From NCBI GenBank assembly GCA_000703065.1, contig JNLK01000001.1, positions 1,178,001 to 1,242,000 of the forward strand: DNA of 64,000 nt, in the 5' to 3' direction. The number at the start of each line of letters is the position of its first letter. The first letter of the stretch is position 1. The stretch comes from Lachnospiraceae bacterium AC2029. GTDB taxonomy: Bacteria; Bacillota; Clostridia; Lachnospirales; Lachnospiraceae. Of the stretch, positions 1-64,000 are shown piece after piece. The translations under genes were made by a program, and so were the position numbers. The notes beneath the pieces were generated by a model, which was not told the DNA's origin, ran no database searches, and saw only the letters and a program-made list of their open reading frames with translations.

Positions 1-46
1 CATTCTGAGCGACAAGCGTCAGATCTCCTTTCACCACTACCTTTTC

Positions 47-75
47 ATCGTAGCACAATTTGGCCGTTCTGTGAA
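47..75 (-). promoter_or_regulatory. Sigma-A type promoter reading off the left edge
   Basis: On the minus strand there is TTCACA, a 17-bp spacer and TACGAT. Further downstream is GAAAGGAG, with a possible TTG start about 9 bases later near position 14, so a minus-strand gene probably begins at the left edge. The same promoter, with much of the surrounding sequence, recurs at 11225-11253. Confidence 0.5.
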
Positions 76-155
76 GCGACTGAAGGTACGACGTCACTGT
101 CAAGTAATCGTTGGCACGATTCCCATCACATAAAATTTCCTCGGCGCTTTTGTCT

Positions 156-291
156 GGCCACAGATGCCTTTCTCGGCCCGGCTCGCGCCTTAGTTGCGGG
201 TGCCCCCAGCGGCACATAGGCTTCCCGTTTCGCTTCGCTCACGGATTGCCAAGTGCCGGGACCCGCAATGACCTCGAAAGGCATCGTGGCC
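156..291. repeat. Foldback element with nested inverted repeats
   Basis: The outer arms, GATGCCTTTC at 163-172 and GAAAGGCATC at 276-285, extend with one bulge to GGCCAC/GTGGCC. Inside are TTGCGGGT (194-201) with ACCCGCAA (261-268), and CGGCAC (210-215) with GTGCCG (253-258). The piece can fold into one long rod. It may be a MITE-like element or a structured RNA. The only ORF crossing it is not protein-like. The rest of 1-318 holds only the promoter described separately. Confidence 0.6.
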
Positions 292-318
292 ATCCCTTTT
301 TAGCGCCTCGTCGAATGG

Positions 319-1740
319 TCAGTTTGTCATTATGCCTGATATAGACATCCACGCCTGCCTTGCAGGCTTGACCTGTGTGATCACATAGGGAATGCTTCCC
401 TGCGTCGGATATCTATATCCCTTACCAATCTTTCTGTTTGCCTCATAGGCCGAAAGAATCTGTTCTTTGATCTGTTCAACCACCCGATACTCAAACGCAG
501 GTTTTTTCAGTTTGTCTGCGACTTCATTTAACCTGCCGGAACATTTCTTTGCAAGAATCTTAGCCAGATGATTTCCCCCACGAATACTCCAGCATGTGTG
601 GTTATGCTTCATTCGCCTTGCTATCACACTCCATATGTGATTCTCCATCGTTCCAAGGTTTCGGTATTCCAGGTTCTTGGGACTATCGGGCATCTGAAGA
701 TTGCGTTGATTATAAGGGATTAACCCTTTTTGGTTGTTGGAAAAATAGGTGATCAATCGTTCAGCCTTTTCAATCTCATCGCCATCAGTCAAGCTGTTCC
801 TGTACGTCTCAAGGTATTCAAACATTTCATCCAGTTTTTTCTGTTCCAACAATGTGTGGATTTGTTTTGCATGTTCCGGGTATGGTACATTTTCTTTAAT
901 GGCTTTGTTTCTATGAAACGGATCCAGCTGAAATACCGTATCTGAATCGCAGATATTCTTTACCCATTCAGCTCCGTCTGCATTCATGATCCGAAGCTCA
1001 ACCTCGTCCATGTTATACATCTCCGCGATAGCTGCTTCTCTGTAGGACTGAAATTCCGATGATGTTGAAAAGCCGGCTACAACCACCTTGCCATCCAGAC
1101 TGTAGCGATTTTTCCCCGTCTTTTTCCATCCGTCATAGGCCAGGCCAACTTTGATTTCACCCTTTGTGCTGTTTTCGCGCTGAAGTCGGACATAGACTCC
1201 ATCTGTCTCTTCAAAGAGTACCGGAGTTTCCTTCTCTCCAGATACATTTCCTGCTTTGTGTGCCTTCACAAGCTGCCGTTCATCTTCGCAAACGGATTCC
1301 CCCAGCGACTGGATCACATTCCATACACCCATGGCACTGATAGACTGTCCGGTTGTCTCAGATATTCTGCTTGCAGTCTCACGATAGGATGTCTCTGTGA
1401 TCGAAGAAACCATCTGCTCGGCCATATTCATTGAGATCAGTCCGACTCCGGATATCTCAAGCTGCTCATCCAACAGATAGACGAACTCTTTCAATCCATC
1501 CTCTCTGATAACTTCATAAATCCGGCGTTCGTACTCAGCCTCGCCATAAACCGTCTTTACTGTTGTTCTTCTCTTTCCTTTATTCCGGTATGCTTCCTTG
1601 TCTCTGGACTCCATAAGATAGTCATCATATCGTTCCAGGAACTCCCTGGTGTAATTCCTTGCCCATTCACATACCATCTGAAAGGTTTTTTTCTCAAAGT
1701 CCTTGAAAGTTAAGGCGGTTTCATTTAACATGGTATTCAT
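319..1740 (-). CDS. ISLre2-family transposase
   Basis: A transposase of the ISLre2/UPF0236 group, 473 residues, full length for the family. It is recognised from the N-terminal part with a Glu/Arg-rich YGEAEYERRIY segment, the central ETDGVYVRLQ and NADGAEWVKNIC stretches and the ending with CWSIRGGNHLAKI. The start at 1740 is preferred over an in-frame ATG at 1770 because AAGGAG lies 7 bases before it. I could not fix the ends of the insertion sequence. The left side is foldback DNA and the right side is a hairpin at 1802. No frameshift is seen, so it may be active. Confidence 0.9.
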   Translation of the reverse strand: MNTMLNETALTFKDFEKKTFQMVCEWARNYTREFLERYDDYLMESRDKEAYRNKGKRRTTVKTVYGEAEYERRIYEVIREDGLKEFVYLLDEQLEISGVGLISMNMAEQMVSSITETSYRETASRISETTGQSISAMGVWNVIQSLGESVCEDERQLVKAHKAGNVSGEKETPVLFEETDGVYVRLQRENSTKGEIKVGLAYDGWKKTGKNRYSLDGKVVVAGFSTSSEFQSYREAAIAEMYNMDEVELRIMNADGAEWVKNICDSDTVFQLDPFHRNKAIKENVPYPEHAKQIHTLLEQKKLDEMFEYLETYRNSLTDGDEIEKAERLITYFSNNQKGLIPYNQRNLQMPDSPKNLEYRNLGTMENHIWSVIARRMKHNHTCWSIRGGNHLAKILAKKCSGRLNEVADKLKKPAFEYRVVEQIKEQILSAYEANRKIGKGYRYPTQGSIPYVITQVKPARQAWMSISGIMTN

Positions 1741-1801
1741 CACATAACTCCTTATCTTTTTAGTCAGCAAACTTAATAATAAGGTCTATTTATGTGATTG
1801 T

Positions 1802-1832
1802 GAAGAGGCTTCGGCCTCTTCTTTTTATTTTT
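1802..1832 (+). terminator. Hairpin with TTCG loop and T-run
   Basis: GAAGAGGC-TTCG-GCCTCTTC is followed by TTTTTATTTTT on the plus strand. No plus-strand gene precedes it, so it may instead insulate the transposase from read-through, or belong to the right end of the IS. Confidence 0.6.
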
Positions 1833-1882
1833 CATGCCAATGAAAATTATACTCTAAGAGGTACGACTCAACGTAGGCCTTA

Positions 1883-1938
1883 ACGAAGGAACGAGAGGGT
1901 CTGCTGACCCCCTCGTTCCTGCGTTGTATGTTGTCGCC
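1883..1938. repeat. Long hairpin plus TGTATGTTGTCGCC motif
   Basis: AGGAACGAGaGGGTC pairs with GACCCcCTCGTTCCT around a TGCT loop. It is followed at 1925-1938 by TGTATGTTGTCGCC. The same 14 bases follow a different 19-bp hairpin at 51452-51509. Both lie just 3' of minus-strand genes. Their function is unknown. It has no T-run typical of a terminator. Confidence 0.5.
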
Positions 1939-1948
1939 GGTTACAGGC

Positions 1949-4537
1949 TTACGGATTGGTGCAGTACCCGTTCTTGTCAAACTTATAGGATACGCCGTCG
2001 ATGGTGTATGCCTTCCCCTTTGCGTACCAGCCACCTGCCGCGCCGTACCACCAGCCCTTTCCGGTCTTGTGCCAGCTATACTTCACAGGATCACTCTGTA
2101 CACCATTCCTGTCAAGCCACCATCCCTGAACAAATTCGTTTACAGCGATATAACCGTTTGCCTTGAAGTAATACCATTTTCCGTCGATCTTCTTCCAGCC
2201 GTTCTTCAGGTAGTTCTTACCGCCTAAGGAGTACCACCAGCCCTTGCTGTCCTGCTTCCAGCCTGCGGCTTTCGCTTTGCCGTCCCATGCGCCGTTTGCC
2301 GTAAAATAGTAGCCCTGACGATATGCATTTGCCTCCATGAGGCCTTCCTTGTCGAAGAAGTACCACTTTCCGTCGATCTTCTTCCAGCCATTCTTCAGGT
2401 AGTTCTTACCGCCTAAGGAGTACCGCCAGCCCTTGCTGTCCTGCTTCCAACCTGTTGCTTTTGCTTTGCCGTCCCATGCGCCGTTTGCTGTAAGATAGTA
2501 ACCCTGACGATATGCATTTGTCTCCAAAAGGCCTTCCTTGTCAAAGAAGTACCACTTTCCGTCAATCTTCTGCCACTCATTCTTATAGGAAGTCTCGCCG
2601 TAGAATTGATTTATTGCTTCACTCATCGCATCGATATCATAGCCTTTCAGCATTTCGGCTTTAAGCTCATCGTAATCGCCGGCTGCCAATAATTCATTCT
2701 GTCTCTCCTTTGTAACAAAGGTTACTTTATCCGGCGCGACACCCTTATCCAGAACACCGTCGATCGCAGCTTTGCCCTGCAGTTCTTTTTCTGATGACAT
2801 TTGGAAAAGCATTCCGTCTGCCGTCGCATGAAAGGCCACACTACAGGAACCACCTCCGCTCGTTTCGCCGAGGATCAGAATACCGTGCTCCTTTGCAAAG
2901 GCTGGAAAGAGATTTCCGCAGGAGAAAGAAGACATGGATTCAAGTACGGCATAGTGATACTTACTGTAATCCACCGCTGCATCTTTTTCATCAAATACGC
3001 CATCCAGATTTTGGTCAAAAGTGAATCTCATGGTTGTGGTAATGCCTGTCCCCTGATTCAGCATTTCTTTTGCATGGCTGCCAAACAAAAGTTCTTCAAT
3101 ACCCAGCATTGCAACATCGACGCCTCCTCCATTTAAGGAATCATCTATCACAATGTTTTTGATCTCCGGATGATCAGTGCTGATCTCACGCATTGTTGTC
3201 TGGAAGAAACCATAGGTATCCTGCGGGATCACACCTTCCTGCCCTTGATCCACTGCATTATAATAATCAACCCAGCCCTGACCGTCATAGGTAAAATTGT
3301 TAAAATAGATTACCGCTGTATCCCCTTTATATACGACACCCTGTACAGAGCTTTGATCAATACCATAAGCCTCTGCCCGGAGTTCCGGATAGGTCGCATT
3401 TGCAATCTGTCGGTCATACATTCTTTCATAGTTGATCAGATCAGCATTCTCCTGCCATGCAACAGTTCCATTACCAGCGGAAATGATTGGGAGTATAGCT
3501 CTCAAAAACTCATAATTCTTTTCCCTGTTCAGATTTGTCGGATCATCTGTTATGGATGTAACAAGCTCACTAAAACCTATCCCGGTATGACCTCCGTCAC
3601 ATAACCAGTAAGTCAGAAGGCGATTCAGTCCTGCCATGTAAAGCGTTGAGTCGGAGGACAGCAGATATTCCTTTGTCTGCGGATCCATCGCTGTCAAAGC
3701 GGCGTCAAGTCCGGCTTCACTTACTTTTTTTGCAAATGGATATGAGGGATTCGGAAATCCATACATATTATCGATCACAACGCAGAGTTCCCTGTAATTA
3801 AACTCTATCATATCCTCCGAACGGTTTCCGTCGATCAGTGGCTGTACCAGCTCATAATCGGAATTTCGCGCCAATCCACAGTCCAGCATCAGAGAAGTAC
3901 CGTTAAAATAAATCTTTTCTCCGTTATAAATAACAATGGTCCCGGTGCCGTTTGTATTTCCATAAAGATCCGAAATGCTGGCAAGTGGAACCACCGGCGC
4001 ATCATCCACCGTTCTGAGGTCGATCCCGTATTTCGAATAATCATATGTCTTATCTTTTAGTGTTCCATCTTCCGTTACACTGACTCGTTTATTGATAAAA
4101 GGAACCTCGTCGCTGCGTCCGTCTTCGTCCGTTTTCTCGTCGGAAACAGAAAAGAATAATCCGTTATTCCCGACAATAAGCGTCTCTTTTTCCGTATCCA
4201 ATATGGCAGTATATGTATTACCATCGACATCTTTTTTGACAACAGAATACTTTCCGGAACCCTGATCCGTTACCGTAAGATCGAGCTTAAAGAAAGTCTC
4301 CACGAAGTCCTCGTAGGACACATATGGTACATTCGGCATATCTTCAAAGAAGTAGCAGGTAAATGTATCTTCTTCGGTAAGACTGCTTCTATACAACGGG
4401 ACCTCTTTTTCCGTGCAGTTTACGGGATCGCCGGATTGAAATGTATCCGGCTCCGCGTATACTGCCATCGGGGACATCAATCCCACGCACATCACAGTCA
4501 TGATCGCTGTGTTTTTCAAACACATTTTAACCCTCAT
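1949..4537 (-). CDS. Exported S41-family peptidase with C-terminal cell-wall-binding repeats
   Basis: A secreted protein of 862 residues. The start at 4537 follows AAAGGAG by 6 bases. Residues 1-30 form a signal peptide ending near VYAEPD. The middle third carries an S41 (C-terminal-processing peptidase) fold: NIVIDDSLNGGG, then SSFSCGNLF with the likely nucleophile Ser, then LGETSGGGS. The last 220 residues are aromatic choline-binding-type repeats (GWKKIDGKWYFF and related), including two copies of a unit of about 64 residues. It should sit on the outer wall, held by the repeats. It lies 37 bp behind the S37 peptidase gene and is probably cotranscribed with it. The natural substrate is unknown. 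Confidence 0.85.
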   Translation of the reverse strand: MRVKMCLKNTAIMTVMCVGLMSPMAVYAEPDTFQSGDPVNCTEKEVPLYRSSLTEEDTFTCYFFEDMPNVPYVSYEDFVETFFKLDLTVTDQGSGKYSVVKKDVDGNTYTAILDTEKETLIVGNNGLFFSVSDEKTDEDGRSDEVPFINKRVSVTEDGTLKDKTYDYSKYGIDLRTVDDAPVVPLASISDLYGNTNGTGTIVIYNGEKIYFNGTSLMLDCGLARNSDYELVQPLIDGNRSEDMIEFNYRELCVVIDNMYGFPNPSYPFAKKVSEAGLDAALTAMDPQTKEYLLSSDSTLYMAGLNRLLTYWLCDGGHTGIGFSELVTSITDDPTNLNREKNYEFLRAILPIISAGNGTVAWQENADLINYERMYDRQIANATYPELRAEAYGIDQSSVQGVVYKGDTAVIYFNNFTYDGQGWVDYYNAVDQGQEGVIPQDTYGFFQTTMREISTDHPEIKNIVIDDSLNGGGVDVAMLGIEELLFGSHAKEMLNQGTGITTTMRFTFDQNLDGVFDEKDAAVDYSKYHYAVLESMSSFSCGNLFPAFAKEHGILILGETSGGGSCSVAFHATADGMLFQMSSEKELQGKAAIDGVLDKGVAPDKVTFVTKERQNELLAAGDYDELKAEMLKGYDIDAMSEAINQFYGETSYKNEWQKIDGKWYFFDKEGLLETNAYRQGYYLTANGAWDGKAKATGWKQDSKGWRYSLGGKNYLKNGWKKIDGKWYFFDKEGLMEANAYRQGYYFTANGAWDGKAKAAGWKQDSKGWWYSLGGKNYLKNGWKKIDGKWYYFKANGYIAVNEFVQGWWLDRNGVQSDPVKYSWHKTGKGWWYGAAGGWYAKGKAYTIDGVSYKFDKNGYCTNP

Positions 4538-4574
4538 AGTTTCTCCTTTCTGATAAAACAAACCATGCCTTTTC

Positions 4575-6599
4575 CTACTCCGCTGTAAGATATTCTTCCA
4601 GTGTCTCCTTTATATCATTTTGCATTTCTTCCGGGAAAGAGGAAATCCTTGGCATGTGGTTACCCGTCGGATGAACGAATACCTTCACATTCGGATTTTC
4701 GGTTTCGCGGATCCGCATGCAGTACCAGGGATCTGCCACGCCGTAGATCATGACATGTTTTGCCCGGGTTGTATCCATGGAAGCGGAAAGCGCAGCAAAG
4801 AATGTTCCGTCATAGGTAAATGCCTCCTTCTGCTCTTCCGTAAATACGAAATTCCGGATCAGTTCATCTTCCATATCTGCAGTGATGGTCAGTTTATCCT
4901 CAAGCCCTTCTTCCTGAAGTGCTTCTCTGAGGTAAGAGAAATCGTAACGATACTGGCCGTAGGTGGTTGCCGTATTTACATAGTAGGGCCATTCCGTGGA
5001 ATTCGCAGCCCAGTCATCCGGTTTCTGGAGAATGGTTGCTACCTGGAACATCATTGTCAGTTTATAATCTAACGCATCATCAGTATCCTCCGGCAAATTA
5101 ATAAGTACATTGAGTACATCAAAGGATACCACTCGATATTGCCATACAAGAATACCACATTCCAGAGTCCAAAGATCATAGATCATAGATGTCGATACGC
5201 CGTCTCGATAAATAAGACCATTCTGCTCAATATAGGCTTCCAGTTTGGGCAGGAGCAGGTCTTTTTTGCGCATCATTTCGACCTGGAATGTCGTTACCGT
5301 ATCTCTCATTTGGGCGGCTGCTTCTTCTCCGTACGCAGCGTTACCGATTTCTGTATATACGAAGGGGTACATGCGATCATCATCCATTCCGTCGGCGCAG
5401 GGAGCCGCAAACGGAACATATACCTTCATGTCCTCAGGGAAATAGTATGCATATACATTGGTATTCAGACCGCCGCGGCTTGAGCCTGTAGCTGCCCAGA
5501 CATCACCAAGGACCTTGGAAAGCGACTGATAGATCCTATGATAATCATTTGATGCATTTTCGGAAGTCAGATATTCCCAATAATTCGTGTCATCATTCGA
5601 AATACCTTCCGGTCTTGAACCTCCGGAGAAACGACTTTCCACCAGGATCATATTTCCCTCGAGAGTCAGCGCCAGATCTGAGATAAGCTCATCTTTACCC
5701 AAAACTTCGGGATTTTTAGATACTATATCCGGCAGTGAATATCCGTAGGTCTCAAGGACATTTACGGAAGCGTCTTTTCTGAAGCCGAGCAGAACTCTCT
5801 GGGGGAAGGTTCCCTTTGACGGATCACTCCAGTCTAATGGCTGCTCAAAGACAACCATATACCTCTCACTGTAGAAATCTGACAGATTATCAACCTTTTC
5901 AACACTGATCACCCCATCCAGTTTCTTCAGCTTCGTCGGAAGATCCTCCTCAACAGGTCCGGTCCAGACGCCCGACTCATCAAAGACATATACCACTCCG
6001 TTGATGGTTTTCTCTCCGGTCACCATCGCTCCGTTGTCGAAGTAATACCAGTTCCCGTCAAGTTTTTTCCAACCATCCGCCATGGCTCCGCTTTTGTTGA
6101 AATAATACCATTTTCCGTCAAGTTTCCTCCAACCGGTCTTCATGACTCCGCTTTTTTCAAAGTAATACCATTTTCCGTCAAGCTTCCTCCAGCCGGTCTT
6201 CATGGCTCCGCTTTTTTCAAAGTAATACCATTTTCCGTCAAGCTTCCTCCAGCCGGTCTTCATGACTCCGTTTTTTTCAAGGTAATACCATTTCCCGTCA
6301 TACTTCTTCCATCCGGTCTTCATGGCTCCGCTTTTTTCAAAGTAATACCATTTTCCGTCAAGCTTCTTCCAGCCGGTCGCCATATACCCTGTGGCTTCAA
6401 AGTAATACCAGTTTCCTTCGTACTGAACCCATGCACTCTTCGCATAGGATCCGTCGGAATAAGAATACCACCAGCCTTTGCTGTTATGCTGCCAACTGCC
6501 GCTCGCCGCTTCGACGGAAGAACCATCTCCCCAAGCTACGGCGGGAAGCATGAGTGATGCCGTAAGGATCCCGCATAATGCATTTTTCCATTTTTTCAT
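4575..6599 (-). CDS. Exported S37 (PS-10)-family peptidase with N-terminal cell-wall-binding repeats
   Basis: 674 residues. A signal peptide is followed by about eight choline-binding-type repeats (residues ~35-210), six of them nearly identical 60-bp DNA units at 6010-6380. The rest matches the PS-10/S37 tripeptidyl-aminopeptidase family: GSSRGG nucleophile near residue 365, Asp in GVADPWYC near 623 and His in GNHMPRI near 648, giving a complete Ser-Asp-His triad. The product should be a wall-bound exopeptidase. It is the first gene of a two-gene unit with the S41 peptidase. A good AGGGGAGG site precedes the ATG, and the promoter at 6640-6703 has paired repeats typical of LytTR control. Confidence 0.85.
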   Translation of the reverse strand: MKKWKNALCGILTASLMLPAVAWGDGSSVEAASGSWQHNSKGWWYSYSDGSYAKSAWVQYEGNWYYFEATGYMATGWKKLDGKWYYFEKSGAMKTGWKKYDGKWYYLEKNGVMKTGWRKLDGKWYYFEKSGAMKTGWRKLDGKWYYFEKSGVMKTGWRKLDGKWYYFNKSGAMADGWKKLDGNWYYFDNGAMVTGEKTINGVVYVFDESGVWTGPVEEDLPTKLKKLDGVISVEKVDNLSDFYSERYMVVFEQPLDWSDPSKGTFPQRVLLGFRKDASVNVLETYGYSLPDIVSKNPEVLGKDELISDLALTLEGNMILVESRFSGGSRPEGISNDDTNYWEYLTSENASNDYHRIYQSLSKVLGDVWAATGSSRGGLNTNVYAYYFPEDMKVYVPFAAPCADGMDDDRMYPFVYTEIGNAAYGEEAAAQMRDTVTTFQVEMMRKKDLLLPKLEAYIEQNGLIYRDGVSTSMIYDLWTLECGILVWQYRVVSFDVLNVLINLPEDTDDALDYKLTMMFQVATILQKPDDWAANSTEWPYYVNTATTYGQYRYDFSYLREALQEEGLEDKLTITADMEDELIRNFVFTEEQKEAFTYDGTFFAALSASMDTTRAKHVMIYGVADPWYCMRIRETENPNVKVFVHPTGNHMPRISSFPEEMQNDIKETLEEYLTAE

Positions 6600-6639
6600 A
6601 CTTGAAGTAACCTCCCCTTAGATATGTTTTATTTATTTA

Positions 6640-6703
6640 CTTATAACATAAATCCGCTTTGTTCTTATACTCGCTGCACGAATAGGCGAAAATGATGCAC
6701 GAA
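6640..6703 (-). promoter_or_regulatory. Promoter with LytTR-like direct repeats
   Basis: On the minus strand TTCGTGCA occurs twice with a 21-bp period (plus coordinates 6675-6682 and 6696-6703). Twenty-nine bases downstream comes TGTTATAAG, an extended -10 (CTTATA at 6640-6645). No good -35 is present, which fits an activator-dependent promoter. The same layout is repeated at 11321-11384. It drives the S37/S41 pair. Confidence 0.6.
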
Positions 6704-6889
6704 AAATACCCCTATACGTTAGACTTCATTGAACTGCGAAGAGGTCTTCTCGTCAATCCTGAGTATATCGAAAGGATCAGCGGCGCTTCCGTTAACCTTT
6801 CTGACGGTAGCACCTATATCCTTCCCAAGGCGAAAAAAGATTCAGTGATATCACAGTACACAATCTATGTCACAAATATAACAAACTGA
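6692..6889 (+). pseudogene. C-terminal remnant of a LytTR DNA-binding domain
   Basis: 65 codons. FIELRRGLLVNPEYIERI followed by LSDGSTYILPKAK is the second half of a LytTR domain, as found in AgrA/LytR-type regulators. The receiver domain and the first LytTR strands are missing, and no ribosome site precedes the ATG, so this is a broken gene. It starts inside the paired repeats of the divergent promoter, suggesting the regulator gene once lay next to its own target. Confidence 0.65.
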
Positions 6890-7012
6890 CATTACTTCTT
6901 CAAGCACGGAAGATGAGGGATTGCCTTCATTTATCATTCTGTCCCTGAATGCTGACAGACCGGTCAGATTATCTTCCTTTTTTTCAGCCTTTTCGATCTC
7001 ACGTTTGTCTGC
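6851..7012 (-). pseudogene. Unrecognised coding remnant
   Basis: An open frame of 53 codons with a protein-like, charged composition (KREIEKAEKKEDNLTGLSAF, then VLEEVMSV). It has no start codon and overlaps the end of the LytTR fragment on the other strand. The family is unknown; it is probably the tail of a lost gene. Confidence 0.3.
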
Positions 7013-7040
7013 TTAATCAAGTGCACCAAAAACCACGATC

Positions 7041-7072
7041 GAAAAAGAACGTAGCTAAAAGCCACGTTCTTT
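7041..7072 (-). terminator. Terminator after the cell-wall-binding operon
   Basis: Minus strand: GAACGTGGCTTTTAGCTACGTTC followed by TTTTTC. It ends the transcript that finishes with the gene at 7133. Confidence 0.7.
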
Positions 7073-7132
7073 CTGGTAAACCATGTGAATTCACTCATAT
7101 TCATTTCATGATATGCTGCATAATTCTATCGT

Positions 7133-8206
7133 CTATTTCCATGTAAAATCCGGATAATCCCCATATCCACTCAGAGTAAAATCCTTCGAGTAATCTGTGT
7201 TTTCCCACAGAATATTCATATAATCATTGTCCCAGCCGAAGAACCAGATCTGATAACCCACACGATGGATCTCGTATCTGTCTGTATCGATTTTCACGTT
7301 CTTATTCTCTCCTTTGGCACAGCTGTCGGAATAAATCCAGACAAAGTCCTCTTTACTCTTGTCCCAGACCTGCACTTCCAGACGAGCCACATACCACCCA
7401 TCCTGATGAAATTTCAGAGTTGTTGTTCCTTCTTCGTCCTCTACGACGGGATCCACCGGCTCAGTTCCCGGTATATCCGTGATCGTCACACCATCCCAGG
7501 CACCATTCTCATCGACAAAGTATTTCCTGTCGATATAGGCATTCGAATACATACGACCATCACTGTCAAAATAGTACCAGGTGCCCTTGATCTTTTGCCA
7601 GTCGGTCGCCATATCCCCCGCTTTTTTCAGGAAGTACCATACATCCTTATATGAGATCCAACCGGTATGCATCGCACCATTCTTCCCCAAATAGTACCAC
7701 TTGCCGTTATCCTTCACCCAACGGTTTACGGCCATGCTGCCGTCCTTGCCGAAGAAGTACCATTTTCCGTCAATCTTCTTCCAGCCCGTTACCATGGCAC
7801 CATCCTTACACAGATAGTACCACTTGCCGTTATCCTTCACCCAACGGTTTACGGCCATGCTGCCGTCCTTGCCGAAGAAGTACCATTTTCCGTCAATCTT
7901 CTTCCAGCCCGTTACCATGGCACCATCCTTACACAGATAGTACCACTTGCCGTTATCCTTCACCCAACGGTTTACGGCCATGCTGCCGTCCTTGCCGAAG
8001 AAGTACCATTTTCCGTCAATCTTCTTCCAGGTATTCTTCAACACGGTTCCGTCCGAAGAACCGGTTGTTGTCAGGCTGTACCCAACCCCTTCTCCCCCTG
8101 CATATGCAGTAAGTCCGGTTCCCATGAAGCTTCCCATGATTGTAGTCATTGACACAATCCCGCTCAGGATCCTTACCGCTCTCGCTGATCTGTTCCTTTT
8201 CTTCAT
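7133..8206 (-). CDS. Exported cell-wall-binding repeat protein, unknown C-terminal domain
   Basis: 357 residues, starting at 8206 where AAAGGAGG stands 10 bases upstream. It has a signal peptide, then alternating GWKKIDGKWYFFGKDG and NRWVKDNGKWYYL repeats. Three near-perfect 123-bp DNA copies lie at about 7700-8040, a likely site of copy-number change. The last ~95 residues (KFHQDGWYVARLEVQVW to the end) form a beta-rich domain I do not recognise. No catalytic motif was seen, so it may be an adhesin or a wall-bound carbohydrate- or protein-binding factor. It is the last gene of the unit running from 11157. Confidence 0.8.
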   Translation of the reverse strand: MKKRNRSARAVRILSGIVSMTTIMGSFMGTGLTAYAGGEGVGYSLTTTGSSDGTVLKNTWKKIDGKWYFFGKDGSMAVNRWVKDNGKWYYLCKDGAMVTGWKKIDGKWYFFGKDGSMAVNRWVKDNGKWYYLCKDGAMVTGWKKIDGKWYFFGKDGSMAVNRWVKDNGKWYYLGKNGAMHTGWISYKDVWYFLKKAGDMATDWQKIKGTWYYFDSDGRMYSNAYIDRKYFVDENGAWDGVTITDIPGTEPVDPVVEDEEGTTTLKFHQDGWYVARLEVQVWDKSKEDFVWIYSDSCAKGENKNVKIDTDRYEIHRVGYQIWFFGWDNDYMNILWENTDYSKDFTLSGYGDYPDFTWK

Positions 8207-8264
8207 ACCTGTGCAACCTCCTTTTCCTCTCATTCCCAATATCGCGTTGATCACGCCCCTTTAA

Positions 8265-9038
8265 CTATCGCGCCACTATTGTCTCATCCTTCTTGATCAC
8301 AGTGGTTATCCTATCCTGAACAAACCCACATTTCAGGGCAGTGTTCATAGAGCCTTTATTGGAAATCGAGTGCGCCCACACCGGTTTTTTCCCGATTTCA
8401 ACGATATGCTCGCACATTCTGCCTGCCAAAATCGCCGCAAGTCCTTTCCTTCTGTAATCTTCATGCGTTTCAACACCTATATCGATCTCCATGGAACTGA
8501 CCGCCGCTGAAAAAGCCACAGCGCATACCCGTTCCTGATCAAGCGCGATATATCCGAAGCCCTCTTTCAGAAACTGCTCTCGGGATTCCCAGGAAAAGGA
8601 CGGGATGATCCTGCCCTCGATCTTTGATATATTTTCACGGGTGATCCGCTCTATCCGATACTCACTTTCATCTATGACATCAAATCCATCACGGCAAGGA
8701 TAAGCGTATTCCGCTCTGGAATCGATCAGTACATTTCTGTTACGGAAGAATGCTGTTACATCGTCATCTGCTGTGATGAGCACCAGGCGTCTTTCATTCC
8801 GGCCTGAAATCATTTCGGAATAGATATCCTGCAGGAAATCGTCCGACGCATGCCCTGAGATATAGCCAAAACCGCAATAATGCCAAAAGAACACCGACTC
8901 CACATCAGGACCGTCATTCACATAAACTTCTCCCGACTGAAAACCTTCGGTTATGGAGCAGGGATAAACTTGGTTAGCGGTATTCTCTCTCGCCCAGGAG
9001 CTGTATTCCTTATAATCTTTTTCATTTATTTTTCTCAT
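8265..9038 (-). CDS. GNAT-family N-acetyltransferase
   Basis: 257 residues. The C-terminal half has the acetyl-CoA site ETHEDYRRKGLAAILA and the following SNKGSMNTALKCGF, typical of the PF12746-type GNAT group. The N-terminal half is the divergent lobe of that group. The ATG at 9038 is preferred because AGGGTG precedes it. The start overlaps the end of the PAP2 gene by 17 bp, so translation is probably coupled. The substrate cannot be told. Confidence 0.8.
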   Translation of the reverse strand: MRKINEKDYKEYSSWARENTANQVYPCSITEGFQSGEVYVNDGPDVESVFFWHYCGFGYISGHASDDFLQDIYSEMISGRNERRLVLITADDDVTAFFRNRNVLIDSRAEYAYPCRDGFDVIDESEYRIERITRENISKIEGRIIPSFSWESREQFLKEGFGYIALDQERVCAVAFSAAVSSMEIDIGVETHEDYRRKGLAAILAGRMCEHIVEIGKKPVWAHSISNKGSMNTALKCGFVQDRITTVIKKDETIVAR

Positions 9039-9951
9039 TTTCAATGCACCCTGATTCTGTTTTCTTCAACGTGATCTTCAAAAATGCCGCACTGCAGACA
9101 GCATAAATGAGGTAGGTAAACAGCGTCCCGAAGCATACATCCGTAAGGAAATGGTTCGTCATGTGAATCCGATTGTAACCATAAAGAAGAACAAATGCAC
9201 ATGCGATAATAAAGCAAATGATATTCTTCGTCATGCTTTTCTTTTTGCAGACATCCGCCAGCATGGGAAGCGAGAACATCATGGTCGCTATGGTCATATT
9301 TCCACTGGGCCAGCTTTTATAATTATCATCATTTCCCGCAAGATTCGGTACCATCTGCCACCAGTCACGATATTCCGATCTGGGATTCTCAAGCGTTATC
9401 AGATACTTGTATCGTGGTCTTGAAGCCACCTGCTTCAACCAGGCATTCACATTGTCCGCAACGATCCCGGCAATAAGGATCGCCGCTCCAACAGCGATAA
9501 GCTTGTCAGGATCAATGTCATCCAAAAGGAAATAACATACAATCGGAACCCACGCATACAGCACCGCCCAAAAGCCCCAGCATAATACTGAAAGCAATGC
9601 CGGTGATTCCCCTGCGGTATAGTTGAACAGTTCTCTGACGCTCTTTCCGTTATAGCTGTTGCTGTAATATACCGCCATAAAGAATCCGATACACAGGAGC
9701 ACCCATGCCAGCATTTTAAAATGACGGCCTTTTTTTGATAACCCCTTAAACAGACACATCCCGGCTGCAGGATAGAGACAGTATGAGAAATACGAACCGT
9801 ATGTGGCAAAGAATTTTCCGATATCTGTCTTGTTCGCCAGTGCCTCATTGATTTCATAATCACAGAATGACCCTATGATGATTCCAACCACGCAGATGGA
9901 AACCACCCCAAGGAAACAGGAAAATGGCACTGCCATCACTTGTCTTTTCAT
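9022..9951 (-). CDS. PAP2-family membrane phosphatase
   Basis: 309 residues with about six membrane segments. Motif 1 is KQVASRPRY, motif 2 WPSGN and motif 3 NRIHMTNHFLTD, matching the phosphatidic-acid phosphatase/acid phosphatase fold. In motif 2 the usual His of PSGH is Asn, so activity may be altered. A likely role is dephosphorylation of a lipid phosphate or undecaprenyl pyrophosphate at the outer membrane face. AGGAGG precedes the ATG. It is second in a unit of four genes. Confidence 0.8.
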   Translation of the reverse strand: MKRQVMAVPFSCFLGVVSICVVGIIIGSFCDYEINEALANKTDIGKFFATYGSYFSYCLYPAAGMCLFKGLSKKGRHFKMLAWVLLCIGFFMAVYYSNSYNGKSVRELFNYTAGESPALLSVLCWGFWAVLYAWVPIVCYFLLDDIDPDKLIAVGAAILIAGIVADNVNAWLKQVASRPRYKYLITLENPRSEYRDWWQMVPNLAGNDDNYKSWPSGNMTIATMMFSLPMLADVCKKKSMTKNIICFIIACAFVLLYGYNRIHMTNHFLTDVCFGTLFTYLIYAVCSAAFLKITLKKTESGCIENEKNK

Positions 9952-9996
9952 GGCTTATTCCTCCTATTCAACATTCACTTTGATTACCACATTTTC

Positions 9997-11157
9997 TTAA
10001 CTATCACGCCACTTCCGCGCTTTCATCAAAATCTCCCGGATCATTTCATGCTTCGAATCTGTATATTTTATCCGATCCTTGGGATAACGCTTTGCGAGAG
10101 ATTCCTTTAATTCAGAGTATGCTTTCGCCTCTTCCCGGTGACAGTTCAGATAATCCCTCATATTGATATAATTATTCCACGCCTCCGAATCATAGATCAC
10201 CGCATGAATATGATGGGTTCTAAAGTCTTCCTCACCGCATACATACAGATACTGCTCCGGGATGTCCTGTCCTCGGAAGATGAAGCCATTCGTGAGCAGC
10301 ACATCATTCAAAGCAAAAAGGTCGTTGAAATCTGAAACACCGACAACGATATCGATGATAGGCTTTGCCGAAATGCTCTTTATCGCTGTACTTCCGATAT
10401 GCTGGATATCAATCGCGACGTCGCCAAGCAGATCGCCTAATTTCTGAATTGTCTGCTTTGCAGAAATCTCCCACTCAGGATTATGCGGTTCCATAGAAAC
10501 CATTCCACGGCGAAGGCCGAGGGGGACCTTTGATTCATTCGAGGTATTCTCCGACTTGATCACTTCTCTGTACTCCTCAAGTAATTCTCTCGAGTATTTC
10601 TTTTCCCTGTCTGATTCTCTTACTATCTTCCAAAGAGCCGCTGCCGCAGAGAGCCGATTCCCGAATTCCTCTGTCATTTCATCTGCACAGAAATCCTTCA
10701 CGAACTGATTCCATTGCAGCGCAGACTTATCATAGGTCGCATAAGTCTTCTTTCCGTAATAGATATCCAGAAGATCCCCTAAGGTAAAGGACTCGTCTCC
10801 GTTTTCCTTTACGGCTTTTGCAGTGGCGACCATATCTACATTGAACCTGAAGGGACGGACGCCTGTCTGTTCGGAGAAGAAGTCCCGGAACCTGTTCCCG
10901 AAAGTGAAGCTGCATTCAATAAGTCCGGTGTCCAATGTCAGCTCGGAAACCACTTTTTTTCTCTTTCTGGCTGTCTTTTTTTCCGGCCGGATCATCTCAC
11001 CGGAGAAATATGCCCGGATCACACCGTTCAATTCGATCTTACTTCCGTCTGATTTCAATCCGTGTGCCTTGCAGATTCTGATCAGTTCCTCCCGATACCA
11101 GTAGTATCGGCTGAATTCTTCGAAATCTTTGATATCATCAAATTCCGGTCTTTGCAT
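9997..11157 (-). CDS. SAP-DUF6434-GrpB fusion protein
   Basis: 386 residues, starting at 11157 (GGAG 8 bases upstream; the GTG at 11166 is too close). Residues ~1-55 resemble a SAP helix-extension-helix (YWYREELIRICKAHGLKSDG). A basic linker KKTARKRKK follows, then a DUF6434-like segment to ~residue 190. From ~215 it is a GrpB/UPF0157 nucleotidyltransferase-like domain (IQHIGSTAIKSISAKPIID). A protein combining a putative nucleic-acid-binding SAP domain with GrpB is notable. It is the first gene of the unit 11157 to 7133 and has two promoters upstream. Confidence 0.75.
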   Translation of the reverse strand: MQRPEFDDIKDFEEFSRYYWYREELIRICKAHGLKSDGSKIELNGVIRAYFSGEMIRPEKKTARKRKKVVSELTLDTGLIECSFTFGNRFRDFFSEQTGVRPFRFNVDMVATAKAVKENGDESFTLGDLLDIYYGKKTYATYDKSALQWNQFVKDFCADEMTEEFGNRLSAAAALWKIVRESDREKKYSRELLEEYREVIKSENTSNESKVPLGLRRGMVSMEPHNPEWEISAKQTIQKLGDLLGDVAIDIQHIGSTAIKSISAKPIIDIVVGVSDFNDLFALNDVLLTNGFIFRGQDIPEQYLYVCGEEDFRTHHIHAVIYDSEAWNNYINMRDYLNCHREEAKAYSELKESLAKRYPKDRIKYTDSKHEMIREILMKARKWRDS

Positions 11158-11224
11158 GTTAATCACTCCCTGTTCCGGATTTCTTGTGCCCAGACCTCTA
11201 TCAAACGATCAAGGCTCTTTTATC

Positions 11225-11253
11225 ATCGTAGCACGTTTTCATCGTTCTGTGAA
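11225..11253 (-). promoter_or_regulatory. Sigma-A type promoter for the SAP-GrpB operon
   Basis: Minus strand TTCACA, 17 bases, TACGAT. The flanks match the promoter at 47-75, including GTGCTACGATGA. It lies about 70 bp upstream of the start at 11157. Confidence 0.65.
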
Positions 11254-11320
11254 GTAAAGTAGATTCTCCAGACAGCTGCGCCGCGGTTGTTGATCCGAAG
11301 CATTCCATCTGTTCAAATGC

Positions 11321-11384
11321 CTTATAGCATAGAAAAAGTGCATTGTTTCATTTCCTGCACGAACAGGTCGAAACAATGCACAAA
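11321..11384 (-). promoter_or_regulatory. Second promoter with LytTR-like direct repeats
   Basis: TGCACGAA at 11356-11363 and TGCACAAA at 11377-11384 (period 21 bp). TGCTATAAG forms an extended -10, with its CTTATA at 11321-11326. Spacing from repeat to -10 is 29 bases, identical to 6640-6703. No -35 is seen. It probably drives the same operon as the promoter at 11225, or was kept from the regulon of the lost LytTR gene. Confidence 0.6.
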
Positions 11385-11455
11385 ATGCTTTGCGTCTTGC
11401 CCTACTTCACATAGGGCGCAGACAGCACAGATTCAGTTACATAGAAACCGTAAGA

Positions 11456-14197
11456 TCAATGATTCGTTACCAGATATCCGTCAAGATCAAAGTAATACCA
11501 GGTACCGTCAATCTTCTGTCTTCCCTTCTTTGCAATCCAGTCAGAGGTTTTGTACATCCACTTGTTGCCATATCTCTTCCACTCCGCTTTCTTCTTATAG
11601 GTCCATGCACCGTTCTTGCTCAGCCAGTAGCCGTCAACCCATTCTTCGGACGCCATGTAGCCTTTCGAATTGAAATAATACCACTCGCCGTCCACCTTCT
11701 GCCATTGGCTTTTCGGGTACCAGCCTGAGGTATCCTCCAGCCACCAGCCGGTCTTATTTTTCTTCCAGGACATTTTCGGGGCATAGGTCTGTGAACCATC
11801 CTTGTTATACCAGATGCGGTTCACCCATTCATTTTGATATACATAAATGGTCTGGCTCCGGGTACTTGTATAGGTCTTTCCGTTCAGGCTGACCTTGGCT
11901 GTGTATATTTTCTGCCCGGGAGCGCTGTAGGTCGCTGCCTTTGTAACTTTGCCGGTAACTCTGGCGGCTACTGTCTTCGTATGGCTGCTGTCATCCAGAC
12001 AGGTAAATGTAATGCTTGCCGCGGTAACTCCATTCCAGTTCCAGGACATCTTCTCATATCGGTGTCCAGACCAGTCGGGGTTCACCCCCGAAGCAGCAAG
12101 CGCCGCGATCACATTGTCATAAGCTCTAGCCAGAGCCTTCGCCGCATCATATACGGCATACGGATCCCTGGTATTTACTGTTTTCGCACGGTCATATGCA
12201 TTCAACATCAGCTGAACCTTACCGTCCGGCTTTTTGTTATACATGGAGTAATCAATGGAGTATGCCTTATCCATCAGATCCTCAAGAAATGCATTCAGGT
12301 TAGCATCCGGAAGCGCGGGTGTTCTTTCCGGCATCCTGCGGATATTCTCCCCGGCCTGCTGCTCATAGGAATACGCGATCTGCATCAGTTTTTCTTCATT
12401 TCCAAAGCCGGAAAACAGATAGAGACCGAGGGGCATTTCCGAAGTATACTCTCCTCCCGCATCGGAGAATCCCATGGGTATGGAGATCTCTGGAAGACCC
12501 ATGGCCGGACCGAAGATATAATCATAACCGATAGCGTTTGGTTCCCAGTTATCCGTGATCGGAAGATCCGGAACTGCGTCATAATAGGGAAGATACATCA
12601 CGGCATCGATATTATTTTCCGCCAGAACTTCCGTGATATACGCTCTGCCTTCCAGAGTGATTTCCCAGGTGTCCAGCCGCATAAAGGAATCGATTTCCGT
12701 TGTATAGGGGTTCTCGGTCTCTTCAAAAGAATCTGCCAGTGCATTCGGATCTTCAATCCCCTGATTCAGATACGTATATGAGATATCCTTTCCGGATTTG
12801 AGAATATCCTTCATGGTCTTATAGGTCGCAGCATCCCCTTTTTCGTACAGATACTTGTTCAGATCGTACTCCATGGTATCTCCTGTTGCGCCAATATAAT
12901 AGCTGTAATAGACGTCAGCCGGAAGAATATCCGAAAGATCCACAATCTCTGCGCCGGCTTTCCTCAGATTTGCCAGCGTGCGGTTTGTCATGGCACTGAG
13001 CTTCGCATCCGGATAGCGGTATTTTATTACATATCCGGGATCTTCTTCCTCTCCGGTCTCATCATTACCGGTTTCGTCGTTTCCGATCTCGTCGTTTCCG
13101 GTCTCGTCGTTTCCGGTCTGATCATTACCGGTTTCGTCGTTTCCGGTCTCGTCATTTCCGGTCTCGTCTCCTCCGGCTTCTTCCTCAGGATACTCCGCAT
13201 AGGGGTAACAGAAGGAATAATCCAGATATCCGATCCGCATTCCCTTCAGCGAATCCTTCGAAAGACTGTCCATGTAGCCATCGCCAACAAGTGCATCCGC
13301 ATCAGCTTCCACGGTAAAATCATCTGCCGGATCGGTTCCCGCCATGGTTTCCAGAATCAGTGCCATATCCTCTGCAGTTCTTGCTATGGGGCCTGTGGTA
13401 TCCCGGCTGGCCAGAAGAGGAACAACACCACTGATGGAGGTGATTCCCTTGGATGGCCGGATGCCATAGAGATTCGAGAAGGAAGAGGGATTTCGGATGG
13501 ATCCACCCGTGTCCGTTCCAAGACCTGCTGCAGCAAAATTGCATGTTACCGCTACCGCCGTTCCTCCCGAGGAACCTGCAGATGACTTACTCCCGTCATA
13601 CGCATTATGAACCATTCCACCCAGTGTGGATTTCGAGTCCGATGCACTGAAAGCAAACTCAGACATATTTGCCTGAGCCAGGATCACGGCTCCGGCTTCT
13701 CTCAGCTTTTTCACAACAAAGGAATCCTCCGGAGCGATCATGTGCGCCAGGGCATTTGAACCTGCCGAAGTCGCCATGCCGGCCACATCGTAATTCGCCT
13801 TGACCACGATAGGAATTCCATGCAGCGGTCCCCTTACTTTTCCCTCTTTACGCTCCGCATCAAGGGCTGCCGCATCTTTCAATGCTGCAGGATTAATGCT
13901 GATGATGGAGTTCAGCTTCAGTTTCTCATCATAGGCCTTGATCCGGTCAATGTACATCTGCGTCAGCTGCTCTGACGTCACATGTCCTGCCGTCATCTCT
14001 GCCTGAAGATCAGCGATGGTCGCGTCCATCAGATCAATGGTCGTGAATATATCCTCCAGCTGCTGTGTCGCCGTAGCTTCACTGACTGCCGCCTCTGCAT
14101 ACACTTCTATTTTGGGTGTGATCACCATGGTACTGAATACCATGGCTGCCGAAATAAGAACTGCGAAAGTCTTTCTTACCAGCCATCTCTTCTTCAT
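11456..14197 (-). CDS. Exported amidase-signature enzyme with cell-wall-binding repeats
   Basis: 913 residues. Signal peptide 1-35. The amidase-signature domain (~residues 60-620) shows the full Ser-cisSer-Lys set: VKANYD (Lys), SAGSSGGTAVAV (cis-Ser) and GTDTGGSIRNPSS (Ser). The C-terminal ~150 residues hold choline-binding-type repeats, after an Ig-like stretch. The enzyme should hydrolyse an amide outside the cell. Most amidase-signature enzymes are cytoplasmic. A low-complexity run of ETGND units interrupts the domain. AGGAGG precedes the ATG. It is monocistronic as far as can be seen. Confidence 0.85.
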   Translation of the reverse strand: MKKRWLVRKTFAVLISAAMVFSTMVITPKIEVYAEAAVSEATATQQLEDIFTTIDLMDATIADLQAEMTAGHVTSEQLTQMYIDRIKAYDEKLKLNSIISINPAALKDAAALDAERKEGKVRGPLHGIPIVVKANYDVAGMATSAGSNALAHMIAPEDSFVVKKLREAGAVILAQANMSEFAFSASDSKSTLGGMVHNAYDGSKSSAGSSGGTAVAVTCNFAAAGLGTDTGGSIRNPSSFSNLYGIRPSKGITSISGVVPLLASRDTTGPIARTAEDMALILETMAGTDPADDFTVEADADALVGDGYMDSLSKDSLKGMRIGYLDYSFCYPYAEYPEEEAGGDETGNDETGNDETGNDQTGNDETGNDEIGNDETGNDETGEEEDPGYVIKYRYPDAKLSAMTNRTLANLRKAGAEIVDLSDILPADVYYSYYIGATGDTMEYDLNKYLYEKGDAATYKTMKDILKSGKDISYTYLNQGIEDPNALADSFEETENPYTTEIDSFMRLDTWEITLEGRAYITEVLAENNIDAVMYLPYYDAVPDLPITDNWEPNAIGYDYIFGPAMGLPEISIPMGFSDAGGEYTSEMPLGLYLFSGFGNEEKLMQIAYSYEQQAGENIRRMPERTPALPDANLNAFLEDLMDKAYSIDYSMYNKKPDGKVQLMLNAYDRAKTVNTRDPYAVYDAAKALARAYDNVIAALAASGVNPDWSGHRYEKMSWNWNGVTAASITFTCLDDSSHTKTVAARVTGKVTKAATYSAPGQKIYTAKVSLNGKTYTSTRSQTIYVYQNEWVNRIWYNKDGSQTYAPKMSWKKNKTGWWLEDTSGWYPKSQWQKVDGEWYYFNSKGYMASEEWVDGYWLSKNGAWTYKKKAEWKRYGNKWMYKTSDWIAKKGRQKIDGTWYYFDLDGYLVTNH
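13056..13170. repeat. 15-bp tandem repeat coding ETGND
   Basis: About eight copies of a 15-bp unit encode Glu-Thr-Gly-Asn-Asp with a few changes (Gln or Ile variants). It sits in a surface loop of the amidase and, being in frame, could vary in number without breaking the gene. Confidence 0.8.
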
Positions 14198-14273
14198 TTT
14201 CTCCTCCTAGCGTCTGTTACTTCTTCATTAAGCTTCACTTGAATAAAACCATTGGCTATTATATGATTTATGG

Positions 14274-14302
14274 TTGACAGACGAACATGCGTTCGGTATA
14301 AT
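14274..14302 (+). promoter_or_regulatory. Consensus promoter containing a LexA (SOS) box
   Basis: TTGACA at 14274-14279, 17-bp spacer, TATAAT at 14297-14302. The spacer contains CGAACATGCGTTCG (14282-14295), a perfect match to the Gram-positive LexA operator CGAACRNRYGTTYG. No gene follows on the plus strand. The layout equals the tnpB promoter at 19154. Confidence 0.75.
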
Positions 14303-14308
14303 AAATAT

Positions 14309-14575
14309 GTATATAGTTCATTGACAAGTTAAGATATGCGGTTTCTATCACAAATATTGATCTATATTACTTAGATTTCCTTGATAGTGTAAAATCTTAA
14401 AGGTGTGTAGGCTGAAACTTAACAAAGGCCAACTCGCTATATACAAATCACTATATAAGTAGCCTGAATTAGATCAGGTAGAGGCATCAGGCTAGTGCCA
14501 TTAAAAGACCGGAATGATGTAAATCATTTCGGGAATTTATAAATATCAACCATGAGTTGGTAAATAGCCAAACCA
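14309..14575 (+). ncRNA. Candidate SOS-controlled transcript without ORF
   Basis: Transcription from 14274 would enter about 270 bases with no ORF except a five-codon one beginning MYIVH. Hairpins seen: CCGGAATGAT/ATCATTTCGG near 14510, and GTAAATA/TATTTAC near 14560. The transcript would run into the 3' end of the cyclase gene on the other strand, so it could act as antisense. It may also be the decayed left end of an IS605-type element. No clear terminator was found. Confidence 0.35.
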
Positions 14576-17407
14576 TTATTTACGTACAAACCGGAAAACA
14601 TTTCCTGTTTCATCTTCCGGAAGCTGTCCGATATATGCAAGATACATGTCTGAAATACTGTCATTTCTTCCGTCCTTCGAAAGGTCGGACAGGATTCTTA
14701 TCGCTTCCTCTCTGCGGCTCAAATGGAATAAACGCACAGCCTCACGAAATTCTGCAGCATTCCTGTATCGCTTTTCTCCCTCTTCCTCAGGCAGACAGTC
14801 CAAAACCTCATAAACAGCCTTCACTTCATTTACGCCTGCCACCTGCAATTCTCCGAGATATCTCATTTTAAGAGCATCCGGATCTGTCATGCGGTCCACC
14901 GTATCCTTCGTGATCAGCATGGCCGTGTGATACTGTTTTGTAAGGGATTCCAGGCGGGAGCTTAAGTTCACCGTATCGGAAATGACGGTTCCGGAAAGCC
15001 GCTCGCTCTCTCCCACGATCCCGATCCGTGTCATACCCGAATGAACACCGATACCGATATTCACATCTCCGATCCCGATCTCCTCCGCCGTGCTTTTATC
15101 CAGTACAATTTTCCTGTACAGCTCTATCCCGCATAATACGGCGTCATCCGCATTTTCGAAAAGTGCCATGACCGCATCGCCGATGTATTTATCCACAAAC
15201 CCGTTATGCTCCCGGATGACAGGGCCGGCCTTGCCGTAGATCGTGTTAACGAACTCAAAGTTTTCCTTCGCAGTCATGGTCTCCGAATTGATCGAGAAAG
15301 CGCGGATGTCAAAGAACAGCACGGTAAGATCTCGGCTCCGGGCATCCCCCAGTGCCAGATCCGTAAACTTCTCCTTCCCGAGCAGTTCCCTGAATTTCTC
15401 CGGGACAAATTTATAATAGAACTTTTCGGTCCTGTCTTTTTCATTGAACATCTCCTCAAGGCTTTCCGTCATGGTATTTACCTCTGCGCAGATCTCCCCG
15501 AGCTCGTCCTTTGACCGGTAATCAACCCTTGCAGAGAAATCACCTCCGGCGATCTTATGTACGGTTCCCTTTGCCTTCTTAATGGTTCTTGTGATGTACC
15601 AGGAAGTGAACACCGTCATGACGATCAATGCCAGTACGATAAAGAAAATATAACCCGAAACCTTGATAAAAAGATCTCTTCTTGTGGTCCAAAGGTTCCA
15701 GGTATCCGACGACACACGAAGGATATACGCAGGACAGCTTCCTTTTGGATTCGCGATCTGTCTGTATGAGACCATCTTACTGTTTCGGACATTTTTCGAA
15801 AAAAGCCCTGTAATCTCCTGATAAAAGGAATGACCGCTGTTCATTAATTCCTCGTGTATCTGCTCCTGCCCGGAAGCAGTAAAGACATTATCCTTGAAGA
15901 AACCGGGGGCGGACACAGTGTCCGATCTGGCAAGGATAGAATTCTTACCGCTTTCCGAGAGAGAAACAACCCAGAACACATACTTTCCGCCGTCAAAGGC
16001 CTGAAGCTTTTTCGACAGCTCCAGAGCCGCTGTTCCCGTATGATCGTTCATTTGATCAAATCCACTGAAATCATAACCTTCCAGTACTTCGGCTGCCAGA
16101 CTGCTTGCCATAGTGATCTCCTGCTCGGTCTTTGCGGTGGTATCCTCCTCCATGTCAGCATAAAACATCCGGATGACGAAGCCGGCAGGGATCAGAAGTA
16201 TCGGGATTGTGAACACAAGCTGTTTATACAGCAGAGTCTTCCTCCGGATAATAATATTGATCAAAAGTCCTATGGTACAAAGGATCAGAAGAATGGAGCA
16301 GAGATAGGAAACCCACCAAAGCCATCCATTTCGGACATGGTACGTAAGATACTTTTCCGAAACCTTATCTCCGTCATAGGTAACGAACCCGTCCAGTAAC
16401 GTGATTGCCAACTCTTCCCTTCCTGTAGTTTGGGAGACAAAGGCTTCCAGAGAGTGAACAGGGACTACTTCGCCATATTGACTGAGATGATCATGCAGAT
16501 CAAGAACCTCCTTTATTTCCTGATCTTCCATGACAAATATCTTACCATCATACGCATTTTTTGTTACATACAGCCTGTCGCCGACCATTGCCGCCAGGTT
16601 CACGAAATAAGCCGCATCCCGCTTCGAAGGATTGGTTTTTACCTCATATATACACTCCGTTAACGGCTCATTAAAGCCCGTCAGATAGTATTTCCCGTTA
16701 CTCTGCAGGAATAAAAACTGCTTCCCCAGGGGAATCACCTTTTGCGTATATGTCCCGTCCTCTGCGATGGCATACGGATCACTGATCCTTACATTTTGGG
16801 TCCGGGTTTCAATCTCGTATAATCTTGTTTCACCCAGTCCGACTACGGAAAATGACAGAATTCCGTTTTGGAAGACAGGTTTGCTGATGATGGAATCCCG
16901 GTAATACGTACCCTTCGGATATTCCACATAACAGATATCTCCTATGTAATCTCCCGTCTCAGAGATTTCGACAAGTCTCTCCCCGACGATATATATATCG
17001 GTTTCCTTATCATACTCATAGATAAATCCATAGTAATGATGATCGTCTCCCAAAACCTGCTTATCCGGAGCGGCGTACTGACCATCTCTTTTAATTTCCG
17101 CGAGAGTGGCGTGGATCTGCTCATTGGTGTCCATATGGATGAGCGCAGATATGCTGACCCCGCTTTTGTTCATCAGAACCAGGATATCACCATCCCGGTC
17201 GACCGATGATCCGATGATATCGGAGATCTGACGCTCCTCTCCGAACAGTTTGTCCGACAGCGCTTCCGATGATTTTCTGTCCGGACTCCAAATGCTGATC
17301 AAGCCGAGGATCAGGAGGCAGATTCCCATTCCCAGTAAATACCAGCGTGCTTTTCCGAACAGGCGCCAAAGCAGTTTCTTGATACTGAATTTTTTATCTG
17401 ATTTCAT
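14576..17407 (-). CDS. Membrane class III adenylate/guanylate cyclase with HAMP domain
   Basis: 943 residues. An N-terminal membrane anchor (~15-38) precedes an extracytoplasmic beta-rich sensor (~60-360). Two further membrane segments, a dCACHE-like stretch and another membrane segment lead to HAMP (~615-670). The catalytic domain begins about residue 690 with LFFDIRAFS (metal Asp), YIGDAVMALF (second Asp) and GESERLSGTVISDTVNLSSR (the Asn-Arg catalytic pair). It should make cAMP or cGMP in response to an outside signal; substrate choice is not clear. It runs convergent to the possible SOS transcript. GGGGAAG precedes the ATG. Confidence 0.85.
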   Translation of the reverse strand: MKSDKKFSIKKLLWRLFGKARWYLLGMGICLLILGLISIWSPDRKSSEALSDKLFGEERQISDIIGSSVDRDGDILVLMNKSGVSISALIHMDTNEQIHATLAEIKRDGQYAAPDKQVLGDDHHYYGFIYEYDKETDIYIVGERLVEISETGDYIGDICYVEYPKGTYYRDSIISKPVFQNGILSFSVVGLGETRLYEIETRTQNVRISDPYAIAEDGTYTQKVIPLGKQFLFLQSNGKYYLTGFNEPLTECIYEVKTNPSKRDAAYFVNLAAMVGDRLYVTKNAYDGKIFVMEDQEIKEVLDLHDHLSQYGEVVPVHSLEAFVSQTTGREELAITLLDGFVTYDGDKVSEKYLTYHVRNGWLWWVSYLCSILLILCTIGLLINIIIRRKTLLYKQLVFTIPILLIPAGFVIRMFYADMEEDTTAKTEQEITMASSLAAEVLEGYDFSGFDQMNDHTGTAALELSKKLQAFDGGKYVFWVVSLSESGKNSILARSDTVSAPGFFKDNVFTASGQEQIHEELMNSGHSFYQEITGLFSKNVRNSKMVSYRQIANPKGSCPAYILRVSSDTWNLWTTRRDLFIKVSGYIFFIVLALIVMTVFTSWYITRTIKKAKGTVHKIAGGDFSARVDYRSKDELGEICAEVNTMTESLEEMFNEKDRTEKFYYKFVPEKFRELLGKEKFTDLALGDARSRDLTVLFFDIRAFSINSETMTAKENFEFVNTIYGKAGPVIREHNGFVDKYIGDAVMALFENADDAVLCGIELYRKIVLDKSTAEEIGIGDVNIGIGVHSGMTRIGIVGESERLSGTVISDTVNLSSRLESLTKQYHTAMLITKDTVDRMTDPDALKMRYLGELQVAGVNEVKAVYEVLDCLPEEEGEKRYRNAAEFREAVRLFHLSRREEAIRILSDLSKDGRNDSISDMYLAYIGQLPEDETGNVFRFVRK

Positions 17408-17489
17408 ACTTCCCCTATCATAGAATCTTTAGCTGCACGAATCAGGAAAAGTATAACAAATCATCAGGATAAGCACAACATACGAATCG

Positions 17490-17632
17490 TCAATGGTTTA
17501 GTTCTTCTATAAGTGAATCCAATTTATTCTTCAATGCCTCTCGTCTCTTCACAACATCCGATATTTCGTTCTTAACCGATTCTCTGTCTCCGGCGGTAAA
17601 TTGTGTAATTGTTCAACTGTAATCTCTTTCAT
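17490..17632 (-). pseudogene. Frameshifted small coiled-coil gene remnant
   Basis: The ATG at 17632 opens MKEITVEQLHNLP, and after a one-base shift the frame continues GDRESVKNEISDVVKRREAL to a stop at 17490. The two halves fit one helical protein of about 47 residues. No good ribosome site is present. The family is unknown. Its 5' end abuts another remnant on the other strand near 17630, a likely rearrangement joint. Confidence 0.4.
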
Positions 17633-17889
17633 TTGTTTTCATCTTCAGCAGACATGGCCCGCAGAACGCTTATCTGGTTACCGGCGATGCCTATACCGAC
17701 GGCATCATCGCAAGAAATTTCTTTACCGGCTTAGGTGGGATCCAGTGGTATCACGCACGCTACAGAGGGATCAATGTAGACGAAAAGACAGACCGCGATA
17801 AAGAAGTACGGTTCTGGAACTACGGATGCAATATCTGGACCGACGGTATAGAGAGCCATCCGGAGCAAGGATGCGCACTGATCTTCTGA
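17623..17889 (+). pseudogene. C-terminal fragment of an unrecognised protein
   Basis: An 88-codon open frame with no start codon and clear protein character (YLVTGDAYTDGIIARNFF, GGIQWYHARYRGINVD, FWNYGCNIWTDG). It ends at a stop at 17887-17889 and is followed by a strong terminator, so it is the tail of a deleted gene. I do not recognise the family. Confidence 0.45.
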
Positions 17890-17952
17890 CGGGTCGGCAT
17901 GGAGAAAAGCTGACTGTGTACTCCGCAGCACGGGTCAGCATGCATTTCAGTG

Positions 17953-18003
17953 GGGCTATCGCATGATGCAGCAGTCGGTGCTGCATCTGCGACAGCCCTT
18001 TTC
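17953..18003 (+). terminator. Strong rho-independent terminator
   Basis: GGGCTATCGCATGATGCAGCA pairs imperfectly with TGCTGCATCTGCGACAGCCC, then TTTTCTGATTTTT. It serves the truncated plus-strand gene and may also act on the minus strand after the gene at 18028. Confidence 0.75.
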
Positions 18004-18027
18004 TGATTTTTCCGGATGACGGAAATC

Positions 18028-19005
18028 TCATGACCAACTGTTGAATCGCACTCTTTCTGAGAAAGACTTTTTGCTCGGCGCGTGGAACTCATCTTCCGCC
18101 TTTCCTACAGGAAGCAGGCATACAACATCATAGTCTCCCGGGACATTCAGGACAGAAGCAATCTTATCGCAGATTCTGTCATCATCTGTGATGTGGCCTT
18201 CGTACCAGCAGCTCTGGTATCCGAGTTCGACAATGGCAAGTAGCATATTCTCGATAGCAGCAGAATAATCCTGAACAGCAAAGCACCTATCCCTGTATGC
18301 GTTGATTTTCCTTGTCAGAACAACTATCATAGCAGGAGCAGTCTCTGCAACCGGAGGATCTATCTCGGCCTTTACCCGGGCAAGGACCTCAGGATCATTG
18401 ACAATGATCACATCGGTAGTCTGTTTATTGCATCCTGACGGTGCATTTATCCCTGCTCTTGCTATCGTTTTAAGGTCTTCTTCAGGTACTTCTTCCTGCA
18501 AGTATGTCCCGCGGTAACTGTGGCGTGCCTCTATCGTATTTACTGCACTTTTCAAAGACATCACATAGATCTGACAAGGATTTGCTTCATCCCAGTAATC
18601 CGGTAATACTTCAAGTTCTTTGAATCCAAGGCTCTTATAGAATTCATTGGTTATGTCATAGTCCTCATATACACCTGAGCGAACTGTCTTAACCTGGATG
18701 AATTCATACCCTTTCCTTACAGCATAATCTTTAGCTTCCTCGAAAAGTCTCCTTCCTGTTCCCTTTCTGTGACTCTCCTTGCGGACTCCCATTACAGCAA
18801 GTTCCATTGTCTCTTTTCCGGTCTCTTTAAGGCAAAGAAAGCCCTCAATAATATCTTCATCGACAGACGCCCAGAAAGGCTGTCCTGCCGAATCTGCGAT
18901 ATACTTTTCCCGGCTCTCTTCTACTTCAAACCAATCTGTCAGGGATTCAAGAATTTCTCTTGCGATCCTTCTTTTTTCATCAGCAGTTTCTATAAATCTG
19001 ATCAT
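18028..19005 (-). CDS. GNAT-nitroreductase fusion
   Basis: 325 residues. Residues 1-150 form a GNAT acetyltransferase (GVRKESHRKGTGRRLFEEA acetyl-CoA loop, FYKSLGFKE). Residues ~160-325 are a small FMN nitroreductase (IEARHSYRGTYLQEEVPEED, APSGCNKQTTD, AIENMLLAIVELGYQSCW, VCLLPVGKAEDE). Such fusions may detoxify or modify small molecules. The substrate is unknown. CAGGAG precedes the ATG. Confidence 0.85.
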   Translation of the reverse strand: MIRFIETADEKRRIAREILESLTDWFEVEESREKYIADSAGQPFWASVDEDIIEGFLCLKETGKETMELAVMGVRKESHRKGTGRRLFEEAKDYAVRKGYEFIQVKTVRSGVYEDYDITNEFYKSLGFKELEVLPDYWDEANPCQIYVMSLKSAVNTIEARHSYRGTYLQEEVPEEDLKTIARAGINAPSGCNKQTTDVIIVNDPEVLARVKAEIDPPVAETAPAMIVVLTRKINAYRDRCFAVQDYSAAIENMLLAIVELGYQSCWYEGHITDDDRICDKIASVLNVPGDYDVVCLLPVGKAEDEFHAPSKKSFSERVRFNSWS

Positions 19006-19153
19006 TTGTTCTCCTGTTCTGTGGAATCCGGGTAATCCCAGAATCCTCCCTTATGAAAATTCTCAATACCCAAAGGCTTTGCTGTCAGCTTTTAACCCTA
19101 TAAGCAAGACGTCCCCCGCCTCCAAGGCGGTGGGATGAATTGCCAATCAGCGC

Positions 19154-19182
19154 TTGAAAGTCGAACGCATGTTTGGTATAAT
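19154..19182 (+). promoter_or_regulatory. tnpB promoter with LexA-type box
   Basis: TTGAAA (19154-19159), 17 bases, TATAAT (19177-19182). CGAACGCATGTTTG at 19162-19175 matches the LexA operator pattern CGAACRNRYGTTYG. The ATG lies 7 bases after the -10, so the mRNA would be leaderless. Confidence 0.65.
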
Positions 19183-19188
19183 AAATGT

Positions 19189-20331
19189 ATGAATAAAGCA
19201 CTCAAATACAGATTATACCCAACAAAAACACAGATGCAGATGTTTGCCAAGACCTTCGGCTGTTGCCGTAAGGTTTGGAATCTTATGCTGTCAGAAAAGG
19301 TAGAAGCCTATAGGAATACCGGTAAGTTTGTCGTTGTAACTCCTGCCAAGTATAAGACAGATTACCCATTTCTAAAGGAAGTAGACAGCCTGGCATTGGC
19401 CAATACTCAACTGAATCTGCAGAAGGCATTTCGCAATTGCTTCAGCAAAACGCGGAAGAAACGTAATGCTTTTCCAAAGTATAAGTCCGCAAAACACAGT
19501 CGCAAGTCGTACACCACGAATAATCAGAAAGGAACTGTTGCTATCCTTGGAAACTCTATACGATTACCGAAGGTTGGTGTTGTAAGGGCGGTAATCCATC
19601 GTATGCCGGATCCGGATTGGAGACTGAAGTCCGTAACTATATCACAGGATTGTGATGGTAAGTATTTCGCGTCTGTGTTGTTTGAGTATGAATCTACATC
19701 GGTGGAACCAGTACTATGCACTGAAAATGCTATAGGGTTGGATTATTCATCAAAATCTCTATATGTGGATAGTGATGGAAATCATGGCAGCCACCATAAG
19801 TATTATCAGGAAAGTCAAAAGCGTCTTGCAAAAGAACAACGCAGACTATCTCGTAGGATTGGTTCGAGAAAAGGTGAATCCAAATCATCCAATTATCTGA
19901 AACAGTTGCATAAAATAAACAAAATACACAAACATATATCCAACCAGCGGAAAGATCAGCTGCACAAACTGTCAACAGGGATAGCCAACCGGTATGACAT
20001 CGTCTGTGTCGAATCATTGAACATGAAGTCTCTGGCCAATAAGAGCTTTGGCAACGGCAGAGCTACGTTGGATAACGGTTATGGAATGTTTCTCGGCATG
20101 TTGGAATACAAACTGTCCGACCGCGGGAAATGTCTGGTTCGGGTAGACAAATGGTTTCCAAGTAGTCAGCTTTGCCATTGTTGTGGGACCATAAATCCGT
20201 TGACCAAAAAGCTTGATGTTCGGAAATGGACATGTCCTGCTTGTGGTGAAACGCATGATCGCGATATCAATGCAGCCAAAAACATCCTAACGGAAGGTCT
20301 GCGCATCTATAAACAACAGTTTGTCGCCTAA
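19189..20331 (+). CDS. tnpB: TnpB RNA-guided nuclease of an IS605-type element
   Basis: 380 residues, beginning MNKALKYRLYPTKTQ as in the family. RuvC catalytic residues: Asp in GLDYSSKSLYVD, Glu in VCVESLNMKSLA, Asp in THDRDINAAKNI. A zinc ribbon CHCCG...CPACG lies before the last motif. All key residues are present, so the nuclease could be active with its omega RNA encoded at the 3' end. There is no ribosome-binding site. The start 7 bases after the -10 implies a leaderless message. Confidence 0.9.
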   Translation: MNKALKYRLYPTKTQMQMFAKTFGCCRKVWNLMLSEKVEAYRNTGKFVVVTPAKYKTDYPFLKEVDSLALANTQLNLQKAFRNCFSKTRKKRNAFPKYKSAKHSRKSYTTNNQKGTVAILGNSIRLPKVGVVRAVIHRMPDPDWRLKSVTISQDCDGKYFASVLFEYESTSVEPVLCTENAIGLDYSSKSLYVDSDGNHGSHHKYYQESQKRLAKEQRRLSRRIGSRKGESKSSNYLKQLHKINKIHKHISNQRKDQLHKLSTGIANRYDIVCVESLNMKSLANKSFGNGRATLDNGYGMFLGMLEYKLSDRGKCLVRVDKWFPSSQLCHCCGTINPLTKKLDVRKWTCPACGETHDRDINAAKNILTEGLRIYKQQFVA

Positions 20332-20475
20332 TGCGATAAATATATGGTAGGGATGGAATAGCCCGAACCTTACGCCTGTGGACATCGTGTAAGACTTCTA
20401 TAACGAATATCGTTGACGAAGCTGTGGTGGTTGAAACAGGAAGCTCCGACCTCTATAGGTCGGGGTAGTTCACTC
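20300..20475 (+). ncRNA. Omega RNA (reRNA) of TnpB
   Basis: The end of tnpB and the following 145 bases form the expected scaffold. It ends with GAAGCTCCGACC-CTATA-GGTCGGGG and TTCAC at the right end. The bases from about 20476 on (TCTTCCGATTTTATG region) would be the guide taken from flanking DNA. Inferred from the family; the 5' boundary is not known. Confidence 0.6.
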
Positions 20476-20520
20476 TTCCGATTTTATGTTCCAACAATCA
20501 TCCCGACAAACGAGAATTTG
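20476..20520. repeat. 45-bp dispersed repeat, copy 1
   Basis: Nearly identical to 28729-28772 (one indel and a few changes). Its core is CAATCATCCCGACAAACGAG. It encodes the last residues of the esterase gene and its stop. In copy 2 it lies just after the HIT gene's stop. Confidence 0.75.
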
Positions 20521-21289
20521 TGCGCGGGCTATAAAACCGGAGATAAGTTTCCATGTTAAATCTTATGTAGTCACCACTGTGATGACCCTCAAACACATGA
20601 TTTTGCACATCGGCTCCGTTCTGTCGCAGCAATTGAAACAGTTTTTCACATGCGCGATAGAACTGCCCCTCATCTTCTTTTCCATCGTCCAGGAATACTT
20701 GCAAATCATCAAAAACCGTCTGCTTCGCAATAGAAATTGGGTCGTTTTTTAGCCACATCGTTTCATCCGCGAAATAGCACTCATCTTCGTCTGCGTAGGA
20801 CAAGTCAATGGCCGGCATATGCCCGCCGATTTTGGAAAACAATCCCTGGTGCCTCAACCCTATACTTAAGGCAGTGTATCCTCCGGAGGAAATGCCACCG
20901 ATATATCTTGCCGAGCGATCTCTGATGGTATGAAATGTATTGTCGACAAACGGTATGAGTTCGTCCAGCAGATAATCTTCATACCGCCCTTTGTGGACGA
21001 CGCCATATTTGCCTTTAACCTCTCGATAAAGCACGGAAGAGTTAATCCCCCTGCTGTTGTCCAAATTCGGGCATACCACAATCAGGGGCTGTATTTCTCC
21101 TACCTCAACCATGGCATCTGCTATCTTCTCCATTCCAAGCCACTGAAGAAGGCTTTCGTTTCCTGTTCTTCCATGAAAGAAATACAGAACCGGCAGGGCA
21201 CTTGTATCATCAACAGCTGGACGATAAATCGCCAGATTCATTTTCTTACCGAGGATTCGGCTGTCGATTGTTTTTGTAACTAAGCTCAT
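20498..21289 (-). CDS. Esterase D-type alpha/beta hydrolase
   Basis: 263 residues. Alpha/beta hydrolase of the putative-esterase group: LYFFHGRTGNE oxyanion loop, IGGISSGGYTALS with nucleophile Ser, a likely Asp in FLDDGKEDEG and His in FEGHHSGDYI. Probably cytoplasmic; it lacks a signal peptide. The last seven residues come from a 45-bp repeat found also at 28729, so the natural C-terminus may have been altered. The ribosome site is weak. Confidence 0.8.
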   Translation of the reverse strand: MSLVTKTIDSRILGKKMNLAIYRPAVDDTSALPVLYFFHGRTGNESLLQWLGMEKIADAMVEVGEIQPLIVVCPNLDNSRGINSSVLYREVKGKYGVVHKGRYEDYLLDELIPFVDNTFHTIRDRSARYIGGISSGGYTALSIGLRHQGLFSKIGGHMPAIDLSYADEDECYFADETMWLKNDPISIAKQTVFDDLQVFLDDGKEDEGQFYRACEKLFQLLRQNGADVQNHVFEGHHSGDYIRFNMETYLRFYSPRTNSRLSG

Positions 21290-21541
21290 ATTAACAAACT
21301 CCGATTTGCTTATTCATTATCCTGTAATATAATATGTATTCTAACATAATTCTTGACAAAAACAACGGGATTACGTCTAGTCAAAACAAGCTGAACAGTG
21401 GATTTTGCCATTATCCAGCTTGTTAATTATCTTAGGATATCTCATTTACAGAAAAACTTTCACACGCTCGTTTCTTAACCCGGATTTTCTCTTTCTCTCA
21501 CATCCCGGTCAAAGAAAAACCGTAGGTTTAACCCCTATACG
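21290..21541. other. Intergenic stretch without clear gene
   Basis: Between the esterase start and the terminator at 21542. It is AT-rich near 21330-21350, which may hold the esterase promoter. I found no convincing ORF or repeat. On the minus strand a frame between the MerR stop and the terminator (about 21575-21670) looks weakly protein-like but has no start. Confidence 0.4.
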
Positions 21542-21572
21542 AAAAAAGACCTGCAGGTTTCCCCACAGGTCT
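21542..21572 (-). terminator. Terminator of the MerR/TipAS gene
   Basis: Minus strand AGACCTG-tggggaaacctg-CAGGTCT followed by TTTTTT. It lies about 100 bp after the stop at 21671. Confidence 0.8.
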
Positions 21573-21670
21573 GTCGAACATCCGTTATTTCTTCCGCAAT
21601 AGCATAAACACCAATCGGAATAAACTGAACTATTGCGTAATCGATGCCAGGTCCGTGCCTGATATATAGA

Positions 21671-22396
21671 TCATCCGCAGTAGATCTGTATCGCTCGTTG
21701 AGTAAATTCAGCAGTTCCTTCTCCGCCTATCTTATCAATATTCTCGGTGAATTCTCCGCCACCGGCATACATCTTACCAAGGCCGGAAAGAATTTCATTC
21801 GTACACTGATAATAATGCCCGGAAATAAAGTTCTGCAGCTTCTTTACCTGATCCTGAACTTCTAAAGATGCAGGATCCTGATCTTTCATCGCTCCGAACT
21901 CTTCAAAGATCTTCATAAAATCGGCCATCATTCTTTTTTCTTCGTTCTTTGACCGCTTCCCGTTCTTCTCTTCGAATTCCTTATATTCCGGAGTATTGCC
22001 CCACTGCTCTTTTGCGCGCTTAGCATATTCGTCTAATTTACTTGAATCAAATGCTGTAAAATCCAAATGTCTCACTCCTCTCAGTTTTAAACCACGGCAC
22101 ATACTGATCAGATTTTCAATATGTTCCTTCTTTAATTCAAGAAGTTCTATCTGCTGATCAAGTGCCAATCCTTTGTCAAAATCAGATCTGGTTACGATAT
22201 CCTTGATATCCTTAAGCGGAAACTCAAGCTCACGAAACAGTAAAATCTGCCCCAGTCTCTCCAGCGCCGCATCGTCATACAGCCTGTATCCCGACTCGGT
22301 ATACTCCGTCGGTTTTAAGAGTCCTATCTTATCGTAATACTGCAGTGTGCGTATACTCACTCCTGTCAGCTTACTCACTTCATTAACTGTCTTCAT
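21671..22396 (-). CDS. MerR-family regulator with TipAS domain
   Basis: 241 residues, starting at 22396 (GAAGGAG 10 bases upstream). N-terminal winged helix KTVNEVSKLTGVSIRTLQYY, a dimerising coiled coil, then a TipAS-like ligand domain (~110-241, ending TQRAIQIYCG). TipA-type proteins bind thiopeptides or other lipophilic drugs and activate MerR-type promoters. Its own promoter has the stretched spacer typical of that control, so it is probably autoregulated. It has no obvious efflux gene next to it. Confidence 0.9.
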   Translation of the reverse strand: MKTVNEVSKLTGVSIRTLQYYDKIGLLKPTEYTESGYRLYDDAALERLGQILLFRELEFPLKDIKDIVTRSDFDKGLALDQQIELLELKKEHIENLISMCRGLKLRGVRHLDFTAFDSSKLDEYAKRAKEQWGNTPEYKEFEEKNGKRSKNEEKRMMADFMKIFEEFGAMKDQDPASLEVQDQVKKLQNFISGHYYQCTNEILSGLGKMYAGGGEFTENIDKIGGEGTAEFTQRAIQIYCG

Positions 22397-22424
22397 GGCT
22401 ATCATCTCCTTCACGTGTGATTAC

Positions 22425-22455
22425 ATCATAAACTATTACGTTACGTCATAGTCAA
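22425..22455 (-). promoter_or_regulatory. MerR-type promoter with 19-bp spacer
   Basis: Minus strand TTGACT (22450-22455), 19 bases including ATGACGTAACGTAATA, then TATGAT (22425-22430). The 19-bp spacer is the hallmark of MerR-activated promoters. Confidence 0.75.
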
Positions 22456-22544
22456 GCAAAAATAATAATTCTGCAAAAAAAAATCGGCATCAAATCCATT
22501 TCTGAATTCTTTGCCATTCTTTCATCATCGTTCATATCCGAACC

Positions 22545-22961
22545 ATGATTGAGCAGGGAATCCATGTATCTGCACGCGATGAACTCTTCGGACGCGGGGA
22601 CGGTGGACTGACACTGACGCTTCTCCTCCCCGAACTGAAGGACGCATCAAAAAAAGAAAGGCAACAGGCTTTCGCTACCTTTCTGAATGATCTTGATATA
22701 TTTGAGAAATACGGCATGGAAATCCGTCACAGCTTTGCGTTAGATGAGGCCGGCGTCCATGTCAGCTACACACTCCGGCTTTCCTGCCTCATGGCACTAA
22801 GCAGCACCATCAACAAGGCGGAGTATTACATCGCCGGAACCGAGCACAGCGACTGGGATGTAAAAGTCTTTGAAGCCGAATACAGAGAATGCCTTCGGAA
22901 TTATGAGATTGATATCCAGAATGAGCTAAAGAAGAGCTCGTCCGGAAAACGAACGAGCTGA
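22545..22961 (+). pseudogene. Unrecognised protein or fragment
   Basis: 138 codons, MIEQGIHVSARDELFG to ELKKSSSGKRTS. No ribosome site precedes the ATG, and the frame is open 39 bases further upstream without another start, so the front of the gene may be lost. The composition is protein-like (LTLTLLLPELKDASKKER, FEKYGMEIRHSF). I do not know the family. The end overlaps a small hairpin AGCTCGT/ACGAGCT. It lies between the MerR promoter and the palindrome array and may be a remnant of plasmid-like DNA. Confidence 0.4.
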
Positions 22962-22981
22962 TAGCATACCCAACCACATTA

Positions 22982-23347
22982 AATTTCTACCCAGTGGGTA
23001 GAAATTATCCTTCATTCGGCGCAGGAAGTTAGTGCCGGCGGCACTATCTTTTTGGAGCCATTGGCTCCAAATTTCCCTTCATGTCGTTCTGGGGCAATGC
23101 CCCAGAAATTCGATTACGAAAAATACTGTATAGACACCTCTGTTTATCTCCGGAAGTCTGGAGCATTGCATATCCTGTATGAAATTTAGACCCAGTGGGT
23201 CCAACTTTCCGGCTGAATCTACTGCATGCATCTGATACCCGATACTGATAATCATTTTGGAACCATCGGTTCCAACTTTCCCTTCATGTCATTCTGGGGC
23301 ATTGCCCCAGAAATTCTATCAAAATGTTCGGGCCCATTGCCCCCGAA
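22982..23347. repeat. Array of short compensating palindromes
   Basis: Seven near-perfect palindromes with different arm sequences but the same build: arms of 6-12 bp around a 1-3 base centre. Positions: 22982-23006 (TTTCTACCCAgTGGGTAGAAA), 23051-23071 (TTTGGAGCCAtTGGCTCCAAA), 23087-23107, 23189-23201, 23257-23275, 23292-23312 and the imperfect 23327-23347. Two are followed by the same AGAAATTC. An eighth lies at 23462-23478 inside the M23 gene start. No ORF is seen here. Confidence 0.8.
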
Positions 23348-23468
23348 AAGCCATGCCAATATGACATTTTGGAGCCATTTCAACTCATGCCAAAAAATGT
23401 GAAGCCCCGACAAGCAACGCCTCCATGTACATCTCGGGGACCGAGAGTACAGGAGACTGCTTCTGGGG

Positions 23469-23963
23469 GTGCCCCAGACCCCGTCGTTTGGAAAAAGGAA
23501 CGAGCTCTTTTATAATAATGTGGAGAAATTTGAAGTGGATCTCAGGGCGGAGTGCTCTGTGAACACCAGTCTGGGCATTTTCCTTTGGCCTTGTCCATCC
23601 AGTAAGAGTATAACATCCTATTTTGGTAATCGTGTGGCTCCGAAAGCCGGTGCGTCCACGGTTCATAAGGGTATTGACATAGGTACATCCATAGGAGAGT
23701 CGGTTATTGCAGCAGCTGCAGGGAGGGTAACTACTGTCGCATATAGCGGAGCCCGGGGATATTACATTGTAGTGGTTCACGGGAACGGCTATGAAACCTT
23801 GTACCAGCATCTCAGCCGACAGGATGTCCGGACAGGAGATATGGTAACGGCTGGCCAGCAGATTGGAGCAGTAGGAGAAACCGGTATCAGCACGGCGCCA
23901 CATCTTCACTTTGAGATTCAGGTGAACGGAACTCCGGTGGATCCGTTGCAGTTTTATGATTAA
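23469..23963 (+). CDS. M23-family peptidase (left copy), no signal peptide
   Basis: 164 codons from a GTG. The frame is open further upstream through the arm boundary, so the true start is uncertain. Residues ~40-160 form a LytM/M23 endopeptidase domain: YFGNR, STVHKGIDIG, GNGYETLYQHLS and the metal motif HLHFEI, all typical of zinc peptidoglycan hydrolases. The first 35 residues (PSFGKRNELFYNNVEKFEVD) do not belong to M23 and look fused on; FEVDLRAE recalls plasmid replication proteins, but weakly. No export signal exists. The right copy at 27686 differs in about a dozen residues; this copy has lost the Asp before HGNG. Confidence 0.7.
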   Translation: MPQTPSFGKRNELFYNNVEKFEVDLRAECSVNTSLGIFLWPCPSSKSITSYFGNRVAPKAGASTVHKGIDIGTSIGESVIAAAAGRVTTVAYSGARGYYIVVVHGNGYETLYQHLSRQDVRTGDMVTAGQQIGAVGETGISTAPHLHFEIQVNGTPVDPLQFYD

Positions 23964-23985
23964 GAGATTGTCAGGATATAGAATG

Positions 23986-24024
23986 CTCGGGTGTCTGTAT
24001 TATCGGCTACTCGAGCTTTTTTTA
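23986..24024 (+). terminator. Terminator after left M23 gene
   Basis: GCTCGGGT pairs with ACTCGAGC around a 14-base loop, followed by TTTTTTT. Confidence 0.8.
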
Positions 24025-24141
24025 TTGTTTTGAAAAATCTTTTTCGGACTGTTGTAGTTCTGCTGTAGATGCCTTGATATACTGCGTTCAGAAACAAACA
24101 AAAACCCCGGACGGGGAAACAAAAACGAGGAGGAAATCAAT

Positions 24142-24612
24142 ATGAAAAAGAAGGAAGAGCGCTCCGAGTACTATTATAAGAGACAGAATGAGTATACACG
24201 TCTCTGTCAAACAAGAAAGATGGTCACCATAACCAACAATGGCGCTTACCACGCTAAGGATATTTGTCTGTATGGCAGAAGAATCCTGGGAGTGTATCCT
24301 GACGGAGAATATCTCCTTGACGAATGGGAGGTGATTGGCAAAGGAAAGTGCCTCCATGGACTGGGTACCCAATCCACGACGTATGACATTGAGGGAACTT
24401 ACGCAGTATTAGCCTTCAGTTTTGATATTACCGCAGGAACCGATTATCCATACAGCGGAGTTTTCTGGAATAATGAAGACGACACAAGTTGGGAAAAAAT
24501 CGACATCAACCTCGACGGTTCCTGCAGAATGGCTGATATCAATATCAAGGTCGGCAATAAGACCGTAGTTGACGAAGAAAACTGCTCATCCCATAAAGAG
24601 TGGACTCCGTAA
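24142..24612 (+). CDS. Small beta-rich protein, left variant without signal peptide
   Basis: 156 residues, with GAGGAGG 9 bases before the ATG. The leader (with hairpin CCCCGgaCGGGG at 24105-24116) and the 3' end are almost identical to the gene at 26806-27510, but the middle differs and the signal peptide is absent. Shared pattern: YGR, GEY/GDY, FSFDI, GTD-PYSG, a GGC/GSC Arg stretch, and the C-terminal NCSSHKEWTP. The family is not recognised. The beta-strand layout faintly recalls aegerolysin-like or other small beta-sandwich proteins. As it cannot be exported by itself, it could be a cytoplasmic partner or a decayed copy. Confidence 0.65.
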   Translation: MKKKEERSEYYYKRQNEYTRLCQTRKMVTITNNGAYHAKDICLYGRRILGVYPDGEYLLDEWEVIGKGKCLHGLGTQSTTYDIEGTYAVLAFSFDITAGTDYPYSGVFWNNEDDTSWEKIDINLDGSCRMADINIKVGNKTVVDEENCSSHKEWTP

Positions 24613-24688
24613 ACGTCTTCCTAAACCAGGCAGAAGTTGATGATGATCAGCAAAAACATTAAAACGCAAGAAAGAAATGAGATCAAAT

Positions 24689-24722
24689 ACTCCCGGCATA
24701 CAGAAAATGCCGGGAGTTTTCC
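24689..24722 (+). terminator. Terminator after left variant gene
   Basis: ACTCCCGGCAT-acagaaa-ATGCCGGGAGT followed by TTTT. The identical structure is inverted at 26694-26729. Confidence 0.85.
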
Positions 24723-24827
24723 GTTGCGTGATTTTGGAACGATTGGGGACGGTTCCGGGACGCCCAGAAGGGTGCATGACAGGATATAGACGTCAATAAT
24801 TATAATATAATGAAAAAGGAGTAAACT

Positions 24828-25115
24828 ATGGAAATCATCAAAACGGAAAATGGAACTGAGGTGACAATGAAGCTGGTGGGCTGGCTGGATACCAAGGCGG
24901 CCCCGGACCTGAAGGACGAGGTTGATAAATTAAAGGAGGGTGATAGTCTGATCCTTGATCTGGCTGAATTGGAATATGTTGCATCCTTCGGACTGAGACA
25001 GTTTGTTGCCACCTATAAGAAGTTGAACGGGAAGATGATGCTTCGGAATGTACCGGATAATATCATGGGTATTCTGAAGACAATGGGTATGGATAAGAGA
25101 ATTCCAATAGAGTAA
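24828..25115 (+). CDS. STAS-domain anti-sigma factor antagonist-like protein
   Basis: 95 residues, one STAS domain: beta strands with LVGWLDTKAAPDLKDEVD, then LILDLAELEYVASFGLRQFV and a C-terminal helix GILKTMGMDKR. In SpoIIAA-type proteins a Ser follows this beta strand; here the region reads YVASFGLR, with Ser in the expected place. AAAGGAG precedes the ATG by 7 bases. It ends 15 bp from the convergent GGDEF gene. Both lie between the inverted arms. Confidence 0.85.
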   Translation: MEIIKTENGTEVTMKLVGWLDTKAAPDLKDEVDKLKEGDSLILDLAELEYVASFGLRQFVATYKKLNGKMMLRNVPDNIMGILKTMGMDKRIPIE

Positions 25116-25130
25116 GGTGTCCATTCGGGT

Positions 25131-26516
25131 TTACTGGTTCTTATTCTTATTCGTATTCGTATAGAAGGAAACCTTTCCTCTGCCGTTCTCCTTGGATTCA
25201 TAGAGAGCGTTATCTGCTCTTTTGAAGAGCTCCTGAGCCTTTATACCCACGCGTCCGAAAGCACATCCCACGCTGCAGGCTATCGCAGGTATTGTCTCAT
25301 CCTCCGAAGTATCATTCAGCTTCCTGAGTATCATTTCTACCTTACGGGTTACCAGATCCTTCATGGAAGAATCGGAACGGATCATTATGACTGCGAATTC
25401 GTCACCGCCAAGCCGGCACACATAGTCCTGGGACCGAAAGCTTGCAAGAAGGATATTTGCTGCTTTTTTGATCACCTTGTCTCCCACATCATGACCATAA
25501 TGATCATTAACTTCTTTGAAGTGATCCAGATCAATGATAAGCAGCGCGGATGTCTCCATATCTACATTGTTGAGGAAGAAATCATAGCCTCTCCGGTTGA
25601 AAAGACCGGTCAGGGGATCGTGGTTTACATCATAATTAAGCTTATTCTCGGTTTCCTTCGTGGTGTAATACATGAGGTTATAATTCTTTGCAAGGAAACG
25701 AACCTCATATGCACCTGACAGCGGGATTTCTTCTTCCCTTCGGATCAGCTCCACACAGTTTCGGAGCGGATTGAATACCAGGATACGGGTGAAAAGAACG
25801 ATGCCCATCATGATACCGATAAGCAGGAATGTCAGGACATGCTCTATAAAGACCTGCTGGCTGAGCTTTGAAGACATTTCATTCTGCATAACATATACAT
25901 CGTGCTCCAGCCTGTCAAGACAGTCGTTCATATCTTCATTGATACGCTGCTTGGCCTTAAGATAGTCCTGATCAAAGAGGATCGTTACAGCAGCATTTTT
26001 CTTATCATTGGGAGGAAGAGCGGCGTCCTTCTCCGAAAGTGTGATATTTCTGATCTCCTGAGGGAAATCATCCACGTTCAAACCATAACCCTCGATGGTG
26101 AGCCTTGCCGAATAGTATTCGATCTTCATGAGATTCAGGGATTCTTCCATACCCATCTCCAACTTCTTGATCACGGAAGAATCGCCGTGGAAATCCTTTA
26201 ATCTGTCAATTGCTTTTTCTCTGCGCTTAACGTTCTTAGCCTCATTAAAATAATTATCCAGATGAGTTCTGTCGCCGGTCACTGCAAAGCATCGGATCTC
26301 TTCGGTAAGATAATCCGAAGCAAGCTTCAGGTCGAAGGAATCCTGACGCCATTGCAGAAGATCCTGGGTAATGGTATGAGTCTCCTTGTACAGGTTGTTT
26401 GTTCTGTTCATGGCATAGATCAGAGCAACGGAAGTGACGACCGCTATTATCAGCATGATAATATTCAGTTTTCTGAGTGATATTCCTCTTTTACTAATTA
26501 CCGAAGAACCTTTCAT
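25131..26516 (-). CDS. Membrane-bound GGDEF diguanylate cyclase
   Basis: 461 residues. Two membrane segments (~15-35 and ~230-255) flank an outer helical sensor of about 190 residues. The C-terminal domain (~300-455) has NHDPLTGLFNRRGYD and the active-site loop CRLGGDEFAVI, so it should make cyclic di-GMP. The second metal Asp in LLIIDLDHFKEVNDHYGHD is present. The I-site RxxD is not obvious. With the STAS gene it forms the centre of the inverted repeat and could change orientation if the arms recombine. Confidence 0.9.
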   Translation of the reverse strand: MKGSSVISKRGISLRKLNIIMLIIAVVTSVALIYAMNRTNNLYKETHTITQDLLQWRQDSFDLKLASDYLTEEIRCFAVTGDRTHLDNYFNEAKNVKRREKAIDRLKDFHGDSSVIKKLEMGMEESLNLMKIEYYSARLTIEGYGLNVDDFPQEIRNITLSEKDAALPPNDKKNAAVTILFDQDYLKAKQRINEDMNDCLDRLEHDVYVMQNEMSSKLSQQVFIEHVLTFLLIGIMMGIVLFTRILVFNPLRNCVELIRREEEIPLSGAYEVRFLAKNYNLMYYTTKETENKLNYDVNHDPLTGLFNRRGYDFFLNNVDMETSALLIIDLDHFKEVNDHYGHDVGDKVIKKAANILLASFRSQDYVCRLGGDEFAVIMIRSDSSMKDLVTRKVEMILRKLNDTSEDETIPAIACSVGCAFGRVGIKAQELFKRADNALYESKENGRGKVSFYTNTNKNKNQ

Positions 26517-26693
26517 AATCTGTCAGCCCCCTTGAAGGGAATATAAGTATTGCTGTTGGTTCAAAAAATAAATCACTAAATCATATTATATCACACAAAA
26601 TCAACAAACTGCATAATTTTTTTTTCGCCTTGGAACAGCCTTCCTGTATGACAGGGGAAATGGAACCGTCCCCAATCGTTCCAAAATCACGCA

Positions 26694-26729
26694 ACGGAAA
26701 ACTCCCGGCATTTTCTGTATGCCGGGAGT
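26694..26729 (-). terminator. Terminator after right variant gene
   Basis: Mirror copy of 24689-24722: a GC-rich 11-bp stem with T-run on the minus strand. Confidence 0.85.
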
Positions 26730-26805
26730 ATTTGATCTCATTTCTTTCTTGCGTTTTAATGTTTTTGCTGATCATCATCAACTTCTGCCTGGTTTAGGAA
26801 GACGT

Positions 26806-27510
26806 TTACGGTGTCCACTCATCGTGAGATGAGCAGTTCTTTTCTTCGATAACCCGATAATAATTCGACGGATCACGCGGCTTGTCATAACAGATCTTGA
26901 TATATACATTTGCGTTTCTGCAGCCACCATTGGTGCCAATATCTATATCGAAGACCACATCTTCCACGTTGTCCCAGATTATACCACTATACGGGAAGTC
27001 CGTTCCCCATTTGATATCAAAACTGAAAGCAAACTGTGCATAGTCTCTGGTTATCTCAAATGTTTTTCCTCCCCAAGTATCGTTTGCTTCATAAAGAATC
27101 TCCCACTTACCAAGGATGTAGTCTCCATTGTCAGCAACATCTACGATCTTTCTGCCATAGAATTTTATTGACTTGTTCATGTAGAGTCCCGCGTTACCCA
27201 TAGTCACTCTGAGAGGCTTCCACCTTCTAAGCTGCAGTTCCTTCATTCGCTTATAGTATCTGTCGGACTTCTGTCCGGTTGTCGCAGCGGCGTTGGTTGC
27301 TGCCTTCATCGCAGCTTCACTGTGAAGTGTTGCAGTTTCCGGTGTTTCAACGCTGATAGAAGCATCAATAAGTCTTCCTTGCGGTTCATCAAATGCACTA
27401 TGCGCCGAAGCCACCATCGGTGCTGCCATACTCATGGTCATTGCTGCTGCCAGTACTGCTGTAGCGAGTCTTGCTTTCTTTGCCCTGATCATACTCATCA
27501 TCTTTTTCAT
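26806..27510 (-). CDS. Small exported beta-rich protein, right variant
   Basis: 234 residues from the ATG at 27510 (AAAGGAGG 9 bases upstream). A signal peptide ends near VASAHS (residue ~37). An Ala-rich linker is followed by a basic YKRMKELQLRRWKPLR and a beta-rich domain: IKFYGRKIV, GDYILGKWE, FSFDIKWGTDFPYSG, TNGGCRNANVYIKI. It ends EEKNCSSHDEWTP like the left copy. The protein should be secreted. No family recognised; a toxin, inhibitor or matrix role is guesswork. The 5' leader hairpin and terminator are shared with the left copy. Confidence 0.7.
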   Translation of the reverse strand: MKKMMSMIRAKKARLATAVLAAAMTMSMAAPMVASAHSAFDEPQGRLIDASISVETPETATLHSEAAMKAATNAAATTGQKSDRYYKRMKELQLRRWKPLRVTMGNAGLYMNKSIKFYGRKIVDVADNGDYILGKWEILYEANDTWGGKTFEITRDYAQFAFSFDIKWGTDFPYSGIIWDNVEDVVFDIDIGTNGGCRNANVYIKICYDKPRDPSNYYRVIEEKNCSSHDEWTP

Positions 27511-27625
27511 ATTGATTTCCTCCTTTTTCGTTTCCCCGTCCGGGGTTTTTGTTTGTTTCTGATCGCAGTATATCAGGGCCTCTACATCAGAACTACAACA
27601 GTCCAAAAAAGATTTTTCAAAACAA

Positions 27626-27665
27626 TAAAAAAGCTCGAGTAGCCGATAATACAGCCACCCGAGTA
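27626..27665 (-). terminator. Terminator after right M23 gene
   Basis: Mirror copy of 23986-24024, minus-strand stem ending ACTCGAGC with TTTTTT. Confidence 0.8.
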
Positions 27666-27685
27666 TTGTTAATTCTTACATTTTC

Positions 27686-28180
27686 TCATTTAAAGAACTG
27701 CATTGGATCCACCGGTGTTCCATTCTCATGCACTTCAAAATGCAGATGCGGTGCTGTACTGATTCCTGTCTCTCCTACTGCTCCAATCTGTTGTCCTGCC
27801 TTCACCATATCTCCTGTCAGAACATCCTGTCGGCTGAGATGCTGGTATAGGGTTTCATATCCATTCCCGTGATCCACCATAATGTGATACCCACGGGCTC
27901 CGCTATATGCGACAGTAGTTACCCTCCCTGCAGCTGCTGCAATAACCGACTCTCCCATGGATGCACCTATGTCAATACCCTTATGATCCGTGGACGCACC
28001 GGCTTTCGGAGCCACACGATTACCAAAATAGGATGTTATACTCTTACTGGATGGACAAGGCCAAAGGAAAATGCCCAGATTGGTGTTCACAGAGCACTTC
28101 GCCCTGAGATCCACTTCAAACTTCTCCACATTATTATAAAAGAGCTCGTTCCTTTTTCCAAACGACGGGGTCTGGGGCAC
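27686..28180 (-). CDS. M23-family peptidase (right copy)
   Basis: 164 codons from a GTG, like the left copy. YFGNR, STDHKGIDIG, VDHGNGYETLYQHLS and HLHFEV are all present, so the zinc site looks intact and is closer to the family norm than the left copy. The N-terminal 35 residues are again not M23-like. No signal peptide is present. In-frame coding continues upstream to the edge of the duplicated arm, which suggests that the arm's edge cuts a longer ancestral reading frame. Confidence 0.75.
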   Translation of the reverse strand: MPQTPSFGKRNELFYNNVEKFEVDLRAKCSVNTNLGIFLWPCPSSKSITSYFGNRVAPKAGASTDHKGIDIGASMGESVIAAAAGRVTTVAYSGARGYHIMVDHGNGYETLYQHLSRQDVLTGDMVKAGQQIGAVGETGISTAPHLHFEVHENGTPVDPMQFFK

Positions 28181-28329
28181 CCCCAGAAGCAGTCTCCTGT
28201 ACTCTCGGTTTCCGAGATGTACATGGAGACGTTGCTTGTAAGAAGTCTACCAATTGCAGAGGGCCTCAAAACGGGACAAATATCTATTCATAGTCACTGG
28301 ATTTACCCCCTTATACTTGCGCTGCTGCC

Positions 28330-28494
28330 GTTGTCCCATCGGGACAACAACTGATCCGCCTTATTGTCCATAATCGAGTAGGAGGTGTCCCCTCCTACTC
28401 GATGTCGCGTTGGCCGGCAAATGTGCGTGCAAGCACGCCCGCTTGCCGGCCGTATCGCGCAAAGTAAAGAGCAGCCTCAATTGAAGCTGCTCTT
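28330..28494. repeat. Cluster of four strong hairpins outside the right arm
   Basis: 28330-28348 GTTGTCCC-ATC-GGGACAAC has the same build as the palindromes at 22982-23347. Then follow 28373-28403 (13-bp perfect arms ATCGAGTAGGAGG), 28412-28451 (GGCCGGCAA/TTGCCGGCC with an inner GCGTGC/GCACGC), and 28467-28494 (AAGAGCAGC/GCTGCTCTT). The rest of 28181-28773 shows no supported gene. Confidence 0.75.
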
Positions 28495-28728
28495 CATAAA
28501 TCCGCATATCTCTGTCATTCCACTGCCTGGTGTTATCTCGTTTTGTCCTGTTTTCTTTCCCTTGTTTTTTCCCTTATCAGCTTCGCGGACACCCTCGACA
28601 CGGTATAACACCTCGTAACATCATAGGGCGTTCATTATTCATTAACCCCTTATGGAATAAGGCTTCTCAGTGATTTTGGCGTGTCCTTTTAACACCATAT
28701 AAGAGCTATCAGAAAGCACTCTTTCGAA

Positions 28729-28772
28729 TTCCGAATTATGTTCTAACAATCATCCCGACAAACGAGAATTTG
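28729..28772. repeat. 45-bp dispersed repeat, copy 2
   Basis: Partner of 20476-20520. It lies directly after the stop of the HIT gene. Confidence 0.75.
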
Positions 28773-28773
28773 C

Positions 28774-29175
28774 TTACATCTTCACTTTATCAAATACAGT
28801 TTGAAGTTCTTCCTTCGCCCCTTCAAATTTAGGCCAGGCATCAATTCCATCATTACTTTTACGAGGGATAATATGGATATGAAAATGATTAACCGACTGT
28901 CCTGCACTCTCATCGCTGGCGTTAAGCAAATTTATACCATCGTAACCACAGTTTTCTGTTAAATGATTCGATACTCGTTTTACGGTATTCATAACAGCAG
29001 AAAGCGTTTCTGAATCGCAATCCAATATATTCTTGCAATGTTTTTTGGGGATAACAAGTATATGACCATCAACATCCTTGGCAATATCCATAAATGCGAG
29101 TGTTTCGTTGTTCTCATATATTCTCAACCCTTGAATTTCACCGGATGCTATTTTACAAAATATACACTCTTCCAT
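28774..29175 (-). CDS. HIT-family nucleotide hydrolase
   Basis: 133 residues, starting at 29175 with GGAGG 5 bases upstream. CIFCKIASGEI at the N-terminus and HFHIHIIPR (histidine triad) near residue 100 place it in the HIT/Hint group of nucleoside phosphoramidate hydrolases. Complete. It follows the GrpB gene at 29244 on the same strand by about 70 bp. Confidence 0.9.
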   Translation of the reverse strand: MEECIFCKIASGEIQGLRIYENNETLAFMDIAKDVDGHILVIPKKHCKNILDCDSETLSAVMNTVKRVSNHLTENCGYDGINLLNASDESAGQSVNHFHIHIIPRKSNDGIDAWPKFEGAKEELQTVFDKVKM

Positions 29176-29243
29176 TTGTACCTCCACAAATACCGATTGT
29201 CGGTCTAGAAGTCCTTTTATTGTTTGCTCATAATCAGAATATA

Positions 29244-29810
29244 TCAGTATCGGTCTCCATATTCCTTTCGTGCTTCTGCCGTCCATTTGGAGATGAAATC
29301 CGTCTTCGCATCTGTATATGCATCCCGGTCATGCTCATATTGTTTCCAAAGCCGGAGTTTCAAGGTTTCATATTCTTTTGCCACGGCAGGATGCTCGTTC
29401 AAATAATCACGGAAGTACAGTTCATCATTGTCCCCGGCGTACCGCAGATGGATATGATATACTTTATCCGCAAATCCGTTTTCAGTATATCCCTTATTAA
29501 GTGAAATCCGGTTTGCCTCGGCGTACATGACGGTAAAACCGCTCTGTTCCAATAGTTGTGCTATATCTTTCATGTCAGCGCTTTGAGGAATCTCAATCAT
29601 CACATCAACGATATTTTTAGCCCATATTCCCTGAATGGCGGTGCTTCCGATATGACTGATCCGCACAACAGGCTGAGCAGCTAAAAGACCGGTCAGCGTT
29701 TGCCTGATCTCATTGAAGCTATCTTTCCACTGATCATCGTGCGGCACAAGAAAGATGGGAAACAATGCCCATAACTCTTCCAATGTCATTTTAGATAAAT
29801 CTTTTCCCAT
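29244..29810 (-). CDS. GrpB/UPF0157-family protein
   Basis: 188 residues, starting at 29810 with GGAGG 8 bases upstream. ISHIGSTAIQGIWAKNIVDVMI and the C-terminal YTDAKTDFISKW are typical of the family, whose fold is nucleotidyltransferase-like. The biochemical role is unproven. A second GrpB domain is in the fusion at 9997. Confidence 0.85.
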   Translation of the reverse strand: MGKDLSKMTLEELWALFPIFLVPHDDQWKDSFNEIRQTLTGLLAAQPVVRISHIGSTAIQGIWAKNIVDVMIEIPQSADMKDIAQLLEQSGFTVMYAEANRISLNKGYTENGFADKVYHIHLRYAGDNDELYFRDYLNEHPAVAKEYETLKLRLWKQYEHDRDAYTDAKTDFISKWTAEARKEYGDRY

Positions 29811-29908
29811 GCCAAAGGCCTCCATTCATCATTCCAGCTTTCTTCCGTTGACAGGAATTCACCCCGGCTTGCGGCCGGGATAGCTTCTCTTTGACGGAGT
29901 ATGAAGAG

Positions 29909-31570
29909 CTACTTGTGAACCAGCAGCGACTGCCCCGTCATCTCCGCCGGTTTTTCCATCCCCATCATATCGATCAGCGTAGGGGCTATGTCAGCCAGAC
30001 GGCCCCCTTCTCTCAGGGTGTAGTCGGAATCATAATTTACAAGAATGACGGGAACCGGATTCGACGTGTGGGCGGTCCAGGGTTCTCCCGTCTCGGAGTC
30101 CACCATCACCTCCGCATTTCCATGATCTGCACAAATGAGCAACTGGCCATTCACTTCTTCTACGCAGTCTACCAACCGTCCGATGCACGTATCGATTGAA
30201 GTGATGGCCTCTATCGTGGCCTTCTCCACACCGGTATGCCCTACCATATCCGAGTTGGCAAAATTCGCGATGATCACGTCATACTCCCCGGAACGGATCT
30301 TTTCAAGCATGGTGTCACATACCTCATTTACACTCATTTCCGGCTTCAGATCATACGTGGCGACCTTCGGTGACGGAATCAGAAAACGATCCTCCCCTTC
30401 AAATGCCTCATCAACACCGCCATTAAAAAATGAGGTCACATGGGCATATTTCTCCGTCTCTGCAATCCTTGCCTGCTTCATACCGTTTGCCGCAATCCAC
30501 TCACCAAAGGTATTGGTAAGCGTCACCTTTTCGAAGGCAACCTCCTTATTCGGGATGGTCGAATCATAGTCTGTAAAGCAGGTATAGCACACCTGCTTGC
30601 GAGGCCCTCTGTCAAAGCCGTCAAACTCATCGCAACAGAAGGTGCGGGTAATCTGCTTGGCACGATCCGGGCGGAAATTGAAGAAGATAATGGAATCACC
30701 GTCATTAATCGTTGCCACCGGGGAACCATCCTGCATTATGACTGTCGGCAGAACGAACTCATCTGTCTCGCCCTTTTCATAAGATTGCGTCACAGCCTCT
30801 ATGGCGGATGCTGCTGTCACGCCTTCCCCGCGGGTCATGCATAGATAGGCCTTCTCGATACGATCCCAATTGTTATCCCTGTCCATAGCATAATAGCGAC
30901 CTCCCACTGTGGCGATCCTGCCACAGCCGATCCTGTCCATCTCTTTCTGCAGTTCCTGAATATACCCTTTTCCTGCGTCCGTGGCCGTATCCCGCCCATC
31001 CAAAAAGCAATGCACATATACCTTCTCAAGCCCGTGACGTTTTGCCAGCTCCAGCAGTGCATAGAGATGGGAATTATGGCTGTGCACGCCGCCATCGGAG
31101 ACCAGGCCATACAGATGAAGGCTTGTCCCCTTTTCCTTTGCGTTATTTACTGCCTTCAGAAGTGCCGCATTTTCATAAAATGCACCATTCTCGATCTCCT
31201 TGGAGATCCGTACCAGATCCTGGTCTACCACCCTTCCGGCACCGATATTCAGGTGCCCTACCTCAGAGCTTCCCATCTGTCCTTCCGGAAGACCTACCGC
31301 CAGGCCGCTGGCCTCGCACGTTACATATGGGCACTCCTTCCTCAGCCTGTCCAACACGGGCGTGTCAGCCATGGCGATCGCATTGTGTTCCTTCTGCTCA
31401 CTCACCCCAAAGCCGTCAAGGATCAGAAGAACCGTCGGCCTCTTCCTGTCCGACTTCTTCGTCTCCTGCCCTTTTTTCTCTCCGCGTTGTACGATAAATA
31501 CGATCGTCACAACCAAAAGGACTGCCAATAACAAAACCGGAAGTAATACCTTCAAACGTTTTGTTTTCAT
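29909..31570 (-). CDS. gpmI: Membrane-anchored cofactor-independent phosphoglycerate mutase
   Basis: 553 residues. The start at 31570 follows AGGGAG by 7 bases. Residues ~5-27 form one hydrophobic segment with basic residues before it, then a charged linker, then a complete alkaline-phosphatase-type iPGM domain from RPTVLLILDGFG. Catalytic features are present: QMGSSEVGHLNIG (phosphoryl Ser), DGRDTATDAG, RYYAMDRDNNWDR, FFNFRPDRAKQI, ANSDMVGHTG and CADHGNAE. Normal GpmI is a soluble glycolytic enzyme of about 510 residues. Here the N-terminus would anchor it, probably with the enzyme outside the membrane. It may have taken up another phosphotransfer role. Confidence 0.85.
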   Translation of the reverse strand: MKTKRLKVLLPVLLLAVLLVVTIVFIVQRGEKKGQETKKSDRKRPTVLLILDGFGVSEQKEHNAIAMADTPVLDRLRKECPYVTCEASGLAVGLPEGQMGSSEVGHLNIGAGRVVDQDLVRISKEIENGAFYENAALLKAVNNAKEKGTSLHLYGLVSDGGVHSHNSHLYALLELAKRHGLEKVYVHCFLDGRDTATDAGKGYIQELQKEMDRIGCGRIATVGGRYYAMDRDNNWDRIEKAYLCMTRGEGVTAASAIEAVTQSYEKGETDEFVLPTVIMQDGSPVATINDGDSIIFFNFRPDRAKQITRTFCCDEFDGFDRGPRKQVCYTCFTDYDSTIPNKEVAFEKVTLTNTFGEWIAANGMKQARIAETEKYAHVTSFFNGGVDEAFEGEDRFLIPSPKVATYDLKPEMSVNEVCDTMLEKIRSGEYDVIIANFANSDMVGHTGVEKATIEAITSIDTCIGRLVDCVEEVNGQLLICADHGNAEVMVDSETGEPWTAHTSNPVPVILVNYDSDYTLREGGRLADIAPTLIDMMGMEKPAEMTGQSLLVHK

Positions 31571-31652
31571 TGTATGTCTCCCTTCATCTCTATTCATTTA
31601 AACCACCTTTAATTTGAACCGGTCATCAGGGTTTTCTGTTTAACATCTCTTC

Positions 31653-32918
31653 TTACATCTTGAGGAAATGTGCCGTATCATTTTCCTTTGTTCTCGTAAG
31701 CTTATAAGGAATTCCATGCTCCTTCAGCTGATCAAAGAATGCATTCAGATAATCATTTCCCTCAAAGCTCTGCTGGATGGAAAGGAACAGGATTCCGTTC
31801 ACGGCTGCAAGCTCTGTCAGGAAGGGATTTGCCTTTGGCACATGGGTCCAGAATTCAAGGATGTAAGGTTCAACCGAAGCATACTTCCACTTTCCGACAT
31901 AACTGACCATATAGGTAAAGTAACGGATTCCGCCCATGAGCATCTGTGCATATGCACCGCACTTTGCCTCCACTGTGGGTGCCATCTTTAACACCATCCT
32001 CGATCTTGCGGCAGTGACGGCCATGGACTGCTTTACCCGGTCGGCATCGCTCTGCATGAATGTCATTCCGCGGTAAGCCGTTGCCTGGAGATCAAAGGGC
32101 ATCTTCTTCATTTTGTCCGAGAACTGGAATACATTGGTACCCACGCAATTATGATGTGTTTCCGGAGCCCCCAGCATAGGCCGACCGTTATATACATAGG
32201 AACTGTTAAACGGTCGCTCCGTCTGAGGATGGATGGAATGGATTGCTCTTGTCATCAGAAGTGAAAGCATCGTTCCCGGACTTGCCTCATATTCCTGGCA
32301 GAACCGGACGAATTCCGCCTCCGGGATCTTCACATCGTTGATGTATGCCTTTCCATCGGATCTTGCACCTCCGTCATTGATAATGGAAAAGGCTTCCGGA
32401 AGACTCGGTGCCGGGATTTTGGAAGGATCCATTTCCGGGAAGAGATCTACCGGATCCGCCGATTCCTCCGGACGGATTTCATCCTCCAAAGTCCGTATCC
32501 CCGTGTGATCCTGAATACCGTAGCGTCCCTCACAGTAATAGTAAAGCAGCGTTGAAAATACCATATACATTCCAGTTCCGTCGGCGATCCCGTGGTAGAT
32601 GTCCAGGAATATCCGGTCATCCTTAAAGCACACAGCCCAGACATGGAAATTCGTCTCTTCGGCAGCAAGCGTGATCTGACGATCCGTGTTAAGAAGCACA
32701 ACGGGTGCCGGATTCTCTTCGTAATAGAGCTCCGTTTCATTCTTTTTCATCTGAAGGGACAGATACGGATATCTCTTCGAAGTATTTTCCACTGCCTTCT
32801 GAAGTGTTTCGCCGTCCACCACATCCTTCATCTGCACCTCAAGCCGCACCGAGTAGTCGCCACCCATTCCTTGACTGCCGTAAACATGCAGTAAATCGCC
32901 ATCTGTAATTCTTATCAT
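31653..32918 (-). CDS. Condensation-domain-like acyltransferase
   Basis: 421 residues, starting at 32918 with GGAGG 8 bases upstream; a longer frame runs back through a hairpin and is not believed. YHGIADGTG near residue 135 is the HxxxDG active site of the CoA-dependent acyltransferase/condensation superfamily (alcohol acyltransferase, PapA-like). A second part contains FNSSYVYNGRPML, near the usual DFG-like channel position. It stands alone with no synthetase modules, so it probably acylates a small alcohol or lipid. Confidence 0.7.
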   Translation of the reverse strand: MIRITDGDLLHVYGSQGMGGDYSVRLEVQMKDVVDGETLQKAVENTSKRYPYLSLQMKKNETELYYEENPAPVVLLNTDRQITLAAEETNFHVWAVCFKDDRIFLDIYHGIADGTGMYMVFSTLLYYYCEGRYGIQDHTGIRTLEDEIRPEESADPVDLFPEMDPSKIPAPSLPEAFSIINDGGARSDGKAYINDVKIPEAEFVRFCQEYEASPGTMLSLLMTRAIHSIHPQTERPFNSSYVYNGRPMLGAPETHHNCVGTNVFQFSDKMKKMPFDLQATAYRGMTFMQSDADRVKQSMAVTAARSRMVLKMAPTVEAKCGAYAQMLMGGIRYFTYMVSYVGKWKYASVEPYILEFWTHVPKANPFLTELAAVNGILFLSIQQSFEGNDYLNAFFDQLKEHGIPYKLTRTKENDTAHFLKM

Positions 32919-32953
32919 TTTTAACTCCTCCATTCTCGAAATACAAATCGTTA

Positions 32954-33042
32954 AGGAAAGAATCGAAGATGATGCAAACGAAAAAGCAGTCTTACATTTT
33001 TCGATAACTGCCCCTTCGTTTGCATCAATTTCGATTTTTCCT
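32954..33042. repeat. Long hairpin upstream of the acyltransferase
   Basis: The arm 32954-32982 (AGGAAAgAATCGAA..TGATGCAAACGAA) pairs with 33015-33042 over about 28 bp with one bulge and two mismatches. An inner GCAGT/ACTGC extends it. No T-run follows, so a terminator is unlikely. It may be a MITE or a leader control structure. Confidence 0.7.
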
Positions 33043-33221
33043 GGTTGAACAAAGCGCGTCCGGGGTACCACCACATATGGGATTTCAATCTTTTCGCTCT
33101 TTGTCAATCAATATATCACATGTTGAGAAAAATGAATATCAAATACTCAGATATTCTTTTTTAAGGCAACACAAATAAGCCTCACGAGGAAGCTTTTTTT
33201 GAAGTATTCAGTTTCCGCTTC

Positions 33222-34397
33222 TCAACATAGCATATGAGGAATCGGCGATGTAAAATACTTTTCCGCAGGCAATGGGATAATATTCCCACCACAGGAAGAG
33301 CATTTACACACATCTTTGTTGTAAAGCAACTTGATAATATCCGGTGCATCAAGATTCTTAAGCCGTGATATGTATTGCCTGCATCCCAATAGGTTGCGGC
33401 ATAAGGTTATCTTCCTGCTTTTGTTGCGTGATGACAGCAATCCATAATGCCGTATTCGGACGAAACGTTTGGGAGGAACATGCATCAAGAACCTGCGAAT
33501 GAATTCTTCTCCGGAAAGACTAAGTTCTTTCCACTGACCATGGTTCTTGTAATCTTTAACCGTAAATGTAACGGTTGAATCAGTCATGCATTTAATACGA
33601 TAGTTGCTTATGGCTATACGGTGGGTGTACTTGCCAAGATATTTGATCACGGATTCAGCACCCTTAAAAGGTTTTTTGCAATAAGGAATCCATTCTTTGG
33701 CATAGCAAGTATCCAAAAGTTCCTTGAAAACATAATGATTTTTAAGCGGTTCCGCTGTGCCATGGAATTCCAGCTTTCCATCTGACCAAAGCTGTTTTAA
33801 TTCCGCGAGATACTTACCGCGGAATACTTTCGAGATAACCTTGATGGGAAGAAAGAAATCTTCTCCGTTATCCTTCCAATGATTCTTAGGATCAAGTCCT
33901 CCGCCAAGTACTATGGAGTGTATATGCGGATGGAAATTCATCTCGCTCCCCCAGGTATGAAGGATACATATATAGCCTATGTCGGATCCGAGATGTTTTT
34001 TATCTGACGCCAGCTCACTTAAGGTATCGGATGCAGCGTGGTACAGAGCGTTGTAAAGAAGCTTCTGGTTGCTGTATATGACTGGATTCAGCTCTTCCGG
34101 AACAGTAAAGACTACATGAAAGTATGGTGCATCCAAGACATCCTCTCTGCGGGCATCTACCCACTTTTCCTTCGGGAATTCCTGGCACATGGGACAACAC
34201 CTATCCCGGCAGGAATTATAATGGATAGAAACGCAGCCACAGTCTTCACATACGCTTATGTTTACGCCAAAGGCACCTGTCTTGCAATTCATGATGTGAT
34301 AAGCGGCTTTTCTCTGAACTGCGGAAAGTACATGACTTTTTTCATAAGAAGGATAAAAGCGATTGAACACATCCTGAATTGTACAGTCGGCGCTCAT
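33222..34397 (-). CDS. IS91-family transposase
   Basis: 391 residues. N-terminal zinc-binding part (CEDCGCVSIHYNSCRDRCCPMC), then the HUH-type core with FHPHIHSIVLGGG and a tyrosine-bearing helix around GKYTHRIAISNYRI. Typical of IS91-family rolling-circle transposases. It overlaps the recombinase gene by 4 bp (ATGA), an arrangement known for some IS91 relatives. Terminal sequences of the element were not located. Confidence 0.9.
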   Translation of the reverse strand: MSADCTIQDVFNRFYPSYEKSHVLSAVQRKAAYHIMNCKTGAFGVNISVCEDCGCVSIHYNSCRDRCCPMCQEFPKEKWVDARREDVLDAPYFHVVFTVPEELNPVIYSNQKLLYNALYHAASDTLSELASDKKHLGSDIGYICILHTWGSEMNFHPHIHSIVLGGGLDPKNHWKDNGEDFFLPIKVISKVFRGKYLAELKQLWSDGKLEFHGTAEPLKNHYVFKELLDTCYAKEWIPYCKKPFKGAESVIKYLGKYTHRIAISNYRIKCMTDSTVTFTVKDYKNHGQWKELSLSGEEFIRRFLMHVPPKRFVRIRHYGLLSSRNKSRKITLCRNLLGCRQYISRLKNLDAPDIIKLLYNKDVCKCSSCGGNIIPLPAEKYFTSPIPHMLC

Positions 34398-35242
34398 GCT
34401 TCGTCACCCCTCGGATTATCAAAAGGACTGCGAATTCCAAGCAGACTCTTGTTGCTGACATGGATATATACTTCTGTAGATCTCGGGTCCACATGTCCGA
34501 GCAGTGCCTGAATATATTTAATGTCAACACCGTTTTCAAACAGATGGCTGGCAAAACTGTGTCGGCAACAATGACTGGAGACATGTCTGGTAATGCCGGC
34601 TCTGGCTGCACTTTTTTTAAAGTACTGGTTGATACTGTTCTTATTCAGATACGTCCCGGTCCATGAACTGGGGAAGAGAATGCCTCTGGGTTTTCCGCAC
34701 TTAAACCAGTATTCGGTCAGGAGATCGAGGTTACGGTCAGAGAGGATCGTATACCGATCCCTCCTGCTCTTGCTTTCGCGGACATGGATAGTCCTGTTGG
34801 TGCGAGATATATTGTCATAATGAAGATGTACAACTTCCGACACTCTCAGGCCGGAAGAATACATGGTAGCGATGATCGCTTTGTGTTTAAGATTAGGCGT
34901 ATGGTCTATGATACTCTGTATCTCCTCCCTTGACAGGACCGTGGGCAGGGTATGATCCAGCTTCATTCTGGGGATATCCTCATCGTCCCAGTTCATCTTC
35001 AGGATCCGTTTATAGAAGAAGCGGATCGAAGAATGATAATGGTTATAAGTCTGGGGAGCCAGTCCGCTAAGTCGTTTTTCAGTAAGGAACGCTTCAACGT
35101 CGTCTGTTGTAAGAGAGGAAATGTCTTTGTTAACAATGCGCAGGAAATAATCTACAGAGTTGCAGTAAGCATCAATCGTAGATTCCTTCAGGTTCCGCTT
35201 CTGTGCTTCATTGCGGATCTGAGCAAAAATATCTTCGTACAT
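34394..35242 (-). CDS. Tyrosine recombinase coupled to the IS91 transposase
   Basis: 282 residues. Core-binding domain 1-90, then the catalytic domain with Arg in YSSGLRVSEVVHL, HSFASH and a late His in LGHVDPRSTEVYIHV carrying the nucleophile Tyr. All the R-H-R-H-Y set appears present. The stop overlaps the transposase ATG, so the two are translated together. Confidence 0.9.
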   Translation of the reverse strand: MYEDIFAQIRNEAQKRNLKESTIDAYCNSVDYFLRIVNKDISSLTTDDVEAFLTEKRLSGLAPQTYNHYHSSIRFFYKRILKMNWDDEDIPRMKLDHTLPTVLSREEIQSIIDHTPNLKHKAIIATMYSSGLRVSEVVHLHYDNISRTNRTIHVRESKSRRDRYTILSDRNLDLLTEYWFKCGKPRGILFPSSWTGTYLNKNSINQYFKKSAARAGITRHVSSHCCRHSFASHLFENGVDIKYIQALLGHVDPRSTEVYIHVSNKSLLGIRSPFDNPRGDEA

Positions 35243-35506
35243 AAAAACCTCCTTGAAAGTAGTGTTTACAGAGACAACTACCCATCAGGAGGTGCATTGG
35301 CATCATAATTCCGGTTGCGGAAGACGCCTGAAAATGTTATTCTTTTCATAGGCAGTGGGGCTTTCCGTATTTATTTGTTTTGTGTGGTAACTTAACAATA
35401 TCGGATTACGAAAAGAATTTCCACTGCTTTTTATTTTTCAATAAAGTAAAACTGCGCCATAGCCCTGGCAGGCCATCGCGCAGCGATTTTGTTCAACTTG
35501 AATTTA

Positions 35507-36381
35507 TCAAACTGAATTTGTAAACTTAATATTTTTGATTGTTCTTACAAGTTCATATTGATATGTCTTAAAATATTTATTCCAGAATCCTCGTGCATTC
35601 GGATTAGCCGTTCCGTGTCCAACCCATAGATATCTGGCATCCTTTTGTTTTTCATGTTCAATGACAAATTGAAGCAAATCTTTAGAAAGAGAACTTCCTC
35701 TATATTTCGGCATCACATATATTTCCCCTACATTTACCGAATTGATACTATGAAAAGCAAACACATCTGATTCACTATTACTTTCTATCATTCCAATTAT
35801 TTCATCATCCTTTGAAAGAGCAATATGAAGATTCGTCTCTGAATCCATAAAAAATTCTTTGTATACCTGCTCTGTAAATTCATGACCTGGATAAAAAACA
35901 GGTGCCTGTTTTAAATGTTTTATTATTGCATCTGTCAGTGTCCATATTTCATCCCAGCGTTTTTCAATTTCATCTTTCTCCAAAGTCTTAATTGTATATG
36001 TATCGTTAAATTGGTAAGGATAATCTGTAATTTCAAGTCTGCCTTGTTCGTAAATATAGCCAAATTGCATCATTGAAAACAATGCTAATGCTTCATAATC
36101 ATGAGCATACAGATTTATTTGAAATTTTGTATCACCATTACTTATTACTGTGTCTGATAGTTTACAGAATAATTTTGACAGGGTCTTTTCTGATGAAGCA
36201 TAATACCCATACACGGGCACATTGCAAGTTTGAATTCCATCATTACTCCATAAAGAATAATATAGAACACCTTGTTCATCAACTCCATTATCAATAGCAA
36301 TGCTGTTCATATCAGATAATTTATCACATATCTTTTCTTTAAATAATTCAAATGCTACAGCTTCTAGTATATATGTTTTTA
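35507..36381 (-). pseudogene. GNAT acetyltransferase gene interrupted by IS630 (main part)
   Basis: About 290 codons remain. The C-terminal GNAT domain shows NVGEIYVMPKYRGSSLSKDLL and a GTANPNARGFWNKYFK stretch. The first codons shown on the ORF come from the IS end. Joining this frame across the IS to 37640-37675 restores a start, M-F-K-Q-L-N-T-S-I-S-V-I-K-T-Y-I, with a single TA at the joint. The gene was therefore intact before the insertion. A fusion starting inside the IS could still be made. Confidence 0.8.
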
Positions 36382-37641
36382 AATAAATGGACTTTATTTC
36401 TGTTTTCTGGTATAATGCTCTTATCATACCGAAAGGGGCATTATCCATGGGCAGAAAAGCAACTACAATCACATTAAGTGACGATGATCGTTCATATCTT
36501 GAATCGCTTACAAGAACAAGGACTATTCAGGCGCAAACTGTTAGCAGAGCTCGAATTCTCCTTCTCAAAGCGAATGGTACTCGAATAGATGAGATAGCCA
36601 ATAAGGTAGATATGAATCGTAAAAGTGTTATGTTGTGCATTAACAAATACCTTGACGGAGGTATTGAAAATGCCTTATTTGATGCGCCTGGCCGTGGACG
36701 AAATGCGGAAATCACTGATGATGAAAAAGCATGGATTATCAGCATTGCCTGTCAGAAACCCGTAGATTTGGGGTATTCCGCAGAAGTATGGTCCAGAGCA
36801 CTTCTGACCAAACACATTAACAAATGCGCTGAAGAAGCGGGGCACATCCGGCTTTCAACAATCAGTCAATCCAAGGTTCGAACAATACTTGAAGAGGCTG
36901 AAATAAAGCCTAACAAAATCACCTATTATTGTGAAAGACGCGATCCTGATTTTGATCAGAAGATGCATAATGTTCTTTTGGTATACAAACAACTCTCATA
37001 TCAATTTGATGAAAATGGTGAACTGTTACCTTTTGCAGAGGACGATCAAATTGTTCATGTGCTTTCATATGATGAAAAGCCGGGAATACAGGCGATAGCT
37101 ACTACTTCTGATGATCTGCTGCCTGATGAAACTCATAAAACAATCAGCCGTGATTATGAATACAAACGCCTTGGAACTTTATCTCTTCTTGCAGGAATAG
37201 ATTTACAAACAGGAGAAGCTATACCGCTGGTAAAAGAATCTCACACAAGTAAAGACTATATTGAATTCCTTAAATTATTGGATTCCAAATATCCCAAGGA
37301 AGATAAAATTCGTTTAGTATTGGATAATCTAAAAGTTCATACATCTGATGAAACCAGGCAGTACCTTGCTACCGTGCCGGGAAGATTTGAGTTTGTTTTC
37401 ACTCCCAAGCATGGATCATGGTTAAATCTGATTGAAGGTTTCTTTAGTAAACTTACGCGCCAGTCGCTTAAAGGTATTCGAGTTAAAACTAAAGAGGAAC
37501 TGGTAGCGCGCATATATAAATATTTTGATGAGGTCAATGAGGAACCCGTTGTATATCACTGGAAATATCGTCTTGACGAGATAGATCCGAATGAGGAATT
37601 GTCGGTTGATACATTGCCTGTCAAAAAGTCCAGTTAATTTA
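36380..37641 (+). mobile_element. IS630-family insertion sequence
   Basis: Flanked by TA at 36380-36381 and 37640-37641. The ends are inverted repeats: TAAATAAATGGACTTT on the left, TAAATTAACTGGACTTT on the right when reversed. It carries one transposase gene with a TATAAT box at about 36413. It sits within a GNAT gene. Confidence 0.85.
36447..37637 (+). CDS. IS630-family DDE transposase
   Basis: 396 residues, starting at 36447 after GAAAGGGG. An N-terminal helix-turn-helix (IDEIANKVDMNRKSVMLCIN) is followed by the DDE domain: Asp in HVLSYDEKPG, Asp in LVLDNLKVHTS, Glu in GSWLNLIEGFFSKL. Intact, so probably active. Confidence 0.9.
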   Translation: MGRKATTITLSDDDRSYLESLTRTRTIQAQTVSRARILLLKANGTRIDEIANKVDMNRKSVMLCINKYLDGGIENALFDAPGRGRNAEITDDEKAWIISIACQKPVDLGYSAEVWSRALLTKHINKCAEEAGHIRLSTISQSKVRTILEEAEIKPNKITYYCERRDPDFDQKMHNVLLVYKQLSYQFDENGELLPFAEDDQIVHVLSYDEKPGIQAIATTSDDLLPDETHKTISRDYEYKRLGTLSLLAGIDLQTGEAIPLVKESHTSKDYIEFLKLLDSKYPKEDKIRLVLDNLKVHTSDETRQYLATVPGRFEFVFTPKHGSWLNLIEGFFSKLTRQSLKGIRVKTKEELVARIYKYFDEVNEEPVVYHWKYRLDEIDPNEELSVDTLPVKKSS

Positions 37642-37675
37642 TGACGCTTATACTAGTATTGAGTTGTTTGAACAT
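37640..37675 (-). pseudogene. 5' end of the interrupted GNAT gene
   Basis: ATG at 37675 followed by codons for F-K-Q-L-N-T-S-I-S-V, reaching the TA at the IS edge. It is in frame with the part at 35507-36381 when the IS is removed. Confidence 0.7.
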
Positions 37676-37757
37676 TCTATCAGATATTTTTCATACAATT
37701 TTTCAATCATGACGATTTTTTACCCCATTCATCAATCAACAATTTGTTTAGCAGCCA

Positions 37758-39065
37758 CTATTTAATAAACCTAAGAAGAAAATCGGTCACACCTATAATC
37801 GTAAATCCCTTTTCATCACGACTTTCCTTAATTGGCCTATTCACTACGATTATTTTTTGTATCTGGTCATTCAATAAAGTATATGGCCTTATTTCTCTTT
37901 TTCTGGTGTTTTCATCTGACATATCTGCAGTGACTTGAATATAATAAGCCCTGATACCTTTTTGTGCGTAAAAATCAACCTCATTGGTTTTTCTGACTGA
38001 CTTCCCGTTTTTGTCTTTTTCGACAGAATCGAAAGATCCGACATTCACAGAATAACCATTATAACAAAGCTCATTAAATACAATATTTTCTATCATTTGT
38101 CCTTCATCAGGAAATGCAAAATTCAATCTGGAGTTCCGAAGTCCTGTATCCGTAAAATAATACTTCCTAAGCGCACCTATCTCTTTTCTTCCCTTAATAT
38201 CATATCTTCTTGCTTCCCTCAAAAGAAAGGCATCGATGAAATATCCAACATAGTTTTCAACGGTTTGCTTATCTATTTTAGATTTACGAACACTTCGAAA
38301 GGTATTGGATATTCGCTCTGAATTGAGAAGTTCTCCGGTACTTACGCTTATTATGTTACACAGTTCATCAAGTTCTTCTCCTCTGCGCAAATGGTTTCTC
38401 TCAACAATATCACGAAAATATGTTGTTTCAAACAAACCCTTTAAATACTCTTTTTTTTCCTCGTCATCTTTCAGGACCGCAAGCGGCATTCCGCCATATT
38501 GCATATATGTATATAATGCTTCTGTTTCATAGCCACCGGTATAGTTATAAAACTCATCAAACGAAAGAGGTGCAAGATGTATATTTGTGGCTTTATCCCT
38601 GAATTCCGTTATGATATCTGAAGAAAGCATTTTGGAATTAGAGCCTGTAACATATAAATCAATATTCTTTTCACGAGACAACCCTAATACAACATCAACA
38701 AAAGAAATAATATCTGAATCATTAGCCGAGGCTGGAATATGTTTCCCATCTGTTATATTTGGATTAATAATTGAATATACCTTTTGTATTTCATCCAGAA
38801 AAACATAATATATCTCTTTTTCGGTACAAATACTACGAACATACTCCCCCAAACTAATCGGATCCCTGTAAGGTGCATTTTTATCTTCATCAAGATCAAT
38901 AGTAATAATGTGATTTTCGGGTATATTTTCTGATAACAAATATTCCCTATATATTTCCTTAAGCAAAAACGATTTCCCACACCGCCTGATACCGGTAATT
39001 ACCTTAGGGAAACCGTTGTTTTTTGCTTTAACCAATTGTCTCAAATATTTCTCTCTTTCAATCAT
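37758..39065 (-). CDS. AAA_14/DUF4143 ATPase
   Basis: 435 residues. Walker A in GIRRCGKSFLL, Walker B in YVFLDEIQKV, sensor LYVTGSNSKML. The C-terminal ~150 residues contain the DUF4143 nuclease-like domain (EVDFYAQKGIRAYYIQVTADMS). This common family is of unsettled role, perhaps in defence or mobile-element control. CGGAG precedes the ATG. Confidence 0.9.
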   Translation of the reverse strand: MIEREKYLRQLVKAKNNGFPKVITGIRRCGKSFLLKEIYREYLLSENIPENHIITIDLDEDKNAPYRDPISLGEYVRSICTEKEIYYVFLDEIQKVYSIINPNITDGKHIPASANDSDIISFVDVVLGLSREKNIDLYVTGSNSKMLSSDIITEFRDKATNIHLAPLSFDEFYNYTGGYETEALYTYMQYGGMPLAVLKDDEEKKEYLKGLFETTYFRDIVERNHLRRGEELDELCNIISVSTGELLNSERISNTFRSVRKSKIDKQTVENYVGYFIDAFLLREARRYDIKGRKEIGALRKYYFTDTGLRNSRLNFAFPDEGQMIENIVFNELCYNGYSVNVGSFDSVEKDKNGKSVRKTNEVDFYAQKGIRAYYIQVTADMSDENTRKREIRPYTLLNDQIQKIIVVNRPIKESRDEKGFTIIGVTDFLLRFIK

Positions 39066-39189
39066 ATTATTCTCCGTTTTTGTAGATTTCTACATATTTT
39101 TCGATTAGATTATAGCATTGACCGAAATCACAGTCAACAAAACGTAGAATTCAACATTCTATAAAAATCATGAATTCATTGTTTTTTAT

Positions 39190-39254
39190 ATTATCCCCAA
39201 CTTTTGCAGCATCCGTTGAAAACAGAAGGTCAACATACAAAAGTTGGGGATAAT
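39190..39254. repeat. Perfect 17-bp inverted repeat
   Basis: ATTATCCCCAACTTTTG (39190-39206) and CAAAAGTTGGGGATAAT (39238-39254), with a 31-base loop. It lies between two minus-strand genes. There is no T-run on the minus side. Confidence 0.8.
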
Positions 39255-39261
39255 CTTATGT

Positions 39262-39384
39262 CTACTTTAAGCCGCAAAGTCTGGCCATCTCGTCTTCGTC
39301 GCCCTCCCATAATGGCTTTTCAGCTGCGTCGGTGGGCATTTCAACTTTGCCTTTAAGATCCTTTGTACGGTTTCGGTCCGTCAC
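39262..39384 (-). CDS. Small ORF overlapping the kinase-like gene's stop
   Basis: 40 residues from a GTG at 39384 that overlaps the TGA of the preceding gene. Acidic C-terminus KPLWEGDEDEMARLCGLK. It could be a coupled small protein, or the real C-terminus of the large gene after a frameshift. Confidence 0.4.
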   Translation of the reverse strand: MTDRNRTKDLKGKVEMPTDAAEKPLWEGDEDEMARLCGLK

Positions 39385-41993
39385 ATCCCCAGCACGGGGC
39401 CACTTCGCTGATCCATAAGCTTCCGCTGGTTCGATATCGCCTCGGAAGCTTTCTTTCTGCCTGCCTCCTGGAGCTTGCTTCCGGCGTAGGGATCATTCTG
39501 CGCCCGGGTGATCCGGTGGTAGAGGAGGGGGGTCTGCAGCAGCTCATAGCTTTCCTTCTGGAGGGAGGTGAAGCGGTCAAGCTGCTCGGTCAGCCGATCC
39601 CTGACGGAAAGAACGAGCATGTATTTCTTAAATGCGGCAGTGCTCTTTAGGGTATTCATGGATTTTACGGCCTCCGCATGCGCCTTGCCGCGGGTTGCCT
39701 TCAGATCCGCCTGCAGCTCCTGATACTGCATAGCCGTCTCCGCATTGTCCTGAAGATATTCATTGGCCGCATACAGTGCGGAGGTCATCCGCTGATACGC
39801 CGGAAGGTCGGTATTTAGCTGCTCCTCGGTCAGCGGAGTGATGCGGTTCAGCAGCTTCTGCTCCTCTGTCCGATGATCCGACATCCCTTTAAATAAAGGG
39901 AGCTCCAATCGGCTTCTTCCATGGATGATCCGCGCACCTTCGGGAATCAGCAGCCTTTCCTTTATGTCAGGCTCCCGGAGGAGTCTGTCCATTTCTTCGA
40001 TCACATCCTCAAAGGAAGCCGGTGCCGTATGCTCGTCGATCAGGTTCAGCCGCCTTGTCTTCTGTCCCTTCGACCGGCTGAGCGCCTTCATCCGGATCAG
40101 CTGACCCTGCAGACCGTCAGGCCCCTGATCCACAAAGGTTTTGAGATACTGCAGCTCGGTTTTCGCCATCCAGCTTATGGAATCACTTACAGCGGTGGCA
40201 AGACTGGTCTGGTGATCCTGAAGCTCTGTCACCTTGGCAAAAAGGTTTTTCCGTTCCACATGATCGGATGGTTTGGCAGTAAGCTGCTCGGAGAGCGAGT
40301 AGCTGTCAAGCGCTTCATCCGGTACGATCCTGGGATGGGTTGAATCCAGATATCCGGGGACGGCGTCCTTATAGATCCTTTCGCTGGTGGCAAGATCGAT
40401 CTTCAGCTTTTTGAACCGGCTGAGTGTGGTTTCGATCTCCGCCTCCGAAAGATCATAGCCCTGAAGGACGACGGCCAGCATATTCGGATCCAGCTCATTT
40501 ACGGCATCTGCCATGGATTTGGGGATCACACGCATATCCCGGAAGCGGACAAAATACGAGCGTCCGTTATTCTCGTAATCCTTCAGGGAGCCAAAGGCCA
40601 GATCGTTGTCAATTCCCTGTATGCCGGTCATCTTTCCCGTCTCCTCGTTAAACTGATAGAAGAGATTCGCCGAATGCCGGTCTACATTTCCGCAGATAAA
40701 ATCCAGCAGCTGAAGGGATGCGATCTTTTTGTTGAGTCCCGGACTGTCTTCGGTCATGGTTCTGTCGAAGGCGGCGAGCTTTCCTCCGAGGGGCGTGTGC
40801 ACAGGATCCATACCTTCGGCAGGAAGCATAAATACGCCCTTCCGGATCACCTCCCGGCCGTTTTCAAAGGAACGGACATTCATCCTTTCCGAGAAGGCGA
40901 GTACATCCCTGCAGCCCAGAAGCTCGGCAATGCTGCTCATCAGCGCATTCCGTTGCCCGGTGGCCTTGTGTCGGTCCAGCCCCCATCCGGCCTTCGCGTC
41001 CAGACTGTAATCCGCCTTCAGCATTTCCTGGAGGTATTCGGACAGGCCGTAGATCAGTTCTTTCTTTTTCTCCTGACGCGTCTGCAGGAGCTTCGCTTTT
41101 TCCCGCTCGGACTTCCGCTGTTCCGCGGGGCTTAGCTGGTCGTAATCCCGGATCCACTTGAGAACGGCAAGAATGTTCTGGGTATTTTCACCGACCTGGA
41201 TCCGGTTCTTCTTGATCCTCTTGATCAGTCCGTTGATGTAGCCCTCCGGCCCCTGCTGCAGGAACAGAAGCTCCGTATCCTTACGGTAGGTGTATGCCTC
41301 ATCCGATGTGGAAACGGCATTGACCAGATCGAAGAGCTTCCCGTTGTATTTCTTTCCGGCTTCGATCAGGGGCTTCAGGGCAGGATATTTTCTGCCGATA
41401 TTATCCGTGATCCGCAGCTCATTCTGATGCAGATAATCCCATGCATCCTTTGCAGAGGGATAGCGTACATCCTCGGTGAAGAAGCCCCGGATGATATCGC
41501 CCGGCTTAAGCTCGGATTCCGACTCGCCCCGGAGCGGGACGGTCAGCTTGTATCGGATATTTGAATCGGCCCCGGTACGATCCTGCTCGAAAAGGGATCT
41601 GCCGTCCAGAGAGACGGTGCGCGTCCGGGAGACCTCGAAGAAGGTATCGATCCGGGCCGGTTTGATCTTTTCTTCTTTAAGACGCCTGCGGTACCGGTTC
41701 AGCGCGGCATAATCCTTGGAGTATTTCTTCAGCAGGCGCAGGTACATTCCGGCTTTTTTGGGGCTTTGTGTCTTTACCCGCAGATATTCCTTCCGGAGCT
41801 GTACACCGCTGATGGCGTATTTTTTCAGCAGATCCGTCGCTTCCTCAATGGTCAGCTTCTTTCTTGCGGTCTTCAGGGCCTTGATCTTCTCATATAAGGC
41901 GGCGACGGAGGCGCGGGCGTCCCCCGGCGCAACCTTTGCTGCGGCGTCCTTCAGAAGCTTTTCTCTTTTGTCAACACGTTTTGTCTCGGGCAT
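39381..41993 (-). CDS. Large protein with PI3/4-kinase-like (HipA-like) catalytic loop
   Basis: 870 residues, with AAGGAGG before the ATG. A helical, charged N-terminal third (~1-330) precedes a kinase-like middle: a helix with RNALMSSIAELLGCRDVLAF, then KGVFMLPAEGMDP, then LLDFICGNVDRHSANLFY (catalytic loop of the GNxDRHxxN type) and IQGIDNDLAFG (metal Asp). The final 350 residues are helical again. The loop pattern is that of phosphatidylinositol-kinase-fold proteins, including HipA and several bacterial effector kinases. The ATP-binding Lys was not placed. No signal peptide or membrane segment. The substrate is unknown; effector or toxin-like kinase is an inference. Confidence 0.6.
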   Translation of the reverse strand: MPETKRVDKREKLLKDAAAKVAPGDARASVAALYEKIKALKTARKKLTIEEATDLLKKYAISGVQLRKEYLRVKTQSPKKAGMYLRLLKKYSKDYAALNRYRRRLKEEKIKPARIDTFFEVSRTRTVSLDGRSLFEQDRTGADSNIRYKLTVPLRGESESELKPGDIIRGFFTEDVRYPSAKDAWDYLHQNELRITDNIGRKYPALKPLIEAGKKYNGKLFDLVNAVSTSDEAYTYRKDTELLFLQQGPEGYINGLIKRIKKNRIQVGENTQNILAVLKWIRDYDQLSPAEQRKSEREKAKLLQTRQEKKKELIYGLSEYLQEMLKADYSLDAKAGWGLDRHKATGQRNALMSSIAELLGCRDVLAFSERMNVRSFENGREVIRKGVFMLPAEGMDPVHTPLGGKLAAFDRTMTEDSPGLNKKIASLQLLDFICGNVDRHSANLFYQFNEETGKMTGIQGIDNDLAFGSLKDYENNGRSYFVRFRDMRVIPKSMADAVNELDPNMLAVVLQGYDLSEAEIETTLSRFKKLKIDLATSERIYKDAVPGYLDSTHPRIVPDEALDSYSLSEQLTAKPSDHVERKNLFAKVTELQDHQTSLATAVSDSISWMAKTELQYLKTFVDQGPDGLQGQLIRMKALSRSKGQKTRRLNLIDEHTAPASFEDVIEEMDRLLREPDIKERLLIPEGARIIHGRSRLELPLFKGMSDHRTEEQKLLNRITPLTEEQLNTDLPAYQRMTSALYAANEYLQDNAETAMQYQELQADLKATRGKAHAEAVKSMNTLKSTAAFKKYMLVLSVRDRLTEQLDRFTSLQKESYELLQTPLLYHRITRAQNDPYAGSKLQEAGRKKASEAISNQRKLMDQRSGPVLGM

Positions 41994-42098
41994 GATGCTA
42001 CCTCCTTGCTTTCGGACACGGAAAATGTCAGATTACGGAACCATTATAGTGCTGCGACGGCAACAAAAGCGCAACACGCCGGGCGTGCGTGCGGTCCT

Positions 42099-42233
42099 TT
42101 GCAGTGGATTAATAAAGAGCAGCCTCTGATCGCTGCCTGTTTTGCTGTCTTTCCTGAATGTATCCCCACCGGTGAAACGGATTGGAAAATTTACGATTCC
42201 TGCAAGGATTTTGCAAGAATGAGGGGAGCATAA
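42099..42233 (+). pseudogene. C-terminal fragment of an unrecognised gene
   Basis: 45 codons from LQWINKEQPLIAACFAVF to DSCKDFARMRGA. It looks like real protein but has no start or ribosome site. Its stop TAA overlaps the next ATG (TAATG). Confidence 0.4.
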
Positions 42234-42283
42234 TGCGATACAGAAAAACAAATGAAGGCGCCAAAAAGAAAGGTAAACAGTAA
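42233..42283 (+). CDS. Tiny basic ORF, 16 residues
   Basis: MRYRKTNEGAKKKGKQ, coupled to the fragment before it by TAATG and preceded by GAGGGGAG. It is probably a leftover of the same lost operon. Confidence 0.3.
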   Translation: MRYRKTNEGAKKKGKQ

Positions 42284-42324
42284 AACGAACACCCTATAGT
42301 AAATCACGGAATGGAGGGATCACC

Positions 42325-42459
42325 ATGAAAAGAATATGCATAAAAAAAAGACTCATAAGGCTGGCAGCTGCCGCAATGGCTGGATACGCTATAAAAAAAA
42401 CCGCAATCCCTTATTCTACAAGGGATTGCGGGATTATGCATTCTATTCATATTCGATAA
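42325..42459 (+). CDS. Possible small peptide, 44 residues
   Basis: ATG 7 bases after GGAGG. It begins M-K-R-I-C-I-K-K-R, then an Ala-rich hydrophobic run (LIRLAAAAMAGYAI). It overlaps a minus-strand terminator hairpin. It could be a toxin-like membrane peptide, but the evidence is slight. Confidence 0.25.
   Translation: MKRICIKKRLIRLAAAAMAGYAIKKTAIPYSTRDCGIMHSIHIR
42393..42431 (-). terminator. Rho-independent terminator
   Basis: A perfect 12-bp stem CCGCAATCCCTT with a 7-base loop, followed on the minus strand by TTTTTTTT. It ends transcripts from the 42619-49840 region. Between it and 42618 the DNA is AT-rich, with no gene seen. Confidence 0.85.
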
Positions 42460-42618
42460 CCCAATCTATATACAGTATTCCATGTCATTCACAAACACTA
42501 TATATAGTATATCAATTTCTCATATTTTATCTATTTCATTGCAGTTTCATGCGGGATGTAGGCGTTTTGTAGGCATAGATTATACATCCCTTCAAGCTGC
42601 CATCAATCACATTCGCGA

Positions 42619-43523
42619 TCACGAAATCGTTATATACTTCTGCAGACTGCTGTTCGGCTTATCCGGAACAGTCATCGCTATTCTCCCTTCCTCAAGCAAA
42701 GGATTCAGGATTCTTCTTACGCTTCGCTTATCTTTATACCCCAGATAATCTGCAATTTCCAAAATTCCCCGTGGTTTCCTGCAAAATTCCAGTACAAGTT
42801 TAACCTTATCTGTAATTATATTTGACGCCCCGACTGATGCATCAACTGGTACATCGACTGGTGCATCAACTGGTACATCGACTGGTACATTAGTCGTACC
42901 ATATTCTGCCAGTTCCAATCTATTGTATGGAATCGTCACCAGAATATTATTTTCTTTTATCTTTACATTCTCTTTTCCATATACACTTGTGATCTTAGGA
43001 ATACCTCTCCCTGTATGTTCGGTAATATGCAACTGAATGAAAATCTTTGACAAGGCCTCATTTACAGGAACTGACTCACCTGCATAAAACCCTTCAATTG
43101 TTTGTTTCGGTGGAAGAACACCTCTGGAAAGAATCTCAATTCTGTCCTTAAAACCCGTGAACATCGGTCCATTTCCATCTACCCATTTGTTATGGACAAA
43201 TGCATTTATTACTGCTTCGGAATACGCCCTTGCGTCAAATAATGGAACTTCCTTCCGTTCAACCACTCTGTTACGTTCATCAGCTTGAGGAATATTCAAC
43301 AGTTCCCCAAATCTGAGCACATCATCCAAAGAATAGAGCAGGCAAGTATTTCCAAACTCACGCACTGAATACATCGTTGATGACTTATCCATCCCCGCAA
43401 ATACACCGAATCTTATGGTAAAATGACTGTCATCAGACAACAACTGCGCTAAAAGATTATATCTACCGCTGCCTGTTTCAACGCTGTTCCCCAGAAATAA
43501 AAGGTTTTTCTCAGAAAGAATTG
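42619..43523 (-). pseudogene. N-truncated AlbA/RecG-like ATP-binding regulator
   Basis: About 300 codons. The frame is open back to the end of the histidine kinase gene but has no good start. EAVINAFVHNKW, DRIEILSRGVLPP and TEHTGRGIPKI are the GHKL-like C-terminal half of Schlafen/AlbA_2-type regulators. The AlbA_2 domain itself is missing. A repeat of VPVD units links it to a winged helix (LEIADYLGYKDKRSVRRIL). It is probably non-functional. Confidence 0.65.
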
Positions 43524-43526
43524 TGT

Positions 43527-44420
43527 CTATATAGTTACCTCGATTCTCAGAATCCCGTCTTCAAATTCTGCGTGAATCTCCCCTCCCATTTTCTCGGTCA
43601 ATAGTTTTGCCACCGTAAGGCCAAGTCCTGTACTCTCACGCGATGCCTGCACAGTATAGAAGCGGTCAAACAGTCGTTCCACCTGCAACTTGTCCAGTTG
43701 GGAGGCATGATTTTCAAATCTGACTTTACCTTCCGTTGTCATTTCAATCTTAAGGTCTCCATCACTGTATTTCACCGCATTGCTGATCAGATTTGAAAAA
43801 ACCCGCAAAAGATACTCTTCATTCAAAACCTTCATTACCGGAACATCCGGAAGAGTGATCAACGGTTCAATCTTCCGCTTCTTCAGATCCTGATAAAACC
43901 CGGCAACACACAGTTCCAAAACAGATCGAATATCCACATTCTGAGTTTCCTGTTCATTCTGCTCTTCCTCTCCGGTTATCGTTGAAACAATTGCATAGGA
44001 GAACAGTTCTTCGGTTAGACGTCGAAGACTTTCACACCTCTTTCGAATAATATCCAAATACCGCGTTTCCTCCGGCGTCCGTTCCTTCTCCTGTAATAGC
44101 TCCGTATATCCAATAATAGCCGTAAGCGGTGTACGAAGATCGTGAGAGATGCTGGAAACCGCGTTTTTCAGTTCTACATTTCCCCGTTCATACTTAATAC
44201 GTTCCCTCCGAAGTTTCCTCAGTTCCAGATTCAGTTCCTCTGTCAAACGACGCATGGTCTTATCTTCATATGGCAAACGCAGCTGTCGATTTGTATCGTC
44301 CTCCAATATCCAGGCAAGATCTTTCCGAATCACATTTAGAGATGCATAAACCGTATAAAGCTTATAGGCAAGCACCACAACAACGATGAGAAGCAGGATA
44401 AAAAGAAAAACCCACATCAT
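43527..44420 (-). CDS. Sensor histidine kinase
   Basis: 297 residues. One N-terminal membrane segment with almost no outer loop, like BceS-type intramembrane-sensing kinases. HisKA with ISHDLRTPLTAIIGYTELL, and HATPase with NLISNAVKYSDG and ESTGLGLTVAKLL. Its ATG overlaps the permease stop. It should phosphorylate the regulator at 46138. Confidence 0.9.
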   Translation of the reverse strand: MMWVFLFILLLIVVVVLAYKLYTVYASLNVIRKDLAWILEDDTNRQLRLPYEDKTMRRLTEELNLELRKLRRERIKYERGNVELKNAVSSISHDLRTPLTAIIGYTELLQEKERTPEETRYLDIIRKRCESLRRLTEELFSYAIVSTITGEEEQNEQETQNVDIRSVLELCVAGFYQDLKKRKIEPLITLPDVPVMKVLNEEYLLRVFSNLISNAVKYSDGDLKIEMTTEGKVRFENHASQLDKLQVERLFDRFYTVQASRESTGLGLTVAKLLTEKMGGEIHAEFEDGILRIEVTI

Positions 44421-45208
44421 TCTATATCCTTTCTTCTAAAGATCAAAATGCCGACAACCGTTACGATTCCGATGAAACTAATCATAGTGATCACATCAAC
44501 AGTCGGCCGTATATCCATTATTTCCTGAATATCCCCGTGGTATCCGTTTGCACCGTAATCCAGCCAAATGAGCAGCATCTGTCCGAATGATGTTCCGTGA
44601 AAGAAGAGTTTTGAAAATGTAAGCAGGAACCGATCATAAGCATCGGTTCCGATTCCGATGACACCAACAAGGTTTTTCAGAGCATAGACAGCCAAAACCA
44701 TGACAACATTCAAAAAAACACACCAGATCAGCGCTTTGTTCCTCTTTCCCGCCAGTACGGAAACGATCAGAGATAATGCCACCTGCGCGGTCAAAACCAG
44801 AAACCCAATTCCGAAACGAACCAGATAGAGTTTTGTTTCCATTGGAAACGCATGATCCTTTGACAATCCAATAGCCAAAGTAATCATAAACCCGAAAAAA
44901 TAGATAATAAATGCTCCGATCAATCCGACTACCATCCATGACAGATAAACTCTCCACCTCTCACATCCTATGATCAGTCTGTTCCGAAGCATTCCATCCG
45001 TATAATCCGTACCCACAAGGTATGCCGTAAACAGAGAAGAAATCACGGCAACAGGGCAAAACAGGAATAACGTATAGCGGCTGATATCAAAAGTGTTCGG
45101 TTCCGAAGAGGCATAACCTGCATAAATGAGAACCCCTCCCAAAAGAACGATCCAGTATAGCTTCAGGCTTAACAGCCTTCGGAGGCCGATAAATAATGAT
45201 CTATTCAT
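44417..45208 (-). CDS. ABC-2 type permease
   Basis: 263 residues with six predicted membrane segments. The start at 45208 (GGGAGG 8 bases upstream) overlaps the ATPase stop by 8 bases. It is the membrane partner of the ATPase at 45201, as in bacitracin/lantibiotic immunity transporters. Confidence 0.8.
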   Translation of the reverse strand: MNRSLFIGLRRLLSLKLYWIVLLGGVLIYAGYASSEPNTFDISRYTLFLFCPVAVISSLFTAYLVGTDYTDGMLRNRLIIGCERWRVYLSWMVVGLIGAFIIYFFGFMITLAIGLSKDHAFPMETKLYLVRFGIGFLVLTAQVALSLIVSVLAGKRNKALIWCVFLNVVMVLAVYALKNLVGVIGIGTDAYDRFLLTFSKLFFHGTSFGQMLLIWLDYGANGYHGDIQEIMDIRPTVDVITMISFIGIVTVVGILIFRRKDIE

Positions 45209-46118
45209 CTCCATTTCCTCCCACAAGACTGATAAAATAACTCTCCAGACTTTCCGCCTGTTCTGTGATTCTCCTCACATTGCAACCAACTTTATTAAGC
45301 ATGAGCACAAGCTCTGTCACCGGCATATCCTGATAAATCTCCGCTTCATCTCCATCCAGGAGTTGATAAGGTATCTTTCGTTCCTCCATCACCCGGAGAA
45401 AAGCCTGTCGGTTCGAAACAGTAAGAATCATTTTATGTCTGCAATCCTGTTCCATCTTCTCCCGGCTAACCTCCCGGATCAGTTTGCCGTGATTCAAAAA
45501 ACCGAACCAGGTTGCAAGTCTGGCGAGTTCATCTAAATAATGACTTGATATAAGAAATGTGATCCCTTCCTGCATACGAAGTCGGTCGATCAACTCCCGA
45601 AGTTCTATAATTCCCTGCGGATCCAATCCATTCACCGGCTCATCCAAAATCAGAAGATCCGGAGATCCCGCCAACGCCATTGCAATCCCCAATCGTTGTT
45701 TCATCCCCAGCGAGTATGTCCGGACCGGTCTTTTCCCAGCCTGCGAAAGTCCCACCAAACCCAATAAATATTCCGGTTCGCTCTTATCAGGTACCCCCAT
45801 CATCAGAAGTTGTAACCGAAGGTTTTCTAAGGCTCCCAGATCCTGATACATCGCTGCCGAATCTATGATAGCACCTATGCGATTCCTCTGATGTCGTATC
45901 TCTCTCCGATTTCTGTAATCAACTCCAAACAGTTGATAACTCCCCTCCGAAGGTATTTGTAAACCGGTCAACACACGCAGGCAAGTAGTTTTCCCCGCAC
46001 CGTTCCGTCCTACAAATCCATATATTTCTCCACGGGGCACATGAAGGCTAACGCCTCTCAGCGCATGCACAGATCCGTAGTTTTTCGACAATCGGTCCGA
46101 TTCCACCGCGTATTCCAT
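45201..46118 (-). CDS. ABC transporter ATP-binding protein (peptide-immunity type)
   Basis: 305 residues. Walker A GRNGAGKTTCLRVL, signature YSLGMKQRLGIAMA, Walker B LLILDEPVNGLDP. The C-terminal extension (~215-305) is as in BcrA/LanF-type proteins. It follows the response regulator by 20 bp. Confidence 0.9.
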   Translation of the reverse strand: MEYAVESDRLSKNYGSVHALRGVSLHVPRGEIYGFVGRNGAGKTTCLRVLTGLQIPSEGSYQLFGVDYRNRREIRHQRNRIGAIIDSAAMYQDLGALENLRLQLLMMGVPDKSEPEYLLGLVGLSQAGKRPVRTYSLGMKQRLGIAMALAGSPDLLILDEPVNGLDPQGIIELRELIDRLRMQEGITFLISSHYLDELARLATWFGFLNHGKLIREVSREKMEQDCRHKMILTVSNRQAFLRVMEERKIPYQLLDGDEAEIYQDMPVTELVLMLNKVGCNVRRITEQAESLESYFISLVGGNGDE

Positions 46119-46137
46119 GGTATTATCATCCTTTTCT

Positions 46138-46824
46138 TCATTTCAACTTAAACCCGATTCCCCATACCGACTCAATATAATCATTTCCATCAACTTCCCT
46201 TAGTTTTCTGCGCAGATTACTCACATGCATCTTCAACGAATCATCTGTACAGTCCGGAGTGTCAATGGAGATATGGTCCAAAATGCCACTCTTCGTAACT
46301 ACCCTGCCCATATTTTCCATAAGGCATTTCAGTATTGCGTATTCTGTCCGGGTAAGATGGATCTGCGACTCATTTATCCGAACAACGCAGGCTCCTGTAT
46401 CCAACGATAATGCACCATACCGAAGAATATTCACCCCACCGGTTTTGTCATTCGATGAATTCCTGCCCGGATTATCCCTCAACCGTAAATGCACTTCTAC
46501 CCGCGCCAACAGTTCTGCCTGATCGAATGGTTTTGTGATATAATCCACCGCACCATCCATGAGCAGCTTCACTTTATCACTGATATCGGTCTTCGCACTG
46601 ACAACGATCACCGGGACCTCCTGAATCCCTGTAAGCAATTCTTCTCCACAAATACCCGGAAGCATCAGGTCCAGCAGTACAAGATCCGGTCGATCTGATT
46701 TTAATCGAAGCAAAGCTTCTGTTCCAGAATACGCCCGAATCACGCCATGTCCCGCATGAGTTAAGGTCCGTTCCATCAGATCACCGATATCTACATCATC
46801 GTCAATCACGAGAATTGTGCTCAT
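46138..46824 (-). CDS. OmpR-family response regulator
   Basis: 228 residues, starting at 46824. A longer frame through the foldback DNA is rejected because GGAAGG precedes this ATG. Receiver domain with VIDDDVDIGD, phospho-Asp in LVLLDLMLPG and Lys in YITKPFDQ. Winged-helix C-terminus with LRRKLREVDGNDYIESVWG. It heads the operon with ABC transporter and kinase. Confidence 0.9.
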   Translation of the reverse strand: MSTILVIDDDVDIGDLMERTLTHAGHGVIRAYSGTEALLRLKSDRPDLVLLDLMLPGICGEELLTGIQEVPVIVVSAKTDISDKVKLLMDGAVDYITKPFDQAELLARVEVHLRLRDNPGRNSSNDKTGGVNILRYGALSLDTGACVVRINESQIHLTRTEYAILKCLMENMGRVVTKSGILDHISIDTPDCTDDSLKMHVSNLRRKLREVDGNDYIESVWGIGFKLK

Positions 46825-46862
46825 TTTTACCTTCCTCGCTTCCTTCGCATCTATGACATCTA

Positions 46863-47061
46863 ATGATGCTGGGGTCAAAAGGTATTTTGCCCCCAGCTGA
46901 TGATCCGCAGCACGCACACTACGTGTGCAATGTGCTGCGGGAACACTCACGGCTCTCGTCATTTTTCTGTGAAAAATGACTACGCCATTCGTGTTCGGCG
47001 GGTCAATTAAGGTCTCAAGCGACCGCGCAAGCGCGTCGCTCGGACCTTTTGACCCTATCAT
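46863..47061. repeat. 199-bp foldback element between permease and regulator
   Basis: Outer arms GGGTCAAAAGGT (46872-46883) and ACCTTTTGACCC (47044-47055), extended by ATGAT/ATCAT. Nested hairpins include CAGCAC/GTGCTG, GCACAC/GTGTGC, TCATTTTT/AAAAATGA and CGACCGCG/CGCGTCG. It shares the string GCCCCCAGC with the foldback at 156-291. A MITE-like or RNA element. Confidence 0.7.
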
Positions 47062-47070
47062 CATATAATA

Positions 47071-49163
47071 TCACAAATCACCTGTATTATCTCCGGAAGT
47101 TCGTATAGATTTCGTAAAGAAGGTGATTATCATAAGGATACCCAGAAGAAAGCATGGGACAAACCACGACTCCGGTAAGTCTCCTCCCCTAAGTACCATA
47201 CGAACATCCATAGGCAGCTTATTCTGAACAACTATTTTCGCTCCGAATACCGCCAATATGGCAGCCAGCAGAGGCTCCGGAAGTTCTGAAATTCCCGCCC
47301 ATAAAGCCAACCTCCACTTCCCCTGTCCCAGAATACCAAGAAGCCGCAGTGTCCGCCTTCGCCTCACAAAAACAAGCAATGCCTGATAAAGCAAAATCAT
47401 CGTATGCATAACCAGAACAAAGCAAAGAATACCGTACGACATAAACCGAATCATGTTATGTGTATCATCCTGGGCAATGTATTCACTGACATGATCATTC
47501 AATGTAAAATGATACCTTTCCGACAAGCTGTTCAACGCTTCCGCAAGTTCTGTTTCTTTACCCGGAGCAGCATTTATTCTGGCCAGGAAGATTGTATAAT
47601 CAAACTTCTCTTTCATCTTTTCCGCTGGTAGAACAAGCCGGAGGGCATCCATACTGTTTCCTTTTCGAAACCGGGCGCTCCCCACTATAGAGATACTTCC
47701 ACCCTCGCTATGTATGTAATCATCATTTCTTCCCGTATAGTCCATGCGATCCGGAAGCATGGTTAATATACTTTCCACCGGATTATCAGAATACCCGACC
47801 AGAACTGCTCCATCGGAAGACAGCAGTTTCTCATAGGAAATATCGCTTTCGAATGTAGCTTCATAAGAATCCTGATCCACACCGATAATTTCGCAATAGA
47901 TTCCGTCTTCTGTTCGCAGATCTTTTACATCAACTTCCGTTCGAAACATATCTTCAGAAAGAACAAATACACGTGTTGTATCAATCATCGCTATGTAATC
48001 CTGAACCCACTCCGTCGGTAATACCTCTCTCAATTCAACCGAAAGATCATCCTTATCCGCAATGATCTCAAACTCTGATAAAAACCTCTCTCGATGACTT
48101 TCCCGATATTCAATATAACGATTCACATAGAAAATCAGTAAAACCGACACCCCGATCAGAAACATCAAAAGGAAACTGCACACACGCTCATGATTCTTTT
48201 TATCTCTTCTAAAATACCTTAGCGTCAGTTTTCTGGAATTGCGAGATCCCGGAATATGAAACCTCCTCCTGTCCGGTATTTCTCTTAACATCTCTACTGG
48301 ATCAGAACCAACCCTACGCAGTACGTTGATCAATGCAGTCGAACCGAAGCCAACTATACAGAACAAAAAAAGCAGAAGTATCAGCTTCCCATCTATTTGG
48401 ATCTCAAAATGTGCCAGCGGTATTCTGCGTATCTTTTGAAGTACCCAAAAGATCAGATGCGTTATTCCATATCCGCTCAAAGTTCCTGTTCCACTTCCGA
48501 TCCCTACCAAAACCAGACTCTCCATCGTATGAGCAGAAAGAATCCATCCGAAAAGCCCATACTTTTCAGCAATCCCCATTGTCCACGCCTCACCTGGAAA
48601 AGAGCCCGAAAAACAAATATGGATAACAGAAGTGCCGAAAGAATCAAAAGGATCAGTATTCCAATCAATAGAATCCCTATGTCCCGATCTTCTACGCTTC
48701 CTTCGCCATATATTTCAACTCGGATCAGCCCTGAATTCAGGATATACAATGGGCCATCCTCCGACTCACTGATCTTATCAATATCCAAAAAGGATTCTAA
48801 CGGTATTCCGAGAGTTGCAGACACTCGTAACATAACCGCATTTAATTCCTCTTCGGTACATGTTTTCAGGCGAATGCACAGTGTTTTCTTTTCAACCCTT
48901 TCCTGATTGCTTACTTCCTCGAATTCCACCTGATCACCCAACAGCTCACGGATCTTAATCACTTCCTCAGCAGAGATGTCACGAAGTTCCAGATGATATT
49001 TCCCATAATGCTCGTATGCATCCAACCTGCGCATGTGTTGATATGATGAAAAGCTCGCCATGGTAACAAAAATCAACAACACAGAAACTCCTAAACAGAG
49101 GATGGATACTACCATCTTTTTGAAGTCATGCAGCAGATTTCGAATAATCAGTTTTCCCCACAT
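47071..49163 (-). pseudogene. FtsX-type ABC permease split by a frameshift
   Basis: The N-terminal piece (from the ATG at 49163, with FKKMVVSILCLGVSVLLIF and an extracellular loop) leaves frame within 48504-48579. There GLLKSMGFSDG should continue into the second piece (HTMESLVLVGIGSGTG and on to 47071). Together they make about 690 residues with ten membrane segments, like BceB/MacB-type permeases. One base gained or lost explains the break. A sequencing error is possible. Confidence 0.75.
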
Positions 49164-49840
49164 GCTGCACCTTCCTTTCCGTTGTCCTCTACGATCCGTC
49201 CATCACTCAACCGAAGAACCCGATCCGCCCTCCCTGCAATTTCATCATCATGCGTAACCATGATCAAAGTGATTCCCTGCTCCCTTGTCAGTCTCTGCAA
49301 AAGATCCACTACCCGCTCACTGTTTTCTGAATCCAGATTTCCTGTCGGTTCATCCGCCAAAAGAAGTTTGGGCCGATTGATCAGAGCACGTGCAATCGCC
49401 ACCCGTTGTTTTTCTCCTCCGGACAATTGTCCCGGATATTTATCCATCAGATTCCGAATATCCAATTGTTCTGTAAGTTCATCGAGATATGTTGTTTTAT
49501 ACTTCGGCGCACATTCATTTGCGATTCGAATATTGTCACGCACCGTAAGCGCAGGTATCAGATAAAAAAACTGAAAAACTATTCCTACACCGGTTCGACG
49601 ATATTCAAGAATGTCCTTCTTACATAGACGAGTCAGATCCTTCCCATCCACAAGAATGTGTCCCTCATCCGGTCGATCCAGGAGTCCCATCAGATTCAGC
49701 AATGTGGTTTTTCCACTTCCGCTCTTTCCGGTAATAGCAGTAAATCTACCCTTCTCAATTTGCGTTGATATATTGTCCAGTGCTCTACATTCCCGATCTC
49801 CGGATCGGTATATTTTACTAACTCCAGTCAATTCAATCAA
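49148..49840 (-). CDS. LolD/MacB-type ABC ATPase
   Basis: 230 residues from a TTG at 49840, chosen because AGGAGG lies 8 bases upstream; an ATG at 49870 has no site. Walker A GKSGSGKTTLLNL, signature LSGGEKQRVAIARA, Walker B LLLADEPTGNLDS. It overlaps the FtsX-type permease and forms a BceAB-like pair with it. Confidence 0.9.
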   Translation of the reverse strand: MIELTGVSKIYRSGDRECRALDNISTQIEKGRFTAITGKSGSGKTTLLNLMGLLDRPDEGHILVDGKDLTRLCKKDILEYRRTGVGIVFQFFYLIPALTVRDNIRIANECAPKYKTTYLDELTEQLDIRNLMDKYPGQLSGGEKQRVAIARALINRPKLLLADEPTGNLDSENSERVVDLLQRLTREQGITLIMVTHDDEIAGRADRVLRLSDGRIVEDNGKEGAACGEN

Positions 49841-50024
49841 AACTACATCCTCCTTCTTATCCATCATCACATACAGTGTATCAGTCCTGAATAAAGGAGT
49901 CGTAAAGATAATGGTAAAGAAATAGTTATAATTTCACTTCACCTGACTCATCTTTCAACATATCAAAAGGTAAATATCCTGTACTTTTTCAGTGCCATTT
50001 TCAGTTCCTCTATCTGACGTAGTC

Positions 50025-50053
50025 TTGTTTCCATGAGTCAAAAGCGTTATAAT
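50025..50053 (+). promoter_or_regulatory. Promoter of the Abi gene
   Basis: TTGTTT, 17 bases, TATAAT; GGAGG lies before the ATG at 50082. Confidence 0.7.
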
Positions 50054-50081
50054 AACCACATCTACACGCTGGAGGAAACTA

Positions 50082-51062
50082 ATGAGTTACAAAACTATCG
50101 ACGCTCTTATGCGACATTTACGGAATAGTGGTATCCACATTTCCGGGAGCACTCAAAAAAGCCAGTTGCGTAATACCGGTTACTTTCACGGATATAAAGG
50201 GTATCGTTTCTTTGGAACATCATCCAATCGACTGCCCTTCACTTCATACGATGAGTTATACGCTACCATCCAATATGATTCGAAACTGAAGAATCTCCTG
50301 TACGGAAAAATGATGTACATCGAGACCGCCCTCAAAAATGTGGCTTTGGAGAGTATTCTGCTTTATACAAACTCAGAAAGTATTCAGGCAATGTATGATA
50401 AAGCAATCTGTTCTTTCAGAAACTGCCCTAATCACTTCACTCTCGACCAAAGGCGAAAAGCACAACAAAACAAGCTAAATCTTGAGGGCATGATTCACAC
50501 CAGTCTTACGAAAGCATATCGATCTGACAATCCGAAAATAACACATTTCTACAACAATGTCGGATATGCCGGAGTACCCATCTGGTCATTATTTGAAATA
50601 ATGACACTCGGTGACTTTGGTTTTCTGCTTTCCTGTCTGGTTCATGATGTACGCGATGACATATCACACCGGTTGGGCTTGAATGTCTCTGCCGACACTA
50701 ATCGAGAACTCATTTACAAGTATATATACACTTTGAAAGATCTCCGAAATGCCATCGCCCACAATGCTGTTGTATTTGATACGCGGTTCCGTAATATCGA
50801 TCCGACCCGGGCCATGAGGCGTTGCCTCGAGCAGGAAATTGGCCTGCCCTATGTCAACTTCAAATCAATAGGAGACTATGTGATTCTGATGTGCTACTTT
50901 ATGAAATTGCTTGATCTGACAAAGACTGAGATCAAGGCCTTTATCAGAGATTTTGAAAAAATCACTGACGACTATCGTAATTCCGTCAGCCCGGCAGTAG
51001 CTAACATTGTCATTCACCCCGACCTCGCAAGTCGAATGACAATACTGAAAAATTATATCTAA
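50082..51062 (+). CDS. Abi_2-family (AbiD/F-like) abortive infection protein
   Basis: 326 residues. SYKTIDALMRHLRNSGIHI and LRNTGYFHGYKGY at the N-terminus and YTLKDLRNAIAHNAVVFDTRF near residue 220 are typical of Abi_2. RNAIAH is the RxxxxH motif of HEPN ribonucleases. Probably a phage-defence protein that cleaves RNA on infection. Solitary, plus strand between minus-strand genes, with its own promoter and terminator: a cassette-like insertion. Confidence 0.85.
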   Translation: MSYKTIDALMRHLRNSGIHISGSTQKSQLRNTGYFHGYKGYRFFGTSSNRLPFTSYDELYATIQYDSKLKNLLYGKMMYIETALKNVALESILLYTNSESIQAMYDKAICSFRNCPNHFTLDQRRKAQQNKLNLEGMIHTSLTKAYRSDNPKITHFYNNVGYAGVPIWSLFEIMTLGDFGFLLSCLVHDVRDDISHRLGLNVSADTNRELIYKYIYTLKDLRNAIAHNAVVFDTRFRNIDPTRAMRRCLEQEIGLPYVNFKSIGDYVILMCYFMKLLDLTKTEIKAFIRDFEKITDDYRNSVSPAVANIVIHPDLASRMTILKNYI

Positions 51063-51135
51063 GTCATTGCATTTCATATCAAAATAGATTATACTTTACT
51101 TAGTAATTGGGGTATGTGTTTGCGGACACATACTT

Positions 51136-51164
51136 AAAAGGGAGTCGGATTCCGACTCCCTTTT
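51136..51164 (+). terminator. Terminator of the Abi gene
   Basis: AAAAGGGAGTCGG-at-TCCGACTCCCTTTT, a bidirectional stem with T-run. Confidence 0.85.
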
Positions 51165-51451
51165 GCGTTATATTATAACGAACATCCCCAAACCTGTGGA
51201 ACACAGTTCCACCGATGCTATTCCGACTGCCATCTCCCAGTATCACAACCATCAACATTACCCCTGAGACAGAACCTTCATCTCCAGGCAGAGATTGAGC
51301 CTTCGGGCCTATCACAGTCTGAATTTACAGTAGCTCCAAAAATGAAAAGCCCAGAATTATACCGAATTGCATATTATACCGTATTTTTCTCGAAAAGCCT
51401 TATTCTATAAGGTTTCCTGTAAAAATATTCGGTATATTATCAGCTACAACT

Positions 51452-51509
51452 CATCGGACAAAACCAGGAGACTGGCGCCTCCTGGTTTTGTCCGATGTAT
51501 GTTGTCGCC
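51452..51509. repeat. 19-bp perfect hairpin plus TGTATGTTGTCGCC motif
   Basis: CATCGGACAAAACCAGGAG (51452-51470) pairs perfectly with 51479-51497. The 14-base motif at 51496-51509 is identical to that at 1925-1938. The rest of 51165-51559 shows no gene. Confidence 0.75.
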
Positions 51510-51559
51510 AGATACGACGATAAATAAACAGCGCTGCTGCGCAGCATCCCGACAAAACA

Positions 51560-51599
51560 AAAGGCATACCCTTGCAAGCGAGCTTGCGGGTATGCCTTT
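51560..51599 (-). terminator. Terminator of the GMP synthetase gene
   Basis: AAAGGCATACCC and GGGTATGCCTTT with inner GCAAGC/GCTTGC, followed on the minus strand by TTTTGTTTTG. Confidence 0.85.
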
Positions 51600-51655
51600 C
51601 ATTTTGCCGAGTCACTTCGTGACTGCTGTTTTTTTATCTTGTGCCTGGCTCGTTA

Positions 51656-52639
51656 TCACTCATATTCCACGGTCGCGGGCGGCTTGGGTGTGTAATCAAA
51701 CAATACCCGATTGATGCCCGGTACTTCACTGATGATCCGCTGTACCAGGTGGTCGATGAGTTCATCGGACAGGTGCTCTACGGTTACTTCCATAACGTCC
51801 GTAGTGTTGATGGCGCGGATGATGCAGGGCCAGTCGAAGGTTCTCTGTCCGTTCTTTACACCGGTGGACTTGAAGTCGGGTACAACGGTGAAGTACTGCC
51901 ATACCTTGCCTTCCAGGCCGTTCTTTGCGAATTCCTCGCGCAGGATGGCGTCGGACTCGCGGACCGCCTCCAGTCTGTCACGGGTGATGGCACCCGGGCA
52001 GCGTACGCCCAGTCCCGGTCCCGGGAAGGGCTGACGATATACCATATTGTCGGGGAGTCCAAGCTCCTTGCCTACAACACGGACCTCATCCTTGAAGAGG
52101 GTACGTACCGGCTCCACCAGCTCAAAATTCAGATCCTCAGGAAGACCGCCTGCATTGTGATGGGCCTTGATGCCTGCCTCACTCTCCAGGATGTCCGGCC
52201 AGATGGTTCCCTGTGCCAGGAACTCGATGCCGTCCTGCTTCCGTGCTTCTTCTGCGAAGACTTCGATGAATTCGCCGCCGATGATCATACGCTTCTGTTC
52301 CGGATCGGTAACTCCGGCCAGCTTATCCAGGAAGCGGTCTACTGCATCCACATAGATCAGGTTCGCATTCATTTCATTTCTGAATACCTGGATCACCTGT
52401 TCCGGTTCGCCCTTTCGAAGCAGGCCGTGATTTACGTGTACACATACAAGATTCTGCCCGATGGCCTTGATCAGAAGTGCTGCAACTACGGAAGAATCCA
52501 CACCTCCGGAGAGTGCCAGAAGCACCTTCTTATCTCCCACCTGCTCCTTGATCGCCGTAACCTGCTCTTCGATAAATGCCTGTGCAAGTTCCGGTGTTGT
52601 GATCCGGACCATATCGTCCGGTCGTCTGCTAAGCTCCAT
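51656..52639 (-). CDS. guaA: GMP synthetase ATP-pyrophosphatase subunit (no glutaminase domain)
   Basis: 327 residues, with GGAGGAGGG before the ATG. PP-loop LALSGGVDSSV, QGTIWPDILES, HHNAGGLPEDL, QPFPGPGLGVRC and C-terminal KPPATVEYE are all present, so the amination half of GuaA is complete. The N-terminal class I glutamine amidotransferase found in ordinary bacterial GuaA is absent, as in the two-subunit archaeal enzyme. It either uses a partner glutaminase encoded elsewhere or free ammonia. Confidence 0.85.
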   Translation of the reverse strand: MELSRRPDDMVRITTPELAQAFIEEQVTAIKEQVGDKKVLLALSGGVDSSVVAALLIKAIGQNLVCVHVNHGLLRKGEPEQVIQVFRNEMNANLIYVDAVDRFLDKLAGVTDPEQKRMIIGGEFIEVFAEEARKQDGIEFLAQGTIWPDILESEAGIKAHHNAGGLPEDLNFELVEPVRTLFKDEVRVVGKELGLPDNMVYRQPFPGPGLGVRCPGAITRDRLEAVRESDAILREEFAKNGLEGKVWQYFTVVPDFKSTGVKNGQRTFDWPCIIRAINTTDVMEVTVEHLSDELIDHLVQRIISEVPGINRVLFDYTPKPPATVEYE

Positions 52640-52662
52640 GTTTCCCTCCTCCTACATTCGTT

Positions 52663-55101
52663 TTAGTTTTCGATCCAATAGCCTTCTTCGTCAAAGCTAT
52701 AATATACACCCTTATACTTGATGGTCTCGCTCTTGGCGTAACCGCCGTCCTTGAAGCTGAACCACCAGCCCTTCTTATCCTTCTTCCAGGTACCTTCCTT
52801 CTCCGCAGGATCTATCCACCAGCCCTGGGAATTGAAGGAGTAGGCTACACCCTTTATGGTAAGCGTTACATTTCTCGCACAGGTACCGTCCTCGAACTCG
52901 TACCACCAGCCCTTGCTGTTATGCTTCCATACGCCCTTCTTCGATGCGATATCCGGATCGATCCAATAGCCCTGGTTATCAAACTCATAGGACTGGCCGT
53001 TGATCTTGATGTTTCCGCTCTTGGCATACCATCCGGCAGAATCACCGAACCACCAGCCAAGGGAGTTCTTCCTCCAGGTCGCCCGATTCGTCGTTATCTG
53101 AACACCGTTATCATCATACTGATATCCGTTCCACCAGCCGGATACGAAAAGCTTTCCGTCCTTGCCGAAGCAGTATTTCTTTCCGTCAATCTCCTGCACG
53201 CCGGTGACCATGGTACCGTTCTTATTGAAATAATACTTTGCACCGTCGATCTCTTTCCAGCCGGTGATCATCCATCCTGCAGAATTCATGTAGTAATTCT
53301 GCTTGTTGTAGGTCACCAGGCCCTTCGCCATCTCACCTGTACTGTAGAAGTAGTAATAACGGCCGTCGATCTTCTGCCATCCGGTCTCTGCCTTTCCGTT
53401 CTGATAGTAATACAGCTTGTCGTTCTTGATCTTCCAGCCTTCCCGGCCTTCGTAATACTCGGCATACGCCATGATGGAGTTGTAACCGGTATATCCGCTC
53501 CAAAGCGTCTTGTCGTAGTAAACATCATAGGTCAGAACCTGTCCGGAGCAGTTTCCGCTGATATACCGCAGGATATGCTTCTCTTCATCATAACTTACCA
53601 CGATACCCACGTGGCTGAAGTATCTTCCGACACCATCCCAGCAGAAGAAAATGAGTCCGCCCGGTCTGTAGGGGATATCATAGGGACTTACTTCCGTATG
53701 CACATACTCGTTCCAATCCGCATAGGCAGCGATCTTCTTGCTTGCCAGCGGTGTATACCATACCTGTGCCTGATCACAGTTAAATGAGGTTCCGTAGCTT
53801 CTCTCCACACGTGGATCCGCGCAGTAGGAGTAATACCAGTTCTTCTTCGATGTGTCCTGTCCGGTATAAAGTCCTGCCTGGAAGAGACACCAGCTGGAGA
53901 AGATCGCACACCAGTCATAGTCCGCATACTGGGAAGACTCGGAATATCTGTGCCAGTAGCGCTGTGCCCATCTTGTGTACTCCGTATTTCCTGTTCCGCT
54001 GCCGTTGCTACGCTTGGTCTTTCCGGTCCAGAGATTACCGGAGGACTTTGCATCACTCACACTGTAGCCTGCCATAGCATAGTTGTAATATCCCTCCTGG
54101 GACTGGGCGATGGCCAGAACCCTCTTCATGATATCCGGCTCATCCTTCACCTTCGCAAGCGTGTCCTGAAGACTCTTATAATACGGGGAGCCCATATACT
54201 CGCGGGAGAAGATCTCATCCGTAGCCGTTCCGTCCTCACTGCGGAGCCACATGTTATCGATCCACTGGCCGCTTAACATGGCTCCGTCGGAACCGAAATA
54301 ATACTTCTCGCCGGCAATGGTCTGCCAGCCGGTCAGCATCGCGCCGCCCTTGAAATAATACCACTTACTGCTGATCAGCTTCCAACCGGTCGCCATGGCT
54401 CCGGAATCAAGAAGATAGTAGGTAACTCCGCCGGTCCTCAGCCAGCCGGTCAGCATAACTCCTGCAGAATCAAAGTAATACCACTTCGACTTCCACTGCA
54501 GCCAGCCGGTCTTGGCAGAACCGTTCACATAATAGTACCATTTCCCGTCCTTCTCGACCCAGCCGTCCTTTGACGTTTCCGCAGCCGGAGCAGCCTGGAT
54601 CGATGTTGTATTCTTTGTCGAAAGGGCCGATACAGCCTTCGTTCCGGATGTGGTCTTGGTGCCTGTGGAGGACTTTGTCGCAGACGCAGTCTTGGTTCCT
54701 GTGGAGGATGCAGCTGTGGTCTTGCTTCCTGCGGAAGACTCTGTCCCGGCTGTTTCCTCTTTCACTTCCTCCGTTTCAGTCGCTGCTTCTGCGATATCAT
54801 CCGTACCTGCAGCAACCTCTGCACTCTCCTCCGAGGGTCCTTCCGTATCAGAAGTGTCCGCATCGGGATCCTCCGAACCTTCTGCAAGTCCGGTTCCCGT
54901 TCCGTCCTCACCTTCTTCGGATCCATCCGTTATATCCTCTTCTGAATTACTCTCCGTTTCATCTTCCCCGGCATACTCAACCACCTCGGAGGTCATCTCC
55001 TCCTCAGCAGCGTAAACTCCGGTTCCAAATCCGGGCAAAAGACCTACTGTCAGTCCAAATGCCAAAACCGCACTTAATGCCCTTGTCCGTACCTTTCTCA
55101 T
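52663..55101 (-). CDS. Exported CHAP-domain cell-wall hydrolase with choline-binding repeats
   Basis: 812 residues from the ATG at 55101 (AAAGGA upstream). Signal peptide to ~32, then an acidic Ser/Thr/Glu stalk to ~175. Two blocks of wall-binding repeats (~185-290 and ~570-812) enclose a CHAP domain (~310-560) with the Cys in YDWCAIFSSWCLFQ and the His in FSHVGIVVSYDE. Probably an amidase or endopeptidase acting on peptidoglycan during growth or lysis. Only 33 bp separate its start from the kinase terminator, so its promoter must be unusual or read-through is used. Confidence 0.85.
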   Translation of the reverse strand: MRKVRTRALSAVLAFGLTVGLLPGFGTGVYAAEEEMTSEVVEYAGEDETESNSEEDITDGSEEGEDGTGTGLAEGSEDPDADTSDTEGPSEESAEVAAGTDDIAEAATETEEVKEETAGTESSAGSKTTAASSTGTKTASATKSSTGTKTTSGTKAVSALSTKNTTSIQAAPAAETSKDGWVEKDGKWYYYVNGSAKTGWLQWKSKWYYFDSAGVMLTGWLRTGGVTYYLLDSGAMATGWKLISSKWYYFKGGAMLTGWQTIAGEKYYFGSDGAMLSGQWIDNMWLRSEDGTATDEIFSREYMGSPYYKSLQDTLAKVKDEPDIMKRVLAIAQSQEGYYNYAMAGYSVSDAKSSGNLWTGKTKRSNGSGTGNTEYTRWAQRYWHRYSESSQYADYDWCAIFSSWCLFQAGLYTGQDTSKKNWYYSYCADPRVERSYGTSFNCDQAQVWYTPLASKKIAAYADWNEYVHTEVSPYDIPYRPGGLIFFCWDGVGRYFSHVGIVVSYDEEKHILRYISGNCSGQVLTYDVYYDKTLWSGYTGYNSIMAYAEYYEGREGWKIKNDKLYYYQNGKAETGWQKIDGRYYYFYSTGEMAKGLVTYNKQNYYMNSAGWMITGWKEIDGAKYYFNKNGTMVTGVQEIDGKKYCFGKDGKLFVSGWWNGYQYDDNGVQITTNRATWRKNSLGWWFGDSAGWYAKSGNIKINGQSYEFDNQGYWIDPDIASKKGVWKHNSKGWWYEFEDGTCARNVTLTIKGVAYSFNSQGWWIDPAEKEGTWKKDKKGWWFSFKDGGYAKSETIKYKGVYYSFDEEGYWIEN

Positions 55102-55134
55102 GGTTTTCCTTTCTCTCACGTATCAGCGACCGCA

Positions 55135-55164
55135 AAAGAAGGGCGGCCCACGCCGCCCTTCTTT
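55135..55164 (-). terminator. Terminator or attenuator between kinase and CHAP gene
   Basis: AAAGAAGGGCGGC pairs with GCCGCCCTTCTTT (13 bp), then TTCTTTTG on the minus strand. Confidence 0.75.
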
Positions 55165-55178
55165 GCAACCAGCCTGAG

Positions 55179-56933
55179 TTACTTTTGGATATACTTATTC
55201 AGTGTATCCACAACTGTGTTCAGATTATAAGGCTTTGCGATATAATCATCCAGCTGGTTCTCTATGATACGCTCCTTGTCACCGAACATGGCTCTTGCCG
55301 TAACGGCGATGATCGGTAATCGATTCCGACGTTCCATCTTCTCGATCTTCCGAATCTCCTGAGTTGCCGCAATACCGTCCATGATCGGCATCTGCACGTC
55401 GAAAAGAGCCGCGTCGTAATGCTTGGATTTGAAGAGCTCGATCGCCTTCTCACCATTCTCCGCGATATCATAAGAGAAACCTGCCATGCCGAGAAGCTTA
55501 CCGATAACCTGCTGGTTAACCGGCTCGTCCTCAGCAACAAGGATTCTCGCATTTTTGCCATTTGCATTGTTGATGGAATAAAGAGCAGCATCCTGCTTCT
55601 CTGCTTCCACCTTCTGTGCCTCAACCTCTGCAGCCTTAACCACCTTCAGCGGGATCTCGGCAATAAAGGTTGAACCGATTCCTTCTTTACTCTGTACGGA
55701 GATCGTACCGCCCATCAGCTCGGTGATCTGCTTGGAGATCACGAGACCGAGACCGGAACCACCGTATCTTCTCGTATCCGATCCGTCTACCTGAGAGAAC
55801 CGGATGAAAAGCTTACTCATATTTGCTTCGGAGATACCGATACCGGTATCAGCCACAGCGATTCGAAGCGTAGCCTTCTCGGCGGTATCGTCGATGGCTG
55901 CGATCTTCACACGGACACCACCCTCGGATGTGAACTTGATCGCATTCGAAAGAAGGCAGTTCAGCACCTGCTGGATCCGCTGTCCGTCCGCACGAACCAG
56001 CTTCGGGATGTTGTTACCGAAGTTCAGGTCCAGTGAGATGTTCTTGTTATTTGCCGCAGGCACATGGGCAGCCACCGTTTCCTCGATGGATGCACGAATG
56101 TCTGTGATCTCCTCTTTGATCTTGTACTTGCCTGCCTCCAGCTTGCTGATATCAAGGATATCATTGATGAGGCGAAGCAGGTTATCTGCACAGTTCTTTG
56201 CTGTGATCAGGTTGTCTCTGTAGTCAGCCTGAAGGTCATCTGCCATCAGTGTGAGCTGGATCATTCCCAGGATACCATTGATCGGGGTACGGATCTCATG
56301 ACTCATGTTCGCAAGGAACTCTGCCTGGGTCTTATATGCTGCATTTGCATCCTGGATCGCCTGGGACAGCTTTGCCTCTGTCTCCTTCTGCTCGGTCACG
56401 TCGATGACAACCATGTTGATGTGGTCAGCCTCGGACTTGTACATAACGGTGTTAAATACCTTGCCGAGCTTCTCCATGGTGATCTCAACATCCATCAGGT
56501 CGCCCTGCTTGGTGCCGGAGGTATTATAAGCCCGGAACCACGCATTGATATCCTGAAGGACCTCGATATTGGACTCACCGATGATACGGTCCTGATAGTC
56601 CATCCGGTCCAGATTGAAATAAACACCGAAGGTCTCATTTGCGTCTACCATCTTGTAGCCGGAAACCTGACCGGTGGAATCCGTCACGATCTTTGCCTGT
56701 GCAAAGCCGATCGGAAGATTCATAAACAGCTTACGATACTTATCGTTCTTGGAATCCTCTCCGCCCCCGCTGACAGCGGTGATCAGAACAAATGCAACAC
56801 CGATCTGCAGGACCAGCATAATGATTCCTACAACGTTATTCCCCACCAGTACTCCGATCAGTCCGAGCACACCAATCACAACTGCTGCACCGATCGCCAG
56901 CACCTTCGCATCCATCTCTCTTAACTTTTCCAT
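55179..56933 (-). CDS. Hybrid sensor histidine kinase with receiver domain
   Basis: 584 residues. Two N-terminal membrane segments (~13-55) without a real outer domain, a PAS-like domain (~70-190), HisKA (EFLANMSHEIRTPINGILGM), HATPase (NCLLSNAIKFTSEGG, GGSGLGLVISKQ) and a C-terminal receiver with AEDEPVNQQV, phospho-Asp in AALFDVQMPIMDG and the Lys in YIAKPYN. A phosphorelay is likely; the partner is not here. Confidence 0.9.
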   Translation of the reverse strand: MEKLREMDAKVLAIGAAVVIGVLGLIGVLVGNNVVGIIMLVLQIGVAFVLITAVSGGGEDSKNDKYRKLFMNLPIGFAQAKIVTDSTGQVSGYKMVDANETFGVYFNLDRMDYQDRIIGESNIEVLQDINAWFRAYNTSGTKQGDLMDVEITMEKLGKVFNTVMYKSEADHINMVVIDVTEQKETEAKLSQAIQDANAAYKTQAEFLANMSHEIRTPINGILGMIQLTLMADDLQADYRDNLITAKNCADNLLRLINDILDISKLEAGKYKIKEEITDIRASIEETVAAHVPAANNKNISLDLNFGNNIPKLVRADGQRIQQVLNCLLSNAIKFTSEGGVRVKIAAIDDTAEKATLRIAVADTGIGISEANMSKLFIRFSQVDGSDTRRYGGSGLGLVISKQITELMGGTISVQSKEGIGSTFIAEIPLKVVKAAEVEAQKVEAEKQDAALYSINNANGKNARILVAEDEPVNQQVIGKLLGMAGFSYDIAENGEKAIELFKSKHYDAALFDVQMPIMDGIAATQEIRKIEKMERRNRLPIIAVTARAMFGDKERIIENQLDDYIAKPYNLNTVVDTLNKYIQK

Positions 56934-57049
56934 AATGCACCCCTTATATCTTTTCGTTCTCCGTCCGGCCCTTACGCCGCGCCGCGTTCGTGCCGTCCAT
57001 TAATTATAGAGCTGTCTCTATATGCGCCATGAGAACATACATAGAAAAA

Positions 57050-59842
57050 TTATATATCAATTTGTCCGTTATGTAAAGCAACGTCCGTCTTTTTTTGTGC
57101 TTTTTTTCCTTTCTTTTTCTTTCTTATTTTTTTCCAAATATTCAATACGAAAAAGAAAATAAACACCAGCCATGCCGCCAGGGCGACAAGAAGTCCCGGT
57201 AAGAAGCCCGGCGATACATATCTGAGCTTAACGGTATGATGTCCCGCTGTAAGGGGAACTGCAAGAAATGCCTTTCCCACCGTAGCCGGCTCCACCTTCT
57301 CTCCGTCCACCTCTACGGACCATCCCTTCTCATAGGGAATAGAGGTAAAGAGCAGGCCGTTCTCCTTCATGGTGATCTCTCCGTCCAGCTTCCCGTCCTT
57401 GACGTAGGTCACCTCCAGCGGTTGCTCGGATAGCTTTTCGTACATTTCCTTATAGGCCGCCTCATCCAGCCGGCTGAGATAAATGCCCAGGGTTCCGCTG
57501 TCCGATGCTTTGTCTTCAAACTCGAATTCAAACTCCAGCTGATCTCCTGCATGGAGATTGCCCAGATCCAGGATCTGCGTCTCCAGCCGGTCCTTCTCCT
57601 TCATCAGACCGTTCAGACTGAACTTCACGCGGTTCACCCCGTTACAGCGGGTATCCATGACGTAATTTCCGTCCGAACCGATCTCACAGGAAACCGTGAT
57701 CTTCATGCTCCCTTCACCGTTCTTATCAAAATTCACGATATGCGGACGGTTATCCGTCACCCAGGTACTACAGTTCTCACCAGATGCGGTAAGCGGCGGT
57801 GCATAGGTGATATAGACCGGTCCCACGCCGGACATTACCTTCGCCATCCGGTTCACCGCGGCGATCCTGTCTCCCGCCGCCGGTACCCAGTCTTGTACCG
57901 AGGAGGGCACGCCGTAGCCGATGGGAAGTACATATTCATTTTCATAAACCTGCACCCGGTCATTATCATAAACCGGAGTCGTACGGCTGGCGATCCCCGC
58001 AAATTCAACATCTCTTGCGTAAATGAAACGCACGCCGATCAGGGTGTTCAGCACCGGATTGCCTCCGAGGAACAGGAACTCGTTCACACCGGTGTAACAG
58101 CCGATCCGGCCCATGGTCTCCACAAGCTCACCGCCCACCGTGGAGCAGAACGTTCCCACGCTCCGCATTCCGTTGAAGGTCGCCTCGTCGATCATCCGGG
58201 GACGCGCCTGATCCTCCCTGTAGAAGGTTGCCCCGTTCAGGCCTGCATAGCGGTCCACGTTTTCCTTTGCAGTCTGCATGGCCTCCGTGTACTCACCGTA
58301 ATATTCACCGTTGGAAACATCATTTGCCATGAAGCCCACCGACGCATTTCCGATCAGCTCCACAAACATGATGCATGCCAGGATGATGCTGGTGGTCCTT
58401 ACCTTCAGCCCGCCCTGTCTGCGGACAAAGAAGAAGATCATATAGACCAGCACCAGTGCCAGTGTGATGGCAAAGACCGCCCAGAACGGAAGGACGCTGT
58501 CCACCTCCGTCTTGTAGAAACATACAAAGTAGAATATGATGCTGCAGGACCCGGCCATGGCCAGCCGGAAGGCTCCGGTCTGGCGAAGACGCATCAGCGC
58601 CTCATAGCCAATGGTAAGCAGTGTGAAAATGTACACAAAGGAGAAACGGTTCGGGATTCCGTACTGATCATGGAATCCGTGCCAGATGAAGTTCAGTGTG
58701 GTGGTGTTGAAGCTGAGGAAGAAAAATGCGATCAGCAGCAGCTTCATGATCCGGTCCTTCAGCGGGATCCGGTCACTGAAAAGGTACAGGAAGAACAGGA
58801 TCACCGCGAAGACGCCGCAGTAGACATTCACGCCTCCGTCAAAGCTCTGGACATCGATGGGTGTCAGCAGCGCAAAATGCTGCTTCAGCATCTCAAAGAT
58901 GCTTCCGTAGAAGCCGAACTCCGGGAAGCCCTTTCCCGCCGAGGATGTGGTCATGATCCCGAGGAAGGCGGGCAGAAGGGCAAAGGCTGCCATGGCCGCC
59001 GCAAGGACCGAGCTGCCGGCAAAGGCAACTCCCTTCATCACGAAATTCTTCAGATGCCTCCCAATCAGGATCATTACATTCTTGAATCTGTGTCCGGTGT
59101 GCGGAGCATCCACATGTCCCATATTGTGGGTCAGGAACCATAACACCAGGAAGATGCAGATGATAAAGGCGATATAGTAGTTTACATAAAGTATATAGAA
59201 TAACGAGATAATATAAAGCTTCGGACTCTCTCCGCGGAAGATCCGTTCCAGTCCCAGGACCGCCAGTGGAAGGAACATGATGCAGTCCAGCCACATGACA
59301 TTCCAGTAATATCCGATGTTATAATTATTCAGCGCAAAGGCGATGGAGAACACCGTGATCAGAAAGTTATTCGAAGGTGCTCCTCTTCTTCTGGACAGCC
59401 AGTAGCCGAAGGTAGCTGCCGAAATGGAGATCTTCAGTGTAACCAGAAGGGAGAACGCCGCGAAGATGCCGGTCCTGGGGACAAAAAGCATGATCAGGTT
59501 CAGCGGACTCGCCATGTAGTAAAGCAGCAGGGACAGGAAATTGGAACCCATCCCGATATTCCAGGTATAGAACAGCCCTTCTCCGTCCCAGACCTTTCTC
59601 TTAAGATCCGAGAAGAAGGGTACATACTGGTGCATACTGTCGATCCGGGAGAAGGAATTTCTTCCGAAGGGTGCTACCGTCATAATGGCCATGACGATCA
59701 GCATAAAGACAAGCACGATCCAGGCTGCCAGGAGCCAGGACCAGTTCCTGCCGGCGAACGCGAAAAAGCGCATCCCTCGGGTGCGCTTTTTCTCATTCAT
59801 GTAAATAGGTTCTCCGGTATCTACCAGAGTATCGGTCTGCAT
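57050..59842 (-). CDS. YfhO-family membrane protein
   Basis: 930 residues from the ATG at 59842 (AGGAG 8 bases upstream). About twelve membrane segments: NSFSRIDSMHQYVPFFSDL after the first, and GMGSNFLSLLLYYMASPLN. A large outer domain (~500-880) and a final membrane helix precede a Lys-rich tail. The family resembles GT-C glycosyltransferases and is linked to glycosylation of lipoteichoic acid or other wall polymers. Confidence 0.85.
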   Translation of the reverse strand: MQTDTLVDTGEPIYMNEKKRTRGMRFFAFAGRNWSWLLAAWIVLVFMLIVMAIMTVAPFGRNSFSRIDSMHQYVPFFSDLKRKVWDGEGLFYTWNIGMGSNFLSLLLYYMASPLNLIMLFVPRTGIFAAFSLLVTLKISISAATFGYWLSRRRGAPSNNFLITVFSIAFALNNYNIGYYWNVMWLDCIMFLPLAVLGLERIFRGESPKLYIISLFYILYVNYYIAFIICIFLVLWFLTHNMGHVDAPHTGHRFKNVMILIGRHLKNFVMKGVAFAGSSVLAAAMAAFALLPAFLGIMTTSSAGKGFPEFGFYGSIFEMLKQHFALLTPIDVQSFDGGVNVYCGVFAVILFFLYLFSDRIPLKDRIMKLLLIAFFFLSFNTTTLNFIWHGFHDQYGIPNRFSFVYIFTLLTIGYEALMRLRQTGAFRLAMAGSCSIIFYFVCFYKTEVDSVLPFWAVFAITLALVLVYMIFFFVRRQGGLKVRTTSIILACIMFVELIGNASVGFMANDVSNGEYYGEYTEAMQTAKENVDRYAGLNGATFYREDQARPRMIDEATFNGMRSVGTFCSTVGGELVETMGRIGCYTGVNEFLFLGGNPVLNTLIGVRFIYARDVEFAGIASRTTPVYDNDRVQVYENEYVLPIGYGVPSSVQDWVPAAGDRIAAVNRMAKVMSGVGPVYITYAPPLTASGENCSTWVTDNRPHIVNFDKNGEGSMKITVSCEIGSDGNYVMDTRCNGVNRVKFSLNGLMKEKDRLETQILDLGNLHAGDQLEFEFEFEDKASDSGTLGIYLSRLDEAAYKEMYEKLSEQPLEVTYVKDGKLDGEITMKENGLLFTSIPYEKGWSVEVDGEKVEPATVGKAFLAVPLTAGHHTVKLRYVSPGFLPGLLVALAAWLVFIFFFVLNIWKKIRKKKKGKKAQKKTDVALHNGQIDI

Positions 59843-59878
59843 GATATTCACTCCTTAATCCATATCCCAACCGGACAT

Positions 59879-62173
59879 TTATTTTGTAGCTGCCAGGAGA
59901 TAGATCAGCGGTGAATTCCAGTAGATCGCACTCTCATTGGTCGAATAGCTCTGTACATTATCCGCATAGCAGAGAGCCGGCGGCTGTCCGTACAGTACGG
60001 CCTTTGCGTAGCTGTCCTCAAGACCTCCGTTGGCACCGCCGATCAGCATACCCTCCATGGCCTTTCCGGCAACCTGGGAAGGTCTGTGATGGGGCTGCTG
60101 CGGGGATACGGAACCGTATCCGGTCACGAAGCAGTAACCCAGCGGATTTGCGCCGAGAACATAGTCCAGCTGACGCTTTGCCATCTTCGTATAGTTCTCG
60201 TCTCCGGTCAGATTTGCAGCCATCTTCATCAGCATACCGAAGTTTGCGATGGTCATATTACTTCCCCACGGATAGTTGGTCTCAAGCATCATGCCGTAAG
60301 CATCCGCTCTCTCCTCCAGCTGCTGTACACGATTGAAGAACCGCTTGTTCACATCATCCAGCACCTCGCCGATACCGTCCGGCTTCTGACGGAGCAGGTC
60401 GTAATATGCGTAACCGCTGATATCCGCCCAGCCCAGCTCAGCTCCGATGGGAACCGCGTCCAGATAGGTCTTCAGCTGATCCTTCACGTCTGTATAGCCT
60501 GCAAGGTACAGCTCGGAAGCTGCCCAGAAGATCTCATCCTTGATACCGTTATCCGGATACTCACCGGTTACGATATCGTCGGGGTTCTTATAGCCTTCAT
60601 AATTGCCGTTCAGGCTCTGGATATAACCCCATGCCTTAACTGCAGCGTCATAACATTTCTTTGCAAAATCCTGATCAAACGGTGCATAGGTCTGGGATGC
60701 CTTCGCCATAACCGCCACGAAATCAGCGGTCGCCGTTACGGAAATGGGCGCCAGATACATATCTGCAGTCTCCTGATCCGGTGAAACTGCCTCCGGGAAT
60801 ACCAGGCCGGATACCTTGTGGTATACGCCGCCGGTCTTCTCGTCCTGCATCTTCAGCATCCAGTCAAGCTCGTAACGGGCCTCGTCCAGAATATCCGGAA
60901 CACCGTTTCCGCTCTCGGGGATATCCATATTGTCATCCTTGATGCCGTAATCTTCATATGCAAGCATCAGATCCTGTATGGTCTTGGCACCTGCTACCAC
61001 ATAACGGCCGTAGTCGCCGGCGTCATGCCATCCGCCGGATACATCCTTCTTCTCGGAGGTTCCGTATACGATTGCTTCCTGTGTATGGCATTCAGGATGC
61101 GCGAAGTCACCTGCCTCTGCATTGGACAGGTTGATACCGCAGCGCTGGAGGAACAGCATACGTACGGCAGACGCATAGACGTCATCGTAAACACCCTCAG
61201 CGATCTTGAATTCGTAGGTCTCTCCCACATCGGTTACGATCTTGTAGGTACCCGGTGTATTTACCTCCGTGAAGTCACCCACACGTACCAGGTCATTTGA
61301 CGCCGAATGGAAGGAGAAGGGACCGAAGGTTCCCGTGAAGACTTCCTTGCCGGAAGCCGTATCGATCACCTGGAAGGTCTCTGTGGTCTGACTCTTCACA
61401 ACCACCTTCTTCTCATCGGACGGAAGATAACCGATCTGGCTTACATTTACCTTCGGATATTCCGGAAGTCCTTCCAGAACCTGGGCATTTGTCACGTCCT
61501 TTACAACCAGCTCGATATTGTCGAGATAAATGTCGTGTTCACCCGGGTCGCCTTCCATGCCCTCCCAGATGCCCATGTTAAATACCATACGGGGAGCCGG
61601 ATCAGAGTCCTCGCTCATAACAAAATCAGCGGAAATGTGCTGCTCTTCGGGCCCGATCTTGATATTGTCTTCCTGATAGGCATGATAGTCCCCGCCGTTG
61701 ATCTGACCGCCGCGATACTGGATGGTACGCTCGATGGAAGAGGACACATCAAAGCTGATGGTATACTCAGCGCCCTGAAGAAGCTGGTAGCCGTCATAGT
61801 AGATCTGGTTTGCGTAGTCACAGCTGCCGCAGCGCAGGATATGAATCTTCAGCTTGTTGTTCTCATTGCTCAGCTCAAAATCACCGCCGTTACGGTACTC
61901 TGCAAATTTCCCGGTTCCTCCGTCTTCAAAGTCCATATGGACGATCACGTCGCCGGGCTTTACGTTGATATCTTCCTTCTTCGCCTCAGTTACTGCCTCT
62001 GTGGCGGGTTCCGTGGACGCCTCGGTCTTCGCCTCGGTTTTCACCTCGGTCACCGCTTCTGTCGTCGCAGCCGTCGTTGTAGCCTCATCCTTCTTTCCGC
62101 AGCCTGCCATTCCCAGCATCATGGCACCGGAAAGTGTCAGTGCCAGGATTCGATGCATCCCTTTCTTTCTCAT
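59879..62173 (-). CDS. Lipoprotein GH9 cellulase
   Basis: 764 residues from the ATG at 62173 (GGAGG upstream). Lipobox LGMAGC gives a membrane-anchored protein, followed by a Thr/Glu/Ala linker (TEAVTEVKTEAKTEAS). A CBM4/9-like module (~60-230), a CelD_N Ig-like domain (~240-335) and the GH9 catalytic domain (~340-764). GGWHDAGDYGRYV holds the catalytic Asp pair, YGSVSPQQPHHRPS the His region and NESAIYWNSPL the acid Glu. It should cut cellulose or mixed-linkage glucan at the cell surface. Confidence 0.9.
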   Translation of the reverse strand: MRKKGMHRILALTLSGAMMLGMAGCGKKDEATTTAATTEAVTEVKTEAKTEASTEPATEAVTEAKKEDINVKPGDVIVHMDFEDGGTGKFAEYRNGGDFELSNENNKLKIHILRCGSCDYANQIYYDGYQLLQGAEYTISFDVSSSIERTIQYRGGQINGGDYHAYQEDNIKIGPEEQHISADFVMSEDSDPAPRMVFNMGIWEGMEGDPGEHDIYLDNIELVVKDVTNAQVLEGLPEYPKVNVSQIGYLPSDEKKVVVKSQTTETFQVIDTASGKEVFTGTFGPFSFHSASNDLVRVGDFTEVNTPGTYKIVTDVGETYEFKIAEGVYDDVYASAVRMLFLQRCGINLSNAEAGDFAHPECHTQEAIVYGTSEKKDVSGGWHDAGDYGRYVVAGAKTIQDLMLAYEDYGIKDDNMDIPESGNGVPDILDEARYELDWMLKMQDEKTGGVYHKVSGLVFPEAVSPDQETADMYLAPISVTATADFVAVMAKASQTYAPFDQDFAKKCYDAAVKAWGYIQSLNGNYEGYKNPDDIVTGEYPDNGIKDEIFWAASELYLAGYTDVKDQLKTYLDAVPIGAELGWADISGYAYYDLLRQKPDGIGEVLDDVNKRFFNRVQQLEERADAYGMMLETNYPWGSNMTIANFGMLMKMAANLTGDENYTKMAKRQLDYVLGANPLGYCFVTGYGSVSPQQPHHRPSQVAGKAMEGMLIGGANGGLEDSYAKAVLYGQPPALCYADNVQSYSTNESAIYWNSPLIYLLAATK

Positions 62174-62195
62174 GTGGTTCCTCCGTCTTTCTTTA

Positions 62196-62978
62196 TCACA
62201 TATCACTATCTTCCAGATAGTGTATCACTTCCGCAAGTTCCATGGATCCTCCGAAGATCGAAAGCGCACTTCCGATGGTCACATCCAGCCGGTTCTGTCC
62301 GGCCTCCCGAAGTTCCTTCAGATCATCAAAGCTTCCCACGCCTCCCGCGTAGGTTATGGGGAGTTCTCCCCATTCTCCCAGCTGCTTCGCAAGGGGAGCT
62401 TCGATTCCCTTCCTCTTTCCTTCCGCATCCACGGCATGGATCAGATACTCTGCCGCACTGTCCTTCAGCTCCGTCAGAGTCTCGGGCGTTACATAGGTAT
62501 CCGTCAGCTTCTGCCATCGGTCCGTGGCGATACAGTAGCCCCGGTCCGTCCGTCTGCAGCTGAGATCAAGCACCAGGTGATCCCTTCCGACCTCACGCAC
62601 CAGACGGTCCAGCCGTTCCCGGTCCACCCGTCCGTCCCGGAACACATAGGATGTCACGATCACATGGGTGGCTCCCATGTCAAGAAACTCCGCCGCATTT
62701 TCGGCAGTGATGCCTCCGCCGATCATCAGACCGCCGGGGTATGCCGCCAGCGCCTCACGGGCCGTCTGCCTGTCCGCCTCATACTCCTCTGTTCCCACGG
62801 GATTCAGCAAAATGATGTGTCCGCCCGGAAGACCGAGTCTCCGGTAGAGATCCCCGTAGAAGGCGCCGCCCTCCGCGGATATGAAGTTGGTCTCTCCGAC
62901 ATTCAGGTCCGAAAGGCTTCCGCCAACGATCTGCTTCACGCGGCCGTCATGAATGTCGATACAGGGACGAAGACGCAT
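62196..62978 (-). CDS. hisA: Eukaryote-type HisA isomerase
   Basis: 260 residues, starting at 62978 (GGAGG 8 bases upstream; an ATG 6 bases earlier is too near). LRPCIDIHDGRVKQIVGGSL, GLMIGGGITAENA, TYAGGVGSFDDLKEL and IGSALSIFGG follow the yeast HIS6 pattern rather than usual bacterial HisA. It should convert ProFAR to PRFAR in histidine synthesis. No other his genes are in the window. Confidence 0.85.
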   Translation of the reverse strand: MRLRPCIDIHDGRVKQIVGGSLSDLNVGETNFISAEGGAFYGDLYRRLGLPGGHIILLNPVGTEEYEADRQTAREALAAYPGGLMIGGGITAENAAEFLDMGATHVIVTSYVFRDGRVDRERLDRLVREVGRDHLVLDLSCRRTDRGYCIATDRWQKLTDTYVTPETLTELKDSAAEYLIHAVDAEGKRKGIEAPLAKQLGEWGELPITYAGGVGSFDDLKELREAGQNRLDVTIGSALSIFGGSMELAEVIHYLEDSDM

Positions 62979-62984
62979 CCTCAT

Positions 62985-63289
62985 GCCCTCCTTGGCTGTT
63001 GTACCATGCTTTTGCTTCGCAAAATCATGCATCTGCTTCGCAGATGTACGCTGCTCGCTTTGCTCGGGAAATCCCGTGGCTATTGTATCATAATTCCTTA
63101 AGGTTTTGAAGTGAAAAATAGCTACGCCTAACTTCATCGCAGACGGAAAGTTTTTCCACACAGTTCACGCTTCTTGTGGTATGATACTGTGTATATCGCA
63201 GCGGACCGAAGCCACCTCTGTCAGCCCCTTGTTCCGATATCCGGGCTATACAGGGCGGGTCAGGACCGGCCCGCAGGAAGGATATCAAA
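62985..63289. other. Divergent intergenic region with small hairpins
   Basis: Two hairpins with TTC loops: TTTTGC-TTC-GCAAAA at 63010-63024 and CATCTGC-TTC-GCAGATG at 63030-63046. A longer upstream frame of hisA through them is not believed. The promoters of hisA and of the plus-strand ATPase must lie here; a TATGAT stands near 63179. No gene seen. Confidence 0.45.
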
Positions 63290-64000
63290 ATGACAAATTA
63301 TGAATTATACCGAAAGATCCAGCAGTCCTTTCAACTGGCAGATCAGGTAAATGCCAGCGGCGTGATGCCTCCCGGCACCATGACTCTCCGGGAGATGCTG
63401 AAGTTCGACTACCTTCTGTTCCTGGGCTTCCTGTATGAGCCGGACGGCTCCGACACCAAATATGAGCGGCAGTTCATCATGGAGTATCTCACCATGTATG
63501 TGGATATGCGCCAGTTTCTGGAGCTCCGTTATGACCGGAGCCTGAAGCCCGAATTCATCAACACGGTCCCCCGTTCTCTGACTTACTTTGCAAAGCACGA
63601 CCTGTCCGGCGGAGCACGCCGCGATCAGCTGGGCCGCGCCTTCTCCAGGGTGGTCGTGGATGTATTCAATGACCTGGGTACCGAGTTCACCATAGGAAGC
63701 GGAAACGGAAGCTCGGTGACGGAGATCGGCAACCTTTCCAATTACGTGATCATGCTGAACAATTTCCTGAAGGAATTCGGTCTGTATAATATCGGAAATG
63801 CCGGCGAGCTGATCTCGGCGGATTCCATCAACGCCGCAAAACTGAAGGGTTCCTTCCGGAATCCCTCCAGCGTGACCGGCAAGGCGGTTTCCAGGACCGA
63901 AAAGAAGGCAAATGAGGCAGAGACCGTAAAGCCCAAGGTTCCCGAGGAAAAGGAGAAAACCCTGGATGAGCTGATGGAGGAGCTGGACTCTCTGGTGGGT
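63290..64000 (+). CDS. N-terminal part of a SpoVK/CbbX-like AAA+ ATPase (runs off the edge)
   Basis: 237 codons, open to the right edge, with AGGAAGG before the ATG. The part seen is the helical N-terminal region (TMTLREMLKFDYLLFLGFLY, MEYLTMYVDMRQFLEL). It is followed by a charged linker and TLDELMEELDSLVG, the sequence usually leading into the CbbX/SpoVK AAA+ core (there normally VGLE and then the P-loop). The ATPase core itself is beyond the window, so the call is inferred. Confidence 0.55.
   Translation, partial: MTNYELYRKIQQSFQLADQVNASGVMPPGTMTLREMLKFDYLLFLGFLYEPDGSDTKYERQFIMEYLTMYVDMRQFLELRYDRSLKPEFINTVPRSLTYFAKHDLSGGARRDQLGRAFSRVVVDVFNDLGTEFTIGSGNGSSVTEIGNLSNYVIMLNNFLKEFGLYNIGNAGELISADSINAAKLKGSFRNPSSVTGKAVSRTEKKANEAETVKPKVPEEKEKTLDELMEELDSLVG

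Follow-up and report, generated by a model that had tools for sequence, protein, structure and literature searches.

Does the large inverted duplication around a STAS gene and a diguanylate cyclase gene in the genome of Lachnospiraceae bacterium AC2029 form a switch, or is it a recently duplicated cassette? Both were put forward in a first-pass annotation of the 64,000-nucleotide stretch of DNA analysed here (the window). The duplication itself was recovered by inverted-repeat and BLAST searches, with arm A at 23410-24756 on the forward strand and arm B at 28239-26662 on the reverse strand, separated by a core of 1,905 bp (24757-26661). The inverted repeat pairs are 23410-24044/27605-28239 (635 nt, 89%), 24018-24125/27525-27632 (94%), 24128-24151/27501-27524 (100%) and 24571-24756/26662-26847 (186 nt, 96%). 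BLAST returned two matches, one of 742 bp (91%, E 0.0) and one of 186 bp (96%). Pfam matches verify the STAS and GGDEF genes annotated in the core (Table 1).

Each arm was described as holding an M23 gene, a terminator, a structured leader, a small gene and a second terminator. This content holds, except that the M23 'gene' is a remnant of about 147 codons; the first terminator is a stem with T's behind it, and the leader is a block of promoter and UTR in which a small GC hairpin lies. From the outer to the inner end, an arm consists of structured repeat element, hydrolase 3' remnant, terminator-like stem, promoter/UTR, small gene and a terminator that ends in half of a dispersed palindromic repeat.

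Table 1. Features of the two arms, the core and the left flank, in order along the window.
Feature	Positions	Strand	Remarks
Left flank: 3' part of HTH regulator gene and short-palindrome array	22506..23419	+	Extends to the junction with arm A
Arm A outer block: structured 'ACAAGCAACG' hairpin element	23410..23517	+	5' junction common to four M23-remnant copies of the genome
Arm A M23 remnant, from the 3' end of a gene for an ICE cell-wall hydrolase	23520..23963	+	Full copies L009, L011
Arm A counterpart of the arm B first terminator	23986..24015	+	Placed by arm alignment; not listed by the terminator scan
Arm A promoter/5' UTR block with CCCCGGACGGGG hairpin	24018..24141	+	94-95% identical to arm B
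Small gene A, 156 aa, domain-4-like, without signal-peptide region	24142..24612	+	
Arm A 150-bp block identical to arm B	24607..24756	+	Gene end, terminator 24689-24717, half palindrome 24736-24756
Core STAS gene	24828..25115	+	Pfam 8.6e-11
Core GGDEF diguanylate cyclase gene	25131..26516	-	Pfam 6.1e-38
Arm B 150-bp block identical to arm A	26662..26811	-	Half palindrome 26662-26682, terminator 26701-26729, gene end
Small gene B, 234 aa, domain-4-like domain with a segment that by eye resembles a signal peptide	26806..27510	-	
Arm B promoter/5' UTR block	27511..27632	-	
Arm B first terminator	27634..27663	-	Listed by the terminator scan (as 27663-27634)
Arm B M23 remnant	27686..28129	-	
Arm B outer block: hairpin element	28132..28239	-	

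Overall identity between the arms is 80% (1329 aligned columns), and single blocks range from 52% to 100%. The 150 bp at the core edge are identical (0 of 144 positions differ in the block comparison) and the leader and UTR blocks are 95-97% identical, whereas the small genes share 52% identity (191 of 399 differ) and their synonymous change is saturated. An identical tract of 150 bp is beyond chance, being reached in 1 of 10,000 shuffles of 74 mismatches over the 930 columns outside the small-gene body. The M23 remnants are mosaic as well, with a dS of 0.05 over the first 81 codons and 0.95 over the remaining 66. Their nearest relative switches along their length: the last four segments of the arm A remnant are 88-91% like the full hydrolase L009, and segment 336-392 of the arm B remnant is 95% like a second full copy, L011.

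These identical or near-identical blocks beside saturated ones, together with the mosaic remnants, support the earlier proposal that the arms recombine. We therefore favour, with a probability of roughly 0.6, an inverted pair of mosaic surface-protein cassettes whose flanks have become alike through recombination of one arm with the other, with the core genes caught between them. We infer gene conversion as the cause; the M23 part would also have been homogenised through exchange with hydrolase copies elsewhere in the genome. For inverted repeats, PMC8604942 describes how arms become homogenised and spacers inverted, and the present arms likewise are inverted and carry perfect-identity tracts beside diverged ones. 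The repeats treated there are, however, short and from yeast, whereas the arms here exceed 1 kb and contain a diverged gene, and their inversion is hypothetical. The pair is a natural case in which to measure exchange of >1 kb inverted repeats around a diverged gene.

Some blocks could owe their likeness to selection on the UTR and terminator. Taken further, if the two surface genes were acquired separately, purifying selection on their promoter, UTR and terminator might account for the pattern with no exchange at all. Relatives of the promoter block at ~74-86% identity occur elsewhere in G019, G035 and this genome, so that the block may be a conserved regulatory module. Against this explanation, the 3' block differs at 0 of 144 bp, includes half a palindromic repeat and in this genome, short matches aside (part of which hit the palindromic repeat), is confined to the two arms. 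In 60 relatives it gave only matches of 23-27 bp among the ≤5 candidates scored per genome. Since the M23 mosaic is also hard to explain through selection alone, we regard this explanation as improbable.

The arm 'M23 genes' are, judging from their sequence, 3' remnants of an ICE cell-wall hydrolase, representing its last ~147 codons. Full copies elsewhere in the genome (L009 and L011) adjoin a VirB4-like ATPase, which beside L009 is of the CD1110 family. The remnants are similar to the terminal part of the hydrolase that neighbours the ATPase of a CD1110-family ICE transfer module, but no conjugation genes were recognised in the arms, and where L009 carries both M23 and lysozyme-like domains the arms carry the M23 end only. 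Remnants with an identical 5' junction, which is absent from the full genes, occur at four places in this genome. Rfam gave no match at the gathering score in the 64-kb window and nothing credible at E ≤ 10 for the region 22900-24200. Outside arm A, the left flank has a second copy at G000:C1:2121822-2122735 (95%) and a relative in G010 at 83%.

Searching for the arm cassette among relatives recovered the fixed 5' junction in G010 and the leader alone in G035; the 3' block was represented only by 23-27 bp among the matches listed (60 relatives). The recurring junction would fit a composite mobile element, that is, a cassette moving as a unit, with the hairpin element outside and the palindromic repeat inside, that inserted twice in opposite directions around the core. 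The inner edge of each arm does carry half of a dispersed palindromic repeat, of which L075 has an intact copy and L076 a copy with an IS inside it. The other copies, however, are without the common inner half, the scanned arm proteins included no recognisable transposase or recombinase, and the small genes diverge far more than their flanks. We consider such a unit unlikely, if less so than an origin by selection alone.

Recent duplication of the whole arm is ruled out by the saturated synonymous change and by the tree of the small genes. In this midpoint-rooted tree, gene A groups with a gene of the sister species G019 and gene B falls outside (support 96/94). The cassette is thus duplicated in kind, as first annotated, but taken as a whole it is not recent. 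The small genes would be old paralogs or separate acquisitions, and, given their saturation and the grouping of A with G019, later exchange between the arms probably homogenised the flanks. Passage of gene A from one species to another would also produce this grouping. The flanks in G019 are unlike the arms apart from a weak similarity in the leader, so the events cannot be polarised.

Exchange between inverted arms raises the further possibility of phase-variable inversion, in which recombination would flip the core, exchange its outside context and alter expression of the STAS, GGDEF or small genes. The flanking inverted identity (150 bp perfect and 742 bp at 91%) could sustain recombination, and the homogenised blocks suggest that the arms pair. 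Homologous recombination would need no dedicated recombinase; the nine proteins scanned at 21671-29286 included none that was recognised, and a TnpB is encoded at 19135-20331. Both arms turn the same terminator towards the core and share the 150 identical bp at its edges, so a core physically flipped by recombination between these blocks, which could happen, would be insulated alike in either orientation. A flip would be expected to alter no promoter-gene or gene-gene junction and to change little for STAS or GGDEF. The STAS-GGDEF pair was also not found in the relatives examined (one genome per species), though another GGDEF frame lies near a STAS gene in G024. A regulatory switch is therefore unlikely, and phase variation at this locus seems to us a poor prospect. 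If real, the switch would be one more inverton; the evidence counts against it.

Under the preferred reading of homogenised cassettes, the arms have trapped a pair of unrelated signalling genes, one a duplicated STAS gene and the other a relocated GGDEF gene. The core STAS gene is an 81% DNA copy of the STAS gene at this genome's SpoIIE-type phosphatase locus (744036-744320), with 83% in G010. At this genome's own locus (L114) and at L116 and L117, STAS follows a gene for a phosphatase that carries an ATPase domain. The core, unlike a partner-switching module of STAS, SpoIIE-type phosphatase and kinase, holds STAS and GGDEF only, with no phosphatase or kinase genes beside STAS. Orthologs of the GGDEF protein occur at other loci in G271 and G019 (86-87% amino acid identity), and in the relatives examined the orthologs of the two core genes lie at separate loci without arms. 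The GGDEF frame in G024 (L118) is a different one (34% over the domain), convergent to STAS and ~0.7 kb off; in G010 another (31%) is found ~7 kb from STAS.

The main interest of the arms lies in their cargo. Neither small gene gave a Pfam match of credible strength at E ≤ 1 (gene A had a single row, at chance level), including to the Thiol_cytolysin pore-forming region PF01289; NCBIfam gave no match to the proteins at E ≤ 0.1, and a PDB sequence search gave weak matches only (best E 0.088). A search of the genome contigs with gene B alone found nothing, and a search with the family alignment found 28 loci. Modelling with A and B alone gave a poor structure (pLDDT 52.7), and a 35-row alignment gave a good one, which covered 164 residues at pLDDT 90.8. 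The best 31 PDB matches to this model are cytolysins (E from 4.3e-5; 23 chains at E ≤ 0.001); several of these chains are titled only 'toxin' and are taken by us to be cytolysins. The match is moderate, with a TM score of 0.43 by query and 0.59 by the isolated domain 4 of pneumolysin, an rmsd of 7.8 and 8% identity. The small genes belong to a family missed by Pfam and NCBIfam, with a predicted fold resembling domain 4 of cholesterol-dependent cytolysins.

In relatives, the same domain is fused to the end of Thiol_cytolysin proteins (L070, 7.3e-79; L141, L166, L170, L178 and L180). The arm proteins differ from cholesterol-dependent cytolysins in consisting of the domain alone, with no pore-forming part and 7-13% identity to the matched chains. 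Two-component CDC-like (CDCL) toxins of Bacteroidota, cytolysin-family relatives in gut-type bacteria, are described in PMC11169675. The window proteins again lack a pore-forming part. No stand-alone domain-4 family was found in the literature searched, as far as its text was accessible, which does not prove absence from print.

Just 3' of its start, gene A has a 222-bp gap in the arm alignment where gene B has its signal-peptide-like segment. Gene A has lost its export signal and is probably decaying, or its product cytosolic; gene B should still yield a secreted protein of binding type, both secretion and binding being predictions. A fold known from the targeting part of pore-forming toxins occurs in rumen-type bacteria as free-standing, probably secreted proteins, sometimes in arrays. 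We tentatively speculate, as a possibility well below our preferred reading, that these are undescribed stand-alone secreted domain-4-like binding proteins which rumen Clostridia have multiplied as cassettes, diversifying surface recognition from the targeting domain of a toxin, with the inverted arms as a gene-conversion pair. If so, the arms would keep their flanks common while the bodies vary. In this diversifying reading, the cassettes stand in tandem (up to six) or as an inverted pair, their leaders conserved and their bodies strongly diversified, and at several loci they adjoin two-component genes.

Tandem arrays of the family, with up to six copies, also occur in relatives. In one array (L155), the trend towards conserved leaders and diverged bodies is weaker (0.70 against 0.53).

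The locus is a mosaic inverted pair enclosing two signalling genes. In the source genome, a single contig of 3.86 Mb on which the window spans 1178001-1242000, arms A and B are inverted copies around a core of one STAS and one GGDEF gene, and the large inverted duplication described in the first-pass annotation is a real feature. The source is taken to be a rumen-type Lachnospiraceae; rumen-type MAG records contain recurring proteins of members of its genus. From outer to inner edge, each arm holds a hairpin leader, the 3' end of an ICE cell-wall hydrolase (M23) gene, a terminator, a promoter and UTR, a small gene (A or B) and a 3' block with a terminator. Identity between the arms varies by block and culminates in a perfect tract of 150 bp; when the 74 mismatches over the 930 columns outside the small-gene body were shuffled, a tract of at least that length appeared in 1 of 10,000 shuffles.

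Features of the locus, with identity between arms A and B by block (window positions)
Feature	Position	Strand	Identity	Differences	Remark
Arm A	23410-24756	+
Arm B	28239-26662	-
Core	24757-26661				STAS and GGDEF genes
Hairpin leader			97.2%	3/108
M23, first part			96.7%	8/243
M23, rest			81.3%	38/203
Terminator, promoter and UTR			95.4%	7/152
Small-gene body			52.1%	191/399
Last 14 codons of small gene			81.0%	8/42
3' block			100%	0/144
Perfect tract	26662-26811				reverse complement of 24607-24756
Small gene A	24142-24612	+			156 aa
Small gene B	26806-27510	-			234 aa, begins with signal-peptide-like segment
Palindrome-hairpin intergenic element	22978-23500; 28132-28420				also at loci L126, L127, L072, L141, L142, L144

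Synonymous change between the small genes affects about 71 of 89 sites, which is beyond correction, and in the DNA alignment A has a 222-bp gap at the site of B's signal-peptide-like segment; export of the A product may have been lost. A midpoint-rooted tree of 11 protein rows groups A with a gene of the related genome G019 (96/94), with B joining both at 84/87, and protein identity is 50% between A and the G019 gene and 42% between A and B. Judged from these sequences, the split between the A and B lineages seems to predate that between A and the G019 gene, yet the 3' flanks of A and B are identical, from which we infer exchange between the arms, probably by gene conversion. We give a mosaic inverted pair with such exchange a probability of roughly 60%. 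Alternatively, the grouping of A with the G019 gene could stem from transfer of gene A between species. The G019 gene matches the coding end of A at 75% over 205 bp, the match stopping at the stop region, and the arms' 3' block has no match in the G019 gene locus. A third member of the small-gene family lies at 2560479 of the same genome.

The M23 end is present at six places in the genome. Two of these, L009 and L011, encode full proteins of 591 and 582 aa, each beside a VirB4-like ATPase (that at L009 belongs to the NCBIfam CD1110 family, 1.6e-189); the L009 hydrolase carries M23 and lysozyme-like domains. The other four (A, B, L010 and L012) are remnants that share the start junction ACAAGCAACG and are fused to a 108-bp leader, which both full genes lack; the L012 remnant additionally has an internal deletion. 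Over the first four 56-nt segments of M23, A and B are 94-100% alike, and over the next four 73-89%; in the latter A is 88-91% like L009, and one segment of B is 95% like L011. Because similarity shifts in this way, each remnant is itself a mosaic.

Homologous recombination is usually quoted as needing a minimum length shorter than the 150-bp identity, and a flip of the core is thus physically plausible. For inverted repeats, both arm homogenisation and spacer inversion are described (PMC8604942). A flip would, however, leave the core genes behind identical terminators in either orientation, and the switch that the first-pass annotation had raised as one possibility appears unlikely.

On the inner side, both arms are bounded by GGAACGATTGGGGACGGTTCC; its pattern has 2 matches in the window, where 0.00 were expected. 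This sequence forms one half of a palindrome that is complete at about 6300-6350 of locus L075 and whose loop is split at L076 by an insertion sequence (4089-5870) carrying HTH and rve ORFs; the core would occupy the position of this loop. On the outer side, the arms are bounded by a structured repeat made up, in this order, of ACAAGCAACG, a hairpin that varies in sequence, GCTTG or a similar motif, and a GC-rich stem; in several copies, arrays of short palindromes with array-specific stems precede it. Its A copy folds as DNA at z -2.83. The strict pattern, from which the A and B repeats deviate by one base, is matched 7 times, in 4 of the 61 genomes of the genus; the reversed control has 0 matches. 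No credible Rfam match was obtained for the window copy of the palindrome-hairpin element. The left flank in the window has a second copy (95%) at 2121822-2122735, next to a seemingly shortened integrase-type gene. Upstream of arm A, at a distance of about 3 kb, a TnpB/IS605 OrfB gene occupies 19135-20331, and 6015-8040 contains internally repetitive stretches, part of which resemble a cell-wall-binding-repeat gene at L010.

The core STAS gene and about 50 bp upstream are an 81-83% DNA copy of the STAS gene 3' of a SpoIIE-type phosphatase in the same genome and in G010; the same STAS gene occurs at 77-79% in G019 and in G024, whose phosphatase was identified by DNA similarity. At E <= 1e-40 the GGDEF gene is matched in 21 of the 61 genomes of the genus, its own included. 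The G271 copy, on a 6.8-kb contig that ends past this gene, is convergent with a phosphatase and an anti-sigma-type ATPase; the G019 copy is flanked by genes that, by eye, look ABC transporter-like and GH26 enzyme-like. Ten GGDEF loci, several of them short contigs, contained no match to the arms at E <= 1e-6 or to STAS at E <= 1e-4. So far as these loci go, the STAS-GGDEF pair looks like a local assembly. Other GGDEF frames near STAS speak against a purely accidental pairing: one in G024 (L118 8451-9867; 34% over the domain), convergent and about 0.7 kb away, and one of 31% in G010 (L116), about 7 kb away.

The new element of the locus is a stand-alone family whose predicted fold resembles domain 4, the membrane-binding domain, of cholesterol-dependent cytolysins. 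Modelled from 35 rows, comprising A, B and 33 stand-alone proteins, the B domain (164 residues) reached a mean pLDDT of 90.8 and a pTM of 0.84. Foldseek matches 1-31 in the PDB are cytolysins (E from 4.3e-5), presumably including several titled just 'toxin', and the 32nd is a Eubacterium rectale protein (2mca); an earlier, poor model (pLDDT 52.7) likewise had cytolysins as its top family. The isolated membrane-binding domain of pneumolysin (5cr8) matches the B model moderately (TM 0.43/0.59, rmsd 7.8, 8% identity). Together with fusions to Thiol_cytolysin (PF01289) in relatives, the model supports a domain-4-like fold, and the product of B may have a binding role. One such fusion is a 488-aa protein of G112 (L070), of which residues 9-358 match Thiol_cytolysin (7.3e-79) and the C-terminal part is homologous to the small genes.

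With the own genome included in each count, members occur in 3 of 200 genomes of the family (protein B as query) and, with the family alignment as query, in 3 of the 392 genomes of the order and 7 of the 61 of the genus. A scan of genome_contigs yielded 28 loci, some sharing one genome and some overlapping loci already counted. The domain ends a Thiol_cytolysin protein in five (L166, L167, L170, L178 and L180; L167 classed by match position in correspondence with the G112 protein), one frame (L181) is interrupted at a contig end, and 22 loci hold complete stand-alone frames of 146-288 codons. Tandem copies are found in MAGs labelled Oscillospiraceae: six in L155 (6994-12107), four in L158, three plus one cut in L159 and two plus one cut in L162. 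Among the L155 copies, mean identity over 15 pairs is 0.70 in the 60 nt upstream, 0.59 in the signal region and 0.53 in the body, a trend that resembles that of the arms but is weaker. The stand-alone copies in L150, L147 and L155 have response-regulator genes nearby, in L155 together with a histidine kinase. At these three loci and, by eye, at L071 and L072, the C-terminal half of the regulators matches nothing in Pfam; all five are near domain-4-like or cell-wall-binding-repeat genes. At L141/L151 (G016:C44), a Thiol_cytolysin-type gene with a terminal domain-4-like part lies beside a palindrome-hairpin element.
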